A DNA stretch of 64,000 nucleotides from Bradyrhizobium elkanii USDA 76. GTDB lineage: Bacteria; Pseudomonadota; Alphaproteobacteria; Rhizobiales; Xanthobacteraceae. The stretch lies in contig NZ_CP066356.1 of NCBI RefSeq assembly GCF_023278185.1, forward strand, positions 2,596,001 through 2,660,000, given 5' to 3'. Of this stretch, positions 1-64,000 are shown piece by piece (position 1 is the stretch's first letter; every line of letters begins with the position of its first letter). Both the position numbers and the translations under genes were made by a program. Below the pieces are notes generated by a model. The model saw only the letters and a list, made by a program, of their open reading frames with translations. It had not been told where the DNA came from and made no database searches.

Positions 1-47
1 CGCCCGCGAATCCGCTATGATGTCTTGAACGAAATGGGGAGCTCGGG

Positions 48-1058
48 ATGAAGACCGTCAAGAATCGCAAGCGCGCCGCACTGGGCATGGCTGGCGCAAT
101 CGCGCTGTCGGCGACGCCGCAAGCCGCGTTCGCCGACGAAGGCGGCATCAGCTTCTGGCTGCCTGGCAATTTCGGCAGTCTCGCCGCGGTGCCGGGAACG
201 CCGGGCTGGTCGTGGGCGACGGTCTACTACCATACCGAGGTCTCCTCTGCCGCCGGGGCACGCTTTCCGCGCGGTGGGCGCATCGATCTCGGCATCGGCG
301 GGCAGGGCGATCTGGCGATCTTCGGACCTACCTATACTTTCGCGGTGCCGGGCCTCGGCGCGGTCGGCTCGGTCAGCCTGCTCGGCTTCGGCGGGCGCAA
401 CAATGCCTCGGTCGCGGCGTCCCTGACCGGGCCGCTGGGCAACACGATCAACCTGTCGCGCTCCGAGGCGCTGACCGATATCGGCGACGTCATTCCGCAA
501 GTCACGTTGAAGTGGAACAAGGGGGTCAACAACATCATGGTCTATGCGACCGGCGACGTCCCGGTCGGGGCCTATGATCCGGTGCGCCTTGCCAATATCG
601 GCATCGGACATGGTGCGATGGATTTTGGCGGCGGCTACACCTATTTCGACCCGCACAGCGGCAACGAATTCTCCGGCGTTGTCGGCTTCACCTACAACTT
701 CAAGAATCCCGACACCCAATACCAGAGCGGCGTCGACTTCCATTTCGACTGGGGCGCGTCGCACTTCTTCACGCCGAACGTCCAGCTCGGCCTCGTCGGT
801 TACGTGATGCAGCAAATCTCCGACGACACCGGCCCGGGCGCCACGCTTGGAGGCTTCCGCTCGCGCATTGCCGGCGTCGGACCGCAGGTCGGCTTCATGT
901 TCCCGGTGGGCGACATGCAAGGCTATCTCAACATCAAGGGCTACAAGGAGTTCGCGGCCGAGAACCGTCCCGAAGGCTGGAACACCTGGGTCACCTTCGC
1001 GATCTCGCCGGCGCCACCCGCGCCGGCCTCGGCGAAGCCGATCGTGCGCAAATATTAG
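48..1058 (+). CDS. Outer-membrane beta-barrel protein, MetA-pathway phenol degradation family
   Basis: The product is 336 aa with a classical signal peptide (positive MKTVKNRKR, hydrophobic stretch, likely cleavage after AAFA near residue 30). The mature N-terminus EGGISFWLPGNFGSLAAVPG and the alternating Gly/aromatic pattern fit the SphA/MetA-pathway family of outer-membrane proteins, found beside aromatic and hydrocarbon degradation genes. A role in uptake of hydrophobic substrates is inferred from the family and from the dioxygenase operon a few kb away. The ATG follows a GGGGAG ribosome site. The gene is followed after 21 bp by the cyclase gene on the same strand. Confidence 0.8.
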   Translation: MKTVKNRKRAALGMAGAIALSATPQAAFADEGGISFWLPGNFGSLAAVPGTPGWSWATVYYHTEVSSAAGARFPRGGRIDLGIGGQGDLAIFGPTYTFAVPGLGAVGSVSLLGFGGRNNASVAASLTGPLGNTINLSRSEALTDIGDVIPQVTLKWNKGVNNIMVYATGDVPVGAYDPVRLANIGIGHGAMDFGGGYTYFDPHSGNEFSGVVGFTYNFKNPDTQYQSGVDFHFDWGASHFFTPNVQLGLVGYVMQQISDDTGPGATLGGFRSRIAGVGPQVGFMFPVGDMQGYLNIKGYKEFAAENRPEGWNTWVTFAISPAPPAPASAKPIVRKY

Positions 1059-1079
1059 CGGAGGCGAACGACGAGCTCG

Positions 1080-3182
1080 ATGAGTGATGCGCGCGAGGCC
1101 GGCCGGGGGCCGGTTCGTATCGGCTTCCGCACCTCGATCGTCACGGTGGTCATCGCCGCGGTGCTGGTGGTCGGACTGACGCTGGTCTATCTCAGCTTCA
1201 GGCGGGTCTCGTCGATCACGCAGATGGCTGCGAGCACCTTCATCGACAAGGTAGGCCAGATCGGCGCCGATCGCATCGACGCGCAGTTCAAGAATGTGCG
1301 CGACAGCCTCGAGATCCTGGCAGGAATACCGGCCATCCAGGAGGCCGACGTCGCCGACAATGTCAGGCTCTACGCCCTGCTGGCCTCGATGCTGCGCAAC
1401 AATCCGCAGATCTTCAATCTCTATGTCGGATATGAAGACGGCTCCTTCCTGGAGATGGACGTCATCGATCGCGCCAAGCCGCAATTCCGCACGGCGCTGA
1501 ATGTCGCCCCCGACGCCGTCTACCGCGTCGTCGTCATTGCCCGCTCCGGCGCGGCCACCGCGGCGCCGGTGACGCTGTTCCTGTCGGAAAACCTGACTCA
1601 GGTCGCGAAGGTGGCGGGGCCGCACAGCTACGACCCGCGGCAGCGTCCCTGGTATGTCGACGCCTTCAAGGATCGCAAGACGCTGCTCACCGGGCCCTAC
1701 GTGTTCTACGCGACCGGGGAGCCCGGTTACACGCTGCGCACGCCGCTTGGGGAGGGCCGCCGCGGGGTGGTGGCCGCCGACCTGCTGCTCAATCGCCTCG
1801 AGGAGATGCTGAGCCGGCAAAAGCTCGGAAAATCCGGGCTGGCCTTCCTGTTCAACGACGCCGACCGCATCGTCGGCCATCCCGAGATGCGCGAGCTGAT
1901 GACGGAACGCAGCGACGCATTGCCCCGGATCGATGCCATCAAGCTTCCCGGCCTGTCCGCGGCGATCCAGTCCTGGCGCAGCGACGGGCTCGCCCAGCAG
2001 TTCTTCACCGACGCCGACGGACGGACCCTTGTCGCGGCCTTTCACCGCATCGAGACGGCCGGTGCGGCCAACATCCACCTCGCGGTGGTCGCCCCGCTCG
2101 ACGAGTTTTTTGCCAAGATCATCTCGGAGCGGCGCGCGCTGTTCGCCATCGCGCTCGGCTTTGTGATCGCGATGCTGCCGTTCGCGTTCTGGCTCGGCTC
2201 GCTGCTCGCCCGGTCGCTGCGCGAGCTGGCGCGGCAGACCGACGAGATCCAGCGCTTTCAGCTCGCCGACCGGCCGCGGATGCAATCGGCCATCGACGAG
2301 ATCGATGAACTGGGGCGCTCGGTGTTTACGATGCGCACCGTCGTACGCAACTTCTCAAGGTTCATTCCGCAGCCGATCGTCCGTCAGCTGATGCAGTCCG
2401 GAGCCTCGCTGCAGCTCGGCGGCATCAGGCGCGAGGTCACGGTTCTCTTCACCGACGTCGCCGACTTCACTGCGAAGACCGAGAAGGCGGACCCGTCACA
2501 GGTCATGATCTTCACCTCGCGTTATTTCGCCGCGATGTCGGAGGCGATCATGAAACACCATGGCACCATCGACAAGTTCATCGGCGATGCGGTGATGGCG
2601 CTGTGGAATGCGCCGGACGAGGACCCCGACCACGTCGTTCATGCCTGCGAGGCCGTGTTGGACTGCATTCACCGCAACGCCGAGCTCAACCGGGCGTTCC
2701 GGAGCGAAGGCTGGCCGGCCTATGGCACGCGGTTCGGCCTGCATCTCGGCGATGCCGTGGTCGGCAATGTCGGCTCCGCCGCCCGCATGAGCTACACCGC
2801 GCTCGGCGCCACCATCAATCTGGCCTCGCGTCTCGAAGGCCTCAACAAGAACTACGGCACGCAGGTCCTGGTGAGCGCAGCCGTCAGGGCGCGTGCCGAA
2901 CACAGATTTGCGTTCCGCAGCGTCGACCAGATCCGGCCGAAGGGCTTTGCCGACGCCATCACGGTCTACGAGCTGTGCGGCGAACGCGGCGATTCGGAGC
3001 TGGCGTTCTGCGCGCGCTGGGAAGACGTCTACAGTTCGATCCGGTACGCGGAGCCCGCCGCGGCGGTGCTGCGCATCGCCGATTTCCTGGTCGAGTACCC
3101 CTGGGATTGTGTCGCGCAATACCATGCCGAACGACTGCGCAATGCCGCTCAGCAGCCGCTGCTTGATCTACCCGTGCCCTGA
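1080..3182 (+). CDS. Membrane-bound class III adenylate/guanylate cyclase with Cache-like sensor
   Basis: The 700-aa protein has a transmembrane helix at about residues 18-40, a periplasmic Cache-like region (about 45-340, including a DPRQRPWY segment typical of dCache sensors), a second helix near 355-378 with a HAMP-like linker, and a C-terminal class III cyclase domain (about 450-640). Metal-binding Asp459 (FTDVADF) and Asp503 (IGDAVMALW) are present. So are the DKFIGD lysine and the NLASRLE segment carrying the Asn and Arg that stabilise the transition state, so the enzyme should be active. It probably makes cAMP in response to a small periplasmic ligand. Substrate choice between ATP and GTP cannot be settled by eye. 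Confidence 0.9.
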   Translation: MSDAREAGRGPVRIGFRTSIVTVVIAAVLVVGLTLVYLSFRRVSSITQMAASTFIDKVGQIGADRIDAQFKNVRDSLEILAGIPAIQEADVADNVRLYALLASMLRNNPQIFNLYVGYEDGSFLEMDVIDRAKPQFRTALNVAPDAVYRVVVIARSGAATAAPVTLFLSENLTQVAKVAGPHSYDPRQRPWYVDAFKDRKTLLTGPYVFYATGEPGYTLRTPLGEGRRGVVAADLLLNRLEEMLSRQKLGKSGLAFLFNDADRIVGHPEMRELMTERSDALPRIDAIKLPGLSAAIQSWRSDGLAQQFFTDADGRTLVAAFHRIETAGAANIHLAVVAPLDEFFAKIISERRALFAIALGFVIAMLPFAFWLGSLLARSLRELARQTDEIQRFQLADRPRMQSAIDEIDELGRSVFTMRTVVRNFSRFIPQPIVRQLMQSGASLQLGGIRREVTVLFTDVADFTAKTEKADPSQVMIFTSRYFAAMSEAIMKHHGTIDKFIGDAVMALWNAPDEDPDHVVHACEAVLDCIHRNAELNRAFRSEGWPAYGTRFGLHLGDAVVGNVGSAARMSYTALGATINLASRLEGLNKNYGTQVLVSAAVRARAEHRFAFRSVDQIRPKGFADAITVYELCGERGDSELAFCARWEDVYSSIRYAEPAAAVLRIADFLVEYPWDCVAQYHAERLRNAAQQPLLDLPVP

Positions 3183-3319
3183 GATGCAGGGTGAGGAATT
3201 TTGATCCGACCCTCGAGCTCTCGACGGTCCAAGTCGCTTCGGTCATCGATCGGGACCCTGCGATCCGCCGATGCGATCGCTTCAGCCGCCCCGCAAATGC
3301 GGGAGCGCAACGCCGGTGG

Positions 3320-3601
3320 CTAGGCCGCCATCAGTTGCTGAAGCGCAACAGCCTGCTCACGGGTCTGGAATGCGATGGCGGTGTGGGTAAAGCCCGACGA
3401 GGCCTGGGTCTGCGCGATGTGATTGAGCACCTCAGTGCCCTTGACCACGTGAAGATCCATTCCCGGGCCGGCCGGGAAAATCCCCAGAACGACGTCGTAG
3501 GCCTCGACGATGGCCTTCAAGGCGCCGCCCTTGTCTTCCGACGCGTCGATAAAGATACGAACATCCGCGGCGATACTACGAAGTTCGTCAAAGTCGATCA
3601 C
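3320..3601 (-). CDS. Small hypothetical protein, 93 aa
   Basis: I do not recognise this protein. It is soluble-looking with no signal peptide or membrane segment. It starts with GTG, supported by a GGGAG ribosome site eight bases upstream. The composition is normal for the genome and it contains no runs typical of a shadow frame. It stands alone between the cyclase gene (opposite strand) and an intergenic repeat. A palindrome CCCGC-AAAT-GCGGG at 3290-3303 lies just past its stop and could end its transcript, though no T-tract follows. Confidence 0.6.
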   Translation of the reverse strand: MIDFDELRSIAADVRIFIDASEDKGGALKAIVEAYDVVLGIFPAGPGMDLHVVKGTEVLNHIAQTQASSGFTHTAIAFQTREQAVALQQLMAA

Positions 3602-3695
3602 TGGAAGTCTCCCATACGCAACTCACTGGTCGATCCTAGCTACAACTTGCTTACTGAAACATAAATTACGCGGGTTCCTCACCGGACAAGTGTCG

Positions 3696-3801
3696 CTAGA
3701 GCGTTTTCGAGCGAAGTGGATACCGCTTCGCGTGAAGAAAACGCGTCAAAACAAGAATCTAGAGCCCCGTTCCGATTCCATCGGAACGGGAAAAGCTCTA
3801 G
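3696..3801. repeat. Two-hairpin intergenic repeat, probable Bradyrhizobium-type dispersed element
   Basis: This 106-bp segment begins CTAGAGCG and ends GCTCTAG. It holds two stem-loops: GCGTTTTC/GAAAACGC at 3701-3743, with an inner GCGAAG/CTTCGC pair, and an 11-bp stem CCCGTTCCGAT/ATCGGAACGGG at 3766-3790. From memory, such sequences occur many times in Bradyrhizobium intergenic regions; that recollection is unchecked. The second hairpin may act as the transcription terminator of the MarR gene, whose TAG stop lies inside the repeat's last bases. Confidence 0.6.
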
Positions 3802-4391
3802 GCGCCGGTCGGCGGTCTCCGCTTCGTGATGCGCTTGACCGGCGCATGGGCCGGCACGGCATTCGAGGTCTGGTCGGCCATGTGGGGAATGCGGTGCTCG
3901 ATATGCGCCACGACGCGGAAGAAGCCGTCCAGCGCCTTGGCGTCGAGGCCGGCCGTGAGGTTGCTGTGCCGGCGCAGGATTTCATCCAGACTGCGGTCGA
4001 GCAGCGCGACGCCCTGCGATGTCAGCCGGATCTCGGTCCGGTTCCGGGCGCTGCCTCGCACCGGCGTCAGCTCGATCAGGCCCTTTTTCTTCAGCGAGGT
4101 CGTCTCGCGGCTGACGACGGCCTTGTCCAGTTGCGCGTTGGTCCAGATGTCGTAGGCGCTTGCCGGTTCGTGCTCCCTGAGAAAGGACAGCACCCGCCAT
4201 TCCGCGAGCGACACGCCATAGGCCTGCGGGAAGAAGGCATTGGCGTTGGCGCGCAGCTTCGCGACCAGGCTGGACAGCACCGTGGGCACGTAGCGCTCGA
4301 AATCAATCACCAGTTCCGAGCGCGCATCCTCTTGCGCGGCGCGGCGCGGGGCAGGGGTCTTGGTACGACTTGTGGCGGTGCGACTGCTCAT
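3798..4391 (-). CDS. MarR family transcriptional regulator
   Basis: The 197-aa protein has a central winged-helix MarR domain (about residues 45-150), including SLAEWRVLSFLREHEPASAYDI, the recognition region KAVVSRETTSLKKKGLIELTPV and the wing. The N-terminus is basic and probably disordered. The ATG at 4391 overlaps the MFS stop (ATGA), so it is the last gene of the dioxygenase operon. MarR proteins in aromatic operons are usually repressors released by an aromatic acid. The perfect palindrome in the operon promoter (8079-8098) is the obvious binding site, which implies autoregulation. An in-frame ATG at 4670 would read through the MFS gene and is not used. Confidence 0.9.
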   Translation of the reverse strand: MSSRTATSRTKTPAPRRAAQEDARSELVIDFERYVPTVLSSLVAKLRANANAFFPQAYGVSLAEWRVLSFLREHEPASAYDIWTNAQLDKAVVSRETTSLKKKGLIELTPVRGSARNRTEIRLTSQGVALLDRSLDEILRRHSNLTAGLDAKALDGFFRVVAHIEHRIPHMADQTSNAVPAHAPVKRITKRRPPTGA

Positions 4392-5701
4392 TCTTTCACG
4401 AGTTGAGTGCGTGCGATCAAGACCAGCGTCGCCGCGACCAGGAGAACGCCTGTCACCACGAGGAATCCGATGGTGAAGCTGCCCGAGGCATCCTTGGCGC
4501 GTCCGATCACGATCGGGATCGTCGCGCCTCCGATGCTGCCGATGGTGCTGACCAGGCCGATCGCGCCCGGCGCGCTCTGCCGCGACATGTAGGACTGCGG
4601 AATGGTCCAGAACACGGCCTGCGTACCATAGACACCGACATTGGCAACCATGAATCCGATGATGATCCAAACCGGCGATGTTGAAAAGGCCGCTATTGCG
4701 AAGCCGGCCGCTGCGATCACGAAGGTCATCGCAGCATAATAGAAGCGCTCACCGACATGGTCGGAGTGCCGCGACAGCGCGATCATGCCGATCAGGCCGG
4801 CGACGGGCGGGATCGCGGTCACGAAACCGACCTGTGAATTCGGCAGCCCGAACGATTTGATGATTTGCGGCAGCCAGGGAAACAGCGAAGCCAGACCGCA
4901 GAACAGGCCGAAATTGCACAGGCCGAACAGCAGCACCATCGGCTTGGTGATGGTCCTGAGCACGCCTTCGGCATGCACCACCCCGGTCGCCTTGGCGTCG
5001 CGCTCCAGCGCGCCGATCAGCCAGTTGCGCTGCGCCGTCGACAGCCAGCTCGCCTGCTGCGGGCGGTCGGTCAGATAGAAGATGCCGACGATCCCGAGGA
5101 TGACGGGCGGCAGCCCTTCGAGGATGAACAGCCATTTCCAGCCCGAGATGCCGAACACCCCGTTCAGCTCGAGGATGGCGCCGGAGATCAGCGAGGCGAA
5201 GATGTAGGAGATCGGCACCGCATAGTTGAACATCGCGTTGTAGCGGGCGCGGTAGCTGAACGGAAACCAGAGGCTCAGCAGCAGCATCACCCCGGGAAAT
5301 AGGCCGGACTCGGCAAAGCCGAGGAAGCCGCGGAATGCATAGAGGCTGAGCGGGCCTTGCGTGAATGCCATCAGCACCGTGGCGATGCCCCACAGGATCG
5401 CGATCCGCGTCAGCGTGACGCGGGCGCCGTATTTGCTGAGGATGAGATTGCTCGGGATCTCGAAGATCGAATAGGTGAAGTACATGATGCCGACCGCGAT
5501 GCCGAACTTCTCGGCATTGAGCCCGAGCTCCTTGTTCATCTGCAGCGCCGCAAAGGAGATGTTTCCGCGGTCGAGAATGGCGAGGAAGTACATCGCCATC
5601 ACGAACCACATCAGGCGCAGCGCGACCTTGCGGATCGTGCTGCGCTCGATCTCCGGATCGGCGGTCGCTATCGCCGCCTTGTCCATCACGACTTCGGTCA
5701 T
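4388..5701 (-). CDS. MFS transporter, anion:cation symporter (ACS) type
   Basis: The 437-aa inner-membrane protein has about 12 hydrophobic helices. Family features include the N-terminal LDRGNISFAALQMNKELGL, the GIMYFTYSIFEIPSNLILSKYGAR segment and the GFAESGLFPGVMLLLSLWFP helix, all typical of the ACS family that imports phthalate, tartrate, glucarate and related organic anions. It lies 37 bp after the ferredoxin gene and overlaps marR, so it is the likely importer of the aromatic acid oxidised by the dioxygenase. The substrate itself is not visible in the sequence. Confidence 0.88.
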   Translation of the reverse strand: MTEVVMDKAAIATADPEIERSTIRKVALRLMWFVMAMYFLAILDRGNISFAALQMNKELGLNAEKFGIAVGIMYFTYSIFEIPSNLILSKYGARVTLTRIAILWGIATVLMAFTQGPLSLYAFRGFLGFAESGLFPGVMLLLSLWFPFSYRARYNAMFNYAVPISYIFASLISGAILELNGVFGISGWKWLFILEGLPPVILGIVGIFYLTDRPQQASWLSTAQRNWLIGALERDAKATGVVHAEGVLRTITKPMVLLFGLCNFGLFCGLASLFPWLPQIIKSFGLPNSQVGFVTAIPPVAGLIGMIALSRHSDHVGERFYYAAMTFVIAAAGFAIAAFSTSPVWIIIGFMVANVGVYGTQAVFWTIPQSYMSRQSAPGAIGLVSTIGSIGGATIPIVIGRAKDASGSFTIGFLVVTGVLLVAATLVLIARTQLVKE

Positions 5702-5738
5702 CCCTGTTTCCCCCGATTCTTGATTTTTGATGGTCGTC

Positions 5739-6065
5739 CTATGCGGGCAGGCAGACTTCGAGCCTGTCGCCCGCCACGCGTACCGGATAGGTCCGGATGT
5801 CGATCTCGACCGGATTGGTCAGCGCCTCGCCGGTGCGGATATCGAAGCGGCCCATGTGCAGCGGGCATTCGATCTCGCAGCCCTCCAGAATGCCGTCGGA
5901 CAGCAGCGCCTCCGCATGGGTGCAGATGTTGCTCGTGGCGTAGTACTCATTGCCGACGCGATAGAGCGCGACGTGGTGGCGGCCGATTTCGATGCCGTAC
6001 GGCTCGCCCTCGTTCAACGCGCTGAGTGCGGCCGCTTCGTGCCAGGTCCCCTGATCATCTGTCAT
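5739..6065 (-). CDS. Rieske [2Fe-2S] ferredoxin of ring-hydroxylating dioxygenase
   Basis: The 108-aa protein is the size of stand-alone dioxygenase ferredoxins (BphF/CarAc type). Cluster ligands are Cys48-x-His50 (CTHAEALL) and Cys67-x2-His70 (CPLHMGRF). It should pass electrons from an NAD(P)H reductase to the Rieske centre of the alpha subunit. The ATG at 6065 follows GAGAGGG; the upstream in-frame TTG at 6077 has no good site. It begins 8 bp after the beta-subunit gene. No matching reductase gene is present anywhere in the window. Confidence 0.9.
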   Translation of the reverse strand: MTDDQGTWHEAAALSALNEGEPYGIEIGRHHVALYRVGNEYYATSNICTHAEALLSDGILEGCEIECPLHMGRFDIRTGEALTNPVEIDIRTYPVRVAGDRLEVCLPA

Positions 6066-6073
6066 GTGCCCTC

Positions 6074-6589
6074 TCAAATGCTGTAGAAATCGAGCACGGT
6101 CGGGACGCGGTCGTTGACCAGCGTGATGACCTTGCGCGCGATCTTCCAGGTCTCGCCGTCACGCCGCAGCGTGTGCTCGTAGCGCCCGTGCCGCAGATGC
6201 TCCTTGGCTACGCGCGGGTCGTAGACGTGGACCGAGAACACCGAGTGGCAGGTGATCTGTTCGGGCCCGGTTTCGGACGCTTCCAGGTTCGAGATCTGGT
6301 GCACGGTGCGCGGCAGCGGCAGCGCGGTGATCGATTTGCGCGACTCGATTCTTGCGATCCGCTCTTCCAGCCCGCGCCGCGCATCGTGGTAGAGCAGCGA
6401 GACCTGCGTGTCGGGATCATTGGTGGTGGTGTACTCGTCGAGCCATCCCGGCACCCAATAGACCGCATCCTCGCTGTACATCGCGACCCAATCGGCCCAT
6501 TCGCCGGTATCGAGCAGGCGGGCCTCGCGGAAGATGGTTGCGGCCGCGACCGCGTGGGCATCGGTTTGCCTGATTGCGCTGGCAGCCAT
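6074..6589 (-). CDS. Ring-hydroxylating dioxygenase beta subunit
   Basis: The 171-aa protein belongs to the SnoaL-like/NTF2-fold small subunits of aromatic dioxygenases. It shows the signature EARLLDTGEWADWVAMYSED followed by VYWVPGW, and ends with the usual ARKVITLVNDRVPTVLDFYSI strand. The subunit has no catalytic residues and shapes the alpha3beta3 hexamer. The ATG at 6589 shares one base with the alpha-subunit stop (TGATG), so translation is coupled. A longer in-frame start at 6691 would lie inside the alpha gene and is rejected. Confidence 0.92.
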   Translation of the reverse strand: MAASAIRQTDAHAVAAATIFREARLLDTGEWADWVAMYSEDAVYWVPGWLDEYTTTNDPDTQVSLLYHDARRGLEERIARIESRKSITALPLPRTVHQISNLEASETGPEQITCHSVFSVHVYDPRVAKEHLRHGRYEHTLRRDGETWKIARKVITLVNDRVPTVLDFYSI

Positions 6590-7962
6590 CACGCCGTCTC
6601 CCCGGCGGCGTGCTGCAACAGCCTGCGCCACTCGCGATAGCCGGGATGGAAGTTCGTCTCGCCGCCGAAGCTGGTGGGGCCGAACGACCATTCGGAAGGG
6701 GTTATGCCGAGCTCGCGCGTGTGTGCGCTCTCGCCGTGGCCGACCTCCGCGACGCCGCGCAGATAACCTTGCGTGGGCGCGGCGGTGGTCGCCTCGTAGC
6801 CGGTCTGGCAGAACTCATACATGACGTTGTCGTCCGAGCTTGCCAGCCCGGAGGCATTGAAGAAGTCTTCGTAGTTGCGAATGCGAAGCGTGCGCGCCGC
6901 GGCGCTTTCGCCGACCGGAGCAAGGCAATGCGACACCATCTCGGTCTTGTCGGGCGCCAGCGGCCGCCAGGTGCGCACCTGCGCCGACAGGATGTCGATG
7001 ACCTGCAGGTTCGGAAAAATCGTGAGGTTGCGTTGCCGAAGCATCCACTTGGCGCGCGTGCTGCCGACGCGCTGCCGCACGGCGTCGAGACGCGCCGGGT
7101 CCATGCCGAGCGGCCGGCCATAGAGCTGCGTGTGCTTGATCGACCAGTTGACGGCGTGGCCGTAATCGAAGCTGAAGCTGCCTTGCCCTTCCTGCTCGCC
7201 TTCCGGCTCGACGGTGAATCCGGCATCCGGTCCGGCGCTGGCATTGCGCTTCTTCAGGATATCGACGTAGGAGCTGTGCGTGGTCGCGAAGTGATAATAG
7301 TCGAGACCGTTCTCGAACTGCAGCTTCCAGTTTGCATCGAACGTGTAGGTGCTGGCGCCCGGCACGAACTCGACCTCGCCGCTGTCGCTCTGATCGATGA
7401 TGAGGTCGAGGAACGCGCGGGTGTCGCCGAGAAATTCCTCCAGCGGCGGAACGTCGGCCGAGAGGCTTGCGAACAGGAATCCGCGATACGAACCCAGCCG
7501 CGCGACCGGAAGAAGGTCGTGATTGCTGTTCGAGAACGACGCCGGATATTGCCCGCTCGCTTCCTCCGTCACCGAAATGTTGCGGCCGCCCGAATCGTAG
7601 GCCCAGCCGTGATAGCGGCAGACATGGAATTTCTGCCGGCCCTGCTTGAACGGACAGACGATCGTTCCGCGATGCCGGCAGGTGTTGAGGAAGGCGCCGA
7701 CTTTGCCCTCAGTGCTCCGCATCACCAGAATGGGGTGGCGGCCGATATGGGTGGTGACGAAGTCGTTGGGCCGGGCGATCTGGGATTCCAGGCCGATGAA
7801 ATTCCACGTGGCCTCGAAGATATGCCGGAGTTCGGCGTCGAACACCGCGGGATCGGTGAAGATCCGGCGATCGACTTCGAAGATGCGTTCGCCGGGGCGG
7901 TCGTCGATGAGCCGGGAAATCTCGCTCAGCCTTGCCGCGTGGGTCTGCGAAGCAGCGTTCAT
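6589..7962 (-). CDS. Rieske aromatic ring-hydroxylating dioxygenase alpha subunit, benzoate/anthranilate-like
   Basis: The 457-aa catalytic subunit has the Rieske ligands Cys95/His97 (CRHRG) and Cys115/His118 (CRYHGW), and mononuclear iron ligands His224 and His229 in DYYHFATTHSSYVD. The segment STYTFDANWKLQFENG resembles BenA/XylX/AntA-type group II enzymes, suggesting a substituted benzoate or similar aromatic acid; the exact substrate is unknown. The ATG at 7962 follows GGGAGGACG. It is the first gene of a five-gene operon (alpha, beta, ferredoxin, MFS, MarR). Group II enzymes usually use a fused reductase, so the separate ferredoxin here is atypical. Confidence 0.92.
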   Translation of the reverse strand: MNAASQTHAARLSEISRLIDDRPGERIFEVDRRIFTDPAVFDAELRHIFEATWNFIGLESQIARPNDFVTTHIGRHPILVMRSTEGKVGAFLNTCRHRGTIVCPFKQGRQKFHVCRYHGWAYDSGGRNISVTEEASGQYPASFSNSNHDLLPVARLGSYRGFLFASLSADVPPLEEFLGDTRAFLDLIIDQSDSGEVEFVPGASTYTFDANWKLQFENGLDYYHFATTHSSYVDILKKRNASAGPDAGFTVEPEGEQEGQGSFSFDYGHAVNWSIKHTQLYGRPLGMDPARLDAVRQRVGSTRAKWMLRQRNLTIFPNLQVIDILSAQVRTWRPLAPDKTEMVSHCLAPVGESAAARTLRIRNYEDFFNASGLASSDDNVMYEFCQTGYEATTAAPTQGYLRGVAEVGHGESAHTRELGITPSEWSFGPTSFGGETNFHPGYREWRRLLQHAAGETA

Positions 7963-8075
7963 AACGTCCTCCCTTCGACTAACCGCCGGCCGTGCAAAGT
8001 CGCCGCAGAGCCGCATCACGGCTCGCGTCTTCTCACGGCGGGAACAGCCGGCTTGATCGCCAATCTTGGAATGAC

Positions 8076-8104
8076 TCTATAGTTGTCATGACAACTATGG
8101 TCAA
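8076..8104 (-). promoter_or_regulatory. Sigma-70-type promoter with palindromic operator in its spacer
   Basis: Read on the minus strand there is TTGACC (8104-8099), a 17-bp spacer and TATAGA (8081-8076), close to the housekeeping consensus. A perfect 20-bp palindrome, ATAGTTGTCATGACAACTAT, fills the spacer and overlaps the -10 box at 8079-8098. Its sequence and size are typical of MarR operators. Transcription would begin near 8069 and leave an untranslated leader of about 107 nt before the dioxygenase alpha gene. A bound dimer would block RNA polymerase directly. Confidence 0.85.
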
Positions 8105-8206
8105 GCCGATTGGTTGATCGGAAGCTGGAGCCGGACGCAACGGATACGGCTCGCGCGTCGGACTACAGCGAGGAATGAGCAGACCGCTTGGCGTGGAGCG
8201 GCGCGT

Positions 8207-9103
8207 TCAGGCTTTGCGCGTCGCCACCGTCAGGATAATTCCCTCATCGATCAGGGCGCGGCAGATTTTCTTAAGAACGGCAATTGCTTCACGCGTTGCC
8301 CGGCTCACCGGCCGCCCGCGCGGAAGCGCCAGCACGCGCTCGGCGCGCATCCAGGGCAACAGCGCCGCCGACAGCGCGCCGGCGGCCACTTCCTGGTGAA
8401 TGCCCGAGAAGGGCAGCAAAGCATAGCCGAGGCCTGCGGCCACCATGCGCTTCATCGGTGTGCTGTTGTCGACCCGCACCGCGCATAGCATGGTCGACGG
8501 GAACGGGTTGCGGCTGAGCGGGGCGACGGCGGATGGCAAGGCGTCGAACTCCTTGCGGGTCAGCCGGCCGCGCTTCAGCAGCGGGTCGCGCGACGGCCCG
8601 ATCAGGAACACCTGCTCGACGATCAGCAATTCATAGTCGAGGTGGTCGTTGGGCGGCGGCGTCGTCACGATCGCCAGATCGAGCTCACCCCGCAGCAGGC
8701 GCTCGGATGCGCTCTCGGTCAGGCCCTCGCTCAGCTCGAGCCGCACGCGTGGAAATTGCTTGACGAAGGTCTGGGCCAGCGGCGGGTAGAGGATATCGCC
8801 GAGGCTTGGTGGCGCGCCGATCCGCACCGTACCGCTCGGCTCCCGATTTTCCGTGCGCACCTCGGCCTTGATGTCGTCGATCGTCCCAAGCAGCCAGCGC
8901 CCGCGCGCAAGCAGCACCTTGCCGGATTCCGTGACCGAGACCCCGCGTGCGCCGCGTTCGAGCAAGGCGCCGCCGAGTTCGTCTTCGAGTTCCTTGACGT
9001 GGCGGCTGAGCGCCGACTGGGCGACATTCAGCGTGCTCGCCGCCGCGGCAAAGCCGCCACGCTCGGCGACGGCGACGAAATAGCGGATCTGCCGCAGGTC
9101 CAT
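8207..9103 (-). CDS. LysR family transcriptional regulator
   Basis: The 298-aa protein starts MDLRQIRYFVAVAERGGFAAAASTLNVAQSALSRHVKELEDELG, the standard LysR winged helix-turn-helix, followed by an effector-binding domain (about 90-295). ATG 9103 has GGAG upstream at normal spacing and is preferred over the GTG at 9112. It is divergent from the FAD monooxygenase operon, so it most likely activates that operon in response to an aromatic substrate or intermediate. Candidate binding sites lie in the 109-bp gap between them. Confidence 0.9.
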   Translation of the reverse strand: MDLRQIRYFVAVAERGGFAAAASTLNVAQSALSRHVKELEDELGGALLERGARGVSVTESGKVLLARGRWLLGTIDDIKAEVRTENREPSGTVRIGAPPSLGDILYPPLAQTFVKQFPRVRLELSEGLTESASERLLRGELDLAIVTTPPPNDHLDYELLIVEQVFLIGPSRDPLLKRGRLTRKEFDALPSAVAPLSRNPFPSTMLCAVRVDNSTPMKRMVAAGLGYALLPFSGIHQEVAAGALSAALLPWMRAERVLALPRGRPVSRATREAIAVLKKICRALIDEGIILTVATRKA

Positions 9104-9115
9104 GACGGGCACTCC

Positions 9116-9161
9116 ATCTCAAATCGAGATGGATACCATATCAAACATATTCTTGTGAGAT
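9116..9161. promoter_or_regulatory. Candidate LysR operator region
   Basis: The gap between the LysR gene and the monooxygenase operon holds two interrupted palindromes: ATCTC-N5-GAGAT at 9116-9130, directly over the lysR leader, and ATAT-CAAAC-ATAT at 9138-9150. A further GAGAT occurs at 9157-9161. Position and spacing fit the LysR pattern of a recognition site plus an activation site, but no classical T-N11-A box was proved. Confidence 0.5.
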
Positions 9162-9212
9162 ACCAAAAAAGGAGCAGTCTCCTCGCAACGATCAAACGGA
9201 GGAGAGACGAGG

Positions 9213-10832
9213 ATGGGCATCGCCACCGATGAGGCACGCCAGACGTCCGTATTCATCGCCGGCGGCGGGCCGGTCGGCCTTGCGATGTCGCTGCTGCTCG
9301 ATCGCTTTGGCATCGACTGCGTGGTGGTCGAGAAGAGCCCGACGACGACGGATCATCCCAAGTCGCGCGGCTGCTGGGTCCGCACCATGGAGATCTTCCG
9401 GCAATGGGGGATCGAGCAGGCGATCCGCGACCGCGGCCTGCAGGACAACTCCGACATGTTCGTGTTCCTCGACAGCATCGCGGGTCACGAATTCGGCCGC
9501 ACCCGTCCCGAACCGAATGTCGGTCATACCCCCGCCTGGAAGAGTCTGGTCGCCCAGGACGCCGTCGAGGAGGAAATCCTGCGGGTGGTCGAAAAGTCCA
9601 AACACGCCACGGTCCTGTTCAACACGGCCTGTGAATCGTTCGAGGAGACCAACAGCGGGGTCAACGTCACGATGCGTTGCGAAAAGACCGGCGAGGTGAC
9701 GCGATGGACGGCGACATATTTGATCGCAGCCGATGGCGCGGGCAGCCAGACGCGGCGCAGCGCCGGCATCGAGATGGTCGGGCCGTCCACGCTGGCGGTC
9801 ATGTCGAACGAGTATTGGCGTGCCGATCTTTCGCGGCTTCCGATCGCGCGCGAGGCCGCCGGCTTCATCATCGTCCCGGACAAGCCCGATCTGCCGCGCG
9901 CCGGCATCCTGAACACCAATGGCCGCGATCGCTGGCTGACCGTGACCCAAATCGGCCTGACCAAGGACGATCGCGAGCGGCCGTGGACCGACCAGGAATT
10001 CATCGAGATCGCGCGCGGCCATGTCGGCATTCCCGACCTCGATGTGACGCTTCTGAACCGCTCGATCTGGCGTGTCAGCATGCAGGTGGCCGAGAGTTTT
10101 CGAAAGGGCCGGGTGTTTCTCGTCGGCGACTGTGCGCACCGCTTTCCGCCGACCGGCGGATTCGGCCTGAACTCCGGCGTTCAGGACGCGCATAATCTCG
10201 CCTGGAAGCTCGCCTTCGTGTTGAAGGGTCTGGCGGATGAAAAGCTGCTCGACAGCTATTCCAGCGAACGCCGCCCGATCGCCCAGTCCAATGCCAATTT
10301 CAGTTACGGCAACAGGCTGCGTTTCGGGCTGACCGACGACGCCGTGCGGTCGCGCGATCCGGACCGGATCAGGTTCTGGATCAACGATATGGACAATCAT
10401 TTGCACAGCATCGGCCAGAACCTCGGCCACAATTACGAGGAGGGCGCGGTGATCCCCGATGGCACGGTCGCGAAGGCGTTGAACTCGCGCTACTACACGC
10501 CGACCGACCGTCCCGGCGCGCGCTTTCCGCATTTGTGGCTCGAGCCTTCGCGCAAGAAATCGACGCTCGACTGGTTCGACAAGGCGTTCACCGTCGTCGC
10601 GGGTCCGCTCGGCAGCGAGTGGCTGGAAGCGGGAAAACAGGTATCCGAGAAGACCGCCTTGCCGCTGTCGCTGAAGCAGTTGCCCTCAGCCGATCCGGCG
10701 GACGGATTCCAGTTGGGCATGCGCGGCGCCGTGCTGGTGCGCCCCGATGGACATGTGGCGTGGCGGATGCCGTGGCTGCCGTCGGATCCGGCGAAGGAGT
10801 TGGCCGGCGCGCTGTCAACGCTGCTGCATTGA
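9213..10832 (+). CDS. FAD-dependent aromatic monooxygenase (PheA/TfdB, MhpA-like family)
   Basis: The 539-aa flavoprotein monooxygenase has the N-terminal dinucleotide fold FIAGGGPVGLAMSLLLDRFG (about residues 14-33) and the second FAD motif with Asp306 in VGDCAHRFPPTGGFGLNSGVQD. The C-terminal thioredoxin-like region is typical of phenol-hydroxylase-type members. It should insert one oxygen atom into a hydroxylated aromatic using NAD(P)H. The ATG follows GGAGGAG. It is the first gene of an operon with a hydrolase, an MFS transporter and an M24 peptidase, and is divergent from lysR. The substrate is unknown. Confidence 0.88.
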   Translation: MGIATDEARQTSVFIAGGGPVGLAMSLLLDRFGIDCVVVEKSPTTTDHPKSRGCWVRTMEIFRQWGIEQAIRDRGLQDNSDMFVFLDSIAGHEFGRTRPEPNVGHTPAWKSLVAQDAVEEEILRVVEKSKHATVLFNTACESFEETNSGVNVTMRCEKTGEVTRWTATYLIAADGAGSQTRRSAGIEMVGPSTLAVMSNEYWRADLSRLPIAREAAGFIIVPDKPDLPRAGILNTNGRDRWLTVTQIGLTKDDRERPWTDQEFIEIARGHVGIPDLDVTLLNRSIWRVSMQVAESFRKGRVFLVGDCAHRFPPTGGFGLNSGVQDAHNLAWKLAFVLKGLADEKLLDSYSSERRPIAQSNANFSYGNRLRFGLTDDAVRSRDPDRIRFWINDMDNHLHSIGQNLGHNYEEGAVIPDGTVAKALNSRYYTPTDRPGARFPHLWLEPSRKKSTLDWFDKAFTVVAGPLGSEWLEAGKQVSEKTALPLSLKQLPSADPADGFQLGMRGAVLVRPDGHVAWRMPWLPSDPAKELAGALSTLLH

Positions 10833-10843
10833 CGGAGGCTCCG

Positions 10844-11635
10844 ATGCAATCGTTCGAAGCGAGCGGCGTCGTCACGGCGTTTGAGAAGACCGGACATGGC
10901 GAACCGATTGTGCTGCTGCATGGCGGCGAGGCCGATCATTCGATGTTTGACGGCCTCGCGCCTGTCCTTGCGGCGAACTTCACGGTGATCGCCTATGACC
11001 AGCGCGACTCCGGCACCACCAGGAATCCTGCGTCGGCCTATTCGCTGGCCGATCTGGCTGACGATGCCGCGGCCTTGATCACGGGCCTCGGCTACGATCG
11101 AGTCCATGTGTTCGGCACCTCGCTGGGCGGCCAGATCGCGCAAGTGCTGGCGGCTCGCCATCCCGGCCGCATCGATCGCCTGATCCTGAGCAGCACATGG
11201 AAGGTCAACAGAAGCCCGCTCGACGTCAATGCGGAGGCCTTCCGCACGCTCGCTTCCTGGCGCGCGGACACCGCCGGCAACGCACCGAAGATCGCCGAGT
11301 TTTTCTTCCCGCCGGACTATCTGCGCACGCGGCCAGAACTCATCGACATCTTCCGCGGCTCCAGCCGCGACGAGGGTCAGAAGGCACGACGCGGCGCCTT
11401 GCTCGCACAGCCTGTCGCTGCCGATCTGACCGGCTTCGATCGCCCGACGCTGCTGCTCGTGGGCAGCGACGACCGGCTGATCCCGAATCCAGAGACATTT
11501 GCGCTCGCCCGCGACCTTGCCTCCGTCGAGATGAAGGCGATCGCGGACGCCGGTCACGTCGCGTCGATCCAGGCCCCCGAGCGGGTTGCGGAGGCGGTGA
11601 CGGCATTTCTGAATTCAAACAAGAAGGCGGCTTGA
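10844..11635 (+). CDS. Alpha/beta-hydrolase
   Basis: The 263-aa protein shows the oxyanion motif LLHGGEADHSMFD, nucleophile Ser93 in the elbow GTSLGG, the acid Asp in LLLVGSDDRLIPN and the His in IADAGHVAS. It resembles enol-lactonases and C-C or ester hydrolases of aromatic pathways. Placed 11 bp after the monooxygenase, it probably cleaves a downstream intermediate. The start at 10844 follows ACGGAGG. A longer frame beginning at 10535 lies inside the monooxygenase gene and is not credible. Confidence 0.88.
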   Translation: MQSFEASGVVTAFEKTGHGEPIVLLHGGEADHSMFDGLAPVLAANFTVIAYDQRDSGTTRNPASAYSLADLADDAAALITGLGYDRVHVFGTSLGGQIAQVLAARHPGRIDRLILSSTWKVNRSPLDVNAEAFRTLASWRADTAGNAPKIAEFFFPPDYLRTRPELIDIFRGSSRDEGQKARRGALLAQPVAADLTGFDRPTLLLVGSDDRLIPNPETFALARDLASVEMKAIADAGHVASIQAPERVAEAVTAFLNSNKKAA

Positions 11636-11653
11636 CAACAACAGGGGGAAACC

Positions 11654-13072
11654 ATGGCTGAGCAAGCGAACGCAGTGCCGTTCGATGAAGCGCCGGTGAC
11701 GGCGCGCTATTGGCTATCGATCATCATCTTCGCCGTCACCGGCGTGGTCGATTTCTTCGACTTCTTTGTGGTCGGATTTTTGGTCTCGGTGCTGGCGCCG
11801 AAATGGCACCTGACGTTCGGGCAGACCTCGATCATGCTGATGAGCGCCGGCATCGGGGCGATGCTGGGAGCGTTCGTCGCGGGCGTCCTCGCAGATCGTT
11901 TCGGGCGCAAGCCGCTGGCGATATCAGGCGTTCTGCTCTGCGGCCTGACCTCGGGTGCGATCGCGTTCATTCCGGAAGACGGCTGGGTTGCGTTTGCGAT
12001 CCTGCGCTTCTTCGTCGGCTTCGGCCTTGCCGCGGGCGCGGCGGCGGCGGTTCCTGCCATCGTCGAATTTGCGCCGACCCGTCATCGCACGCTGGTCACG
12101 AGCCTCGTGGTCGTTCCGGTCGCCCTTGGCGTGCTTTCGGCATCGGTGACGGCGAGCTTCCTGCTGCCGCTGGTTGGCTGGCGTGGATTGGCGGCGGTCG
12201 GCTTCTTGCCGATCATCCTCGGGATTCTGACCATGATCATCATGCCGGAATCGCCGCGCTGGCTCATCAGCAAGGGTCGCGTGCGCGAGGCACAGGCCAG
12301 CATCCGGAAACTCTATCGGGTCGGCGGCGATGCGTTCGCCCTGCCCACACTGCCGCCGGTGAGCTCCGCGACATTTGTCGATCTCTTTGCCGAGCAGCGG
12401 CGCTTCTGGCTGACCGTCCTGATCTGGTTCGGCGCCAGCACGGCGAATTACGGTGTGTTCTTGTGGGGACCGACGATCGTGGCGCTGCTGCTTGGCGTCT
12501 CTCCCCAGGATGCAGCCAAGATGTTCATCTATGTCAGCCTCGCCGGCGTGTTCGGCCGGACCGGCTTCGCCTTCCTCGCCCATCGGATCGGTCGCAAGCC
12601 CTGTGGCCAGTTGATGGGCTACGGCACCGCGGTTTCGCTGGCGCTCGCCGCCTATTTTCACAACGACTTTGCCGGCACGGTACCGTTGTTTCTGGTCTTC
12701 CTGATCGTCGGCGCCGTGTTCTTCGACGGTGGGTTTTCGAACATCGGGCCCTATCCGGCGGAAATCTTCCCGGTTCAGCTTTCGGGACGCGCGGTCGGCC
12801 TTGCCCAGCTCTCGAACGGGATCGGCAAGATCGTAGGTCCCCTGTGTCTCGCATTGATCGCTGGTGCGGACAATCTCGTGCATCCCAGCGCGACCGCCGC
12901 GGCGGTGATGCCGGCGTTCTGCTTTCTTGCCGGCGCAGGCCTCTTGATCGGGCTCGCCTTTACGTTCCTCGGCGTCGAACCGCACGGACGTCCGGTCGCC
13001 CTGTTCGGCGAAAAAGCGGGAGCGAGCGCCGCACCGAACTCGCTGGCCGCAAAAGCGGCAGCGGGACAGTGA
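11654..13072 (+). CDS. MFS transporter, aromatic-acid/sugar-porter type
   Basis: The 472-aa protein has 12 predicted helices. It carries the loop motif ADRFGRKPL between helices 2 and 3 and the PESPRWLISKGR motif after helix 6, which place it in the sugar porter/AAHS branch of the MFS. A DFFDFFVVGF pattern in helix 1 resembles the DGFD motif of aromatic acid:H+ symporters. It lies in the LysR-linked operon and is the likely importer of the monooxygenase substrate. It is not closely similar to the ACS transporter at 4388-5701, so the two operons probably import different compounds. Confidence 0.87.
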   Translation: MAEQANAVPFDEAPVTARYWLSIIIFAVTGVVDFFDFFVVGFLVSVLAPKWHLTFGQTSIMLMSAGIGAMLGAFVAGVLADRFGRKPLAISGVLLCGLTSGAIAFIPEDGWVAFAILRFFVGFGLAAGAAAAVPAIVEFAPTRHRTLVTSLVVVPVALGVLSASVTASFLLPLVGWRGLAAVGFLPIILGILTMIIMPESPRWLISKGRVREAQASIRKLYRVGGDAFALPTLPPVSSATFVDLFAEQRRFWLTVLIWFGASTANYGVFLWGPTIVALLLGVSPQDAAKMFIYVSLAGVFGRTGFAFLAHRIGRKPCGQLMGYGTAVSLALAAYFHNDFAGTVPLFLVFLIVGAVFFDGGFSNIGPYPAEIFPVQLSGRAVGLAQLSNGIGKIVGPLCLALIAGADNLVHPSATAAAVMPAFCFLAGAGLLIGLAFTFLGVEPHGRPVALFGEKAGASAAPNSLAAKAAAGQ

Positions 13073-13090
13073 AGGACGAAAGGGCATACG

Positions 13091-14281
13091 ATGGATCATG
13101 CGCTCGATACAATCGCAACGGCAGCGCCGTTCGATACTGCAAAGCTCGATCGGGTGATGGATGAGGCAGGGCTTGACATCCTGATCGTCACCTCGCGTCA
13201 CAACGTGCAGTACCTGCTCGGTGGATATCGTTTCTTCTTTTTCGACGTGATGGAGGCGATCGGCACCAGCCGCTATCTGCCGGTGTTCGTCTATCAGAAG
13301 GGACACCCGGAGAATTCCGCCTACATCGGCAACCGGATGGAAAAGTTCGAGCACGCGCTCGGACGGATATGGACGCCGATTGTCAAGGCGGAGGCATGGG
13401 GAACGATCGATGCGATCGGCCTCGCCATCGATCATGTGAGGAAGCTCGCGGGCTCGGCCAGGCGCATCGGCATCGAGGCAGGCTTCCTGCCGGCCGACGC
13501 CAGGGATCATCTGCATGCCGGCCTTGGCGACGTCGAGTTCCGCGAGGCCCATTTCACGCTGGAACGCCTTCGTGCCGTCAAGTCTCCCGCCGAACTGGAC
13601 CTCATCAGAGAGGCTTCCGAACGGGTCGTCGACGCGATGATGGCCACATTCAAGGGGTGCGCACCCGGTATGACGAAGAACGACGTCGTCGCTCGTTTGC
13701 GCCGTGAGGAGCAGGAACGTGATCTGGTCTTCGAATATTGCCTGATCGCCGCAGGCAAGAGCCATAACCGCGCGCCGTCGAACCAGCTTCTTGCTGAGGG
13801 CGACGTGATCTCGATCGATTCCGGAGGAAACTACCGGGGCTATATCGGCGACCTCAGCCGCATGGGTATCCTGGGTGAGCCTGACAGCGAGCTGAGCGAG
13901 TTGCTGCAAGAGATCGAGGATATCCAGCAGGTGGCCCGCCGCGCGATCCGGCCGGGCGCCATGGGTGGCGACATCATCGCGGCGGGCGAGGCGGCCGTCA
14001 AAGCTTCCCCGCATCGCGCGGTGCTCGACTTCACCGCCCATGGCATTGGGCTTGTCAGTCACGAAGCGCCGCGCCTCACCGCGATCGGCCCGGTCCCTTA
14101 CGCGCCGTACGACGCCGACCGGCCGCTCGAATGCGGGATGGTGATCTCGATCGAAACCGCGCTGCTGCATCCAGCGCGCGGCTACATCAAGCTCGAGGAC
14201 ACGCTGATCGTCACGGAATCGGGCTGGGAGGCGCCGGGAGACCATGGTCGGCAATGGAATTCGTCGCTTCTCACCGCGTGA
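13091..14281 (+). CDS. M24 family metallopeptidase (Xaa-Pro aminopeptidase/creatinase fold)
   Basis: The 396-aa protein has a creatinase-type N-terminal domain (about 15-150) and a pita-bread catalytic domain. Metal ligands are visible in order: Asp243 (ISIDSGG), Asp254 (GDLSRM), the His in FTAHGIGLVSHE, the Glu in ISIETAL and the Glu in KLEDTL. It is intact and should be an active dinuclear metal hydrolase. Members in catabolic operons often hydrolyse amides that are not peptides, so it may release an aromatic or amino acid from a conjugate. It starts 18 bp after the MFS gene. Confidence 0.87.
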   Translation: MDHALDTIATAAPFDTAKLDRVMDEAGLDILIVTSRHNVQYLLGGYRFFFFDVMEAIGTSRYLPVFVYQKGHPENSAYIGNRMEKFEHALGRIWTPIVKAEAWGTIDAIGLAIDHVRKLAGSARRIGIEAGFLPADARDHLHAGLGDVEFREAHFTLERLRAVKSPAELDLIREASERVVDAMMATFKGCAPGMTKNDVVARLRREEQERDLVFEYCLIAAGKSHNRAPSNQLLAEGDVISIDSGGNYRGYIGDLSRMGILGEPDSELSELLQEIEDIQQVARRAIRPGAMGGDIIAAGEAAVKASPHRAVLDFTAHGIGLVSHEAPRLTAIGPVPYAPYDADRPLECGMVISIETALLHPARGYIKLEDTLIVTESGWEAPGDHGRQWNSSLLTA

Positions 14282-14380
14282 AGCGGTCAACGCCCGGGCG
14301 GCATCTTTGGCTGGGTCGCCGATTCACCGGCGATGCCGGAGGCGTTTGGCAGTAAACTTCGGAATACTAGAAATGTACCC

Positions 14381-14466
14381 CTGAGTTGCCCGACGTGTCA
14401 AGTCGCCCGGTCGGCGCCGGCCGCCGCCGGCTACTTTGCATGGGGTTGTTTTCGATATTTTTGCAG
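14381..14466. repeat. Probable dispersed intergenic sequence
   Basis: This stretch, with TTTGCATGGGGTTGTTTTCG near its end and a GC-rich GCCGGCCGCCGCCGGC core, matches my memory of a recurrent Bradyrhizobiaceae intergenic sequence. It occupies most of the first half of the 371-bp gap before ilvA. No gene is visible in this gap. Only a genome-wide search could confirm that it is repeated. Confidence 0.35.
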
Positions 14467-14598
14467 CGGCTTCATATGCGCTCGGCCAGGCGATTGACCC
14501 GGCGGTCTTTTGCTTCACTCCAGCTTCCGGTCATGCGATGCTTCGAACCGGATGCCTGCGACCGGCTTCGTGCCGTCCGCTCGCCGGGTCGGCGCCGA

Positions 14599-14638
14599 CG
14601 ATGGGGAGGTGCAACCGATATCGATTGCCTCCCCATCG
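14599..14638 (+). promoter_or_regulatory. Strong hairpin in the ilvA leader
   Basis: A perfect 11-bp stem, CGATGGGGAGG (14599-14609) with CCTCCCCATCG (14628-14638), encloses an 18-nt loop that can extend the stem by CAA/TTG after a two-base bulge. It ends 14 bp before the ilvA ATG. No T-run follows, so it is not a standard terminator. It could affect translation initiation or mRNA stability. The only strong Shine-Dalgarno-like GGGGAGG nearby is buried in the stem and too far from the start. Confidence 0.5.
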
Positions 14639-14652
14639 ACAGCAGCGACCCG

Positions 14653-16200
14653 ATGACCACCGCCGCCAACGCGCTCCGTGACTACGCCCAAAGCATCCTG
14701 ACCGCCCGTGTCTACGACGTGGCCGTCGAGACGCCGCTCGATCCCATGCCGCGGCTCTCCGAACGATTGTCGCGCACGGTGTTGCTGAAGCGGGAAGACT
14801 TCCAGCCGATCTTCTCGTTCAAGCTTCGCGGCGCCTACAACAAGATCGTCAGGCTGCCGGACGCGCAGCGCAGGCTGGGCGTCATCTGCGCCTCGGCGGG
14901 CAATCATGCGCAGGGTGTCGCGCTGTCGGCGCGCAAGCTCGGGATTCCGGCGACGATCGTCATGCCGAGGACGACGCCCGCCATCAAGGTCGAGGCCGTC
15001 CGGCGTTTGGGCGGTGACGTTGTCCTGCATGGCGATACGTTCGACGACGCGCAGACCAAGGCCAGGGAGATCGAGGCCGCACGTGGTTTGACCTTTGTGC
15101 ATCCGTTCGACGATCCCGATGTGATCGCCGGCCAGGGAACGGTCGGGATGGAGATCCTGCGCCAGCATCCCGATCCGATCGAGGCGATCTTCGTGCCGAT
15201 CGGCGGAGGCGGACTGGCGGCCGGCGTGGCCGCCTTCGTGAAATTCCTCAACCCGTCGATCAAGGTCGTCGGCGTCGAGCCGGCGGACGCCGCGTCGATG
15301 GCGGCCGCGCTTGCCAAGGGCAACGTCGTCGCGCTGGATCAGGTCGGACTGTTCGCCGACGGCGTCGCCGTCCGCAAGGTGGGAACCGAGACCTTCCGGC
15401 TCTGCCGCGACCTGCTCGACGAGGTCGTGACGGTGGACACCGACGCCATGTGCGCCGCCATCAAGGACATCTTCGACGACGTGCGATCGGTCGCCGAACC
15501 CTCCGGAGCATTGGCGCTCGCCGGCCTCAAGGCCTACGCCGAGCGCGGCGCGCTCAGTGACGGCAGCCTGATTGCCGTCAACAGCGGGGCCAATCTGAAT
15601 TTCGACCGGCTGCGCACCATTGCGGACCGCGCCGAGGTCGGCGAACATCGCGAGGCGTTGCTTGCCGTGACCGTGCCGGAGAAGCCGGGCAGCTATCGGC
15701 ACTTCATCCGCACCCTCGGCTCGCGCGCGATCACGGAGTTCAACTACCGCTTTGCCGAGACCACCGCGCCGGCGCAACTGTTCGTCGGCATTGCGCTGAG
15801 CCGCGGCGAGGTCGAGAAGCGGGAAGTCATGGAGCTGCTTCGGCGCGAAGGCTATCCGATCCTTGATCTCAGCGAGAACGAGATGGCCAAGGACCATGTG
15901 CGCTACATGGTGGGCGGTCGCGCGCCGCTGCTCAAGGACGAGGTCATCTACCGCTTCGAGTTTCCGGAGCGTCCCGGCGCGCTGCTGAAATTCCTCGAGA
16001 GCCTGGCGCCCGACTGGAATATTTCGCTGTTTCACTACCGCAATCACGGCGCCGACTACGGACGCATTTTGGCAGGCATCGAGGTCAAGCCTCGCGAGCG
16101 CACCCGGTTCGTTCAGGCGCTGGATGCGCTCGGCTATCCCTACTGGAACGAGAGCGAAAATCCGGCCTATCGCCTGTTTCTCTCCGCCGAGGAGGGATGA
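14653..16200 (+). CDS. ilvA: Threonine ammonia-lyase, biosynthetic
   Basis: The 515-aa enzyme converts L-threonine to 2-oxobutanoate, the first step of isoleucine synthesis. The PLP lysine is Lys57 in FSFKLRGAYNK, followed by the SAGNHAQGVA loop and the glycine loop PIGGGGLAAG. The C-terminal third (about 325-510) has two ACT-like regulatory domains, matching the long, isoleucine-inhibited form (E. coli IlvA is 514 aa). The ATG at 14653 gives the family length; an in-frame ATG at 14386 would add 89 unlikely residues. The ribosome site is weak and a hairpin lies just upstream. Confidence 0.93.
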   Translation: MTTAANALRDYAQSILTARVYDVAVETPLDPMPRLSERLSRTVLLKREDFQPIFSFKLRGAYNKIVRLPDAQRRLGVICASAGNHAQGVALSARKLGIPATIVMPRTTPAIKVEAVRRLGGDVVLHGDTFDDAQTKAREIEAARGLTFVHPFDDPDVIAGQGTVGMEILRQHPDPIEAIFVPIGGGGLAAGVAAFVKFLNPSIKVVGVEPADAASMAAALAKGNVVALDQVGLFADGVAVRKVGTETFRLCRDLLDEVVTVDTDAMCAAIKDIFDDVRSVAEPSGALALAGLKAYAERGALSDGSLIAVNSGANLNFDRLRTIADRAEVGEHREALLAVTVPEKPGSYRHFIRTLGSRAITEFNYRFAETTAPAQLFVGIALSRGEVEKREVMELLRREGYPILDLSENEMAKDHVRYMVGGRAPLLKDEVIYRFEFPERPGALLKFLESLAPDWNISLFHYRNHGADYGRILAGIEVKPRERTRFVQALDALGYPYWNESENPAYRLFLSAEEG

Positions 16201-16202
16201 AG

Positions 16203-16219
16203 CACCGAGCGCTTCGGTG
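16203..16219. terminator. Possible bidirectional terminator hairpin
   Basis: The palindrome CACCGA-GCGCT-TCGGTG lies in the 28-bp gap between the convergent ilvA and class II aldolase genes. It has no T-tract, so it would be a weak intrinsic terminator at best. Its position between two convergent stops is the main argument. Confidence 0.3.
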
Positions 16220-16228
16220 GACCGACGG

Positions 16229-17257
16229 TCAGCGATCGGCGGTCAGTTGTTGGCGGTAGCGCTCGGCGTCCCAGTTCAGCAGTGCATGCTCGCTCTCTGC
16301 GGTCAGATAATTGACCCGTGTGGTCAGGGGCAGGCGGCAGGTGACCAGTGCGAGACAGCTCAGCATGGCTTCCGCGCCGTCGCTCGCATCCTCGCGGATC
16401 AGGCTGCCGAGGTCGGGGACGAGGAGGGCCACCGGCGGCGGCAGGCCGTTCGCGGTGGTCTGCGCGATCATGACGCTCAGCTTCTCGCGATGCTCCAGGA
16501 TCGGCAGGCCTGGGCCAAGGAAGACGACGTGATCGGGATAAAGCGAGCCGCTGGTCGCGATCGCGCGGCTGTAGCGGTCGGTGGCGATGTCGTGGCCGCG
16601 AGGATCCCGCGGCAGGCGATAATTGGTGCCGGCGCAGATCGTGCGGAGCGCGTCATGATCTGCCGCCGGTGCGCCGCGCTGCTCCAGCGCGAGGCGTTGC
16701 TCGACCTCGGCGACCAATGCCTCCGCCGCGTCGCAGGTGGCCGCACCGACCACCAATCCGTGGTTGCCGAGGATCAGGACGTCGACCGTATCCTGCGCGA
16801 TCGCTTCGCTGACCGCGCGCGCGAGCGGCAGCCCCGGGTGATGATAGTCGAGATAACGCCACGCCAGTCCGTCCAGGCGCCGGGCAAATTCGTCGCGGGC
16901 GTCGGTTCGCACGGCCCATGCGATGGTGTTGACGGAATGGACGTGCAGCACGATCCGCTGCGGCATCAGCGCATGCAGCGAGGTCTCGATCGAGGCGCGC
17001 AGCGTTGTCCCGGCGCTCGGCGCCAGCGGCACGCGTTCGTCGCCATGCATCAGCGCCGCGCGCGCGGCCGACAAGGCGACCGGGACGAAAATCTCCTTGT
17101 CCTCGGCATCGGCGAGCCAGGTGCCTGACGCCTTCACCCACAGCACGTCGCCATCCTTGACCGACGAATTGCCGCCGGCACCTTGCACCAGCAGGATATT
17201 CCTGCCGACGCGTGCCGACATGCGGCGCAGTTCATCCAGCATTTGAGGCGGTCGCAT
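16229..17257 (-). CDS. Class II aldolase/adducin family protein
   Basis: The 342-aa protein has a zinc aldolase fold. An N-terminal LVQGAGGNSSVKDGDVLWVKASGTW carries the glycine-rich phosphate-binding loop, and HVHSVNT and LGNHGLVVG carry metal and structural residues, as in the aldolase domain of RhaD-like proteins. It is longer than single-domain fuculose-phosphate aldolases (about 215-250 aa). It is the last gene of a three-gene operon with a HAD phosphatase and an FGGY kinase, so it may cleave the phosphorylated ketose. The ATG at 17257 lies 11 bp after the HAD stop. Confidence 0.82.
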   Translation of the reverse strand: MRPPQMLDELRRMSARVGRNILLVQGAGGNSSVKDGDVLWVKASGTWLADAEDKEIFVPVALSAARAALMHGDERVPLAPSAGTTLRASIETSLHALMPQRIVLHVHSVNTIAWAVRTDARDEFARRLDGLAWRYLDYHHPGLPLARAVSEAIAQDTVDVLILGNHGLVVGAATCDAAEALVAEVEQRLALEQRGAPAADHDALRTICAGTNYRLPRDPRGHDIATDRYSRAIATSGSLYPDHVVFLGPGLPILEHREKLSVMIAQTTANGLPPPVALLVPDLGSLIREDASDGAEAMLSCLALVTCRLPLTTRVNYLTAESEHALLNWDAERYRQQLTADR

Positions 17258-17268
17258 CGGGGCTGTTC

Positions 17269-18138
17269 TCACCAGGTCAGATGGTCCATCGTCCAGTGCG
17301 GCATCCGCGCCGCCGTGCCGGCCACGGTCTTGATCGCCCGCGGCAGATCGCTTGCCTGCGCAAGCGTCGCGCGGTGGGCTCCGGAGCCGATCAGCAGGGT
17401 CAGCATGCCGGCGGTCCGTCCACCGGCGATATCGTGATCGAGGGAGTCGCCGATGACGAGGATCCTGCCCGGCGGCGGCCGTCCCAATTGATCGCGCGCG
17501 GCGGCAAACATCGGTGGATACGGCTTGCCGACGAACAGCACGGTGCCGCCGAGCGAATGATAGAATGCGGCGAGCGCGCCCGGCGCAGGGATCAGGCCCG
17601 CGACGCCAAACATCACGAGATCGGGATTGGCGCACAGCATCGGCAGTTGGCGTGCGGCGGCCGCGGTCAGTTGCGCACGCCACCGCTCGGGCTCTGCTGC
17701 ATCATCGTCGAGCCCGCCGAGCAGGATGAAATCGGCCTCGCGCATGTTCGAGACCACCACAAGGTCGGTGCCGTCGACGATCGAGCGGTCGCCGTCGCGC
17801 GAGATCAGGAAGCAGGCGCGTCCGAGTTCGGCAAAGGGCGCCTGCTCGCGCGTATGCAGGCCGCGCCAGGTGACCTCGCCCGAGGACAACACGCCGTCAT
17901 AGGCATCGGTCGGCAGGCCGAGCGTCGCGAGCCGTCGCTGGTTGCTGGCGGCGCGCTTGCCGGAGTTGGACAGGATCAGGATGCGCTTGCCGGCTTCGCG
18001 CAGCCGCGCCACGCATTCCAGCGCTGCGGGGAACACCGCAAGTCCCTCATGCAGCGTGCCCCACTGGTCGAGCAGCACATGATCGAAGCGGTCGGCGATG
18101 GCGTGAAGGCCGGCGATCGCGGTCGCGTCGGCCTTCAT
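17269..18138 (-). CDS. HAD-superfamily class IIA hydrolase
   Basis: The 289-aa protein has HAD motif I in LLDQWGTLHEG, motif II in ILILSNSGKR and the C-terminal motif IV region VIGDSLDHDIAGGRTAGM. It belongs to the NagD-like subclass with a C2 cap, which dephosphorylates sugar phosphates and nucleotides. The ATG overlaps the kinase stop as ATGA (18135-18138), so expression is coupled to the kinase. It may remove dead-end sugar phosphates. The motif I nucleophile is DQWGT where canonical HADs have DxDGT; the second Asp is replaced by Trp, as in some IIA relatives. Confidence 0.8.
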   Translation of the reverse strand: MKADATAIAGLHAIADRFDHVLLDQWGTLHEGLAVFPAALECVARLREAGKRILILSNSGKRAASNQRRLATLGLPTDAYDGVLSSGEVTWRGLHTREQAPFAELGRACFLISRDGDRSIVDGTDLVVVSNMREADFILLGGLDDDAAEPERWRAQLTAAAARQLPMLCANPDLVMFGVAGLIPAPGALAAFYHSLGGTVLFVGKPYPPMFAAARDQLGRPPPGRILVIGDSLDHDIAGGRTAGMLTLLIGSGAHRATLAQASDLPRAIKTVAGTAARMPHWTMDHLTW

Positions 18139-19415
18139 GGCGGACTTCCGTTCAGCGCCAGCAGCGCGGCACCGTAGCTGGCTTCGGTCTGCTCGGCGAC
18201 CGAGACGGGAACGCCGAGCACGCGGTGCCGGATCCGGGTCCATGCGTCGTTCTTCGCGCCGCCGCCGATGCCGATGACGCGGCGCAGGCGCGGCGCCCCG
18301 AGCCGCGCCAGCTGGCGGTAGGCGAGGGCTTCCACAGAGGCGATGCCCTCGAGCAGACCTTGGAAGAAGCGGCCATCCTCCACTGGACGCGGCGTGACCC
18401 GCGCGGCCAGCGTTGGATCAGCGATCGGAAAGCGTTCGCCGGGCTTTGGCAGCGGATAGTAGTCGAGCCCGGTCGGCTGGTCCGGCGTCAGCTGCGGTGC
18501 CAGCCGTTCCATCTCGGCGGCGGTGAAATGCACCAGCAGCGCGGCGCCGCCGGAGTTCGAGGCGCCGCCGGCAAGCCAGCGCTCGCCGAGCCGGTGCGAA
18601 TAGACGCCCTGATCGGCCGCGAAGATCGGTTGGGTCGCAAGCTGCTTGACCACCAGCGTGGTGCCGAGCGAGGTGACAGCATCGCCCGGCTGGTCGGCGC
18701 GCGTCGCGATGAAGGCCGCAACGCCATCGGTGGTGCCGGCTGCGACCTGCGCTGTGGGCGGCAGTCCGAGCGACCGCGCGACCTGCGGATCCATCTCGGA
18801 AAATGGCGTGCCCGGCGTCAGCACTTCCGGGAGCAGATCGTCGCGCACGCCGAGTTGGTCGAGCCAGGGCGGCCAGGCGCGCGCGACCGGGTCGTAGCCG
18901 AGCTTCAGCGCGTTGTTCTCGTCGCTGATGCCGTGATGGCTCGCGAGCCGGCCGGCGATCCAGTCCGCCTGGTGAACGGCGTGGCGCGCATCGCCGATAT
19001 AGTCATGGCTCAGCAGATAGAGCAGCTTGGCCAGCGCGCTGCTCGCGCCATGCGCGCCGCTCTCGCGCGGGGCGACCGCCGCGACGCGCGTCGCCTCACG
19101 CGTGGCGCGTGCATCATTGTACATCAGACCCGGCGAGCAGGGGCGGCCGGCGGCGTCGACCAGCAGCAGCGTGCCCGACGTGCCGTCCACGACGATGCGC
19201 GTGACGTCGCCGAGACCGACGGTGTCGCCGAGCTTGCGGATGGCCGCCAACGCGGCCTGCCACCACAGCTCCGGTGTCTGGTCGATGGCGTTGCCGTCGA
19301 CGCGCGGTGCGGGCAGCGCGACGGATGCGAAGCCGCGGATGCCGGCCTGCGCATCGATGGCACAGGCGCGCACGCCTCCGGTTCCGACATCGATGCCGAG
19401 ATACAAACCTCCCAT
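18135..19415 (-). CDS. FGGY carbohydrate kinase, D-ribulose/D-xylulose kinase-like
   Basis: The 426-aa kinase begins LYLGIDVGTGGVRACAID (phosphate 1 loop). Internal segments DGTSGTLLLVD, NALKLGYDP, AVTSLGTTLVVK, GLDYYPLPKPGERFPIADP and IGIGGGAKNDAW resemble, from memory, the short cyanobacterial/plant D-ribulose kinase subfamily. It is shorter than bacterial xylulokinases (about 480 aa). It is the first gene of the minus-strand operon, divergent from the SorC regulator, and should phosphorylate a ketopentose produced by this system. The exact sugar is inferred, not proved. Confidence 0.85.
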   Translation of the reverse strand: MGGLYLGIDVGTGGVRACAIDAQAGIRGFASVALPAPRVDGNAIDQTPELWWQAALAAIRKLGDTVGLGDVTRIVVDGTSGTLLLVDAAGRPCSPGLMYNDARATREATRVAAVAPRESGAHGASSALAKLLYLLSHDYIGDARHAVHQADWIAGRLASHHGISDENNALKLGYDPVARAWPPWLDQLGVRDDLLPEVLTPGTPFSEMDPQVARSLGLPPTAQVAAGTTDGVAAFIATRADQPGDAVTSLGTTLVVKQLATQPIFAADQGVYSHRLGERWLAGGASNSGGAALLVHFTAAEMERLAPQLTPDQPTGLDYYPLPKPGERFPIADPTLAARVTPRPVEDGRFFQGLLEGIASVEALAYRQLARLGAPRLRRVIGIGGGAKNDAWTRIRHRVLGVPVSVAEQTEASYGAALLALNGSPP

Positions 19416-19459
19416 GCGACCTCATCGCTCTCTGGTGCGCGCGCGTCGATGTTGGTTGC

Positions 19460-19534
19460 GCTGCAGCACGTTTGGGGGATTGACGCCCCGTTCGGCCTCT
19501 GCAATTTTTTGCAGGACGTGAAGAAATTTGCAAG
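19460..19534. promoter_or_regulatory. Candidate SorC-family operator between divergent operons
   Basis: The 134-bp divergent gap contains CTGCAA-TTTT-TTGCAG (19499-19514), a perfect 6-bp inverted repeat. A further TTTGCAA lies at 19527-19533 and GCTGCAGC at 19460-19467. Three copies of a TGCA-centred element in the region shared by the kinase operon and the regulator-transporter operon fit a regulator that binds several half sites. Confidence 0.5.
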
Positions 19535-19549
19535 CGGACTTTTCCTGAT

Positions 19550-20566
19550 ATGGCACCCCCGCCCGACAGGCTGCCGGTGATCGACGGCGAGGCGTCGCTC
19601 GCGACGCGCGCGGCGTGGCTGTATTTCGCGGCGGGGCTCACCCAGTCGGAGGTCGCCGACCGCCTCAACATCCAGAGCACCAAGGCGCATCGCCTGATCG
19701 CGCGCGCCAGCCGCGAGGGCATGATCCGCGTGTTCGTCGAGGGGCCGGTCGCCGAATGCGTCGCGCTCGAGAACGATCTCGCGCAGCGCTTCGGCCTCTC
19801 GCTCTGCCGCGTTGCGCCTGATCTCGGCGAGGGCGATCTGCCGCTGAAGGCGCTGGCGCTGGAGGGCGCGAGCTTCCTGCGCCAGATCCTGGAGCGCGGC
19901 CAGGACAAGGTGATCGGCTTCGGCCATGGCCGCACGCTCGCGGCGGTCGTGGAGCAGATGCCGCAGACGCCGGCGCGCGACGCGCAATTCGTGTCGCTGC
20001 TCGGCGGATTGACGCGGAAATTTGCCGCCAATCCGTTCGACGTGATTCACAAGCTCGCCGAGCGCACCGGCGCGGAAGCCTATCTGCTGCCGGTGCCGGT
20101 GTTCGCCAATTCGGTCGCCGACCGCGCCGTGCTGATGCAGCAATTCGGCATCGCCGACGTGTTCGCGCTGGCGCGCAAGGCCTCGCTGCTGTTCGTCGGC
20201 ATCGGCCAGGTCAGCCGCGACGGCTTCCTGGTGTCGAGCGGCATGATCAAGCCCGACGAGGTCGTCGAGCTGAAGCGCGTCGGTGCCTGCGCCGACCTGC
20301 TCGGACATTTCTTCAGCGCCGACGGAACGGTGCTGGACACCGATCTGTCGGCCCGCGCTACCTCCATGAGCATGGCGGATCTCAGGAAGCACCGGATCGT
20401 CGCCATCGCCGGCGGGCCGGCCAAGGTGACCGCGCTGCGCGGCGTGCTGCGCAGCGGCGTGCTGCACGGCCTCATCATCGACGAAGCGACCGCAAAGGCG
20501 CTCGCCACCGACAAGCCGGAGACCACATCCGGCAAGACAAGAAGCAAGACCCGGAAGGACACATAA
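19550..20566 (+). CDS. SorC/DeoR-type sugar-binding transcriptional regulator
   Basis: The 338-aa protein has an N-terminal helix-turn-helix (WLYFAAGLTQSEVADRLNIQSTKAHRLIARASREG, about residues 22-56) and a C-terminal sugar-phosphate-binding domain with the phosphosugar isomerase-like fold of the SorC family. EryD, the erythritol regulator of rhizobia and Brucella, is in this family. It is divergent from the ribulokinase operon and 29 bp upstream of the ABC transporter genes. It therefore probably controls both sets in response to a phosphorylated intermediate. Confidence 0.88.
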   Translation: MAPPPDRLPVIDGEASLATRAAWLYFAAGLTQSEVADRLNIQSTKAHRLIARASREGMIRVFVEGPVAECVALENDLAQRFGLSLCRVAPDLGEGDLPLKALALEGASFLRQILERGQDKVIGFGHGRTLAAVVEQMPQTPARDAQFVSLLGGLTRKFAANPFDVIHKLAERTGAEAYLLPVPVFANSVADRAVLMQQFGIADVFALARKASLLFVGIGQVSRDGFLVSSGMIKPDEVVELKRVGACADLLGHFFSADGTVLDTDLSARATSMSMADLRKHRIVAIAGGPAKVTALRGVLRSGVLHGLIIDEATAKALATDKPETTSGKTRSKTRKDT

Positions 20567-20595
20567 AACAAAGCGTCAACAAGGAGAGGAAATAC

Positions 20596-22035
20596 ATGTT
20601 CGATCGCGAGAAGAATCTGTTCGACTCCTACGCTGCCAAACGCATCAGCCGCCGCGATCTCCTGGACGGCGCCGCCAAGCTCGGCATCGCGGGCATCGCC
20701 GCCAACGCCGCCTTCGCCTCCTCGATGTCGAAGGCGATGGCCGCCGACTTCAACTGGAAGGCCCAGAGCGGCAAGAGCGTCAAGCTGCTGCTCAACAAGC
20801 ACCCCTACGTCGATGCGATGATCGGCGACATCGAGGCGTTCAAGTCGCTCACCGGCATGAACGTCACCTACGACATCTTCCCGGAGGACGTCTATTTCGA
20901 CAAGGTGACGGCGGCGCTGTCGTCGAAGTCGGACCAGTACGATGCCTTCATGACCGGCGCCTACATGACCTGGACCTATGGTCCGGCGGGCTGGATCGAA
21001 GACCTCAACACCTACATCAAGGATCCGGCCAAGACCAGTCCGGCCTTCGCCTGGGACGACGTGCTGCCGGGCCTGCGGGCCTCGACGGCGTGGGACGGCG
21101 TCGCCGGCTCCGAGCTCGGCTCGGGCAAGGCCAAGCAGTGGTGCATCCCCTGGGGCTATGAGCTCAACAACATCACCTACAACCGCAACGTCTTCGACAA
21201 GGTCGGCGTCAAGCCGCCGAAGAACCTCGACGAGATGCTGGAGGTCGCGGCCAAGATCACCAAGGACGCCGGCGGTCCCTACGGCGTCGGCGTGCGCGGC
21301 TCGCGCTCCTGGGCGACCATCCATCCCGGCTTCCTGTCGGCCTATTCGAACTTCGGTCAGAAGGATTTCGTGATTGAGGGCGGCAAGCTGAAGGCCGCGA
21401 TGAACACCAAGGCCTCGAAGGATTTCCACGACAAATGGGTCAAGATGATCCAGACCTCGGGCCCGAAGAACTGGTCGACCTACACCTGGTATCAGGTCGG
21501 CACCGACCTCGGTGCCGGCGCCTCGGGCATGATCTTCGACGCCGACATTCTCGGCTATTTCATGAACGGCGGCGACAACAAGGAGAAGGGGCATCTCGGC
21601 TACGCGCCGTTCGCGGCCAATCCGGCCGCCAAGGCGCCGACCCCGAACGTCTGGATCTGGTCGCTCGCGATGTCGAGCTTCTCCAAGCAGAAGGAGGCGG
21701 CCTGGCTGTTCATGCAGTGGGCGGCATCCGTCGAGCACGATCTGTTCGGCGCGCGCAAGATGGACTTCGTCAATCCGGTTCGCGCATCGGTGTGGAAGGA
21801 CAGCGAATTCCGCGACCGCATCGCGAAATCCTATCCCGGCTATCTCGAGCAGCACGACATGTCGTCGCCCGGCGCCAAGATCTACTTCACGGCGCAGCCG
21901 CTGTTCTTCGACCTGACGACCGAATGGGCCGCCTCGCTGCAGAAGATGGTGGCGAAGGAGGTCAGCGTCGACGAGGGGCTCGACAAGCTCGCCGACAGCA
22001 TCAACCGCCAGCTCAAGCAGGCCGGTCTCGGCTGA
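20596..22035 (+). CDS. ABC transporter substrate-binding protein, MalE-like, Tat-type signal
   Basis: The 479-aa periplasmic binding protein has a twin-arginine-type signal (RISRRDLLDGAAKLGIAGIA, about residues 16-35) and probable cleavage after SKAMAA. The mature domain fits cluster B (carbohydrate) binding proteins. The ATG follows AAGGAGAGG. It is the receptor for the two-permease, two-ATPase importer encoded downstream, a layout like the rhizobial glycerol (glpVSTPQ) and polyol systems. The ligand is expected to be a polyol or sugar. A Tat signal implies folding before export. Confidence 0.9.
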   Translation: MFDREKNLFDSYAAKRISRRDLLDGAAKLGIAGIAANAAFASSMSKAMAADFNWKAQSGKSVKLLLNKHPYVDAMIGDIEAFKSLTGMNVTYDIFPEDVYFDKVTAALSSKSDQYDAFMTGAYMTWTYGPAGWIEDLNTYIKDPAKTSPAFAWDDVLPGLRASTAWDGVAGSELGSGKAKQWCIPWGYELNNITYNRNVFDKVGVKPPKNLDEMLEVAAKITKDAGGPYGVGVRGSRSWATIHPGFLSAYSNFGQKDFVIEGGKLKAAMNTKASKDFHDKWVKMIQTSGPKNWSTYTWYQVGTDLGAGASGMIFDADILGYFMNGGDNKEKGHLGYAPFAANPAAKAPTPNVWIWSLAMSSFSKQKEAAWLFMQWAASVEHDLFGARKMDFVNPVRASVWKDSEFRDRIAKSYPGYLEQHDMSSPGAKIYFTAQPLFFDLTTEWAASLQKMVAKEVSVDEGLDKLADSINRQLKQAGLG

Positions 22036-22146
22036 CGGATCAACTGTGCGGTGCCTGATCCCCCGCACCGCACCCATCCGCCGGCTCGGACCCTTGTCCC
22101 ATCCGAGCCGGCGGCGTTTGCCAGCCGAACGCGATCTCTTATCATC

Positions 22147-23082
22147 ATGAGCATGGTCCAACTTCTCCAGACGAACGCGCAGGCAGCGCCGGCCAAACCA
22201 AGGCCGCGCGTGCGCCTCTTGCCCTATTTGCTCAGCCTGCCGGCGCTACTCGTCTGCGTGGCGATCCTGGTTCCGTTCGTGACCGCGGCGGTCTACTCGC
22301 TGCAGCGCTACCGGCTGAACCTGCCTTATCTGCGCGGCTTCATCGGCGCCGGAAACTATATCGACTTCCTGTCCGACCCGGCGTTCTGGAATACGTTCCG
22401 CGTCTCGATCACCTATACTGCGCTCACGGTCGTGCTCGAGCTGCTGCTCGGTCTTGGCATCGCGCTGCTGCTGCGCCGGCCGACCCGCTTCCACAACGCC
22501 GTGTCGATCATGCTGCTGCTGCCGCTGATGACGGCGCCGGCGATCGCCGCGCTGATGTGGAAGCTGATGACCAATCCGAGCTTCGGCATCCTGTCCTATC
22601 TGGTCGGTCTGTTCGGCGTCACCGACTTCAAATGGGCCTCCGATCCGTCGAGTGCGCTGTTCACGGTCGTGCTGGTCGACGTCTGGGTCTACACGCCCTT
22701 CATCATGATCCTGCTGCTGGCGGGCCTGCGCTCGCTGCCGCGGCAGCCGTTCGAGGCCGCGGCGCTCGACGGCGTGCCGGCTAGCTTTGTCTTCTTCCGG
22801 ATCACGCTGCCGATGCTCGCGCCCTACATCATCACGGCGTCGCTGTTCCGCCTGCTCGATTCGATCCAGCAGTTCGACATCATCTATGCGATGACGCAGG
22901 GCGGGCCGGGCGACCGGCTGATGGTGTTCCAGGTGCAGGCCTATCTGGAATTCTTCCAGTACACCAATGTCGGCCGATCGGCGGCGCTGCTGATGATCCT
23001 CTGGCTGATCACCAACATCCTGTCGAATATCTTCATCAAGAACTGGCTGCGGTTGCGCGCGCGTGCGCACGGCCACGCGTGA
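22147..23082 (+). CDS. ABC sugar/polyol transporter permease 1
   Basis: The 311-aa inner-membrane protein has six main helices. The EAA loop FEAAALDGVPASFVFFRITLPMLAPY contacts an ATPase subunit. It corresponds to MalF/UgpA-type permeases. ATG 22147 is chosen; an ATG at 22153 is also possible, and the upstream in-frame 22051 would add a proline-rich tail with no family counterpart. The 111-bp gap after the binding-protein gene contains a GC-rich inverted repeat (CCGGCTCGGA and TCCGAGCCGG around 22081-22113), probably a stem-loop that lowers expression of downstream genes relative to the binding protein. Confidence 0.88.
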   Translation: MSMVQLLQTNAQAAPAKPRPRVRLLPYLLSLPALLVCVAILVPFVTAAVYSLQRYRLNLPYLRGFIGAGNYIDFLSDPAFWNTFRVSITYTALTVVLELLLGLGIALLLRRPTRFHNAVSIMLLLPLMTAPAIAALMWKLMTNPSFGILSYLVGLFGVTDFKWASDPSSALFTVVLVDVWVYTPFIMILLLAGLRSLPRQPFEAAALDGVPASFVFFRITLPMLAPYIITASLFRLLDSIQQFDIIYAMTQGGPGDRLMVFQVQAYLEFFQYTNVGRSAALLMILWLITNILSNIFIKNWLRLRARAHGHA

Positions 23083-23096
23083 CGGGGAGGGGCGCG

Positions 23097-23954
23097 ATGG
23101 AACATTCCAGCCTTGCCGGTCGCATCTTCCGCGGCGTGGCGCTCACGCTGATCCTGATCTTCTTCATGTTTCCGATCGTCTGGATCTTCCTGATGTCGTT
23201 CCAGACCAACGAGCAGATCCTGCGGATCCCGCCGCGGATCCTGTTCGAGCCGACGCTTGCGAACTACGAGGCGCTGATCTCCGGCCAGCTGCGCACCGCG
23301 GCCGGCAATCTGCAGATCTCCTTCATGCGCAATCTCTTCAACAGCGTCGTGCTGTCGAGCGCAGCGGTGCTGCTGGCGCTGCTGCTCGGCGTGCCGGCGG
23401 CCTACGCCTTTGCGCGCTTCAAATTCCGTCTCGGCGAGAGCATCGCGTTCACGCTGCTGTCGTTCCGCTTTGCGCCGCCGCTGCTCGTGCTTCTGCCGCT
23501 GTCGCTGTACTACCAGGAGCTCGGTCTGAACGACACCTACTTCGGGATCGTCTGGGTCTATCAGTTGATCGCGCTGCCGCTGATCCTGTGGATCGTGCGC
23601 GGCTATTTCGAGGATATCAGCCCTGATATCGAGCATGCCTACCGGCTCGCCGGGCATTCCTGGCGCGAGGCCTTCACCCGAATCGCGGTGCCGCTGGCAG
23701 GGCCGGGAATCGCCGCGGCGGGGCTGCTGTCGTTCATCTTCTGCTGGAACAATTTCGTCTTCGCGCTGATCCTGGCCTCCGCCGACAAGCAGCCGGTGAC
23801 GGTCGGCGCGCTCGCCTTCGTCACTGCGTCCGGTATCCAGTACGGCCAGATCGCGGCGGCGATCGTGCTGTCGGTGACGCCGACGCTGTTGCTTGCGCTT
23901 TATGCGCAGCGCTACCTGGTCGAGGGTCTCTCGCTCGGCGCGGTGAAAGGCTGA
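23097..23954 (+). CDS. ABC sugar/polyol transporter permease 2
   Basis: The 285-aa protein is MalG/UgpE-like with about six helices. Its EAA region reads IEHAYRLAGHSWREAFTRIAVPLAGPG, so the normal EAA start is replaced by EHA. Its partner ATPase is probably one of the two unusual subunits that follow. The ATG at 23097 has GGGGAGGGG upstream; a GTG at 23079 overlapping permease 1 lacks a site. It ends four bases before the first ATPase gene. Confidence 0.88.
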   Translation: MEHSSLAGRIFRGVALTLILIFFMFPIVWIFLMSFQTNEQILRIPPRILFEPTLANYEALISGQLRTAAGNLQISFMRNLFNSVVLSSAAVLLALLLGVPAAYAFARFKFRLGESIAFTLLSFRFAPPLLVLLPLSLYYQELGLNDTYFGIVWVYQLIALPLILWIVRGYFEDISPDIEHAYRLAGHSWREAFTRIAVPLAGPGIAAAGLLSFIFCWNNFVFALILASADKQPVTVGALAFVTASGIQYGQIAAAIVLSVTPTLLLALYAQRYLVEGLSLGAVKG

Positions 23955-23958
23955 TCCG

Positions 23959-25062
23959 ATGGCGCGTCTCGAGATCAACTCGGTGAGCAAGGCATTCGGT
24001 GCGGCACGGCCCGCCGACGGATTGTCGCTGGCGGTCGAGCCCGGCGAGATCGTGGCGGTGTTCGGACCGTCCGGCAGCGGCAAGACCGTGCTGCTGCGCA
24101 TGATCGCGGGCATGTTCGAGCCCGACGACGGCGACATCCTGATCGGCGGCCGCTCGGTCGTCGGTGCTCCGCCGGAGCGGCGCGGGATCGGCATGGCATT
24201 CCAGAACTTTGCCTTGTTCCCGCACATGACCGCCCGCGACAATATCGCAAGCGGCCTGCGCGCCAGGGCCGGCGGCGGCGATGTCGCCGGACGGGTTGCC
24301 GCGATCAGCAGGCTGCTCAAGATCGAGCACGTGCTCGGCCACGCGCCGCGCGAACTGTCGAACGGACAGAAGCAGCGCACCGCGCTGGCACGGGCACTGA
24401 TCGGCAATCCGGATGTCCTGCTGCTGGATGATCCGCTGCGCAATGTCGACGCCAAGCTGCGCTACGAGATGCGGCTCGAGCTGCCGAACCTGCTGCGCCG
24501 CGGCACTGCGGCGGTGCTCTACGTGACCCAGGACTATCGCGAGGCGATGGCGATCGCCGACCGCATCGCGGTCTTGATCGACGGCCGGCTCGCGCAGGTC
24601 GCGACGCCGACCGATATCTATGCCCAACCCGCATCGGTCGCGGTCGCGCGCCTGTTCGGCGATCCGACCATCAACCTCGCCGAGGTATCGCCGGTGGCGG
24701 AGCACGGCACGTTGTCGGCCACGGTCGCCGGCGCCAGGATGCGGCTCGGGGCGGTCGATGGCGCGGCGCCTGCCGGTGCATGCTGGCTCGGCGTCCGGCC
24801 CGAAGATCTCGCGGTCTCCTCCGCGTCCACCGATGACGCCGTCCCGGCGCGCATTCTCGCGATCACGCCGATGCACGAGAAGGCGGTGCTGCTGCTCCGT
24901 CTGGCCGACGGAACGGAATGGCTGGCGGCGCTGCCGCCGGATGCGCCGCAAGGCGCGGCCGACGATGCCGTTTTCGTTCGCTTCGCGCCCGACGCGGCGA
25001 TGCTGTTCGATCGCGCGACCGGGCTGCGGATCGGGGCGTCGCAGCGGCTCAAGGCGGCATAG
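23959..25062 (+). CDS. ABC transporter ATPase subunit 1 with degenerate catalytic residues
   Basis: The 367-aa protein has a normal Walker A (GPSGSGKT, 36-43), Q-loop Gln82, a C-terminal TOBE-like regulatory region and the usual length of MalK/UgpC proteins. However, the signature is LSNGQ instead of LSGGQ, Walker B ends Asp157-Asp158 where the second residue should be the catalytic Glu, and the switch His is Gln191 (VTQD). Hydrolysis at its own site should be slow. It pairs with the next gene product, which keeps Glu164 and His197. Two-ATPase importers of the GlpST glycerol type are the nearest known layout. Confidence 0.88.
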   Translation: MARLEINSVSKAFGAARPADGLSLAVEPGEIVAVFGPSGSGKTVLLRMIAGMFEPDDGDILIGGRSVVGAPPERRGIGMAFQNFALFPHMTARDNIASGLRARAGGGDVAGRVAAISRLLKIEHVLGHAPRELSNGQKQRTALARALIGNPDVLLLDDPLRNVDAKLRYEMRLELPNLLRRGTAAVLYVTQDYREAMAIADRIAVLIDGRLAQVATPTDIYAQPASVAVARLFGDPTINLAEVSPVAEHGTLSATVAGARMRLGAVDGAAPAGACWLGVRPEDLAVSSASTDDAVPARILAITPMHEKAVLLLRLADGTEWLAALPPDAPQGAADDAVFVRFAPDAAMLFDRATGLRIGASQRLKAA

Positions 25063-25074
25063 GAGCGGATAGTC

Positions 25075-26190
25075 ATGGACATGCTCGAGCTACGAGGCAT
25101 CGACAAGGTCTATCGCAGCCGCGGCAAGGAGCCGGTGCATGCGGTGCGCGCGCTCGACATGGCGGTCGAGAAGGGCGAGATCGTCGCGCTGTTGGGATCG
25201 TCGGGCTGCGGCAAGACCTCGACATTGCGCATGATCGCAGGTTTCGAGGACGTCTCGGCCGGATCGATTGCGCTCGGCGGACGGCGGATCCACGAGCTGC
25301 CGCCGGCGCGGCGCAAGGTCGCGATGGCCTTCGAGGGCTACTCGCTCTATCCGCCGCTGACGGTTCGCGAGAACATCGCGTTTGCGCTGAAATCCGCGCA
25401 GCTGCCGCGCGCTGAGGTAACGCGCCGTGTCGACGAGATTGCCCGTCTGGTCGAGATCGAGGACATCCTCGACAGCTATCCGCGCGCGATCTCAGGCGGC
25501 CAGCAGCAGCGCGTGTCGCTGGCGCGGGCGCTGGTGCGGGACGCCGATCTCTATCTGCTCGATGAGCCGATGGGGCAGCTCGAACCGCAGCTGCGCGCGG
25601 TGTTGCGCGGCCGGATCAAGAGCCTGCTTGCCGAGCGCGGCATGACCGCGATCTTCGTCACCCACGACCAGACCGAAGCGAGTGCGCTGGCCGACCGCAT
25701 CGCTGTCATGGAAGGCGGCGTGCTGCAGCAATTCGCCAGCGAAAAGGAGCTGAAGGGCCGGCCGGCCAATCTGTTCGTCGCGAGCTTCATCGGCGAGCCG
25801 CCGATGAACCTGCTCGACGCCGATGTGACGCGGTCGGATGGCGGCTTCCGCCTGTCGGTCGGAACCGACATGCGTTTCGATATTGCCGGCGCCGGGCTTG
25901 AGGTTGAGGCGGCGAAGACGCTCGCGGCCACGCCGCAGGTGCGGATCGGCATTCGTCCGCAGAAGATCGCGGTCGGGACCGGTGACGTCAGGGTCAAGGT
26001 CGTCTCCAACCAGTGGCTCGGCGATCAATCGCATGTCGCCGGCGATTGCGGCGGCCGCATGCTGATCGCGGTCACGCCGGGCCGCGTCGCCGCGCGGCCG
26101 GGAGAGATCATCTCGTTCGCGCTGGAGCCGCGTCACCTGCACATCTTTGGCAGCGACGGGACCTGCATTCGCCATGCGGAGGGAGCGTGA
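25075..26190 (+). CDS. ABC transporter ATPase subunit 2, catalytically competent partner
   Basis: The 371-aa protein has Walker A GSSGCGKT (41-48), signature ISGGQ (139-143), Walker B LLDEP with Glu164 and switch His197 (VTHD), so its composite site should hydrolyse ATP. The Q-loop position is Glu87 (MAFEGYSLYP) instead of Gln, and the D-loop has Glu170 instead of Asp. A C-terminal TOBE-like region follows. It lies 12 bp after subunit 1 and two bases before the EryA-like kinase gene. The two subunits probably form an obligate heterodimer. Confidence 0.88.
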   Translation: MDMLELRGIDKVYRSRGKEPVHAVRALDMAVEKGEIVALLGSSGCGKTSTLRMIAGFEDVSAGSIALGGRRIHELPPARRKVAMAFEGYSLYPPLTVRENIAFALKSAQLPRAEVTRRVDEIARLVEIEDILDSYPRAISGGQQQRVSLARALVRDADLYLLDEPMGQLEPQLRAVLRGRIKSLLAERGMTAIFVTHDQTEASALADRIAVMEGGVLQQFASEKELKGRPANLFVASFIGEPPMNLLDADVTRSDGGFRLSVGTDMRFDIAGAGLEVEAAKTLAATPQVRIGIRPQKIAVGTGDVRVKVVSNQWLGDQSHVAGDCGGRMLIAVTPGRVAARPGEIISFALEPRHLHIFGSDGTCIRHAEGA

Positions 26191-26192
26191 CG

Positions 26193-27773
26193 ATGACCGC
26201 TTCGGCCAGCCGCGACGTCATCATCGGCATCGATGCCGGCACCTCGCTGATCAAGGCGGTGGCGTTCACGCTGACCGGCGAGCAGCTTGCCGATGTCTCG
26301 CGGCCGAATGCGTATAGCAGCCTGGCCGGCGGCCATGTCGAGCAGGATATGGCGCGGACCTGGAGCGACACGGTCGCGGTTATTCGCGCGCTGGCGAAGT
26401 CAGTGCCTGACCTGTCGGCGCGGATCGCGGCCGTCGCGGTGACCGGGCAGGGCGACGGCACCTGGCTGATCGACGATGACGGTCGGCCGGTTGCGCCGGC
26501 GCTGCTGTGGCTGGATTCGCGCGCCGGCCGACTGGTCGAGGAGATTCGCGCCGGCGAGCGCAACGCGGCCCTCTACCGCCGCACCGGCTCCGGGCTCAAT
26601 GCCTGCCAGCAGGGGCCGCAACTGGCGTGGCTGCAGGCCCATATGCCCGACACGATCGCCAGCGCGACCACGGCCTTCCACTGCAAGGACTGGCTTTATT
26701 TCCTGCTCACCGGTGAACGCGCAACCGATCCGTCGGAAGCCACCTTCTCCTGCGGCGATTTCCGCAGGCGAGCGTTCGATGCGGAGACCGCACGGTTGAT
26801 CGGTATCGCCGACCTGACGCGCCTGTTCCCGCCGGTCGTCGACGGCGCGGTAATGACGCATCCGCTGACAGCGGCCGCCGCCATCGAGATCGGCCTGCCG
26901 GAAGGTGTGCCGGTCTGCCTCGGCTATGTCGACGTGATCTGCAATGCGCTCGGCGCCGGGCTCTACGATCCGTCACCCGATGTCGGCTGCACCATCATCG
27001 GCTCGACCGGCATGCATATGCGACTGGTTCCGAGCGCCGACGCGGTGACGCTAAATCGGGAGGCAACCGGCTACACCATGCCGTTCCCGGTGCCGGGTCA
27101 TTATGCCCAGATGCAGTCCAACATGGCGGCGACGCTGAATATCGACTGGATGCTCGATCTCGCCTGCGACCTGCTGGCGGCGGAAGGCGTGACGCGCACG
27201 CGCGCCGAGCTGATCCGCCGGCTCGACGATCAGGTGCTGCGGGCGAGGCCCGGCGAGGTGCTGTTCCATCCGTTCATTTCCGATGCCGGCGAGCGCGGTC
27301 CGTTCGTCGCGCATGAGGCCAGCGCGCAATTCTTCGGCCTGCGCTCGCGCCACCGCTATGGCGACCTGATGCGCGGCGTGATGGAGGGCCTGGCCTTCGC
27401 CGCACGGGATTGTTACGCGGCGATGGGGTCGCTGCCGCGCGATGTCAGAATCACAGGCGGCGCGGCGAAGAGCCGTGCGCTCGGCGCCATCCTCGGCGCC
27501 GCACTGGATTGCGACGTCCGGATCTGCAGCCGCGCCGAGGCCGGGGCGGCGGGCGCTGCGATGATCGCGGCGGTCGCGATCGATGCCTATCCCGACATGC
27601 GCGCCTGCGCCGAGCGGTGGGTCGCGCCGCATCTCAGCGCGCCGCAATCGCCGGACGCCGCGCTGGCGAAGCGCTATGCCAGCATCTTCCCGACCTATCT
27701 CGAGGCAAGGCTGGCGTCGCGGCCGGTCTGGAAGCAACTCGCCGCGCTGCGCGCCGGAGGCGATCATGTCTAA
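26193..27773 (+). CDS. FGGY carbohydrate kinase, EryA-like
   Basis: The 526-aa kinase begins VIIGIDAGTSLIKAVAFTLTG and has VTGQGDGTWLIDDDGRPV, CKDWLYFLLTGERATDPSEAT and the ATP-site ITGGAAKSRALGAIL. These segments recall erythritol kinases (EryA, about 520 aa) more than glycerol or xylulose kinases. It should phosphorylate the polyol or ketose brought in by the ABC transporter. The ATG at 26193 follows GGAGGGA. Its final 8 bp overlap the 2-hydroxyacid dehydrogenase start. A GlpD/EryB-type dehydrogenase in the same operon supports a polyol-phosphate route. Confidence 0.84.
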   Translation: MTASASRDVIIGIDAGTSLIKAVAFTLTGEQLADVSRPNAYSSLAGGHVEQDMARTWSDTVAVIRALAKSVPDLSARIAAVAVTGQGDGTWLIDDDGRPVAPALLWLDSRAGRLVEEIRAGERNAALYRRTGSGLNACQQGPQLAWLQAHMPDTIASATTAFHCKDWLYFLLTGERATDPSEATFSCGDFRRRAFDAETARLIGIADLTRLFPPVVDGAVMTHPLTAAAAIEIGLPEGVPVCLGYVDVICNALGAGLYDPSPDVGCTIIGSTGMHMRLVPSADAVTLNREATGYTMPFPVPGHYAQMQSNMAATLNIDWMLDLACDLLAAEGVTRTRAELIRRLDDQVLRARPGEVLFHPFISDAGERGPFVAHEASAQFFGLRSRHRYGDLMRGVMEGLAFAARDCYAAMGSLPRDVRITGGAAKSRALGAILGAALDCDVRICSRAEAGAAGAAMIAAVAIDAYPDMRACAERWVAPHLSAPQSPDAALAKRYASIFPTYLEARLASRPVWKQLAALRAGGDHV

Positions 27774-28806
27774 GTCCATCGCCATCGTCGGCGACCGCTT
27801 CATGCTGCCCTCGGTGTTCGCCGAGCACATCCGATCAGCCTGCGGCGATGGCGTCGATATCCGCACCCTGGAGCAGCCCTGGCCGGACGAGCCGATGGAG
27901 CACGGTTACGCCGGCTCGAAGCTCGATGGCCTGAAGGAGTTCATGGGGCAGCCCGACGAGATCATCGGCTTCATCGGCGATGCCGAACTGCTCGTCACGC
28001 ATCTGGCGCCGATCTCGCGGTCGATGCTGGAGCGGCTGCCCAAGCTGAGGTTCATCGCGGTGTCGCGGGGCGGCCCGGTCAACATCGACATGCAGGCGGC
28101 GCGCGACCACGATGTGCTGGTGGTCAATACGCCCGGCCGCAATGCGGGTGCGGTCGCAGAGTTCACCATCGGCGCCATTCTGGCGGAGACGCGCCTTATC
28201 CGCAGCGGTCACGAGGCGCTGCGAGGTGGGGAATGGCGGGGCGATCTCTATCGCGCCGACCGTACCGGGCGCGAGCTGGGTGAGATGACGATCGGCATCG
28301 TCGGCTATGGCGCGATCGGCAGCCGCGTGGTCAAGCTGCTGAAGGCCTTCGGCTGCAAGATTTTGGTCGCCGACCCCTATGTCCAGCTCAGCGCCCAGGA
28401 CCGCAATGACGGCGTCGAGCATGTCGCGCTCGGCGAATTGCTCGGCCGCGCCGACGTCGTCACGCTGCACGCCCGGGTGACGCCGGAGACCACCCGTTTC
28501 ATCGGGCGCGAGGCGCTGACGCGGATCAAGCCGGGCGCGTTCCTGATCAACACCGCGCGCGGTCCGCTGGTCGACTACGATGCGCTGCATGATGCGCTGG
28601 CATCGGGGCATCTCGGCGGCGCCATGCTCGACACCTTCGCGGTCGAGCCGGTTCCGGCGGACTGGCCGCTCTTGCGACTTCCCAACGTCACGCTGACGCC
28701 GCACATCGCCGGCGCCTCCGTTCGTACCGTCACCGTCGCCGCCGTGCAGGCGGCCGAAGAGGTTCGCCGCTTCCTGGCCGGCGAGCCGCCACGCAATCCG
28801 TGCTGA
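27766..28806 (+). CDS. D-isomer-specific 2-hydroxyacid dehydrogenase
   Basis: The 346-aa protein has the NAD-binding GIVGYGAIGSRVVKLLKAFG and the catalytic triad segments: Arg in NTARGPLVDYDAL, Glu in FAVEPVP and His in TPHIAGAS. It belongs to the phosphoglycerate/glycerate dehydrogenase superfamily and should interconvert a 2-hydroxy acid and a 2-oxo acid. In this operon it may handle an aldonic acid or hydroxyaldehyde-derived product of the aldolase. The start overlaps the kinase by 8 bp, and the stop lies in a tandem 18-bp repeat. Confidence 0.85.
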   Translation: MSKSIAIVGDRFMLPSVFAEHIRSACGDGVDIRTLEQPWPDEPMEHGYAGSKLDGLKEFMGQPDEIIGFIGDAELLVTHLAPISRSMLERLPKLRFIAVSRGGPVNIDMQAARDHDVLVVNTPGRNAGAVAEFTIGAILAETRLIRSGHEALRGGEWRGDLYRADRTGRELGEMTIGIVGYGAIGSRVVKLLKAFGCKILVADPYVQLSAQDRNDGVEHVALGELLGRADVVTLHARVTPETTRFIGREALTRIKPGAFLINTARGPLVDYDALHDALASGHLGGAMLDTFAVEPVPADWPLLRLPNVTLTPHIAGASVRTVTVAAVQAAEEVRRFLAGEPPRNPC

Positions 28807-28828
28807 AGAGGCAATCCGTGCTGAAGAG
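28793..28828 (+). repeat. Tandem 18-bp duplication across a gene junction
   Basis: GCAATCCGTGCTGAAGAG occurs twice head to tail (28793-28810 and 28811-28828). The first copy contains the stop codon of the dehydrogenase gene and the second repeats it in the spacer. The repeat shifts the next start codon away from the stop and ends just before the GAAAGG ribosome site of the aldolase gene. It looks like a recent slippage duplication. Confidence 0.9.
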
Positions 28829-28841
28829 AAAGGCAGTTCGT

Positions 28842-29570
28842 ATGACCCGTGAGGAACGACAATTGCGCGAGGCGATCATCGCCAAGTGCCGGTGGATGAA
28901 CGCGTCGGGTCTCAACCAGGGGACGTCGGGCAACATCTCCGCCCGCTACAAGGACCGGATGCTGATCACGCCGTCGGCGACGCCCTACGATTCGATGAAG
29001 CCGGAGATGATCGCATCGATGCCGCTCGAGGGTGACTATGGCGCGTGGGAGGGGCCGCTGCAGCCGTCCACCGAATGGCGCTTCCATCTCGACATCACGC
29101 GCGCCCGGCCCGATGTCGGCGCCATCGTCCATACTCATTCGACCTACGCGACCGTGCTCGCGATCGCGCGCAAGCCGATCCCGGCCTGCCACTACATGAT
29201 GGCGGCGTTCGGCGGCACCGAGATCCGCTGCGCCGGCTATGCGCGCTACGGCACCAAGGAATTGTCCGACCATGCGATCACGGCGCTCGAAGGACGCAAC
29301 GGCTGCCTGCTCGCCAATCACGGCATGATCGCGCTCGGCGCCAATCTCGACAAGGCGATGTGGCTCGCGGTCGAGCTCGAGACCATCGCGCGGCAGTACT
29401 ACCTCTCGCTGGCGCTCGATTCGCGCGTCATCCTGACCGACGAGGAGATTGCCGACACCGCGAAGGGATTCTCCACTTACGGTCTGCAGGCGCCGAAGCC
29501 GAACAAGGCCCGCGCAACGGCAAAGGCAGCGCCGCGCCGCGCCGAGAAACGGCGCAGCAGCAAGCGATGA
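28842..29570 (+). CDS. Class II aldolase, fuculose-phosphate aldolase-like
   Basis: The 242-aa protein has the phosphate loop NQGTSGNISARYKDRMLITPSA, the zinc ligands HTHST and the later LANHGMIALG, as in L-fuculose-1-phosphate and L-ribulose-5-phosphate 4-epimerase-type proteins. It should carry out retro-aldol cleavage of a phosphorylated sugar. The C-terminus is very basic (ARATAKAAPRRAEKRRSSKR) and probably disordered. The ATG at 28842 has GAAAGG at good spacing; the upstream in-frame GTG codons lie in the tandem repeat. Its TGA overlaps the next ATG. Confidence 0.86.
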   Translation: MTREERQLREAIIAKCRWMNASGLNQGTSGNISARYKDRMLITPSATPYDSMKPEMIASMPLEGDYGAWEGPLQPSTEWRFHLDITRARPDVGAIVHTHSTYATVLAIARKPIPACHYMMAAFGGTEIRCAGYARYGTKELSDHAITALEGRNGCLLANHGMIALGANLDKAMWLAVELETIARQYYLSLALDSRVILTDEEIADTAKGFSTYGLQAPKPNKARATAKAAPRRAEKRRSSKR

Positions 29571-31075
29571 CGGGCACTGCGCCGGTCGCAGGTAAAGATC
29601 ACGGGCTGGTCGATATCGCGGTCATCGGCGGCGGCATCAACGGCGCCGGCATCGCCCGCGACGCCGCCGGCCGCGGGCTGAAGGTGCTGCTCTGCGAGAA
29701 GGATGATTTCGCCGAGGGCACCTCGTCGCGCTCGGGCAAGCTGATCCATGGCGGGCTGCGCTATCTCGAATATTACGAATTTCGCCTGGTGCGCGAGGCG
29801 CTGATCGAGCGCGAGGTGCTGCTCGCGTCGGCGCCGCACATCATCTGGCCGATGCGCTTCGTGCTGCCGCATTCGCCGGAGCAGCGGCCGGCGTGGCTGG
29901 TCCGCACCGGGCTGTTGCTCTACGACCATCTCGGTGGCCGCAAGCAGCTGCCGGCGAGCCGCAGCCTGGATCTGTCGCGCGCTCCGGAGGGCGCGCCGCT
30001 GCGTCAGGAGTTCCGGCGAGGCTTCGAATATTCGGACTGCTGGGTCGATGACAGCAGGCTGGTGATCCTCAATCTGATCGATGCCGCGCAGAACGGCGCC
30101 TGCATCCTGCCGCGCACGCGGGCGGTGCGTGCGCGCCGTGACGGCGAGAACTGGCTGCTCGAGATGCACGGCGATGACGGCACAACGCAGGTCGTGCGGT
30201 CGCGCGCGCTGGTCAACGCCGCCGGGCCGTGGGTTCAGGATGTCATCCAGGGCGTGGCGGGCCTGAACTCCGCCCAGAGCGTACGGCTGGTCAAGGGCAG
30301 CCACATCGTGGTGCCGAAATTCTGGAACGGGCCGCAGGCCTATCTGCTGCAGAACAGCGATCGCCGGGTGATCTTCGTCAACCCCTATGAGGACGGTCTC
30401 GCGTTGATCGGCACCACGGACATTCCCTATCACGGCCGCGCCGAGGACGTCGCGATCGGCGAGGACGAGACCGATTACCTGTTGCAGGTCTTGCGCCGCT
30501 ATTTCCAGACGCCGCCGCAGGCGAGCGCGATCGTGCACGCGTTCTCCGGGGTCCGGCCGCTCTATGACGACAACGCCGACAATCCGTCGGCCGTGACGCG
30601 CGACTATGTGTTCGAGGTTCACGGCGCCGAGGGCGTGCCGCCGCTGCTCTCGATCTTCGGCGGCAAGATCACGACCTACCGCCGGCTGGCGGAGCAGGCG
30701 CTGCAGCGCCTCGCGCCGTGGTTTCCGAAGCTGTCGTCGGCCTGGACCGCGCATCGGCCGCTGCCGGGTGGCGACATCAGCGGCAGCTTCGACGAATTCG
30801 CAAATGGGCTGGCACGCGACTATCCCGATTTGCCGCGAACGCTCATCCATCACTATGCCCGTCTCTATGGGACGCGCGCGCGCCAACTGCTGGGTCCGGT
30901 CCGCAGCGCCGTCGACCTCGGCTGTCATTTCGGCGGTGAGTTCTATGAATGCGAAGCGGTCTATCTTCGCGAGAAGGAGTGGGCCAGGAAGCCTGCCGAC
31001 TTCCTGGACCGGCGCACCAAGCACGGCCTGCATTTGACGCCGGCGCAGCGCCTCGCGTTCGAGAGCTTTCTCTAG
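29567..31075 (+). CDS. GlpD/EryB-like FAD-dependent polyol-phosphate dehydrogenase
   Basis: The 502-aa protein has the N-terminal FAD fold DIAVIGGGINGAGIARDAAGRGLKVLLCEKDDFAEGTSSRSGKLIHGG cut into the usual GlpD order, followed by RYLEYYEFRLVREAL. The C-terminal helical domain (DAAK-like) is present. It is a membrane-associated quinone-linked dehydrogenase of glycerol-3-phosphate type. EryB, which oxidises erythritol-4-phosphate, belongs here, and with an EryA-like kinase in the same operon an alditol phosphate is the best guess. The gene overlaps the aldolase stop (ATGA) and ends the operon. Confidence 0.87.
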   Translation: MTGTAPVAGKDHGLVDIAVIGGGINGAGIARDAAGRGLKVLLCEKDDFAEGTSSRSGKLIHGGLRYLEYYEFRLVREALIEREVLLASAPHIIWPMRFVLPHSPEQRPAWLVRTGLLLYDHLGGRKQLPASRSLDLSRAPEGAPLRQEFRRGFEYSDCWVDDSRLVILNLIDAAQNGACILPRTRAVRARRDGENWLLEMHGDDGTTQVVRSRALVNAAGPWVQDVIQGVAGLNSAQSVRLVKGSHIVVPKFWNGPQAYLLQNSDRRVIFVNPYEDGLALIGTTDIPYHGRAEDVAIGEDETDYLLQVLRRYFQTPPQASAIVHAFSGVRPLYDDNADNPSAVTRDYVFEVHGAEGVPPLLSIFGGKITTYRRLAEQALQRLAPWFPKLSSAWTAHRPLPGGDISGSFDEFANGLARDYPDLPRTLIHHYARLYGTRARQLLGPVRSAVDLGCHFGGEFYECEAVYLREKEWARKPADFLDRRTKHGLHLTPAQRLAFESFL

Positions 31076-31098
31076 GACGGCATCCGCATCCAGATGCG

Positions 31099-32094
31099 TC
31101 ACGCAATCGTTTTCAAATACAGGCTCGGATCGAAATACTTGCTTGCCGGCGTAAAGTCCTTGATGCCGGCATTGGCCATGAAGAAGTCGGTCGATTGCTG
31201 CAGCCAGTTGGTGACCGTGCCGTCGGAATACATCCGCTTCCAGTCCCGCGACGAGAACATCTTCTGCGCCTTGAACGATTCGTCGATGTCGGCCATCGGC
31301 GTCTGGCTGTAGTGGCCCTTGTGCAGCTTTTCCATCGCTTCGGTGCTGTTCGCGATGATGTAGTCATTGGCATCGGCCCAGCCACGGATCAGCTTCGCCA
31401 GCGTTTCCCTGTTGGGCTCGTAATAGTCGTTGGCCGCGGCCCAGCCGCCGATGATCGCGGCCTTTGGATAATAGGCTGAGGCGTCGGCGAGCTTGACCGC
31501 GCCCGGCACCTTGTCGCGAACCGTCACGTTGAAGGGCACCCAGAGCGCAACGGCAGGCACCGCGCCTGAAATGAAGGCCGTTACGGCGGCAGGCATGGTC
31601 TGGTTGACGAGTTCGACCTCTTTGGGATCGACCTTGTTCGCGCGTAGCGCGGTGTCCAGGAACACATGCGCGGTGGTGCCGGTCGCAGTTGCGATCCGCT
31701 TGCCCTTCAGATCCTCGAATGACTTGATGCCCTGATCGCCGCGCACCCAGAGCTGCGCGGTCGCGACCTCGATGTCGTTGATCAGGAAGACCTTGCCCTG
31801 GCCGCGGGCGGGGAAGTTCGAGAGCACGGCGCCCGTCGCCAGCACGTCGAGGCTGCCGCCGATCAGCGCCTGGAAGATTTCGAGGCCGGTATTGAACTGC
31901 CGCAGCTCGAGATCCAGTCCCTGCTTTTCGAAGGAGCCGCGGTCCATGCCGGTCCAGATCTGGCCGTCGACGGCAACGGTGTGCAGATAGCCGACACGAA
32001 CTTTTGTTTTTGCCTGCGCAATCGCAGGCGCTGCGGCGGTGAAGGACCCCAGGGCAAGCCCGGCCGTCGTGGTCAGAAATTGTCGCCGATCCAT
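31099..32094 (-). CDS. ABC transporter substrate-binding protein, NMT1/SsuA-like
   Basis: The 331-aa periplasmic protein has a twin-arginine-type leader (MDRRQFLTTTAGLALGSFTAAAPAIAQA) and the TauA/SsuA/ThiY-like fold with KVRVGYLHTVAVDGQIW at the mature start. Ligands of this family include sulfonates, nitrate, pyrimidines and aromatic acids. It is the third gene after the permease and ATPase genes. The neighbouring enolase-superfamily and GMC enzymes suggest an organic acid or alcohol rather than a sulfonate, since no desulfonation enzyme is present. Confidence 0.88.
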   Translation of the reverse strand: MDRRQFLTTTAGLALGSFTAAAPAIAQAKTKVRVGYLHTVAVDGQIWTGMDRGSFEKQGLDLELRQFNTGLEIFQALIGGSLDVLATGAVLSNFPARGQGKVFLINDIEVATAQLWVRGDQGIKSFEDLKGKRIATATGTTAHVFLDTALRANKVDPKEVELVNQTMPAAVTAFISGAVPAVALWVPFNVTVRDKVPGAVKLADASAYYPKAAIIGGWAAANDYYEPNRETLAKLIRGWADANDYIIANSTEAMEKLHKGHYSQTPMADIDESFKAQKMFSSRDWKRMYSDGTVTNWLQQSTDFFMANAGIKDFTPASKYFDPSLYLKTIA

Positions 32095-32115
32095 AGGTCG
32101 TCCTCCGCTGTGTTG

Positions 32116-32925
32116 TTATTCCGAGAATGAGACCGGACGCATCTGCGCCTGCTGGGCGCGATACTCGTCCATCACCAGATGCTTGATATGGCTTCGCAAC
32201 TCGCCGAATTCGGGCCGCTCCTGGATCGATTCGTCGCGCGGATAGGCGAACGGCACGTCGATGATCTGCCTGATCCGCGCCGGCCGCGCGGTCACCACCA
32301 CGATGCGGGACGCGAGATAGATCGCCTCCTCCACGGAATGGGTGATCAGCATGACCGTCTTGCCTTCGGTCTGGAGCACCTTGAGCAGCAGGTTCTGCAT
32401 GTTGGAACGGGTCTGGGCGTCGAGCGCACCGAACGGCTCGTCCATCAGCAGGAACTGCGGCTTGACGGCGTAAGCCCGCGCGATCGCGAGCCGCTGCCGC
32501 ATGCCGCCGGACAAATGCTTCGGATAGGAGTTGGCGAAGTCGGACAGCCCCATCAGGCCGAGATAGTGATCGCAGATCGAATCGCGCTCGCCGGCGGCGA
32601 CGTGATTGGCCCGGAGCGTCAGGCCGAAAGCGATGTTCTGTTTCACCGTCAGCCACGGGAAGACGCCATATTCCTGGAAGATGACGCCGCGCTCGGGACC
32701 GGGACCGGTGACGGGCTGTCCGTCGAACAGCACGCTTCCGGTCGTCGGCTTCTGGAAGCCGGCGAGCATGCTCATCATCGTGGTCTTGCCGCAGCCTGAA
32801 GGCCCGATCACCGCGATGAAATCGCCATCGTTGATATCGTAGCTGACATCCTCGACGACGTTGAGGCGTCCCTTCGGGGTCTCGAAGGCAAGCGAAACCT
32901 TGTCGAACCGTGCGCGCGTGGTCAT
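32116..32925 (-). CDS. ABC transporter ATPase, TauB/SsuB-like
   Basis: The 269-aa protein has all motifs intact: Walker A GPSGCGKTT, Q-loop VIFQEYGVFPW, signature LSGGMRQR, Walker B LLMDEPFGALD and switch His in LITHSVEEA. It energises the importer formed with the adjacent permease. The ATG overlaps the permease stop (32922-32925). The short length without a TOBE domain fits nitrate/taurine-type ATPases. Confidence 0.9.
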   Translation of the reverse strand: MTTRARFDKVSLAFETPKGRLNVVEDVSYDINDGDFIAVIGPSGCGKTTMMSMLAGFQKPTTGSVLFDGQPVTGPGPERGVIFQEYGVFPWLTVKQNIAFGLTLRANHVAAGERDSICDHYLGLMGLSDFANSYPKHLSGGMRQRLAIARAYAVKPQFLLMDEPFGALDAQTRSNMQNLLLKVLQTEGKTVMLITHSVEEAIYLASRIVVVTARPARIRQIIDVPFAYPRDESIQERPEFGELRSHIKHLVMDEYRAQQAQMRPVSFSE

Positions 32926-33692
32926 GCGATGGCCCGATCCTGCCAGACCAGCAACCGGGCCGTGATCTTGCGAAGGATCATGTCCATGATCAGCGCGATC
33001 AGGCCGATGCAGATGATGCCGACATAGATGACGTCGAGCAGGAAGTAGGTCGACGCATTCTGGATCATGGCGCCAAGCCCGCGCTGGGCCGCGATCAGTT
33101 CGGATGCCACCAGCGTCGCCCAGGCTACCCCAAGCGCGACCCGCAGCGCGGTGAGGATGTGCGGAACGGTGAGAGGAATGATGACCTTGCGAAAGATTTC
33201 CGCCTGATTGGCGCCGAGGGTCTGCGCCACGCGGATATAGAGCGGCGTGATCTGCGAGACACCCTCATACATGACGATCACGCCGGAGAAGAACGAGGCG
33301 TAGAACAGGATGACGAGCTTTGCGAGCTCGTCCACGCCGAAATAGACGATGACAAGCGGGATCAGCGCGATCGGCGGCAGCGCGCGGAAGAAGTTGATCA
33401 TGGGGTCGGCGAAGGTGCGGGCCGGGCGATACCATCCGAGCAGAAAGCCGACCGGCACCGCGACGAGAATTCCAAGCGAGACGCCGAAAAAGACGCGCCT
33501 GGTCGAGGCGAAGATGTCGATCAAAAGGCCTTCCTTGGTGAGAAGCTCGACGAACTTCGCGGCGACCTGATGCGGGGCGGGGATCAGCGATGCGTTGACG
33601 AAGCCGCTCCAGCGCACGGCATACCAGAGCAGGATCGCACCGACCCAAGGTATCAATCCGAGACCAAGGCGTCTCACGCCAGCTCCGTCCAT
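32922..33692 (-). CDS. ABC transporter permease, TauC/SsuC-like
   Basis: The 256-aa inner-membrane protein has about six helices. The cytoplasmic loop RVAQTLGANQAEIFRKVIIPLTVPHILTALR is typical of this permease class. I use ATG 33692, which has GGTGG upstream and gives the family length; a TTG at 33731 would add 13 residues. With that start, the AT-rich patch at 33736-33745 is a suitable promoter for transcription of this operon. Confidence 0.85.
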   Translation of the reverse strand: MDGAGVRRLGLGLIPWVGAILLWYAVRWSGFVNASLIPAPHQVAAKFVELLTKEGLLIDIFASTRRVFFGVSLGILVAVPVGFLLGWYRPARTFADPMINFFRALPPIALIPLVIVYFGVDELAKLVILFYASFFSGVIVMYEGVSQITPLYIRVAQTLGANQAEIFRKVIIPLTVPHILTALRVALGVAWATLVASELIAAQRGLGAMIQNASTYFLLDVIYVGIICIGLIALIMDMILRKITARLLVWQDRAIA

Positions 33693-33716
33693 TCGACGCA
33701 TCCACCCAGATTGCAG

Positions 33717-33745
33717 TTGATGTTTGGCCAAGTCATATTATAAAT
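33717..33745. promoter_or_regulatory. Divergent promoter patch
   Basis: On the plus strand TTGATG (33717-33722), a 16-bp spacer and TATAAA (33739-33744) form a plausible promoter with initiation near 33751. On the minus strand the same patch reads TATAAT (33742-33737) toward the permease operon, without a clear -35 box. The predicted plus-strand start point lies after the ATG at 33749, which argues that the downstream gene starts at 33800. Confidence 0.5.
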
Positions 33746-33799
33746 AGGATGACCATACAAGCGCCGCCTTGGTCGCAGGCGCCGCAGGCTTTTCCGCGC

Positions 33800-34927
33800 A
33801 TGACATCGCCGCCTTTCACTATCCGGAGCGTCCAGGCCTTTGGCTTCCGCTATCCGCTGACGACACCGGTCATCACCTCGTTCGGGCGCATGGGGGACCG
33901 GCCTGCCGTGTTCGTTCGGGTCGAGGACACGGACGGTTACGCGGGCTGGGGCGAGGTCTGGTGCAACTTTCCCTCGCCGGGTGCCGAGCATCGTGTTCGG
34001 CTGGTCAACGAGGTTCTGGCACCGGCGCTTGTCGGATTCAGGGCAAGCGAACCTGATGCCGCATTCGAGCGATTGACGCGGGGAACTTCGGTGCTCGCGT
34101 TGCAATCCGGCGAAGCAGGCCCGTTCGCGCAATCGATCGCCGGCATCGATCTCGCCGTCTGGGATCTCCATGCGCGCCGCCGGAACGTTGCGTTGTGGAA
34201 ACTGCTCGGCGGATCGCGGAAGCGGATCAAGGTCTATGCCAGCGGCATCAATCCAGTCGGATCGGAGCGGGCGGCGGAAGCAGCCCTCGGCCGCGGCTAT
34301 CGCGCCTTGAAGCTGAAGATCGGTTTCGATCCGGCAGACGACCGGGCCAATCTCGCCGCGCTGCGCCGCCTCGTCGGCGATGGCATGCTTGCAGCCGACG
34401 TCAACCAGGGTTGGACCATCGCGCAGGCGCTCGAGCGTGCGCCGCAGCTCGAGCCGTTCGGCCTTGCCTGGCTCGAGGAGCCCATCCGCGCGGACCGTCC
34501 GCGGCGGGAATGGAAGCAGCTGCACGAGACGATCCGTTTTCCGCTCGCGGCCGGTGAGAACATCGCGAGCCACGCCGGCTTTGCCGAGGTGCTGAGCGAG
34601 CCGGTTCTCGGTATCGTCCAGCCCGACATCGCCAAGTGGGGCGGGCTCTCGGCTTGCGCCGGCATCGCCCGTGACATCCTGGCGTCAGGCAAGATGTTCT
34701 GTCCGCACTATCTCGGCGCCGGCATCGGCCTCTTGGCGTCGGCGCATCTGCTGGCGGGCGTCGGCGGCGAGGGACTGCTGGAGGTCGACAGCAATGAGAA
34801 CCCGCTGCGGGATCAATTTTGCGGCCCCGTGCTGGACGTCAGCGATGGCATGATCGAGCTCGGCGACGGGGCGGGTCTCGGCATCACGCCCGATCTTGCC
34901 TCGATCGAACGATACCGGACCGCCTGA
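33800..34927 (+). CDS. Mandelate racemase/muconate lactonizing enzyme family (enolase superfamily)
   Basis: The 375-aa protein has a capping domain and a TIM-barrel with a KxK-type base (ALKLKIGFD), metal ligands Asp in ADVNQGW, Glu in LEEP and Glu in AGENI, and the C-terminal FCPHYLGAGIG. It should abstract a proton next to a carboxylate: racemisation, dehydration or lactonisation of a hydroxy acid. The start at 33800 is preferred over 33749 because of the predicted promoter position; both are possible. It overlaps the GMC gene by one base (TGATG). Confidence 0.85.
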   Translation: MTSPPFTIRSVQAFGFRYPLTTPVITSFGRMGDRPAVFVRVEDTDGYAGWGEVWCNFPSPGAEHRVRLVNEVLAPALVGFRASEPDAAFERLTRGTSVLALQSGEAGPFAQSIAGIDLAVWDLHARRRNVALWKLLGGSRKRIKVYASGINPVGSERAAEAALGRGYRALKLKIGFDPADDRANLAALRRLVGDGMLAADVNQGWTIAQALERAPQLEPFGLAWLEEPIRADRPRREWKQLHETIRFPLAAGENIASHAGFAEVLSEPVLGIVQPDIAKWGGLSACAGIARDILASGKMFCPHYLGAGIGLLASAHLLAGVGGEGLLEVDSNENPLRDQFCGPVLDVSDGMIELGDGAGLGITPDLASIERYRTA

Positions 34928-36522
34928 TGTCGGGACTTGGCTACGACTACATCATTGTCGGTGCGGGGTCGGCCGGCTGTGTGGTCGCAAACAGACTGTC
35001 GGCTGATCCTGCCTGCCGCGTGCTGCTGCTCGAAGCCGGCGGATCGGACCGGAATTTCTGGCTCAAGCTGCCGGTCGGCTATTACCGGACCATCTACAAC
35101 GAGCGCTTCTCGCGCCTGTTCAGGACCGAGCCGTCGGAAGGAAGCGGCGGCCGCGCCATCGTCTGGCCGCGCGGCCGCGTGCTCGGCGGATCGTCGTCGA
35201 TCAACGGCCTGATCTTCATCCGCGGCCAGCACGAGGATTTTGACGACTGGGAACGTCTCGGCGCCGCCGGCTGGAGCTATCGCGACGTCCTGCCCTACTT
35301 CCGGCGCTACGAGCGCTATCGCGGCGGCGAGAGCCAGTTTCACGGCGGCCTCGGAGAGTTCGAGGTCTCCGACCTGCGGAACGACAATCCGGCGACGAGG
35401 GCCTGGGTGGAGGCGGGCGTGCAGTTTGGCCTGCCGCGCAATCCCGACTTCAACGGCGCGACGACGCTTGGCGTCGGGTCCTATCAGCTCGGCATCGGGC
35501 GGCATTGGCGGACCAGCTCGGCATCCGCCTTTCTTCGACCGATTGCCGACCGGCCCAACCTGACTGTCATCACGCATGCACAGGTGAGCAAAGTCACTTT
35601 CAACGGCCGCGTCGCGACCGGCGTCGAGTGGATCAGCAAGGGGCAGGTTCATCGCGCGACAGCCGATCGCGAGGTCATCCTGTCCGGCGGCGCGCTGCAA
35701 TCGCCGCAAATCCTCCAGCTTTCCGGGATCGGTCCGGCCGACCTGCTTCGCAAGCACGGTATTCCCGTCGTCACCGACTCGCCCGAAGTCGGCTCCAATC
35801 TGCAGGACCATTACCAGGGACGGCTGATCGTGCGCCTGAAGGAGCGGATCTCGCTCAATGACCAGGTCCGCCATCCTGTCGAGCTCGCGAAGATGGGGTT
35901 GCAATGGATGCTGGCCGGGCGGGGGCCGTTGACGGTGGGGGCGGGACAGGTGGGCGGAGCGGCCTGTAGCGAATATGCGGTCGGTGGGCGTCCGGACGTG
36001 CAGTTCAACGTGATGCCGCTGTCCGTCGACAAGCCCGGCGAACCCCTCCACAGCTATTCCGGCTTCACGGCCTCGGTCTGGCAATGCCACGGCCGGTCGC
36101 GCGGACAGCTCGCGATCCGCTCGGCCGATCCGTTCGAGCAGCCGCTGATCGCGCCCAACTATTTCGCCGAGGAGATCGACCGCAAGACCATTGTTGCCGG
36201 CCTCAAGATCTTGCGCGAGATCTATCAGCAAAACGCGTTCCGCCCGCTCTGGGATGTCGAGATGGTGCCGGGCGAGGCCGCAAGCAATGATGCCGGGCTG
36301 TGGGATTTCGCGCGCAACACCGGCGGCACGGTGTTTCACTGCGTCGGGACCTGCCGCATGGGTAGCGACGCGCGGGCGGTACTCGATCCGCAGCTGCGGG
36401 TGCGCGGCGTCGAGCGGCTGCGCGTGATCGACGCCTCGGTGATGCCGCAGATCACCTCGGCCAACACCAATGCGACGAGCCTGATGATCGGCGAACGCGG
36501 TGCAGCCCTTGTGATGCCGTGA
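34927..36522 (+). CDS. GMC-family FAD oxidoreductase (choline dehydrogenase-like)
   Basis: The 531-aa protein begins YDYIIVGAGSAGCVVANRLSADPACRVLLLEAG (FAD fold). It shows the GMC signatures WPRGRVLGGSSSINGLIFIRG and SGGALQSPQILQLSGIGP, and the C-terminal FHCVGTCRMG with the active-site His region. It oxidises a primary or secondary alcohol. Cotranscription with the enolase-superfamily gene suggests that both act on one imported compound. The C-terminal NTNATSLMIGERGA segment is complete, so the protein is intact. Confidence 0.9.
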   Translation: MSGLGYDYIIVGAGSAGCVVANRLSADPACRVLLLEAGGSDRNFWLKLPVGYYRTIYNERFSRLFRTEPSEGSGGRAIVWPRGRVLGGSSSINGLIFIRGQHEDFDDWERLGAAGWSYRDVLPYFRRYERYRGGESQFHGGLGEFEVSDLRNDNPATRAWVEAGVQFGLPRNPDFNGATTLGVGSYQLGIGRHWRTSSASAFLRPIADRPNLTVITHAQVSKVTFNGRVATGVEWISKGQVHRATADREVILSGGALQSPQILQLSGIGPADLLRKHGIPVVTDSPEVGSNLQDHYQGRLIVRLKERISLNDQVRHPVELAKMGLQWMLAGRGPLTVGAGQVGGAACSEYAVGGRPDVQFNVMPLSVDKPGEPLHSYSGFTASVWQCHGRSRGQLAIRSADPFEQPLIAPNYFAEEIDRKTIVAGLKILREIYQQNAFRPLWDVEMVPGEAASNDAGLWDFARNTGGTVFHCVGTCRMGSDARAVLDPQLRVRGVERLRVIDASVMPQITSANTNATSLMIGERGAALVMP

Positions 36523-36550
36523 TTGGGCCGCTTGATTTCCGGAGGGCGAG

Positions 36551-37273
36551 ATGGAATTGAGTTCCGACAGTCACGTCCCCAAATATGCGCAGATTGCCGA
36601 TATTTTTCGCCAGCGGATCGCGCGCGGTGTCTGGAGTCAAGGTTTTCGCCTGCCGGCCAATGAGGAGCTGGCGGCCGAGTTCGGCGTCTCGCGCGTCACC
36701 ATCAGGCAGGCCGTCGAACTGCTCGCCCGCGACGGTGTCATCGAGGCGCAGCAGGGCCGCGGCACCTTCGTCACCGGGACCGTACGGCAGGACCGCTGGC
36801 TCAAGGTCGAGACCACCCTGGCCGATCTCGCGGACATGTACCGCGACACCTCTCCGGAGATCATCAACATCTCGGAAAGCCGGAGCGATGCGCCGCTGCT
36901 TCCCGAAGACGGCAAGCCGGCCGAGAAATATGTCTTCATGCGCCGTCTGCACTCGCGCCAGAAGCAGCCTTACTGCGTCATTTCCATCTATCTCGATGAG
37001 AAGATCTTTCGCAGGTCTCCAAAGCGCTTTCGCAACGAGACGGTGATACCGATCCTCAACGATCTCAGGGATCCGGCGATTGCCAGCGCACGCCAGACAT
37101 TGACCATCGGAACCGCAGACATCGAGGCCGCGCGGCTGCTGCGCGTGCCTTTGAACTCGCCGGTTGCCGAAGTCCGCCGTGTCTTCACGGCGAGCGATCG
37201 CACCGTGATCTATCTCGGTGAAGTCACCTATCGCGGCGATTTTGTGCGGATCGATATGGATCTAAGGCCATAG
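36551..37273 (+). CDS. GntR family regulator with UTRA domain (HutC subfamily)
   Basis: The 240-aa protein has an N-terminal winged helix (YAQIADIFRQRIARGVWSQGFRLPANEELAAEFGVSRVTIRQAVELLARDGVIEAQQGRGTF split over residues 11-75) and a C-terminal UTRA effector domain. It lies 28 bp after the GMC gene with a GGAGGG ribosome site. It probably represses the enzyme and importer operons and responds to their substrate. Confidence 0.9.
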   Translation: MELSSDSHVPKYAQIADIFRQRIARGVWSQGFRLPANEELAAEFGVSRVTIRQAVELLARDGVIEAQQGRGTFVTGTVRQDRWLKVETTLADLADMYRDTSPEIINISESRSDAPLLPEDGKPAEKYVFMRRLHSRQKQPYCVISIYLDEKIFRRSPKRFRNETVIPILNDLRDPAIASARQTLTIGTADIEAARLLRVPLNSPVAEVRRVFTASDRTVIYLGEVTYRGDFVRIDMDLRP

Positions 37274-37283
37274 CGCGCAAGTA

Positions 37284-39074
37284 TCACCGCGAAAACAGCT
37301 CCTGGTTCCGGCGTTCGAGCTCTTCCCCATAGGTGCGCAGCACATGGGATTCGCTTAAGGTGCCGATCGTGACGCGATGGTCGGCACGGTCAATGACCGC
37401 GAGAACGTCGGCTTCGCTCCGTTCAAAGGCCTTCAGGATCTCGCGAACCGACGTGGTCGGAAGCAGGTACTCATCCTGCTGCTGGGCCAGCGACCCGAGC
37501 GGATCGTCGTCCCGATTGGTGACGGAATGCAGCGTCGCCGACGCAACGATGCCGGCATAGCTGCCGTTCGGATCGTGCAGCACGACCTGCCGGACCTGCG
37601 CCGGCGAAAACAGCTTCTGCGCCTCGCCGATCGGCATTGTGGTCAGCGCATTCTCGAAGTCGGCACGCATCAGGGAGGCTGCGCTCATTTGACGGACCCA
37701 GCCGATGTCCTGCGGACCGCGGATCACCTCGCCGCGCAGGTGGAAGCGCCATGTCGCAAAGCTGTAGCCGAACAACTCGCGGACGATCAGCGCGCAGACC
37801 GATGATGCGACCACCGCCCCGACGGTCACGGAGAAATCGCCGGTGATCTCGAGTGCGAGACAAACCATGCTGAACGGTGCGCCCAGCACGCCGGTTCCGA
37901 GCGCGGCAAGAGCCGCGATGGCGGCGGTGCCGGGCTGAAGCGCGAGTGTGGGGAAGGGGCCGGTCAGCACGACGCTGTAGAGCTGGCCGATCAGCGCGCC
38001 AAGTAGCAGCGAGGCAAAGAACAGGCCGCCGCGAAAGCCGGAGCCGAGCGAGACGGCCGATGCCAGGATCTTGAGCACGATGGTCGTCGTGAGCAGGAGC
38101 CAGGTCGGATTGCTGACCAGCAGGATCTGCATTGCGCCATGGCCGGCGCCGAGCACGGTCGGCGTCAGCAGGGCGAGGCCGCCGAGGAGCAGGCCGCCAA
38201 GGATCGGACGCATGAAGCCGCTGAAAAGGCTGACGCGCTGAAAGCAACGTTCTGAGAATGCGACCGCGAGCATGACGAGGATGCTGACGAATGCGCAAAT
38301 GATGCCGATCAGAACGGTCTGTCCGATCATCTCGACGGACACGGGCGATGGGAAGCCAGGCACCATCAGAAACGACTGATGCGTCAACTCCCGTGCCACC
38401 AGCCAGGCCGTGACGGCGCTGGCGATGACGGGCACGAGAGCGGCCGAGGTGTAGGCTCCCAGCACGACCTCGAAGGCATAGAAGGCGCCGGCCAGCGGAG
38501 CCGAAAACGCTGCGCTGATCGCCCCCGCCGCGCCGCAGGCCACCAACAGCCGCATGTCGTTGCGGCGGGCGGCGAGGCGCTGGCCGACATGGGAGCCAAA
38601 CATCGAGCAGATCTGCGTGTATCCCGCTTCCAGTCCGACCGACCCACCGAACCCGTTGGACAACAGCGTCTGGATCGAGATCAGCAGGCTGCCGCGGAAG
38701 GACACCCGGCCGCCATAGAGCGCGTTGGCTTCGATGGCGTCAGCGAGCTGCTGTCCCTTCACGCGTCGCGCGAAGTACAGCCCGATCAGCGCCAGGACCA
38801 GGCCGCCAACTGCCGGGATCAGCAGGGTGCGCTGCCAGGAAATCACGCCGGTGGCGCTGAGATGTGCGTCGAGGGGAATGTCGAACAGCAGCGCGTGCGA
38901 GGCCTGGCTGAGGCCCGAGATCGCCGCAACGAGGACGCCGCTCAGCAACCCGACGACAATGCCGACCAGCACGAGGCCAGTCTCGCGATTGCGCACGAAA
39001 TTGCGCAAGAACTGCGGCAACAGACGGGTGCCGGGAGCAGCGGCCGGCTTCGCGGCATTTGTCGCCAGCGTCAT
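37284..39074 (-). CDS. ClC-type chloride channel/antiporter with CBS domains
   Basis: The 596-aa protein has an N-terminal ClC membrane domain (about 20-430) and a C-terminal CBS pair (about 460-590, with MPIGEAQKLFSPAQVRQVVLHD). The motif that carries the external gating Glu in exchangers (GREGP) appears as GSVGLE, so the Glu position is Val. The later selectivity motif reads GSGFRGGLFF. These changes suggest channel-like or altered transport. The start at 39074 is chosen over an upstream in-frame ATG that would extend into the neighbouring remnant. Confidence 0.85.
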   Translation of the reverse strand: MTLATNAAKPAAAPGTRLLPQFLRNFVRNRETGLVLVGIVVGLLSGVLVAAISGLSQASHALLFDIPLDAHLSATGVISWQRTLLIPAVGGLVLALIGLYFARRVKGQQLADAIEANALYGGRVSFRGSLLISIQTLLSNGFGGSVGLEAGYTQICSMFGSHVGQRLAARRNDMRLLVACGAAGAISAAFSAPLAGAFYAFEVVLGAYTSAALVPVIASAVTAWLVARELTHQSFLMVPGFPSPVSVEMIGQTVLIGIICAFVSILVMLAVAFSERCFQRVSLFSGFMRPILGGLLLGGLALLTPTVLGAGHGAMQILLVSNPTWLLLTTTIVLKILASAVSLGSGFRGGLFFASLLLGALIGQLYSVVLTGPFPTLALQPGTAAIAALAALGTGVLGAPFSMVCLALEITGDFSVTVGAVVASSVCALIVRELFGYSFATWRFHLRGEVIRGPQDIGWVRQMSAASLMRADFENALTTMPIGEAQKLFSPAQVRQVVLHDPNGSYAGIVASATLHSVTNRDDDPLGSLAQQQDEYLLPTTSVREILKAFERSEADVLAVIDRADHRVTIGTLSESHVLRTYGEELERRNQELFSR

Positions 39075-39075
39075 C

Positions 39076-39339
39076 CTATGCCGGATCCTGTAGCTGCTCG
39101 GTGCGCACGACAGGGAAGCCGATCTTGCTCGACGGGCCGACCGACGCGTTCGGGCATCGCGCTGCGAAGCGGCGGCTGCCGCAGGACTCGTCGCTGAGGA
39201 AGGATCCATCGCGCGTCGAGCGGTTCGGTGCAGGCTCGCGATTCAAGGGGACTCCCGACGGTGCGAGGCGGTCCTCGTACCATTCCCAAACATTTCCGGC
39301 GACATTATGCAGGCCGTATCCGTTGCTTTCCTGGCTCAT
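39076..39339 (-). pseudogene. C-terminal remnant of a formylglycine-generating-enzyme-like (FGE-sulfatase) gene
   Basis: An 87-codon frame encodes NGYGLHNVAGNVWEWYEDRL, later RDGSFLSDESCGSRRFAAR and a final SSKIGFPVVR. These are the last blocks of the SUMF1/FGE-sulfatase domain (full length is about 250-300 aa), so the first two thirds are missing. In the active-site block the first of the two Cys of true FGE is Ser and one is retained. It lies exactly between the SDR gene, whose stop it overlaps (ATGA), and the ClC gene. It is probably a deletion relic, although it could still be translated. Confidence 0.75.
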
Positions 39340-40070
39340 CCGGCAAGAAACCCGCCATCCACCGCGACGACGGTGCCGGTAGCATATTGTGATGCCGGCA
39401 TGCAGAGGAACGCGACGGCTCCCGCAATGTCCTCCGGCTGACCCCAGCGCTTGAACGCGGTGCGATCGGCGATGCGCTGATAGTGCGCGCGATCGGTGCG
39501 GCCGGCTGCATTGATCGCCGTTTCGATATAGCCGGGGGCAACCGCATTGACCCGGATGCCTTGCTCGGCCCATGCCAGGGCGAGCGCCTTGGTCAGCATC
39601 ACGACACCGCCCTTGCTGGCGCAATAGGCCGGGATTCGCGGCAGCGCCAATGTCGCGTTCATCGAGGCAAGATTGACGATCGAGCCCTTGCTCTCGGCGA
39701 GAAGCGGACGGAACGCCATGCAGGTTCGAAAGGTGCCCGTGAGATTGACGTCGAGAACCTTCATGAAGGTTTCGATCTCGTATTCCTTGTCGCGGGCAAG
39801 GATTCCCGCGCAGTTGACCAGCGCATCGACGCGCTTTTGCTGTCGGGCGAAAGAGGCGACAGCGTCGTCGTTCGTGACGTCGAGCGTTGCGAGTGTGAGG
39901 CTGGCGCGCGATTTCAGCAAAGTGCGCGCCAGATCGGTCTCGTTGGCCGCCGTTGCGGTCACCGTCGCGCCGAGGTCGCAAAACTGATTGCTGATTGCGG
40001 CGCCGATGTCTCCGGCGCCGCCGATCACCACGGCATGGAAGTCGGGCGCAAGAGAGAAATTTGAGCGCAT
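39336..40070 (-). CDS. Short-chain dehydrogenase/reductase
   Basis: The 244-aa protein has the classical SDR pattern: [13 protein letters not shown] (cofactor fold), the Ser in [15 protein letters not shown] (Tyr-x3-Lys) and [12 protein letters not shown]. It should oxidise or reduce a hydroxyl/carbonyl of a small substrate such as a polyol or ketose. It begins 15 bp after the LacI gene stop and is probably cotranscribed with it, linking it to the sugar operon on the other strand. Confidence 0.88.
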
Positions 40071-40085
40071 CGGATAGGTCTCGCT

Positions 40086-41120
40086 TCAGGATTTGAGAGG
40101 GGGAGCCGTCGATTCACGGACCACCAGGGAGAAGTCGATCTCGCGATGCATGATGGTCTGCTCGCCGGCGAGGCTGCGCACCAGATATTCCCCGGCGCGC
40201 TGCCAGGTTTCTCCGGTCGGTACGTGGATCGTGGTCAGGCTCGGCCGCAAATGGCGGCTCCAGTCGAGATCGTCGAAGCCGACCACCGACAGGTCGCGCG
40301 GCACCGAAAATCCGTCGCGCTCCGCCTCGAGCAACACGCCGTAGGCGATCACATCGTTGCCGCAGACGACGGCGGTCGGACGATCCTTCAGGTTGAGGAG
40401 ATAGCGGGCCGCTTCGCGCGCGTCGTCCAGCGTGTAGGGTACCTCGACATGCCATTGTGGAGGAAGCTCCAGGCCGTTCTCGGTGAGGGCGCGACGAAAG
40501 CCGGCGACGCGAGCGCTGGCGCGGTCGTTGTTGCGCTGGAGCGCCGAGACGATCCCGATGCGGCGGTGGCCAAGTTCGATGACGTGCGCGGCGGCGCGAT
40601 GGGCGGCCGCTTCGTTGTTAGTTCCGACGCAAGGGTGGGGTCGATCAGGCTGGTAGATGCCGACATTGATGAAGGGAACCGCATTGTCCGCAAGCAACTT
40701 GCGCAGTCCGTCGTGATGGCAATCGCCGCGCAGCACAAGTCCATCGACGCCGCGGCTGATCAAATTGCGCGCTTGCTGCAATTCGACGTCGAGATCGTAA
40801 CCGCTCGTGGTGAGAAACAGCATGTATCCGACCGAGGAGAGGTACTGCTGGAGCGAGGCGATGCCGCGCGCGAACATCGTATTGTCGATTGTCGGAACGA
40901 TCGCGCCGAGCGTGCGCGAGCGCCGTGACGACAGGATGCGCGCCGGCGCATGCGGGATGTAGCCGAGCGCGTCGATGGCCTGTTCGATGCGCGCCCGCAA
41001 GGAAGGGCTTACCGCATCGGGATTGTTGAGTGCGCGCGACACCGAGGCCGTGGAGACGCCGGCGCGGGCTGCGACGGCGCGGATGCCCTGTTTCAGGGAT
41101 TTGGCGTTGGTCAATCGCAT
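40086..41120 (-). CDS. LacI family transcriptional regulator
   Basis: The 344-aa protein has an N-terminal helix-turn-helix and hinge (AVAARAGVSTASVSRALNNPDAVSP, about residues 13-37, with the YIPHAPARILSSRRSR hinge) and a periplasmic-binding-protein-like effector domain. The ATG at 41120 is chosen because a palindromic operator and no coding signal lie just upstream. It is divergent from the MalE-type ABC operon and should repress it when no substrate is present. Confidence 0.9.
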   Translation of the reverse strand: MRLTNAKSLKQGIRAVAARAGVSTASVSRALNNPDAVSPSLRARIEQAIDALGYIPHAPARILSSRRSRTLGAIVPTIDNTMFARGIASLQQYLSSVGYMLFLTTSGYDLDVELQQARNLISRGVDGLVLRGDCHHDGLRKLLADNAVPFINVGIYQPDRPHPCVGTNNEAAAHRAAAHVIELGHRRIGIVSALQRNNDRASARVAGFRRALTENGLELPPQWHVEVPYTLDDAREAARYLLNLKDRPTAVVCGNDVIAYGVLLEAERDGFSVPRDLSVVGFDDLDWSRHLRPSLTTIHVPTGETWQRAGEYLVRSLAGEQTIMHREIDFSLVVRESTAPPLKS

Positions 41121-41121
41121 C

Positions 41122-41137
41122 AAAGTAACGTTACATT
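41122..41137. promoter_or_regulatory. LacI-type operator at lacI start
   Basis: The plus strand reads AAAGTAACGTTACATT, with a perfect 10-bp core palindrome GTAACGTTAC at 41125-41134, one base upstream of the lacI-like start region. Its resemblance to the site at 41233-41248 (shared GTAAC and GTT halves around a central CG) suggests the same regulator binds both, giving autoregulation. Confidence 0.6.
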
Positions 41138-41206
41138 CGATGAGGCAAACCGCATGGTAGCGGTAATCTTGTAAATTTGCCGCAGAATATGCAGTTTGTC
41201 CATTGC

Positions 41207-41248
41207 TTGACACGACCGATGTCAGGTCTAAATTGTAACCGTTTTCAA
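41207..41248 (+). promoter_or_regulatory. Promoter and LacI-type operator of the sugar ABC operon
   Basis: TTGACA (41207-41212), a 16-bp spacer and TAAATT (41229-41234) form a good sigma-70 promoter. TTGTAACCGTTTTCAA at 41233-41248, a near-palindrome centred on CG as in LacI/GalR operators, overlaps the -10 box and the start point. A bound repressor would block initiation. Confidence 0.7.
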
Positions 41249-41301
41249 GCCGCGTTCAAATGGCCCGCCAGCTTAAGGCGGCCAGCCGGGAGGAGAGTTC
41301 G

Positions 41302-42603
41302 ATGAAGGCCAGGATGCTCGCGACGCACGTCGCGTTGCCCGCTCTCGCGATTGTCGCCGTCAGCGCGCAGGCTCATGCGGCCGATTTCGACTGGATGAAG
41401 TTCAAGGGCAGGACCGTCACCTTTCTCGCCAACAACAATCCGGTCGCGCAGGCGCTGCTGACCTACAAGGCCGATTTCGAGAAGCTGACCGGCATGACCC
41501 TGAAGGTCGACGGCTATCAGGAACAGCAGATGCGCCAGCGTCTGGTCACCGTCATGAATGCGAACAGCGACGAGGTTGACGTGTTCATGACGCTGCCTTC
41601 GCGCGAGGGCGAGCAGTTCGCCGCGGCCGGCTGGTACGGCGATCTCACTGCGATGGCCAAGAACGAGGTGGCCAAGGAATACGACCCGGCCGGCTTGAGC
41701 CAGGCCCTGCTCAAGGCCGCGACCTTCGGCGGCAAGCTGACCAGCATGCCGATGAACATCGAAGGTCCGATCTTCTATTACCGCACCGACATCTTCAAGA
41801 AGTGCGGCATTGAGGCGCCAAAGACCATCAAGGATGTCGAGGCGGCCGCCGAGAAGATCAAGACCTGCGACAGCGCCGTCACGCCCTTCGTCTCGCGTGG
41901 CCTCAAGCCCGCGGTCACCTACACCTTCAGCAACATGCTGCACAACATCGGAGGCAGCTACATCGCAGGCGGCAAGTCGAACCTCTGCTCGGCCAAGGGC
42001 AAGGAAGCACTCGACACCTACAGCCGGCTGCTGCGCGACTTCGGTCCGCCGGGTGTGGTCAACTACAGCTTCCAGCAGATTTCGGCGCTCTACCGCAGCG
42101 GCCGCGCCGCGATGGCGTTCGAATCCTCGAATGAGTTGCGCACTGTGATGGAGGGCGGCGCGCGGCTCAAAGACACCGGCCTGTTGCCGTTCCCGGCAGG
42201 CGAGGCCGGCCAGGTGCCGACCACGATCGGCTGGGGCATGGCGGTGTCCTCGCACAGCAAGCAGCCGGACGCGGCCTGGTACTTCGTGCAGTGGGCGACC
42301 AGCCCCGGGGTGCAGAAGAAAATGGCGCTCCAGGGCATTGCCCCGCCGCGGCCGTCGGTTGCCAAGGATCCCGAGTATCGCAAGTGGATCGACGAGGAGC
42401 CGGTGCGCAAGGAATGGCAGGGCGCACTCGACGTGCTCGCGACCAAGGGTTCATCGGAAGTCGGCTATCCCATCATTGCCAATCCGGAATCGCGCGAATT
42501 CATCGGTCAGGCGGTACAAGATCTGATCCTGAAGCAGAAGAGCGTCGATCAGGCCTGTGCCGACGCAGACAAGGCGCTCGATGCGCTGATCGCGCAGAAG
42601 TAA
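41302..42603 (+). CDS. ABC transporter substrate-binding protein, sugar type
   Basis: The 433-aa protein has a Sec signal peptide (MKARMLATHVALPALAIVAVSAQAHA, cleavage before ADFDW) and the cluster B carbohydrate-binding fold. The ATG at 41302 follows GGAGGAGAG; an upstream in-frame start at 41260 is unlikely. It is the first gene of an operon with two permeases, an MDR dehydrogenase, an ATPase, a PfkB kinase and a LacD-like aldolase. The ligand should be a sugar or sugar alcohol that ends as a phosphorylated ketose. Confidence 0.9.
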   Translation: MKARMLATHVALPALAIVAVSAQAHAADFDWMKFKGRTVTFLANNNPVAQALLTYKADFEKLTGMTLKVDGYQEQQMRQRLVTVMNANSDEVDVFMTLPSREGEQFAAAGWYGDLTAMAKNEVAKEYDPAGLSQALLKAATFGGKLTSMPMNIEGPIFYYRTDIFKKCGIEAPKTIKDVEAAAEKIKTCDSAVTPFVSRGLKPAVTYTFSNMLHNIGGSYIAGGKSNLCSAKGKEALDTYSRLLRDFGPPGVVNYSFQQISALYRSGRAAMAFESSNELRTVMEGGARLKDTGLLPFPAGEAGQVPTTIGWGMAVSSHSKQPDAAWYFVQWATSPGVQKKMALQGIAPPRPSVAKDPEYRKWIDEEPVRKEWQGALDVLATKGSSEVGYPIIANPESREFIGQAVQDLILKQKSVDQACADADKALDALIAQK

Positions 42604-42660
42604 AGGTCCGAGGCCGGCTTCGCGCCGGTCGGCATCTCATTCGATCAAGGACATGGACGC

Positions 42661-43548
42661 ATGTCGGATACGGCTGCGACACTCACGCAGGATCGGCAGA
42701 GGCTGGAGATGTCGGCGCTCTCGGCGCCGGCGGTGATCTTCACGGTCGCGATGATCGCGTTTCCGGTCGTCTATACGATCTGGCTCGGCTTCCAGAATTT
42801 CTCCTCGACCGGCAAGCAGTCCTTCGCGGGTCTCGCCAATTACTCAAAGCTGATCTCCGATTACGAGTTTTGGCACGGGCTGTGGGTCACCATAGCGCTC
42901 TATGTGCTGTCGTTGGTGCTCCAGCTCGTCTTCGGCGTGTGGCTGGCTCTGGTGTTGTTTCACGCCAAGCGCCTGCCGGGAATCGTGCGTTCGCTGTTCA
43001 TCTCACCGTTCATGATGCCGCCGGTGGTGGCGGGCATGATGTGGCTGGTGATCCTCGATCCCTCGCTGGGGGCGACCAATTACATCCTCCAGTCGTTCGG
43101 CCTGCCGCCGTCGGACTGGCTGGCGTCGCCGACCTGGGTCATTCCGACCGTCGCTCTGATCGACAGCTGGCAGTGGACGCCATACGTCGCCTTGATCGTG
43201 CTGGGCGGCCTGCAATCCCTGCCGCCGAGCGTCTACGAGGCCGCGCAGATCGACGGGGCTTCGCCGTTCAAGACCTTCCAGCGCATCACTCTGCCGCTGC
43301 TCCTGCCGACCATCGTCACCGCGGCCATCCTGCGCAGCGTCGATCTCCTGCGTTTCTTCGACATCATCTACATCACGACCCAGGGCGGCCCCGCCAACGC
43401 CTCGAACACGCTCAACATCTACGGCTTCCGGGTGGGTTTCGAGTTCTTCAACATCGGCTATGCCAGCGCCCTGATGCTGACGCTGACGGCGATCGTGTTC
43501 GGCGCCGTGCTCGCCTTCAACCGCCTGCGCGGCGCCGTGGCGTGGTGA
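42661..43548 (+). CDS. ABC sugar transporter permease 1
   Basis: The 295-aa MalF/UgpA-type permease has about six helices and the EAA loop YEAAQIDGASPFKTFQRITLPLLLP, which is canonical. The 57-bp gap after the binding-protein gene contains a short inverted GGCCGGC/GCCGG repeat. It ends four bases before permease 2. Confidence 0.9.
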   Translation: MSDTAATLTQDRQRLEMSALSAPAVIFTVAMIAFPVVYTIWLGFQNFSSTGKQSFAGLANYSKLISDYEFWHGLWVTIALYVLSLVLQLVFGVWLALVLFHAKRLPGIVRSLFISPFMMPPVVAGMMWLVILDPSLGATNYILQSFGLPPSDWLASPTWVIPTVALIDSWQWTPYVALIVLGGLQSLPPSVYEAAQIDGASPFKTFQRITLPLLLPTIVTAAILRSVDLLRFFDIIYITTQGGPANASNTLNIYGFRVGFEFFNIGYASALMLTLTAIVFGAVLAFNRLRGAVAW

Positions 43549-43552
43549 TGTC

Positions 43553-44380
43553 ATGACGGATGCCGCCAACACCGACCGCTGGATCCGCTGGCTCAACACC
43601 GCGCAGCTCGTGGTGGCCGGCGTGCTCATCATGGCCCCGACCGTCTGGATGGTGCTGTCCTCGTTCAAGCCGTCGTTCGAGGTGACGGCCTATCCGCCGA
43701 CGCTGATCTTCACGCCCACGCTCGACAATTATGTCGAGCTGACGAAGACCACGCCGTTCCTCAGCTATGCGCTCAACAGCCTCATCGTCACCGTCGGCTC
43801 GACAGCGCTCGGCCTGCTGTTCGGCATCCCGGCTGCTTTCGCCGTGTCCTGGACACGGATCTCGTGGCCGGCGATCCTGACGCTCGCCGCGCGCATGGCG
43901 CCGGGCACGCTGTTCCTGCTGCCGTGGTACGTCATGTTCCGGCAAATCGGCATGATCGGCTCCTACACCGCGCTGATCCTGAGCCACGCAGTCATCACGC
44001 TGCCGATCGTGATTTGGGTGCTGCTGCCATCCTTCGACGGCATCCCGCGCAGCGTCTTCGAGGCGGCGCAGGTCGACGGGTGCAGCGTCACGCGCATCCT
44101 CTGGCGCATCGCGCTGCCGCTGGTGGCGTCCGGCGTCGCCGTCTCGGCGATCCTCGCCTTCGTCTTCTCGTGGAACTACTTCCTGTTTGCGCTGGTGCTC
44201 TCCAACGGCGACACCAAGACGCTGATCGCGGCGGCCTTCAACTTCATCGGCGAAGGCTCGACGCAATGGGGCGCCCTCATGGCCGCGGCGACGCTGATCG
44301 CGCTGCCGCCGCTGGTGTTGGCGGCTCTGGTGCAGCGCTGGCTGGTGTCCGGACTGACGCTCGGCGCGGTGAAAGGTTAG
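43553..44380 (+). CDS. ABC sugar transporter permease 2
   Basis: The 275-aa MalG/UgpE-type permease has a canonical EAA loop, FEAAQVDGCSVTRILWRIALPLVASG, and a C-terminus WLVSGLTLGAVKG typical of the family. With permease 1 and the UgpC-like ATPase encoded two genes later it completes a standard importer, unlike the two-ATPase importer at 20.6-26.2 kb. Confidence 0.9.
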   Translation: MTDAANTDRWIRWLNTAQLVVAGVLIMAPTVWMVLSSFKPSFEVTAYPPTLIFTPTLDNYVELTKTTPFLSYALNSLIVTVGSTALGLLFGIPAAFAVSWTRISWPAILTLAARMAPGTLFLLPWYVMFRQIGMIGSYTALILSHAVITLPIVIWVLLPSFDGIPRSVFEAAQVDGCSVTRILWRIALPLVASGVAVSAILAFVFSWNYFLFALVLSNGDTKTLIAAAFNFIGEGSTQWGALMAAATLIALPPLVLAALVQRWLVSGLTLGAVKG

Positions 44381-44386
44381 TATCTG

Positions 44387-45391
44387 ATGAACGTGTCACC
44401 CCGTCCGAATTCGATCATGCAGGCCGCGGTCTTCCACGGCAACGACCGCATCACCATCGAGCGCGTGGCAATGCCCGACGTCGGCACGGGTGAAGTGCTC
44501 GTGCGCGTTTCGCGCACCGCGCTGTGTGGTTCGGACTTCAAGCTCTGGCACAAGGGCGCAGAGTTCACTGCCGGACACGAAATCTTTGGCGTCGTCGAGC
44601 AGCCCGGTCACCGGCTGCATGGTCGGCGCTGTGCCGTCTATATTCCCTTGCATTGCGGCCACTGCGCCGCCTGCAAGCGCGGCGACACCCAGATGTGCCT
44701 GGAGGTCTCGAGCCTGATCGGCTGGAACCGGCCGGGCGGCTATGCCGAATATGTTCCGGTGCCGGAAAACTGTTTGCTGCCGGTGCCTGACGATATCGAG
44801 GACAGCCTCGCGCCGCTGCTGCTCGACACCATCGGCACGTCGGGCCACGCCGTCCGCTTCGTCAGCCGCGTGGTGCCGCCGGGTGAGGCCGGACCTGTTC
44901 TTGTCATGGGCGCCGGGCCAGTGGGTCTCGGCGTCGTGCTGGCGCTCCGCGCGCTCGGCTACAACGACATCCACGTCGCCGACCCCAATGCGACGCGGTT
45001 GACGATCGCGCAATCCTTCGGAGCGAAGGCGCATCCCGTCGGCGACACATCGCAGCGTTTCGCTCTCATCATGGAATGCTCCGGTGCGCATGCGGCGCGC
45101 AATCTCGGCATCGAGCTTGTCCTGCCGCGCGGTGCGCTGGTGCTGGTCGGCGAGAACGCCGCGCCCTGGACCATCGAGGAAGGCAAAGTGTTCCGCCGCA
45201 AGGACTTCTACATGATCCGGACCTTCTACTTCCCGGTCTCGGATTTCGAGCCGAACATCGAGCTGCTGCGCAAGTTCAAGGACGAATACCGCGTCCTCGT
45301 CGACGGCGAGTTCGGCCTGTCGGCCCTGCCTCAGAATTTCGCCCGCTTTGCCAGGGGCGAGCTGATCAAGCCGGTACTGGCGCTGGATTAA
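44387..45391 (+). CDS. Zinc-dependent MDR alcohol/polyol dehydrogenase
   Basis: The 334-aa protein has the catalytic-zinc region ALCGSDFKLWHKG with GHE downstream, four structural-zinc cysteines in CGHCAACKRGDTQMC, and the NAD fold VLVMGAGPVGLGVVLALRALG. It belongs to the medium-chain family with threonine and sorbitol dehydrogenases. Placed inside an ABC sugar operon, it probably oxidises an imported polyol to a ketose. It starts 6 bp after the permease stop. Confidence 0.88.
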   Translation: MNVSPRPNSIMQAAVFHGNDRITIERVAMPDVGTGEVLVRVSRTALCGSDFKLWHKGAEFTAGHEIFGVVEQPGHRLHGRRCAVYIPLHCGHCAACKRGDTQMCLEVSSLIGWNRPGGYAEYVPVPENCLLPVPDDIEDSLAPLLLDTIGTSGHAVRFVSRVVPPGEAGPVLVMGAGPVGLGVVLALRALGYNDIHVADPNATRLTIAQSFGAKAHPVGDTSQRFALIMECSGAHAARNLGIELVLPRGALVLVGENAAPWTIEEGKVFRRKDFYMIRTFYFPVSDFEPNIELLRKFKDEYRVLVDGEFGLSALPQNFARFARGELIKPVLALD

Positions 45392-45397
45392 GCGATC

Positions 45398-46471
45398 ATG
45401 GCCTCGATCTCGATTCGCAACCTCGTCAAGCGCTACGGCAGTTTCACCGTGATCCCCGATCTCAATCTGGAGATCGCGGACCATGAATTCGTCGTCTTTG
45501 TGGGGCCATCCGGATGTGGCAAGTCGACACTGCTACGAATCATCGCGGGTCTCGAGCCGATCACGTCCGGGGACCTCTACATCGGCGACAAGCGCGTCAA
45601 CGGCGTGCAAGCGGCACAGCGCGACATCGCGATGGTGTTCCAGGACTACGCGCTCTATCCGCACATGCGCGTCTACGACAACATGTCGTTCGCATTGGAG
45701 TTGCGGGGAACGCCGAAGGCGGAGATCGATGCGCGCGTGAAGCGTGCCGCCGCGCTCCTGCACATCGAGCCCTATCTCGGTCGCAAGCCGAAGGAGCTCT
45801 CCGGCGGACAGCGCCAGCGCGTCGCCATGGGCCGTGCGATTGTGCGCAATCCCAAGGCGTTTCTGTTCGACGAGCCGTTGTCCAACCTCGACGCAAAACT
45901 GCGCGGGCAGGTGCGGGCCGAGATCAAGGCGCTATCGCAGGAGCTCAAGACCACCATGGTCTTCGTGACCCATGACCAGATCGAGGCCATGACGATGGCC
46001 GACCGGATCGTGGTGCTCCAGGGCGGGACGATCCAGCAATACGACACGCCGGAGACGGTCTACGAGCGGCCGGCCAACCAGTTCGTTGCTGGCTTCATCG
46101 GCTCGCCCGCCATGAACTTCTTCCCGGTCGAATGGCGTGAGGAGCGCGCGATCCTTTCGCAAGGCGCAACCGCGGTGCCGCTGGACGGCGAGACCGCAAG
46201 CCACCTGCGCCGGGCCGGCAGCGCGATCCTCGGCGTTCGTCCCGAGCATTTCGTCGCGGCCACTGATACGGCCGATAGCGTTGCGATCAACGTCAAGCTC
46301 GTCGAGCCGCTCGGCTCGGACACCCTGATTCATTTCGATCTCGCCGGCGTCTCCGCGATTGCAAGGGTCGATCCGTCGTTGCGGCCCAAGCTCGGCGATC
46401 GCCTCAGCCTTCGGCCGCAGCCGGGCAAGACGCATTTGTTCGATGCAGCGAACGGGCAGGTCTTGCGGTGA
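45398..46471 (+). CDS. ABC sugar transporter ATPase (UgpC/MsmK-like)
   Basis: The 357-aa protein has fully canonical motifs: GPSGCGKST, MVFQDYALYPHM, LSGGQRQR, LFDEPLSNLDAK and VTHDQIEAMTMADRI, followed by a TOBE region with GVRPEH. It can form a homodimer serving both permeases. Its normal motifs are a useful contrast with the paired degenerate ATPases at 23959-26190. Its stop overlaps the GTG of the kinase gene. Confidence 0.92.
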   Translation: MASISIRNLVKRYGSFTVIPDLNLEIADHEFVVFVGPSGCGKSTLLRIIAGLEPITSGDLYIGDKRVNGVQAAQRDIAMVFQDYALYPHMRVYDNMSFALELRGTPKAEIDARVKRAAALLHIEPYLGRKPKELSGGQRQRVAMGRAIVRNPKAFLFDEPLSNLDAKLRGQVRAEIKALSQELKTTMVFVTHDQIEAMTMADRIVVLQGGTIQQYDTPETVYERPANQFVAGFIGSPAMNFFPVEWREERAILSQGATAVPLDGETASHLRRAGSAILGVRPEHFVAATDTADSVAINVKLVEPLGSDTLIHFDLAGVSAIARVDPSLRPKLGDRLSLRPQPGKTHLFDAANGQVLR

Positions 46472-47427
46472 GCGCATCGGCGAATATCGAAGATCTTTCG
46501 GCGCTCGCGGATGTGGCGTCCGGAGCCAGGTGTGTCCAGGTAATCTGCCTTGGGCTATCCGCGCTCGATCAGGTCTGGCGCGTCGATCGGCTCTTTGCGG
46601 GCAACAGCGAGAAGATAAAGGCCATCGACTACGGTACCCTTGGCGGCGGAATGGCCGCCAATGCCGCGGTCGCGGTCGCACGGCTCGGTGCCTCCGTCGC
46701 GTTCTGGGGGCGGGCAGGGGACGATGCCGCCGGGCACGAGATGCGGTCGGCTTTTGCTGCCGAAGGTGTCGAGGTCGAGAATTTTCGGCTGTTTCCCGAT
46801 GGCCGTTCTTCGGTCTCAGGGATCATTGTCGACAGTTCGGGCGAGCGGCAGATCGTGAACTTCCGTGGTCTCTTTCCGGAAGCGGCCGATTGGCTTCCGC
46901 TTGAAGCCGTCGCTCGCGCATCCTCGGTGCTGGCCGATCCGCGCTGGGTGGAGGGCGCCGCGACGCTGTTTCGCGAGGCGCGTGCGCGCGGCATACCGAC
47001 GGTGCTCGACGGCGACATGGCTGATGCCGAGGTATTCGAGAGACTGCTGCCGCTGACCGACCACGCGATCTTCTCCGAGCCCGCGCTCGCTTCGTTCGCC
47101 GGATCTGCCAAAGACGAATCTCTCGCAGCACTGGCGCGCTTCCGCTGCAGCGTCATCGCCGTCACGCGCGGCGAGGGTGGCGTCAGTTGGTACGAGAATG
47201 GCCAGCTGCACCGGCGCGCCGCCTATGCCGTCGATGTCGTCGATACCACCGGTGCCGGCGACGTCTTCCACGGCGCTTATGCCCTTGCGATCGGCGTCGG
47301 CCTCGATGTGCGCAACGCCATGGCGTTTTCTGCAGCCACGGCCGCGATGAAATGTCGCCACGCCGGTGGCCGCAACGGAATCCCCACCATCAACGACTGT
47401 CTTGCATTCATGAGGACGAAGCCATGA
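46468..47427 (+). CDS. PfkB family carbohydrate kinase
   Basis: The 319-aa ribokinase-like protein has an N-terminal GGGMAANAAVAVARLG substrate loop and the catalytic anion hole DTTGAGDVFHGAYALAIG with the base Asp. It starts at GTG overlapping the ATPase stop (GTGA). With the dehydrogenase before it and a LacD-like aldolase after it, it probably phosphorylates the ketose, as tagatose-6-phosphate kinase or sulfofructose kinase do in their pathways. Confidence 0.88.
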   Translation: MSASANIEDLSALADVASGARCVQVICLGLSALDQVWRVDRLFAGNSEKIKAIDYGTLGGGMAANAAVAVARLGASVAFWGRAGDDAAGHEMRSAFAAEGVEVENFRLFPDGRSSVSGIIVDSSGERQIVNFRGLFPEAADWLPLEAVARASSVLADPRWVEGAATLFREARARGIPTVLDGDMADAEVFERLLPLTDHAIFSEPALASFAGSAKDESLAALARFRCSVIAVTRGEGGVSWYENGQLHRRAAYAVDVVDTTGAGDVFHGAYALAIGVGLDVRNAMAFSAATAAMKCRHAGGRNGIPTINDCLAFMRTKP

Positions 47428-48461
47428 GGACGATTGGAAAGAACCGCGGGCTGGGACGCCTTGCTGACGCGGAAGGCCACTTTCGCATGGTCGCGCTGGA
47501 TCAGCGGCCGCCGCTGTTCGATGCCATTGCGAAGGCGAAGGGCATCACGCGGGATCAGGTCGAATATTCCGACGTCACTGCGGCCAAGCGGCTCCTCGTG
47601 GAAAACCTCGCGCCGCATTGCAGTTCGATGCTGTTCGACCCGAATTTTGCCGTGCCCGCCGCGATCGATCTGTTGCCGCCGCGCTGCGGCCTGATCATGA
47701 CGCTGGAGGAGCATCGCGTCGAGGAGACCGCGGGCGGTCGCAAGTCGCGCGCGATCGCCAACTGGAGTGTGGAGAAGATTCGCGCCATGGGCGGCGACGC
47801 CGTCAAGGTGCTGGCCTGGTATCGGCCGGATGCGGACGCCGCGGTCAACCAGCATCAGAAGCGCTTCGTGCGCGAGATTGGCGAGGAGTGCGCCCGCCAC
47901 GACGTTCCCTATGTTCTTGAACTGCTGGTCTATCCGTTCCTTGGTAGCGCCAATCACACCGCCGATTATGTGGAATCGCCTGGCAAGCTCCCGGGCCTCG
48001 TCATCGACAGCGTGCGCGAGTTTGCCAAGCCCGAATACGGCGTCGATCTGCTGAAGCTTGAGAGCCCTCTCGCGGCCAACAGCCTGCCGGCCCGTGACGG
48101 CAGCACCGAAGCCCGGGCCGCGCAGAAGGAATTCGATGCGATCGGCGATATCTGCCGTGAGCGGAGCATTCCCTGGGTCTTGTTGTCGGGCGGCGCCGCG
48201 CCGGAAAAATTCGAGCGCGTCCTCGACTTCGCCTATGCCGCGGGCGCGGGCGGTTTCCTCGCGGGCCGCACCATCTGGCTCGATGCCGTCCTGAAGAATT
48301 TCCCGGACCTTACGGCGGTTTCGGCGAGCCTGCGCAAGGATGGCCTCGGCGTGCTTGAGCGGCTCAACAAGCTGACGACGGCCAAGGGCACGCCGTGGAA
48401 GGCGCGCTTTCCTGTATTCACCGATATCAAACAGGAGGGCGACTTCGCGCGCGCCTATTGA
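47424..48461 (+). CDS. LacD-like class I aldolase
   Basis: The 345-aa protein resembles tagatose-1,6-bisphosphate aldolase LacD (VALDQRPPLFDAI, SSMLFDPNFAVPAAIDL, GGDAVKVLAWYRPDAD, and GVDLLKLESPLA with the probable Schiff-base Lys). The related YihT cleaves sulfofructose phosphate. It should split a phosphorylated ketose into triose units and so finish the pathway started by the MDR dehydrogenase and PfkB kinase. The ATG overlaps the kinase stop (ATGA). The upstream in-frame 47187 start lies within the kinase. Confidence 0.86.
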   Translation: MRTIGKNRGLGRLADAEGHFRMVALDQRPPLFDAIAKAKGITRDQVEYSDVTAAKRLLVENLAPHCSSMLFDPNFAVPAAIDLLPPRCGLIMTLEEHRVEETAGGRKSRAIANWSVEKIRAMGGDAVKVLAWYRPDADAAVNQHQKRFVREIGEECARHDVPYVLELLVYPFLGSANHTADYVESPGKLPGLVIDSVREFAKPEYGVDLLKLESPLAANSLPARDGSTEARAAQKEFDAIGDICRERSIPWVLLSGGAAPEKFERVLDFAYAAGAGGFLAGRTIWLDAVLKNFPDLTAVSASLRKDGLGVLERLNKLTTAKGTPWKARFPVFTDIKQEGDFARAY

Positions 48462-48500
48462 AATGGTAACGGCTCGCGCGATCACGTGTCGTGCGGCATC

Positions 48501-48758
48501 ATCCTGCGCTGCCCTGCTCCGAAGCAGCCTCCCTAAGGTCGGGCTGTTGCGCTGCCTGCTTTGGAATGAAGCAGGTGGTCGGGGATGCTGGTCGTGGAGA
48601 CGATTGCGCGGATACGGCGTGAGCACTTCATCAAGGGCAAGACGATCAAGGAGATCGTCCGCGACCTGAAGGTGTCGCGGAACACGGTCCGGAAGGTGCT
48701 GAGGTCGGGAGAGACCTCGTTCGAGTACGAGCGGCAGGTACAGCCACGACCAAAGCTG
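48501..48758 (+). mobile_element. Truncated IS21-family element (left end and istA 5' fragment)
   Basis: A frame from 48585 encodes MLVVETIARIRREHFIKGKT and then IKEIVRDLKVSRNTVRKVLR, the helix-turn-helix N-terminus of an IS21 IstA transposase, followed by EYERQVQPRPKL, after which similarity stops at about 48758 (58 of about 500 residues). Upstream, TGCGCTGCC occurs at 48505-48513 and 48548-48556 within longer related blocks, as expected for the multiple terminal repeats of IS21 elements. The rest of istA, istB and the right end are gone. Confidence 0.8.
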
Positions 48759-48863
48759 GTCGACTCTCGCCGTTTTGATGGCGGTCGTCATCCTAAGAGC
48801 TTCGTACGAGCGCGGTGTCTTGGCGACCATTGAGCGAATTAGTGGCGCCAGGCTTCCAGGCCG

Positions 48864-51800
48864 TCAGCGTCGTACCAAGATACGGCCCAGCAATGTCGTG
48901 CTGTACTCGCCGGTGGCCCTCGCCAGATTTCTTGCGCTCGAACTCGGCCGCCCGGCCGGAAAGTTGAAGGGCAGGCTGAGCGTCCAAGGCGCGATGAACC
49001 GGAATCCCCAAGCGTCGTCCTTTTGCGGCGGCTTTGAGATCGGTGCGAGTTCGATCTCCTCTGCCTTATGGGCGAAAGGCGAGGATAGCGCGATCTTGCC
49101 TTTGATGGGTTGAACGACCGCACCGCCAAGACCGTATTTCAGCATCGAGTAGATGAAATTGCCATCCGGCTGGACGCCGACCAGAGGCTGATCCAGTTTG
49201 TCGCGGATTTGCTTGATGACGAGATAGCTGTCGATGCCACCGGGCACGCCGTCGCGCTCGAACCAGGTTCTTATGGTGCCGGATGAGCTTCGCATGGAGA
49301 AGGAGTCATTGTCATCCTGGATTCGTGCGACCTGTTTGTTGAAGCCGTAAAGATTCTGGCCGATCAACGTGGCTGCCAGCGAGCTCACGAACAAATGCGG
49401 CATGTAGCTGAACAGGACGTTCTGCAATGAAGGTGCGTTCTTATGGATAACGTCGGGAATCAGCTGGGCTATTTCCAGGTAGTGCGCGCCGCCGAAGGGT
49501 AGTGGTCCCGGACGCACGTTGCGTTGCCGGGCAAAGATCAGGACGACATGATGCGGTGGCTCGGGGATATGCTCCGGTGTCTCTTCCGTGTTGCCCTCTG
49601 CATCGGGCGACGCGCCGTAATGCGCTGTCTTGATCGTGCTGTGGGGCGCTGGAGGTTCGAGGAGTGTCAGCCCATCGGGTAGCATTTTCTCGAGTTCGGA
49701 GCGCGACCGTTGTTGGACGACGCAGAACGCCTCGATTTCGCCGGTGCCGGCGACGGCGTTTGTGGCAAGCTTGCGCAGCAGGTCCAATGCCGGCAATAAG
49801 GCGGTTGGTAGCGAAACGTCGTCGAAGTCGTTGGCGTTTGGCATGGCAATATCTACTCCTGCAATTGCGGCTGCCGCAGAGCGGCCCGCCATGACCGATG
49901 CTTCAATACAACCCGCATTAATACCGGTACGAACCCAGTCGCCGGCGAGAAAGAGATTATCGACCCCCGAATTGCCGGCCTCCATGCGTTTGAACACGCT
50001 GCCGGGAACTGATAGCACATATCGGTCCGAGGGATTGATGTTCACCCGCGGATATTGCGCGAAGAACCGCCTTCGAGTCGGGGGGCAATAAGCACGATAG
50101 TCGAAGAATCGCTCCCAACGAATGGCATGGCCGGGGCCTTCAATTCCGGGCCACAAGAAGTGAAGGTTGTTCTCGACCCAGTGCAGCATCCTTCGCCTCT
50201 GCCGCGCGAGCATCCTGGCCGGATAGCTGTGTTCGCAGAACGGGGGCGGCGGATCCGCGGGATCGTCGACCAGGGAGCCGACGAAATATGCCAACCCCTT
50301 GGGAGGCGGTTGAGGCCATTTTTCCAGCGGCAACATCAGGCTCAGGTCGGCCCAGGTATCGAGCGGCAATACGAATCCCGAAAGGGCCGTTCGATCCTGC
50401 TTGCAACCGAGCTCTCGCATGCCGACGTTTGTCCATGCTTGAAAGGCTACCGTCGCCGTCGTCTTGATGGCATCGACCATCTCTCGCCAGCCGGGCATGT
50501 GGCAGATCAGGTCCTTGCATATCGTGCGGAATGCGCCGATGCCGATGCCGAGCACGACATCGTCGAAGTCCCTCCCTCGCAGCAGCTTCCGGGGAGGGTC
50601 GACGCCGGGCCACTTCGTCCACGCCGATTCCAGGTCTATTCTTTGGTCTCGCAGATCCTGCCCTTGGACCAGCTGACGGTAGTCTGGATGGGAAGGCCAG
50701 CTCGGGATTGTGCCATCTGCGCCGATCCAGATCAGCGGATCGTAAGAATTGCCGGAGTGGGTGGTCGCCTGAACGGTGGTGTCGATGAATTCGATCGAAG
50801 CTTTGTCTTGAGACAGTCCGATGTGCTCGACCTTGGTAAAGAATTCGAACTTGACGTGGCGTTTCGTGAGAACCTGGTAGAGCGGAGCGAACAGCAGCTC
50901 GCCCATGGTCGCCTTGAGAAGGTAGAAGAACGACCCGCGATATGTGAAGAGCAGCTTCAATAGGATGCGGGTGCCGGTGCCAGCCGCCACATTCCTGCAG
51001 GGAATGACATTCCCGCGTTCATCCGTGTGGCTACCGAAGAACCCGAACACATAATCATAGCAGCCACGGACGATGGCGGAATCCAGCGCCGAATCCGAGC
51101 AGCCGTTCGACCTCATCCAATCGGTCCACTCCTGATGGTCGATGCAGTCGAAGCCCTGCCACAGCACGCCGTCGCTCAACATGCCGATCGCGATCGTCAG
51201 CGCGACCTCCGCCACGACCTCGCGCGGGTCGCGAGACATGGCGGCCGACGCCGGCTTGCCGCAGAGCTGAGTCCGCGCATGCCTTAGTATCGTCTGTAGT
51301 TCGGCGGCGTCACTTGGGCTGACCGCCCTGGGATTCTGCGGCAGGATATCGACCTTCGCCCGCGCCGTTCTGAAAGGACCGTCGGTTGCTCCGGCCGCCA
51401 CAGCGGAGTGCTGGGTCCCCTCCGGCCATTGGTCCGTGAAGCCAGCGATCGACTGGCTCTGCTGCACCGAGCATTCGAGCAGTGAGCGCAGAAAATCGAC
51501 GAGCGAGAATGCGGGACGCGGTGTGCCCGGAATTCCTTCATGGGGTGGAATGTCGATAGTCCATGAAGCCCAACCGGAATTGAACGGCTCCATGAGCACG
51601 GATCGATCGAGGCCCTCGAAGGCGTTCTCGCGTGATCCGAACGGCGGGCTGAGATCGAGATCGTTCATCGCGGCATAAAGCCGGTCGACCAGTTCGAATG
51701 CGTTATCGTAAAAGCCGGTCCAGACATGAAGTCCGTGTTCCTCGGCGCGATACCCTTTTTCCTTGTCGCGGCCGACCGCTCCCTTGCCGCCAAGCCGCCA

Positions 51801-51920
51801 GCCGATCGTGTAGACGGTGATGTCGAACAGTTGATGCAGGGGATCCTGCTCCGTCAGCTCGAACGCCGCGCTGAGCGCCGCGACACCGCCTCCCAGGATT
51901 GCAATCTTTCTGCGCGCCAT
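48864..51920 (-). CDS. FAD amine-oxidase-fold flavoprotein fused to an acetoacetate-decarboxylase-like domain
   Basis: The 1018-aa protein has two parts. Residues 1-720 form a large FAD oxidoreductase of amine-oxidase/phytoene-desaturase type: ILGGGVAALSAAFELTEQ at the N-terminus (the third Gly of GxGxxG is Ala), GWRLGGKG, and the C-terminal FAD block NLFLAGDWVRTGINAGCIEA. Residues about 730-1000 resemble acetoacetate decarboxylase: FCVVQQRSRSELEKMLPDG and GQNLYGFNKQVARI, with Lys862 at the Schiff-base lysine position. The start at 51920 has GAGGA upstream; ATG 51935 is also possible. It overlaps or abuts the preceding gene. The substrate is unknown. Confidence 0.75.
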   Translation of the reverse strand: MARRKIAILGGGVAALSAAFELTEQDPLHQLFDITVYTIGWRLGGKGAVGRDKEKGYRAEEHGLHVWTGFYDNAFELVDRLYAAMNDLDLSPPFGSRENAFEGLDRSVLMEPFNSGWASWTIDIPPHEGIPGTPRPAFSLVDFLRSLLECSVQQSQSIAGFTDQWPEGTQHSAVAAGATDGPFRTARAKVDILPQNPRAVSPSDAAELQTILRHARTQLCGKPASAAMSRDPREVVAEVALTIAIGMLSDGVLWQGFDCIDHQEWTDWMRSNGCSDSALDSAIVRGCYDYVFGFFGSHTDERGNVIPCRNVAAGTGTRILLKLLFTYRGSFFYLLKATMGELLFAPLYQVLTKRHVKFEFFTKVEHIGLSQDKASIEFIDTTVQATTHSGNSYDPLIWIGADGTIPSWPSHPDYRQLVQGQDLRDQRIDLESAWTKWPGVDPPRKLLRGRDFDDVVLGIGIGAFRTICKDLICHMPGWREMVDAIKTTATVAFQAWTNVGMRELGCKQDRTALSGFVLPLDTWADLSLMLPLEKWPQPPPKGLAYFVGSLVDDPADPPPPFCEHSYPARMLARQRRRMLHWVENNLHFLWPGIEGPGHAIRWERFFDYRAYCPPTRRRFFAQYPRVNINPSDRYVLSVPGSVFKRMEAGNSGVDNLFLAGDWVRTGINAGCIEASVMAGRSAAAAIAGVDIAMPNANDFDDVSLPTALLPALDLLRKLATNAVAGTGEIEAFCVVQQRSRSELEKMLPDGLTLLEPPAPHSTIKTAHYGASPDAEGNTEETPEHIPEPPHHVVLIFARQRNVRPGPLPFGGAHYLEIAQLIPDVIHKNAPSLQNVLFSYMPHLFVSSLAATLIGQNLYGFNKQVARIQDDNDSFSMRSSSGTIRTWFERDGVPGGIDSYLVIKQIRDKLDQPLVGVQPDGNFIYSMLKYGLGGAVVQPIKGKIALSSPFAHKAEEIELAPISKPPQKDDAWGFRFIAPWTLSLPFNFPAGRPSSSARNLARATGEYSTTLLGRILVRR

Positions 51921-51931
51921 GCAGCCAATCC

Positions 51932-54154
51932 TCATTCAGCGGGAGCGGTCGCGCAGCTGCGCATAACATCACAGAGAGACAGATATTGTCGGGTCGCGTG
52001 AAGAAAACGCTCGCCGGGAATTTCGAGCTCTGCGCCGGTGATCGCGCGCGCCGCCTGCATTCCCGAGATCACGGCTGTTTCAACGCATTCGGTGTTGAAG
52101 CCGGTGTCGATCCAGGTTCCGGCGAGGTACAGGTGCTTGAAGCCGGACTCGTCGGTCTTCAGGCGCCAGGCGCTGGTGCCGGCCGCCGTCGCGACACAGC
52201 AATCCCAGGGACTGACATTGGCTTTGACGTGCTGAGCCCTGATCCGGCGATAGCCGTGGCGATCCTGATCGTCGTAAAGCACGGTCCAGTCAAACGCACC
52301 ATTCGTCATCACCTTCGGCCAGATGAATTTGGCCTTGTGCTCGAGCCAATCCAACGTCTTGAGATAGGCGAGCAGATTTGCCACCTCCTGGGCATGCCGG
52401 CTTGTCTGCGGCGCTGCGTACAATTTCGAAGGGAAGACGTCACAGAGGTAGTGAAGCGAGTAGGGAGGGTCGCGGCGCTCATACCGCAGGAGCTGGAACA
52501 TGTCCGCCCAGATGTCGAGAGGATTGGGGCCTGACACCAGCGCGGGCTTTTGTCCGGACCAGCCGAGGTCGGCAAGCGAGCGCGTGCTCCAGAGCTGAAC
52601 TGCGATGCTGGGCACCAGGCGAAGCTTTGCCGCCATATTCCAGAAGCCGGTGCTGTGGTTGTAAAGGTCGTCGAACGGCTCGTGCTTTGCTTCAATGCTA
52701 GATAGGCCCGGTCCGGGCGGTCGCTCGACACTTTTGTTACCCGTGAACTTCTTGAAAGCGCCGAGCGGTATCGCCAGGACGACATCGTCGAAATCGTCGA
52801 CTCGTGTCTTTACGTCGGTGCCGACCCGCTCGTTGCACCAGAACGATTCAAAATCAACGCAGCCGTTCGGGGGCACGTCGAGGTGAAGCCAGTCGGGTTG
52901 GCTGCTCCAGCCGGACAGTCCATCGCCAATCGGCACGGTCCATTCATAGCCGGACTTCGGTATCGCCTGCACGTCAAAGTGCAGTGAATCGACAGATCGC
53001 CCGTCCGACGAGACCCTGATATCGGTCAGTTTGTGAAAGAACCGAAACTCGACGTCTCGCTGCTTGAGTATCTCGAACAGGGGAGCGACGATCACTTCGC
53101 CTGCACCGGCCTGCAGCTCCCACGCCACGGCTCCCTGATAGGTTCCGAGTGCTCGAAGCAGGACCTGCACCGCGGTTCCTGCGCCGTAGCTCGCGTTGGC
53201 GATGTCTCCGTCCGGATACTGAAACATTGTGTCGTAGAGCGCTCTCACCATTGGCGACTGCTTGACCAGTAAGGGCTCGGCGCCATGACGAACCAACCAG
53301 CGGCGAAAGTCCTCGCCGTCCATCTGCTGGATGGATCGTTGCTCAATCACGATGTCGTCGAAAATGCCGTCCACCAGCGGCCACGCTAGTCGCAAGGCCT
53401 GGTCGAACAAGTGACCGGCTGCGGTATTCGCAAAGGTCATATGACAACTGGCGCCAGCAGCGCCCTGAAGCACCCGGCGGACTAATTCCATGTCCGCGGG
53501 GCCAAACGAGATCATGTCTTCGTCGAGATGCAACAGCCATGCCGAGGCAATCTCCAGACAGGTCCTTGCCGTCACCACACCGAGCAGTCTTGAGGGAGGA
53601 AACCGCGGGTCGTCGCGCATTTTTATCGTTTCGATCGAAACTTCGTCGAGCTTGACGATCGGCGAGTCTGACCCGAGCGCATAGTCGTGGAAGTCGATCA
53701 ACAGCCCTATCGCGTGCGACAGACAATTGGCGATGCTGAGGTCAGCCGGTTCTCTGCCGGGTATACCGACTTTCTTCGATGTCGGGAAGTTGACGTCATA
53801 CACGGTCGGCTTGGCCCCATCGGGATCGCCGATCGGCGTGTAAGCCTGTGGGAGAATCAAGGTGTTCAAATCGACTTTCGCTCCCTTCCGCGGCAAGTTT
53901 CGGTAAACCTCAGCCAACATCTGGAAAGCGTTCAGGTAGTGGCCGAACCAGATATGCAGGCCATGCTCGATGTTGCGGCCCTGCGCATCGCGCCCGCTGG
54001 CGCACTTGCCTCCGAGCCGCCATCCCAGCTGGTAGACCGTGACGTGATACTGCTTGCGCAATTCCGGGGTAAGGCTGAGCTGATAGGCGGCGGAAAGTCC
54101 CGCCATTCCGCCGCCCACGATGATGATGCGGCGTTGACTCAAGTCTGTCTCCAT
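51932..54154 (-). CDS. FAD-dependent amine-oxidase-fold oxidoreductase
   Basis: The 740-aa protein has IIIVGGGMAGLSAAYQLSL at the N-terminus, GWRLGGKCASGRD, IEHGLHIWFGHYLNAFQML, and a C-terminal FAD block HLYLAGTWIDTGFNTECVETAV. It is a homologue of the N-terminal part of the next gene product (shared GWRLGGK, GLH(I/V)W and the final block), so the pair arose by duplication. Family relatives include phytoene and squalene desaturases and dehydroxylases. The start overlaps the TPR gene by 16 bp. No carotenoid gene is nearby, so the substrate is open. Confidence 0.8.
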   Translation of the reverse strand: METDLSQRRIIIVGGGMAGLSAAYQLSLTPELRKQYHVTVYQLGWRLGGKCASGRDAQGRNIEHGLHIWFGHYLNAFQMLAEVYRNLPRKGAKVDLNTLILPQAYTPIGDPDGAKPTVYDVNFPTSKKVGIPGREPADLSIANCLSHAIGLLIDFHDYALGSDSPIVKLDEVSIETIKMRDDPRFPPSRLLGVVTARTCLEIASAWLLHLDEDMISFGPADMELVRRVLQGAAGASCHMTFANTAAGHLFDQALRLAWPLVDGIFDDIVIEQRSIQQMDGEDFRRWLVRHGAEPLLVKQSPMVRALYDTMFQYPDGDIANASYGAGTAVQVLLRALGTYQGAVAWELQAGAGEVIVAPLFEILKQRDVEFRFFHKLTDIRVSSDGRSVDSLHFDVQAIPKSGYEWTVPIGDGLSGWSSQPDWLHLDVPPNGCVDFESFWCNERVGTDVKTRVDDFDDVVLAIPLGAFKKFTGNKSVERPPGPGLSSIEAKHEPFDDLYNHSTGFWNMAAKLRLVPSIAVQLWSTRSLADLGWSGQKPALVSGPNPLDIWADMFQLLRYERRDPPYSLHYLCDVFPSKLYAAPQTSRHAQEVANLLAYLKTLDWLEHKAKFIWPKVMTNGAFDWTVLYDDQDRHGYRRIRAQHVKANVSPWDCCVATAAGTSAWRLKTDESGFKHLYLAGTWIDTGFNTECVETAVISGMQAARAITGAELEIPGERFLHATRQYLSLCDVMRSCATAPAE

Positions 54155-55920
54155 TGCGACGACAGCGATGGATGGACACGTTTCAGTTCGGCGAGTTCCT
54201 TGGCGGCGCCGAGGCGTTCAAAGATGTCAGCCGCCTGCCGCAGGCGAGACTCACGCTCAGGATCGCTCGCGCTGATCGCAAGGCCGGTTCGATAGATCGC
54301 CTGCGCCTGCTCGCGGGGGGTTTGCAGCAGCTCGGCCATTTTGGCGGCGCGCTTCCAATTCTCGAGCGCCCGCGCCGGTTGACCGGTCAGGAAGCGCAAT
54401 CGGCCGTTCATTAACAGACTGTAGAGACGGCAGATCGGCGATGTTCGAGCGAGCCGGGAAAGCTCCCGGCACGCCAGCTTCGCCTGGCTTTGAATGTTCG
54501 GAGAGACCGAGCCGGAAGCTGGCTCCCAATGGCTCAGTAAGACATCGGCGATTCCTGCCGGTCCGAAGGCATATCCGCCCCACACAACGCCGCATTCGCG
54601 CAAGATCGGAAGTCCCCGTTCCGCAAGCTCAAGGGCGACTGCGACCTCGCCGCGCTCGAGATAGCCGGCAGCGGCCACGCCCGTGCAAAGCAATTGTTCC
54701 GTGCGGATCAACCGCTGACCCGCCAGCGCTTTCAGTTTGTCGAGGCATCCGTTATCGGCCCCGCCCCGGGTGATGTCGATCAATGCCCGCAAGGAAAGAC
54801 TCCAAGCGCGGATCTGCGGCGGGGAATCGTCGGAGAGTTCCGCGAACAGCCTGGCAAGCCGCTCGTCGGCGAGCGAAATATATCCCCGCAACAGCGCGAT
54901 GAAGATCAACATCGTCTCGCTGTTCTGCGCACGCTTTCGGTCTCCCAAGCGCTCGTAACAACGTCTTGCATGTTCGCCATGCGCCTCGGCATTGTCCCAT
55001 TCGGCGAGGCCATAAGAGAGAACGCCGAGAACGAGTCGGACCCGCGCGATCTCTGGCAGCGAGCCGTAATCTTCCGCCAATTGGATCGCGCGCGCTCCGT
55101 AGGTGCGGCCGATCCCCACCATGCCGGACATCCCCATTCCGAGGGCCAGCGCGCTGTATCCTCGAATCGTCTCTGGGGTCGCGCCGCATTTTTCGGCTAG
55201 GTTCAACGAGGCCAGGGTTCCGTTGAGCACGGCCAGCGAGTCGTTCTGGTAAAAATACTGCTCCGACAGAAATTCGTGCATATGAGCGACGCGCTGCATG
55301 TCGGACCTGTCCTGCTCAGCCAGGTCCACTTGTTTCGACGAGGTAAATCGTAACCTCAACTGGGTTGCGGCGTTGCGAACAAGCGCGCCGATTCGTTCGG
55401 TCTTGCTCGCCGGAAGACGATGACCAAGCAACTCCATCGCGCGTTGGTAGTGGTTGGCCGAGCTCTCGTAGTCCGACAATTCGTGACAGGCATCGCCGAG
55501 GATGACCTCCCAAGCCGCCTTGCGGCTGCTTCCGATCTGGATCGCTTCGCGCTGCGTGAGATCGAATAGCTTCTCCACGTAACGGATCGCTTCGCGATTT
55601 GCCGAGTTGTTGCGCGACTGTTGCGCCGCAAGCTCGAGGTAAGTGATCGCCCGCAACGGCTCACCGCCAAGCTCGAGATGCCTTGCCAGGCGCGCATAAT
55701 TCGGTTGCAGCTCCTCGGCGTGATGCTGCTCGATGAAGCCGGCAATCCGCCGATGGAGGGTCCTTCGCTGCGCAACAGACAAGACATGATAGGCAACCTC
55801 CATCGTTATGGAGTGCCTAAACACAAAGGACAGTGGATTCGTCTCGCGATCGAGTTGCAGGAAGTCGGAGTCGATCAGTCGGCGGATGCATTCCGCCTTG
55901 GTGGCAGCGGACAACTCCAA
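54139..55920 (-). CDS. TPR half of a soluble-adenylyl-cyclase-like protein (separate frame)
   Basis: The 593-aa frame begins at TTG and contains LSFVFRHSITMEVAYHVLSVAQRRTLHRRI, the conserved start of the C-terminal region of cyclase-AAA-TPR proteins, then many helical repeats with TPR character. In relatives this region continues directly from the ATPase, but here it is in a different frame overlapping the upstream gene by 46 bp. About 90 residues that normally join the halves are absent. It is either a translationally coupled partner or the 3' part of a gene broken by a deletion with frameshift. Confidence 0.7.
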   Translation of the reverse strand: MELSAATKAECIRRLIDSDFLQLDRETNPLSFVFRHSITMEVAYHVLSVAQRRTLHRRIAGFIEQHHAEELQPNYARLARHLELGGEPLRAITYLELAAQQSRNNSANREAIRYVEKLFDLTQREAIQIGSSRKAAWEVILGDACHELSDYESSANHYQRAMELLGHRLPASKTERIGALVRNAATQLRLRFTSSKQVDLAEQDRSDMQRVAHMHEFLSEQYFYQNDSLAVLNGTLASLNLAEKCGATPETIRGYSALALGMGMSGMVGIGRTYGARAIQLAEDYGSLPEIARVRLVLGVLSYGLAEWDNAEAHGEHARRCYERLGDRKRAQNSETMLIFIALLRGYISLADERLARLFAELSDDSPPQIRAWSLSLRALIDITRGGADNGCLDKLKALAGQRLIRTEQLLCTGVAAAGYLERGEVAVALELAERGLPILRECGVVWGGYAFGPAGIADVLLSHWEPASGSVSPNIQSQAKLACRELSRLARTSPICRLYSLLMNGRLRFLTGQPARALENWKRAAKMAELLQTPREQAQAIYRTGLAISASDPERESRLRQAADIFERLGAAKELAELKRVHPSLSSQWRQT

Positions 55921-57959
55921 ATCTTTCCGGTATCCCTGAGCGCGAGCGCGAGCTCCTCGCTGAAGAACGGATTTCCGCTGGCATGACCGTAGACATATCG
56001 CACCAATTCCGGCGGAACCTCGGACGATCTCAGGCGCCGCTTCACCAGCAGCCGCACGTCGTCGCGCGACAGCCGGTCGAGCCGCAGCTGCAGCGACGAG
56101 GCGAGTTCGACGGCAAGGCGCTGCTCTGCGATCGTAGTCGTCTGGGTCCGCTGGGTAACCACGATCAGGAAGTCAGAAAGCCGGCGCGCGACGGCGCCGA
56201 GCAGTTCGATCGAGGGGCCGTCGAACCAGTGGACGTCCTCCATCAGGAGGATGCGAACGCTCGATCGGCGTAGGATGAAGATCACGAGTTCTTCGATCGC
56301 GCTCGCGCGAGCCGAGCCGACGATCTGTTCGGTGAAGGCGAATTCGGAAAATCCCAGTGGAATGACTTCTTCGAGCAGCGGAAGCCAATTCAGCAGCGGC
56401 TCGTTTTCGAGCAGCGCTTCCGACAATTCGCGTCGGACCCGCAGTCCGTCGCCCGGTCCTTCAAACTGCAAGATCTGCCGCAACACGGCGCGCCACACGA
56501 AATAGGGCGTCGATCTTTCGATGGCCGTGGCATTTGCGATCAGGACGGCGTGATTGTCGGCCTGCGCCGATCCGATGAAGTCTTCGAGCAGGCGCGATTT
56601 TCCGATGCCGGCTTCACCTGCAATGAGGACGAGCTTACCGGTTCCCGTCTTCAGACCGTCGAGGCAGCTCCTGAGCATCGCGGCTTCGCTGACGCGGTCA
56701 ATGATGGTGCGCCGGGGCGGAGCATGGAAATCGTCGGACACTGCCGCCGGGCTGAACGCCAACATCGATGCGCCCGTCCCCTTGACCTGGAGATGTGGCA
56801 GCAGGTTGAACACGATCCTGCGCCCGACGGCCTGGGCCGTCGTGGCGTCGCAGACGATGTCGCCCTGTGCGGCCTCGGCGAAATGCGCGGCCACATTGAT
56901 CGCCTGCCCAAAAATCCCGAACGTCCTTTGATGGAGGCCGCCATAATTGCTGCAGAACAGGCGGCCCGTCGCCATGCCGACAGAAATAGGAATGGCCTTC
57001 GCTTCCAGCTGGCGACGGAGGCGCAGACACGCCTCGACGGCTCTGAAGGGATCGTCTTCGTGGGCAAGCGGAGCCAATCCGAAGACGAGCGTGAGAGTCA
57101 GGCCCTTGTCGTCCATCAGGACCTGATGAACGGTTCCCTCGAGCCGTTCGGCGATTTGCTGGACGTCAACGACGAAGGCCTGCAGTCTCGTCAAGAAATC
57201 ATCATCGAAAATGAAATCGGGAAGGCCGACCCGCGCCACTGTGAGCGTGCGAAACTCGCCGACCCAGTCGCTGGCGTCGGCCTTGTCCGTGTGGCTTCCG
57301 AAGATAGTGCCGTTTATCGGTGCCATGGCACTAGGCGAGTTCATTCCAAGGAGCCGCGCCCCATAGGGCATGGGTTCGAGTTCGCACGAGCCCGAGCCCG
57401 CCAACAGCCGCGCGGCGTTTGCACACAACGCGATGTCGCCGATCTCGGCCTTCTGATAAGCGAGGCCGATGCTGTAGAAGGGGGCACCGGCTGCAACATA
57501 GTGCCATTTGTCCTGCCAACCGCCGAGCCTGCAGAAGAACACTTCGCCGGTTTCTACTGCCGTACGCGCATTGATCGCTTCTCGGCCCGGCCCGGCGGTC
57601 ATGGCCTGTCGCAGCGCAAGGCCGCAGCGTACGGCCTGCGCGGTAGCGACTGCAGCGTCCGGATCGACCCAAATCGCGAGAATGGCGTCGCCGGCGAAAG
57701 CGACGATGTCGCCTCCCTCTGAATCGATCACGTCGGCCAGTATCGCAAAGCAATCGTTGATGAAGTAGGTAAGGCTTTCGGCGCCGTCGCCGGCAGCGCG
57801 GTCGGTCTTCGCCGTGAAGCCAGCAATGTCGATAAGCAGTACTGCCGCGGTCCGGGCTTCCGCGCGAGGGTTGTTTGACCAGTCCTGAGACTGGAGGCGT
57901 GCATTCACCCATTTTGGCGTGTGGGCGGCTTGCTCCCTTGCGACAGCTCCGGCAGGCAT
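55875..57959 (-). CDS. Soluble-adenylyl-cyclase-like protein: two class III cyclase domains and AAA ATPase
   Basis: The 694-aa protein has a first cyclase domain (about 35-200) with metal Asp44 (LLIDIAGF) and Asp91 (FAGDAILAIW), a second cyclase domain (about 250-420) with FGIFGQAINVAAHF keeping the Asn but with His in the Arg position, then a P-loop ATPase with Lys454 (GEAGIGKSRLLEDF) and LLMEDVHWFD as Walker B. This order matches animal soluble adenylyl cyclase (ADCY10). ATG 57959 has CGAGGT upstream. The frame ends at LRDTGKI plus an unrelated 10-residue tail, just where relatives continue. Confidence 0.8.
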   Translation of the reverse strand: MPAGAVAREQAAHTPKWVNARLQSQDWSNNPRAEARTAAVLLIDIAGFTAKTDRAAGDGAESLTYFINDCFAILADVIDSEGGDIVAFAGDAILAIWVDPDAAVATAQAVRCGLALRQAMTAGPGREAINARTAVETGEVFFCRLGGWQDKWHYVAAGAPFYSIGLAYQKAEIGDIALCANAARLLAGSGSCELEPMPYGARLLGMNSPSAMAPINGTIFGSHTDKADASDWVGEFRTLTVARVGLPDFIFDDDFLTRLQAFVVDVQQIAERLEGTVHQVLMDDKGLTLTLVFGLAPLAHEDDPFRAVEACLRLRRQLEAKAIPISVGMATGRLFCSNYGGLHQRTFGIFGQAINVAAHFAEAAQGDIVCDATTAQAVGRRIVFNLLPHLQVKGTGASMLAFSPAAVSDDFHAPPRRTIIDRVSEAAMLRSCLDGLKTGTGKLVLIAGEAGIGKSRLLEDFIGSAQADNHAVLIANATAIERSTPYFVWRAVLRQILQFEGPGDGLRVRRELSEALLENEPLLNWLPLLEEVIPLGFSEFAFTEQIVGSARASAIEELVIFILRRSSVRILLMEDVHWFDGPSIELLGAVARRLSDFLIVVTQRTQTTTIAEQRLAVELASSLQLRLDRLSRDDVRLLVKRRLRSSEVPPELVRYVYGHASGNPFFSEELALALRDTGKIWSCPLPPRRNASAD

Positions 57960-59426
57960 TGCACGACCTCGGCTCAATGGAGCCGGAATGGAACCCTGTC
58001 TTGGAGAGAAAATCAACAAACCAAGCGGCTCGCGGACCGCCGGGAGACCGTCAGCGGTCTTGTCCAATTGCTCGACACTATGCCTTTATGTCTAAAATGC
58101 CTTTTATCACTTTGGTGGCATGCGAGCTGTGGGGTGGCTCACAATGATCGTCAAACCTTGGGTCCGTCCGTGATCCGGAAAGAGCGCGACCACAGGCGAT
58201 GACTTGCCACTCACGCGCCGAGCGGATGTGGTGCTTGAGGAGGCTCGGTGTTTTCATGTTGACGTGCACATGAAGGGCTGGCCGAGCCGTGCGCATGAGG
58301 CGGCGCGAATGCGCGGCAACGGACGGCTCACTGGCTCTCTCAGCTTTCGACGCTTTGCTTTGGTCCAGTCTTCATGAGGCTGCTCGTTCTGCACAAGCTG
58401 GGCCTTCCTACCGAATATCCCCGAGCTGAAAGTCCTTCCGCTGTTGGCTCATCTTCTCACCCAGCGAGCCAAATTGAGGCTTAACACATTGAAAACACTG
58501 CAGCGGGAAATGACGCGGCGATCCCGGCAGGAGGGATATCTTGAGCGAATTCAATGATGTGCATTGGATAAGCCGTCTGAATGGCGCCATTGCCCGCCTT
58601 GGTGTTTTTGTTGCGGTGGCTAGCCGGGCAGGGCATTTTTGGTTCCGAAGCCGAACGCGAGGCACAGAGACAGCAGCGCGCCGAACTGCTGGAAGGCAGG
58701 TGGTTAGCCTCGTGAGCGGCGATTCCAGACTTCCAGATCCGGAATCCCGTCCTAATCGGCTGGGACCGAACAGGGCGGTGTCTCGGCCTCAGTGCCGAGA
58801 TGGAAAGGTCGGGGCACAACCGTGGTGACTTCGAAGTGGGAAAGCCGGTGCAATATACCCATGGTCACCAAGGCACCTTTGAATGAAGCGCTGTTCGATA
58901 CGGCCGGCCGGGCGCGAATGCGAACCCCGTGAATAAAAATGCGCCCGAGTCTCAGATCATGGCGCCGTACCAAATCACGAGCGCGAAGATCACCAGCAAG
59001 ACGATGGTGATGATTTGTTCACCGATGGGTATCGGCTGTCTGTCCATGACGGCCCGGCCCTCCGTGCGCGGGAGCGGGATGCTGCAACGGGCCGTTGGTT
59101 CGTCAGCACAGCGGGGCCCGCTTAAAATGCGTGCGGGCGGCCATTGGCTCCAGGCCCAGGAAGGTGATGCAAAATCCTGACGGCTCGAAGTCTGCACCCT
59201 CCGTGGCCAAAGGATCATGGCCCAAACGGACTATCCGTCGGGCGAAAACGTCACTGCAATTGTCTCGAAGTGAGCGGCATGTGGAAATCTCGAGTGCCAA
59301 ATCAGCTATCTGTCTGACGCCGTCAAATGATCATGGTGTGCGAGCCTGCTCACGAACGAAAATTGCACGTATCTGGTGCGGCAGTGGCCCTAGGAGCAAC
59401 GAGAACTCAGTAAGATATTGATCCTC
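57960..59426. other. Long gap with little coding signal
   Basis: About 1.5 kb separates the cyclase operon from the first tRNA-half repeat. No frame here looks like a known protein, codon use is irregular and the frames are short. I see one possible small membrane protein (58952-59047). The lower GC of several stretches and absence of genes suggest degraded or recently shuffled DNA, in keeping with the neighbouring att-like repeat. Confidence 0.5.
58952..59047 (-). CDS. Possible 31-aa single-pass membrane protein
   Basis: The frame encodes MDRQPIPIGEQ followed by a hydrophobic helix (IITIVLLVIFALVIWYGAMI). A GGAGGG lies about 10 bases before the ATG. The protein would be a small membrane peptide of unknown role. 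With so few residues, chance cannot be excluded. Confidence 0.4.
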   Translation of the reverse strand: MDRQPIPIGEQIITIVLLVIFALVIWYGAMI

Positions 59427-59474
59427 TTGGTGGGCCCGGCAGGACTCGAACCTGCAACCAGACCGTTATGAGCG
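59427..59474 (-). repeat. 48-bp direct repeat copy A: 3' half of tRNA(CAT), att-like
   Basis: On the minus strand the segment runs from the anticodon loop CTCATAA (anticodon CAT) through the T arm (GCAGG-TTCGAGT-CCTGC) to the acceptor end CGGGCCCACCA with encoded CCA. The 5' half that should follow on the plus strand after 59474 is absent. An identical 48-bp copy lies at 63829-63876. Elements that integrate into tRNA genes leave exactly this kind of 3'-half duplicate. Confidence 0.85.
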
Positions 59475-59794
59475 CAGCGCGCATCCGGCAAATCTGAACG
59501 TTTTCAACGATTTTCGTGCTCATTTGTTCGTTTTCATGCACGTTCGTTCACGGGGTTTCTGTGGGATTTCTGGTGGGCGGCGGATCAGCATAGATCTCGC
59601 ATGGCTCCCCGAGCGCGCAAAGCGCGCTGTTGGGCCAAGGTCCATTATGCCGTCCCTAGACGCCATGTCGGCAATGGCCGGAAGCAGACCTACGCTTTGA
59701 GCTGGATCAAGGGTTTTGGACGCTCTCAATCATATGGTTGTTGATTGATCGCCAAGATTACTGAATCTGCATGGGGATTGAGGGGGAGATTGTC
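59475..59794. other. Non-coding left interior of the putative island
   Basis: No gene is supported. The stretch starts with an A/T-richer segment (GTTTTCAACGATTTTCGTG at 59500-59518) that has a 15/19 match at exactly the same distance from the right tRNA-half repeat. A TTTCTGGTG occurs at 59567-59575 and also near the right repeat. The remainder leads into the DUF3604 gene. Confidence 0.5.
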
Positions 59795-61732
59795 ATGACG
59801 TCTCGAAGCGTGATGTACGCATTGGTGTCGACCCTGATGCTAGGGACGATCTTGCCTGCGACCGCGGACGATACGGGTTCTCTCACCAAGGACAAAGCGG
59901 AAGCAGTCTTCAAGAAGCCTGCCAACTACTCCCCTTACGCTGATCGCGATTTCCCTACTCGACCGTTCTTCGGGGATACCCATCTGCACACGGCGATATC
60001 CTTTGATGCCGGTGCATTCGGCGCTCGCCTGAAGCCGCGGGATGCCTACCGCTTTGCACGGGGCGAACAAATCACATCCAATAGCGGACAACCCGTGAAG
60101 CTATCGCGTCCGCTCGATTTTCTCGTCGTCGCCGACCATTCCGACAACATGGGTTTCTTCACTGACATGATGGCGGGCAAACCGGAAATCCTGGCCGATC
60201 CGACTGGGCGACGCTGGTACGACATGATCCAGTCTGGCAAGGGCGACGAGGCGGCCATCGAGATCATTATCGCCTTCTCTCACGGAACTTTTCCAAAGGA
60301 CCTCATCTATTTCCCGGGTACCCGGGCCTATCACAATACCTGGCTCGACAATATCGCCGCGGCAGAACAGTACAATGATCCTGGGCGCTTCACGGCTTTC
60401 ATCGGTTACGAGTGGACCTCCAACACCGGCGGAAACAACCTGCACCGCAACGTCATCTTCCGTGACAATGGTGACAAGGCGAGTCAGGTCGATCCGTTCA
60501 CGGTGACGCCTCCGTTCGGCAGCGACAATCCCGCCGAGCTCTGGAAGTGGATGGACAACTACGAGAAGAAGACTGGTGGCAGTGTGCTCGCCATCAGCCA
60601 TAACGGCAATCTCAGCAACGGTCTGATGTTCCCAACCGTCGAGACATTCGGCAAGAAGGTTGACCGAGACTATGCCGAGACCCGCGCGAAGTGGGAGCGA
60701 CTCTACGAGACCACTCAGACCAAAGGTGATAGCGAAACGCACCCCTTCCTGTCGCCGAACGACGAATTCGCGAATTTTGAACGATGGGACAAGGGCAACC
60801 TTGACGGGAGCGTCGCCAAGAAGAAGGAAATGCTCGAGTTTGAATATGCCCGGTCGGCTCTCAAGAACGGCCTCAAACTGGAGCAGTCACTGGGCGTCAA
60901 TCCGTACAAGTTTGGAATGGTCGGAAGCACCGATGCTCACACGGGCCTCGTCGCGATCGAGGAAGAGAACTTCTTCGGCAAGACTGCACCCCAAGAGCCG
61001 AGCCCCAAGCGGATGCTGTCGACCTTCATTGACAACAAGGAGACCGGCATAAACGTCATGGACTGGGAGGTGTCGGCCTCCGGCTACGCGGCGGTCTGGG
61101 CCAAGGAGAATACGCGGGCTTCATTGTGGGACGCGATGGAGCGCAAGGAGACATACGCGACCACTGGCTCGCGTATGATCGTTCGCTTTTTCGGCGGCTG
61201 GGATTTCGCGCCGGGTGATGCCGACAATCGCCTGCCGGCCAATATCGGCTACACCAAGGGGGTGCCGATGGGCGGCGACCTCGCTGCCGCGCCGCAAGGC
61301 AAGGCCCCGACGTTCCTTGTCGCGGCGCTGAAGGATCCGATCGGCGCCAATCTGGACCGCTACCAGATCGTCAAGGGATGGCTCGACAAGGACGGCAATG
61401 CTCAAGAGAAGGTGTATGACGTCACTTGGGCGGGCGACCGCAAGCCCGACGCTAAGATCGGCAAGTTGCCTTCGGTGGGCAGCACGGTCGATCTTGCCAA
61501 CGCTACTTGGACCAACACGATCGGGGCGCCAGAGTTGATTACGGTCTGGAAGGACCCTGAGTTCGATCCGGCGCTGCGAGCCTTCTATTACGGTCGGGTC
61601 ATCGAGATTCCAACTCCGCGGTGGACGGCCTATGACGCGAAGCGGTTCAGCGTCACCCCGCTGCCGGGGACGACCATGACCGTGACGGAGCGGGCGTATA
61701 CATCCCCGATTTGGTACACGCCGAAGAAATAG
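59795..61732 (+). CDS. DUF3604 domain-containing secreted protein
   Basis: The 645-aa protein has a Sec signal peptide (MTSRSVMYALVSTLMLGTILPATA). It then has a PHP-phosphoesterase-like start RPFFGDTHLHTAISFDAG, with FLVVADHSDNMG, ALAISHNGN-type (VLAISHNGNLSNG) and MVGSTDAHTGL blocks. The Asp/His-rich motifs are spaced as in metal-dependent hydrolases, so a periplasmic metallohydrolase is likely, but DUF3604 has no established function known to me. The start at 59795 has GAGGGGGAG upstream; the frame begins 24 bp earlier. It is the first gene of a three-gene operon between tRNA-half repeats. Confidence 0.88.
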   Translation: MTSRSVMYALVSTLMLGTILPATADDTGSLTKDKAEAVFKKPANYSPYADRDFPTRPFFGDTHLHTAISFDAGAFGARLKPRDAYRFARGEQITSNSGQPVKLSRPLDFLVVADHSDNMGFFTDMMAGKPEILADPTGRRWYDMIQSGKGDEAAIEIIIAFSHGTFPKDLIYFPGTRAYHNTWLDNIAAAEQYNDPGRFTAFIGYEWTSNTGGNNLHRNVIFRDNGDKASQVDPFTVTPPFGSDNPAELWKWMDNYEKKTGGSVLAISHNGNLSNGLMFPTVETFGKKVDRDYAETRAKWERLYETTQTKGDSETHPFLSPNDEFANFERWDKGNLDGSVAKKKEMLEFEYARSALKNGLKLEQSLGVNPYKFGMVGSTDAHTGLVAIEEENFFGKTAPQEPSPKRMLSTFIDNKETGINVMDWEVSASGYAAVWAKENTRASLWDAMERKETYATTGSRMIVRFFGGWDFAPGDADNRLPANIGYTKGVPMGGDLAAAPQGKAPTFLVAALKDPIGANLDRYQIVKGWLDKDGNAQEKVYDVTWAGDRKPDAKIGKLPSVGSTVDLANATWTNTIGAPELITVWKDPEFDPALRAFYYGRVIEIPTPRWTAYDAKRFSVTPLPGTTMTVTERAYTSPIWYTPKK

Positions 61733-61747
61733 CGCGAGAGTTCAGTC

Positions 61748-62602
61748 ATGCGGCGGATTCTTCGCGAACCCCTGCTTCACTTCGTCATTCTCGGCACAAT
61801 CCTGTTCGCCGTTCATGCCGGCGTGACCCGGAGTGGGAGTGCGCCCGTCCAGGACATCATCGTCTCGCGGAGCCGTATCACACATCTGGCAAGTATGTTC
61901 AGCCGCAGCTGGCGCCGCGAGCCGAATCCGGACGAACTCAACGAGCTGGTCAATGACTATGTCCACGAGGAAGTCCTCTATCGCGAAGCCAAGGCGATGG
62001 GACTCGACAACGACGACCCCGTAATCCGGAGACGACTTCGCCAAAAACTCGAATTCCTGGCCGAAAACGTCGCGACACAGCGCGCACCAACCGATGACGA
62101 GCTGAACCGACTGCTGCAGAGCGAACCCGAGCGGTTCAGAACCGACGGCCGCTATTCTTTCTCGCATGTCTTTCTGGATCCCGGCCGTCATCGCGACGAT
62201 CTGGCAGACCAGCAGAGCACTCTGCGGAAAGCGCTCAAGGAACCTGATGAGGGCCTCGATCCATCCCAGTTCGGCGACCGTTTCCTGCTCGGCCAATCGT
62301 TTGCCGATGTGCCGGCCAATGAGCTGAGCCGTTTGTTCGGTGAGGATTTTCCGGAACAACTTGCCCAAATCCCGCTGGGCTCCTGGGAGGGGCCGATTCA
62401 GTCCTCCTACGGGCTCCATTTCATCCGACTGACAGGCCGGGATCAAGCGCGGCTTCCTTCGCTCAACGAAGCGAGAGAAAAACTCCTGCGCGAATGGAAT
62501 GAACGCGAACGTATCAAGGCCAATGCGGAGGCGTTCGCCCGGCTTCGCGGCCGCTATCGCATCGTCATTGAACAGGCTTCCGAGCCGTCACGTAGACAGT
62601 AA
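61748..62602 (+). CDS. Membrane-anchored parvulin-type peptidyl-prolyl isomerase
   Basis: The 284-aa protein has an N-terminal membrane anchor (LLHFVILGTILFAVHAG), a helical SurA-N-like region with VNDYVHEEVLYREAKAMGLD, and a parvulin-like domain (about 130-240) with YSFSHVFLDP, LGQSFADV and GSWEGPIQSSYGLHFIRLTG. It is a periplasmic chaperone-like isomerase, probably dedicated to the DUF3604 or HupE-like partner. It begins 15 bp after the DUF3604 stop and ends two bases before the third gene. Confidence 0.85.
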   Translation: MRRILREPLLHFVILGTILFAVHAGVTRSGSAPVQDIIVSRSRITHLASMFSRSWRREPNPDELNELVNDYVHEEVLYREAKAMGLDNDDPVIRRRLRQKLEFLAENVATQRAPTDDELNRLLQSEPERFRTDGRYSFSHVFLDPGRHRDDLADQQSTLRKALKEPDEGLDPSQFGDRFLLGQSFADVPANELSRLFGEDFPEQLAQIPLGSWEGPIQSSYGLHFIRLTGRDQARLPSLNEAREKLLREWNERERIKANAEAFARLRGRYRIVIEQASEPSRRQ

Positions 62603-62604
62603 CC

Positions 62605-63609
62605 ATGATGCGTCTGGTTTGCGCCATCGCTATCCTGCTTGGCTGGATGTGCCTTTCGGGCAGCGCGCACGAGCTGCGCCCTGCATATCTCGAAATCAGA
62701 CAGAGCGGGAATGACGTCTTTGACATTCTCTGGAAAGTGCCGGCTCTCGGCGATCAACTTCGATTAGCGCTTGATGTCGAACTGCCTGACGACACCGTCG
62801 TGGTGACTGAACCACGCTCGACCTTTGCCAACAATTCATTTGTCACCCGCTGGCAAGTTAGCCACCCTGGCTTGCTCGCTGGCAAAACCATCGCAATCTC
62901 CGGCCTGCAATCCACGTTGACGGATGCCCTCGTCCGCATCGAGTGGAGCGGCGGAGGCAGCCAGGTCGTGCGCCTCACGCCAGCGCGGCCCGCCTTCCAG
63001 CTTGAGCCGCGCCAAACTGCTCTGACCATCGCAATGACTTATGTCGGAATGGGTATCGAGCATATCTTGACCGGCTACGACCATCTGCTGTTCCTGTTTG
63101 GGATAATGATGATCGTACCCGGCTTGCGCCGTCTGATTGGCACGATTACTGCGTTCACCGTTGCGCACTCCATCACGCTGGCGCTGGCGTCGCTGGGCGT
63201 CGTGAACCTGCCGCGGCCGCCGATCGAGGCCATGATTGCGCTGAGCATCATGATCGTCGCCACCGAGGTGGTCAAAATGTCTCGAGGTGAAATCGGGATC
63301 ACTGTCCGCTACCCGTGGGCGGTCGTCTTCCCCTTCGGACTCCTGCATGGGCTCGGCTTCGCTGGCGCATTACTGGACACCGGTCTGCCTCAACAGGACG
63401 TGCCCCTGGCCCTGTTCGCCTTCAACGTCGGTGTCGAATGCGGACAACTCATCTTCATTGCCGCGCTACTGGGCGGAGCCCACATCGTTCAGCGAATCCC
63501 GCATGGTGAACCAATCCTCCTCAGGGCCCGACAGGTCGTCACCTACGGGATCGGCATGATCGCAGGCTTCTGGCTAATCGAGCGGTCGCTTAGCTTCATT
63601 GCAGCCTGA
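62605..63609 (+). CDS. HupE/UreJ family membrane protein
   Basis: The 334-aa protein has a signal peptide ending near SGSAHE, a periplasmic beta-rich region (about 25-140) and a C-terminal HupE/UreJ_2 membrane domain. Signature blocks are MGIEHILTGYDHLLFLFGIM, AFTVAHSITLALASLG, GLLHGLGFAGAL and FNVGVECGQ. The His and Asp residues in the helices suggest metal (nickel or cobalt) handling, as proposed for HupE. No hydrogenase or urease gene is near, so the role is tied to its two neighbours. Confidence 0.87.
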   Translation: MMRLVCAIAILLGWMCLSGSAHELRPAYLEIRQSGNDVFDILWKVPALGDQLRLALDVELPDDTVVVTEPRSTFANNSFVTRWQVSHPGLLAGKTIAISGLQSTLTDALVRIEWSGGGSQVVRLTPARPAFQLEPRQTALTIAMTYVGMGIEHILTGYDHLLFLFGIMMIVPGLRRLIGTITAFTVAHSITLALASLGVVNLPRPPIEAMIALSIMIVATEVVKMSRGEIGITVRYPWAVVFPFGLLHGLGFAGALLDTGLPQQDVPLALFAFNVGVECGQLIFIAALLGGAHIVQRIPHGEPILLRARQVVTYGIGMIAGFWLIERSLSFIAA

Positions 63610-63828
63610 GCGACTTCCCGTTCTTGGTCCGTACCTGACTCAACGGTGCGCTGCTCGAATGTCCGGGATCACGGGCGAAGTGATGCGCTCGCTTAGACGC
63701 AAAGATTGATTCTTTCGGTCGCGTGACACGCACAACGGATTCCCTCAATTCAACGTGTGAGCAGACCGTTGCAGTTTCGGGGTAGGCTTTAGCACTGAGG
63801 ACAATGACCTATAAGTATTTGATTTCCT

Positions 63829-63876
63829 TTGGTGGGCCCGGCAGGACTCGAACCTGCAACCAGACCGTTATGAGCG
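63829..63876 (-). repeat. 48-bp direct repeat copy B: 3' half of tRNA(CAT), att-like
   Basis: It is identical over 48 bp to copy A and has the same orientation. The 5' half of a tRNA does not follow, so this is also a partial copy. The intact tRNA gene would be expected further right, beyond the window, with a second integrated element in between. The 124 bp after this repeat to the window end contain no recognisable gene. Confidence 0.85.
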
Positions 63877-64000
63877 GCGGGACAAGGGATGCGGTCGTTG
63901 ATTTTTCAGCATTTTTCGTGATGTTTGACCGCGTTTATCGCTCTTGGAGGGATCGTTTCTGGTGCGAAACTGGTGCGGTTGGCCTGGCTTTCGATCCCGA

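Follow-up and report, generated by a model that had tools for sequence, protein, structure and literature searches.

A flavoprotein and decarboxylase-like gene cassette adjoins a disrupted cyclase-type STAND ATPase gene in Bradyrhizobium elkanii

The 64,000-nucleotide window of Bradyrhizobium elkanii USDA 76 (the whole stretch of DNA that was analysed) carries two paralogous FAD proteins, FP1 and FP2, the latter fused to an acetoacetate decarboxylase (ADC)-like domain, next to a gene for a STAND ATPase that resembles soluble adenylyl cyclase (sAC). We interpret the locus, with a probability of about one half, as a transferable cassette in which a small oxidative pathway (FP1, FP2 and ADC) is accompanied by its own STAND signalling regulator, which would be cluster-situated and control the pathway through a second-messenger output. 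The genes travel together, enzymes and regulator are found side by side again with other regulators, and most of the active-site residues inspected are retained. The features of the window are as follows.

48757..58399, minus strand: whole cassette, the stretch in common with positions 3572-13399 of Bradyrhizobium pachyrhizi L033 (blastn)
54139..57959, minus strand: cyclase-cyclase-AAA_16-TPR (sAC-like STAND) gene, disrupted here (intact ORF in L033, Pfam, sAC alignment)
55875..57959, minus strand: 5' piece of this gene, two class III cyclase domains and AAA_16 ATPase (PF00211, PF13191, ORF)
55918..55921, minus strand: deletion scar (pairwise alignment with L033, junction inspected)
54139..55920, minus strand: 3' piece, the frameshifted TPR half (PF13424 and PF13414 below cut-off)
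51932..54154, minus strand: FP1, 740-aa protein with FAD amine-oxidase fold (PF13450, PF01593, family alignment)
48864..51935, minus strand: FP2-ADC, 1023-aa FP1-paralogous FAD protein fused to the ADC-like domain (PF13450, PF01593)
48864..49727, minus strand: ADC-like domain, FP2 residues 737-1023 (PF06314 sub-threshold, invariant lysine K867)

An earlier note on this DNA described four overlapping or abutting minus-strand genes. Its ORFs, coordinates and overlaps (46, 16 and 4 bp, in order) stand, but the first two ORFs are one gene. The first spans 55875-58067, or begins at the ATG at 57959, which a comparison of starts identifies as equivalent to that of relatives; FP2-ADC is 1018 aa long if read from an inner ATG, against 1023 aa for the full ORF. 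The B. pachyrhizi counterpart of the regulator is a single 1354-aa ORF with cyclase, AAA and TPR parts, and pairwise alignment shows that 190 bp of L033 are absent from the window at about 55919, so that the frame is shifted and one gene is read as two ORFs. The TPR part is therefore not a gene of its own; it corresponds, at 97% identity, to residues 763-1353 of the intact protein. Counting L033, ten relatives from Bradyrhizobium loci are likewise single proteins of 1334-1413 aa, and elsewhere in the tandem-cyclase type the gene is split only in G108 (L041), at a different point. The 46-bp overlap, which had been taken as a sign of coupled synthesis, is thus a deletion scar, and translational coupling of separate cyclase and TPR genes is ruled out. 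The 16-bp and 4-bp overlaps are identical in B. pachyrhizi. With its gene broken, the window copy cannot show cAMP control and is probably signal-dead; in this genome the enzymes may be either uncoupled or decaying.

The cassette shares 96.2% identity with that of B. pachyrhizi over 9587 aligned bases. Searched against the window with blastn, L033 matches only at 48757-55918 and 55920-58399 (95-96% identity), and neither of the compared L033 flanks (about 3.6 and 4.8 kb) finds a match there. Because the cassette is near-identical in two close species while its surroundings differ, it behaves as a unit. A promoter and terminator scan of 57900-59800 found nothing useful.

In the window, Pfam identifies one class III cyclase domain (PF00211, E 1.6e-8) and an AAA_16 ATPase (PF13191, E 3.3e-14), with TPRs that are weak and below cut-off. 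AAA_16 is also above cut-off in the intact B. pachyrhizi protein, where TPRs score 19.2 against 30.1 and no HTH or winged-helix family was found by Pfam. The second cyclase domain, predicted together with the first and the ATPase in the earlier note, was recovered by aligning the intact protein to human sAC (ADCY10): residues 51-216 and 249-416 align with C1 and C2 (E 3.6e-23 overall). Human sAC and bacterial sAC-like proteins have the same two class III domains followed by AAA and TPR regions. As in sAC, the two metal-binding aspartates of C1 and the substrate lysine and transition-state asparagine of C2 are kept in all 11 FP-linked tandem proteins (10 intact proteins and the cyclase part of L041), and the window ORF has the same letters at these positions. 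Unlike in sAC, the transition-state arginine of C2 is replaced by His or Leu in the subclade of the window (L033, L038, L039, L040); at this position L041-L045 have Arg, and L048 and L049 have Lys. The single-cyclase protein of Qingshengfaniella apparently lacks the transition-state asparagine. Given these substitutions, nucleotide output may be weak or lost in the window subclade and in Qingshengfaniella. Further differences from sAC are that the B. pachyrhizi residues aligned with the bicarbonate site (presumably K95 and R176 of sAC) are Ala and Gly, and that the cassette cyclases adjoin enzyme genes.

The proposal that the two large proteins are a paralogous FAD pair, the second with a decarboxylase-like domain, held up. 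FAD Rossmann and amine-oxidase families (PF13450, PF01593) match both, and the evidence for flavin consists of FAD motifs in the sequences; family alignments comprise 47 sequences for FP1 (A2) and 43 for FP2 (A1). The FP2 C-terminus scores 21.2 bits against PF06314, below the gathering score of 29.8, and separately encoded ADC relatives score 37.6, 35.2 and 30.4 bits. Lysine K867, which aligns with what we take to be the catalytic Schiff-base lysine of ADC, is invariant in 43/43 FP2 sequences and, as K131, in 11/11 fused or separate ADC proteins; glutamate E821 is invariant in the 43-sequence alignment and at least 90% kept in the 11-protein one. The match to solved ADC chains is weak and non-significant (E 0.08-0.8, at the lysine motif) and was obtained with a nine-row profile that still included a 317-aa Rufibacter protein. 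This neighbour was rejected as an ADC (no Pfam match, no BLAST match to ADC references); related proteins are encoded at 10 of the 11 G1080-family loci.

The best NCBIfam match of both flavoproteins is the hydroxysqualene dehydroxylase HpnE (TIGR03467), at 71 and 56 bits, far below the cut-off of 283, and oleate hydratase MCRA (PF06100) scores 21.1 and 17.9 bits against a gathering score of 23; membership of both families was rejected. The FAD Rossmann motif is common to HpnE, carotenoid desaturases and both flavoproteins, but FP1 and FP2 are a paralogous pair of 740 and 1023 aa, compared with the 430 positions of the HpnE model. Four database proteins contain two such flavoprotein modules in one chain. 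Among 7999 candidates scored, 3665 proteins fell at E <= 0.001, a set that includes distant FAD enzymes. Eight Bradyrhizobium matches (G023, G034, G052, G113, G124, G139, G143 and G186; E 8.8e-6 to 8.3e-4) were excluded as family members since they match through the N-terminal FAD motif only.

An AAA/STAND signalling protein adjoins the flavoprotein gene in 37 of 43 loci examined, from two phyla, in keeping with the linkage across genera that the earlier note had named as support; in these loci the flavoproteins do not mostly occur without a cyclase-AAA-TPR or related STAND gene, nor is the linkage limited to one strain, the two outcomes it had named as contrary. The linkage is seen in Bradyrhizobium and further alphaproteobacteria, in one family from a different class of that phylum, and on a plasmid of Bacteroidota. 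Since Bradyrhizobium contributes 15 of the loci and a single other genus 11, the counts are not independent. Profile searches scored 2-7 candidates per genome, so that misses are possible; most neighbour domains were assigned through BLAST against reference proteins, and Pfam was run on examples. Antisense ORFs over flavoprotein or ADC genes (1762 aa in L050, 348 aa in L048) were left out of the references. The contig of G1338 (L088) is that of Qingshengfaniella L036, equal in length and with identical proteins, and was counted once.

The supposition that the flavoenzymes are tied to a cyclase as such did not survive this survey. Around constant enzymes the output varies from tandem or single class III cyclases to kinase-AAA-GAF proteins with a histidine kinase or guanylate cyclase, and at two further loci (L067, L095) a winged-helix or BTAD TPR regulator takes their place. 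In three flavoprotein loci (Catenovulum L035, L063 and L066), no STAND/TPR-type regulator was found among the neighbours checked. One TIR-TPR protein is present in L066. A quick tree of 47 flavoproteins requires a minimum of 11 neighbour-class changes (six labels, including 'none'), so enzymes and regulators have probably been brought together on several occasions, anew or again; the trees are LG+G4 with SH-aLRT only and carry long-branch warnings.

Other neighbours bear on signalling and substrate. CRP/FNR genes, domain-scanned, adjoin the cyclase at L036 and L092 and lie nearby at L061, and weaker matches, not domain-scanned, occur near L064 and L093. BLAST with three CRP proteins against the fetched tandem-cyclase loci found none except a weak match in L048, at a distance of about 3 kb from the flavoprotein gene. 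In one family, all 11 of 11 loci have a GGDEF response regulator after the kinase-type STAND protein. Three related loci encode a polyprenyl synthetase and an NADP dehydrogenase-like protein, and in Azospirillum (one of eight records examined) a gene for a FadL-type porin separates the ADC gene from that of the second flavoprotein.

The tandem-cyclase STAND proteins form one group in a quick tree, and an enzyme cassette lies beside all 24 sampled, with a flavoenzyme in 21 of them. One of the profile searches behind this sample took three candidates per genome, among the matches listed, and 6 of the 15 plasmid records with tandem-cyclase matches were examined. At least four enzyme types were recognized: FP1/FP2/ADC; thiamine-diphosphate (ThDP) enzyme, amine oxidase and KAS III; a GMC-hydrolase-PhoD giant; and radical SAM/B12 with amidohydrolase. 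In the other three loci, radical-SAM and amidohydrolase genes were found and no flavoprotein was seen. By contrast, a flavoenzyme of the panel was found within about 4 kb in 0/20 other cyclase-AAA loci of Bradyrhizobium (2/21 by script, before one shadow match was set aside), while the next best cyclase-AAA gene of the window genome has a DAO-type flavoprotein neighbour. The view that sAC-like proteins usually stand alone thus applies to these 20 loci but not to the tandem-cyclase group.

LAL and SARP-type cluster-situated regulators and MalT are STAND regulators with DNA-binding output. The cassette resembles them in that an AAA/STAND and TPR regulator is encoded next to a small set of pathway enzymes, and differs in having a nucleotide cyclase or a kinase relay as output. 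We propose that FP1 and FP2, as a heterodimer or as consecutive FAD enzymes, would act on a long hydrophobic chain by oxidation, dehydrogenation or hydration. The pathway substrate is probably an isoprenoid or other lipid; the isoprenoid hint comes from the polyprenyl synthetase in three related loci and the sub-threshold similarity to HpnE. The ADC lysine could then perform Schiff-base chemistry on the resulting carbonyl compound, leading to decarboxylation or a double-bond shift. The TPR/AAA part may sense a ligand of the pathway, inducer or product, and switch on the attached cyclase or a kinase relay, and cAMP or another second messenger would change transcription, via the CRP/FNR protein where one is encoded next door. 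Such a regulator would work like LAL/SARP-type regulators and MalT with the DNA-binding output swapped for a second messenger. Substrate, ligand and direction of signalling in this model are inferred.

It is possible, if rather unlikely, that the flavoproteins themselves are the sensor, binding the STAND TPRs so that the cyclase or kinase would be gated by the redox or substrate state of the flavin enzymes, much as photoactivated cyclases are controlled by their flavin domains. TPRs commonly serve as protein-binding repeats, more than one flavoenzyme family lies beside the tandem-cyclase group, and the cyclase/FP1 and FP1/FP2 junctions are close (overlaps of at most 43 bp or gaps of at most 27 bp, from mechanical starts in L033, L038-L041 and L043). 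However, the invariant ADC lysine and retained E821, together with plain metabolic enzymes in the cassettes (ThDP enzyme, KAS III-like, PhoD, radical SAM), argue for chemistry rather than sensing alone. We give a similarly low weight to fatty-acid chemistry, in which a hydratase-like FAD enzyme and an ADC-family enzyme would act on fatty acids sensed by the STAND protein. The Lactiplantibacillus cla system (CLA-HY, CLA-DH, CLA-DC) pairs an oleate-hydratase-type enzyme with an ADC-named one on lipid, and the accessible part of its description names the transcription factors ArgR2 and LttR as regulators and no cyclase (PMC9241672). The MCRA similarity of both flavoproteins and the Azospirillum FadL-type porin gene fit this alternative, but the MCRA scores are below cut-off, HpnE is the stronger match (itself far below cut-off), and polyprenyl synthetase occurs in three cassettes.

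Mere hitchhiking of functionally unrelated genes in transferred DNA, for which the patchy distribution, different flanks and non-independent counts could speak, is improbable given the pairing with several unrelated regulators, the close or overlapping genes, the flavoprotein-flavoprotein fusions and the control loci without flavoenzymes. Still less probable is an anti-phage system combining a class III cyclase as in Pycsar, a STAND protein as in Avs and flavoenzyme effectors. In PADLOC, the cyclase domain is hit by Pycsar-cyclase models (E 6.5e-10 and 3.9e-10), and 38 residues of the ATPase by an Avs2 model (15.9 bits); sporadic distribution, differing surroundings and the TIR-TPR protein would be compatible with defence. 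These matches are nevertheless generic, covering only cyclase or ATPase parts, and the system was rejected on that basis: among the four proteins searched FP2 matches no PADLOC model, the sole match of FP1 is to a desaturase-like model (18 bits), Pycsar effector models match neither flavoprotein, and the neighbours examined are enzymes. The TOMM system kinase/cyclase (TIGR03903), a signalling fusion protein, matches the AAA and TPR parts weakly (66 and 48 bits, where the cut-off is 706), and membership was rejected. As the earlier note anticipated, the titles and abstract openings of the literature searched describe no system of this composition.

Under the preferred reading, a STAND-regulated oxidative cassette, the locus exposes an uncharacterised flavoenzyme-ADC pathway. 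To our knowledge, the ligands of bacterial cyclase-AAA-TPR proteins are mostly unknown; here the neighbouring enzymes nominate a ligand pathway, which makes the sensing question testable. More speculatively, and in our view doubtful, bacteria may possess portable cassettes as a general class, each coupling a small set of redox enzymes to a dedicated STAND ATPase that signals through a second messenger (by a cAMP-type cyclase, or by a kinase relay that acts on a diguanylate cyclase); the enzymes would make or remove the sensed molecule, as a self-contained lipid- or terpenoid-signal synthase-receptor pair. The swap of output domains around constant enzymes is a natural experiment on STAND/TPR sensing and is relevant to how the sAC architecture arose.

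The four minus-strand ORFs described in the earlier note are present in the window, and two of them encode the flavoproteins:

51932-54154, minus strand: FP1, 740 aa, FAD Rossmann and amine-oxidase-fold matches (Pfam)
48864-51935, minus strand: FP2-ADC, 1023 aa, FAD Rossmann and amine-oxidase-fold matches (Pfam)

The two are paralogues, approximately 28% identical, and we take COG3349, a term used in one paper that the literature searches found, to be the label of their group. Similarity to acetoacetate decarboxylase (ADC) covers the last 287 residues of FP2 and scores 21.2 bits in the window copy against a Pfam cut-off of 29.8; separate relatives score above it (37.6, 35.2 and 30.4 bits). K867, presumably the Schiff-base lysine, is invariant in all 43 aligned homologues, and the same lysine is kept in 11/11 fused or separate ADC proteins. 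A profile of nine proteins, which included one Rufibacter protein later judged non-ADC, meets solved ADC chains at this lysine motif, at non-significant E values of 0.08 to 0.8. Four database proteins (P0044, P0047, P0064 and P0101; 1393-1454 aa) carry two flavoprotein modules per chain.

The other two ORFs had been read as separate cyclase and TPR genes whose 46-bp overlap implied coupled synthesis, a reading that a closely related species contradicts. In Bradyrhizobium pachyrhizi PAC48 (locus L033), whose cassette is 96.2% identical to that of the window over 9587 aligned bases, the cyclase-AAA-TPR protein is a single ORF of 1354 aa; where the two ORFs of the window meet, 190 bp of this gene are missing, and the frame is shifted. 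Nine further Bradyrhizobium relatives also have a single protein of 1334 to 1413 aa (L038-L040, L042-L045, L048, L049). Because the gene is intact in L033 and these nine, and the window is 190 bp short, the 46-bp overlap is a deletion scar, and the regulator of the window strain is probably dead or made in two pieces. The overlaps of 16 bp and 4 bp with FP1 and FP2 are identical in L033. Among Bradyrhizobium loci the cyclase-AAA protein lies in two ORFs in the window, G108 (L041, where the break is at another point) and G131:C98. STAND genes in two ORFs, with other break points, were seen in three genomes besides that of the window (L041 5549-9584; L046 11997-15198; L102 1619-8223), as if the gene were often lost, or read in two pieces.

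When the 18.2-kb L033 locus was compared with the 64-kb window by blastn, only 48757-55918 and 55920-58399 aligned; the L033 flanks compared (about 3.6 and 4.8 kb) had no match within the window. The cassette thus behaves as one unit whose surroundings differ between the two genomes. Divergent from the cassette, 59771-62602 carries genes for a 653-aa DUF3604 protein and, after it, a PPIC-type PPIase. The GC content of this stretch, apparently unrelated to the cassette, is about 0.57-0.59, that of the cassette about 0.60-0.63 and that of the first 48 kb about 0.62-0.70.

The intact 1354-aa protein aligns to both halves of human soluble adenylyl cyclase (sAC; E 3.6e-23). The bicarbonate-site residues of the human enzyme are not conserved in it. 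The two C1 metal aspartates and the C2 lysine and asparagine are kept in 11/11 flavoprotein-linked tandem proteins; in the Qingshengfaniella single-cyclase protein the asparagine is apparently missing. At the position of the transition-state arginine, L041-L045 have Arg and L048 and L049 have Lys, whereas the window's subclade (L033, L038-L040) has His or Leu. Based on this pattern of catalytic residues, some members are likely to have cyclase activity, while for the line of the window it is in doubt even apart from the deletion.

FP1 homologues are sparsely distributed. Matches at E <= 0.001 occurred in 21/195 Bradyrhizobium genomes, eight of which were set aside as weak, N-terminal FAD-motif matches, leaving 13 genomes with 14 loci. 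Profile searches, with the window genome counted each time, found homologues in 2/248 genomes of the family, 3/337 of the class and 5/398 of the phylum. They also found them in 11/148 genomes of the G1080 family (another class, same phylum) and 9/198 of the G972 family, which includes Qingshengfaniella; one of three genomes in the genus of G286 has a homologue. Plasmid searches gave 11 matching records, four of which were examined, one of them the single plasmid through which Bacteroidota were sampled. Genes in all comparison loci are mechanical ORFs.

A STAND-type AAA protein is adjacent to the flavoprotein at 37 of 43 unique loci, which are not independent of one another: Bradyrhizobium 15/15 (14 loci and L033, all with a cyclase-AAA protein), G286, 8/9 in the G972 family (Qingshengfaniella, G1338, counted once), 11/11 in the G1080 family (all from one genus), and the single Azospirillum and Rufibacter records. 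The remaining loci came from the G972 family (one locus), G529, G633, G986, G995 and one Catenovulum record. BLAST comparison with reference proteins identified the STAND proteins, and Pfam confirmed AAA_16 in those of the window, L033, L034, L036, L037 and L096. A winged-helix/BTAD TPR regulator lies beside the flavoprotein in G995 and G1345, and the 4.7-kb contig of G529 carries a PAS histidine kinase. No such regulator was found among the neighbours checked in G633, G986 and Catenovulum; in G986 a TIR-TPR protein is encoded some 5 kb from the flavoprotein. The suggested linkage thus extends beyond this strain to several genera. Its cyclase component holds in Bradyrhizobium, G286 and the G972 family; kinase-AAA_16-GAF proteins stand in its place in Azospirillum, Rufibacter and the G1080 family.

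The regulator varies while the enzymes are constant. Two-flavoprotein loci of Bradyrhizobium have a tandem sAC-like cyclase-AAA-TPR protein, and an apparently single cyclase-AAA-TPR protein occurs in the G972 family, G131:C98, G142, G166 and G286. The Azospirillum regulator is a kinase-AAA_16-GAF-PAS-histidine kinase, that of Rufibacter a kinase-AAA_16-GAF-guanylate cyclase, and that of L096 a kinase-AAA_16-GAF-histidine kinase-receivers-Hpt protein, as are those of the other G1080-family loci by BLAST. A quick flavoprotein tree (47 sequences, 36 loci, with 7 of 13 kinase-type loci used and L033 standing for the window) requires a minimum of 11 changes of neighbour class over six labels, versus a shuffled mean of 23.2. 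One of the two Azospirillum flavoproteins branches with the FP1 group and the other with an FP2-type group. CRP/FNR proteins with a GE...R(S/T) motif, which we take to be of the cNMP type, lie next to the cyclase at L036 and L092 and in its vicinity at L061; weaker BLAST matches lie near L064 and L093. A GGDEF response regulator adjoins the kinase-type protein at 11/11 G1080-family loci. Second-messenger output is thus predicted to recur among these regulators.

With the 1354-aa protein as query and three candidates scored per genome, 166/195 Bradyrhizobium genomes had a match at E <= 1e-30. The top-scoring relatives belong to flavoprotein genomes (G046 71%, G031 63%, G155 49%, G068 41%, G108 39%), as do others at 31-32% (G131, G092, G167) and 28-29% (G043, G183). 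The next seven (G072, G036, G080, G011, G084, G093, G153) are absent from the FP1 matches listed. Three of them have a thiamine-diphosphate (ThDP) enzyme together with a KAS III-like protein and an amine-oxidase-fold flavoprotein (domain scan of L127, whose flavoprotein is 96-97% identical to those of the other two), and four have a very long GMC-type flavoprotein (L130 and L132 scanned, with GMC, hydrolase and PhoD domains; L131 split; L129 by BLAST). The ThDP set adjoins the tandem-cyclase STAND gene at L126-L128 and L156 (e.g. L127 2249-11246), and is common to Bradyrhizobium and a Rhizobium jaguaris plasmid. The GMC oxidoreductase-hydrolase-PhoD protein, roughly 1900-2040 aa, occurs at L129-L132, L154 and L155 (Bradyrhizobium and Ensifer plasmids). 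Tandem-cyclase matches were found in 15 plasmid records. Among the six examined, two Ensifer plasmids have the GMC giant, that of Rhizobium jaguaris has the ThDP set, and three (two Ensifer, one Microvirga) have a radical-SAM/B12 protein and amidohydrolase by the tandem cyclase:

L157, 6027-13555: radical-SAM/B12-binding protein, amidohydrolase
L158, 6041-13548: radical-SAM/B12-binding protein, amidohydrolase
L159: radical-SAM/B12-binding protein

No flavoprotein was seen beside the cyclase at these three loci (Pfam on L157 and L158). Overall, 24/24 sampled tandem-cyclase proteins have an enzyme set beside them, including a flavoenzyme in 21. A quick tree joins the 24 in a single group (SH-aLRT 100) that excludes the other cyclase-AAA proteins. 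Within it, each of the GMC, amine-oxidase and radical-SAM types is a single group (support 100), while the FP type is divided between two supported groups, of nine and two, whose union lacks support.

As a control, we inspected about 4 kb on each side of 20 other Bradyrhizobium cyclase-AAA loci, one per genome, chosen from the next-ranked matches listed with several entries skipped. Most of these proteins are 1050-1210 aa and were matched by the query only from the second cyclase domain onward (by alignment). A motif script, which detected 15/18 tandem-cyclase loci (the misses, L126-L128, carry a PF01593 protein), placed a flavoprotein-motif ORF near 2/21 loci: L153, and L133, the window genome's own next best locus, outside the 20. 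The L153 ORF, which overlaps the cyclase gene by 801 bases, was set aside, leaving 0/20; nor did the 20 loci match FP, ADC, GMC, amine oxidase, ThDP, KAS or DAO references. Flavoprotein neighbours are not entirely absent from the remaining cyclase-AAA proteins, because L133 (5145-6497) has a DAO-type flavoprotein gene 81 bp from its cyclase-AAA gene. Only four other loci in the window genome reach E <= 1e-10 (41 candidates scored). A RoxA-like (rubber-oxygenase type) cytochrome c protein lies by the cyclase-AAA gene at L129 (tandem, 5996-7834; Pfam) and L146 (control, 1996-3684; 30% BLAST identity).

We infer all functional assignments for the cassette from sequence. Among curated families, both flavoproteins match the hydroxysqualene dehydroxylase HpnE best, though far below cut-off, and similarity to oleate hydratase is also below cut-off. 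Related cassettes at L046 (by Pfam), L047 and L066 (by BLAST) include a polyprenyl synthetase, a saccharopine-dehydrogenase-like NADP protein and ADC proteins, and in Azospirillum a FadL-type porin gene separates the ADC gene from that of the second flavoprotein. Tentatively, and at somewhat less than even odds, the substrate may be a lipid, most likely an isoprenoid. A conserved family of approximately 300 aa, without a Pfam match, adjoins the flavoprotein in Rufibacter and 10/11 G1080-family loci (L037 10198-11151, L065 7282-8193, L096-L104), in the position where ADC lies in other loci; the G1080-family members are 39-42% identical to the Rufibacter protein.

The literature searched, including the portions of PMC9241672 consulted, showed no description of a flavoenzyme-ADC pathway of this kind. 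AAA-TPR regulators inside biosynthetic clusters include the LAL and SARP types; unlike these, the cassette regulator has a predicted second-messenger output and is tied to a putative flavoenzyme-ADC pathway.
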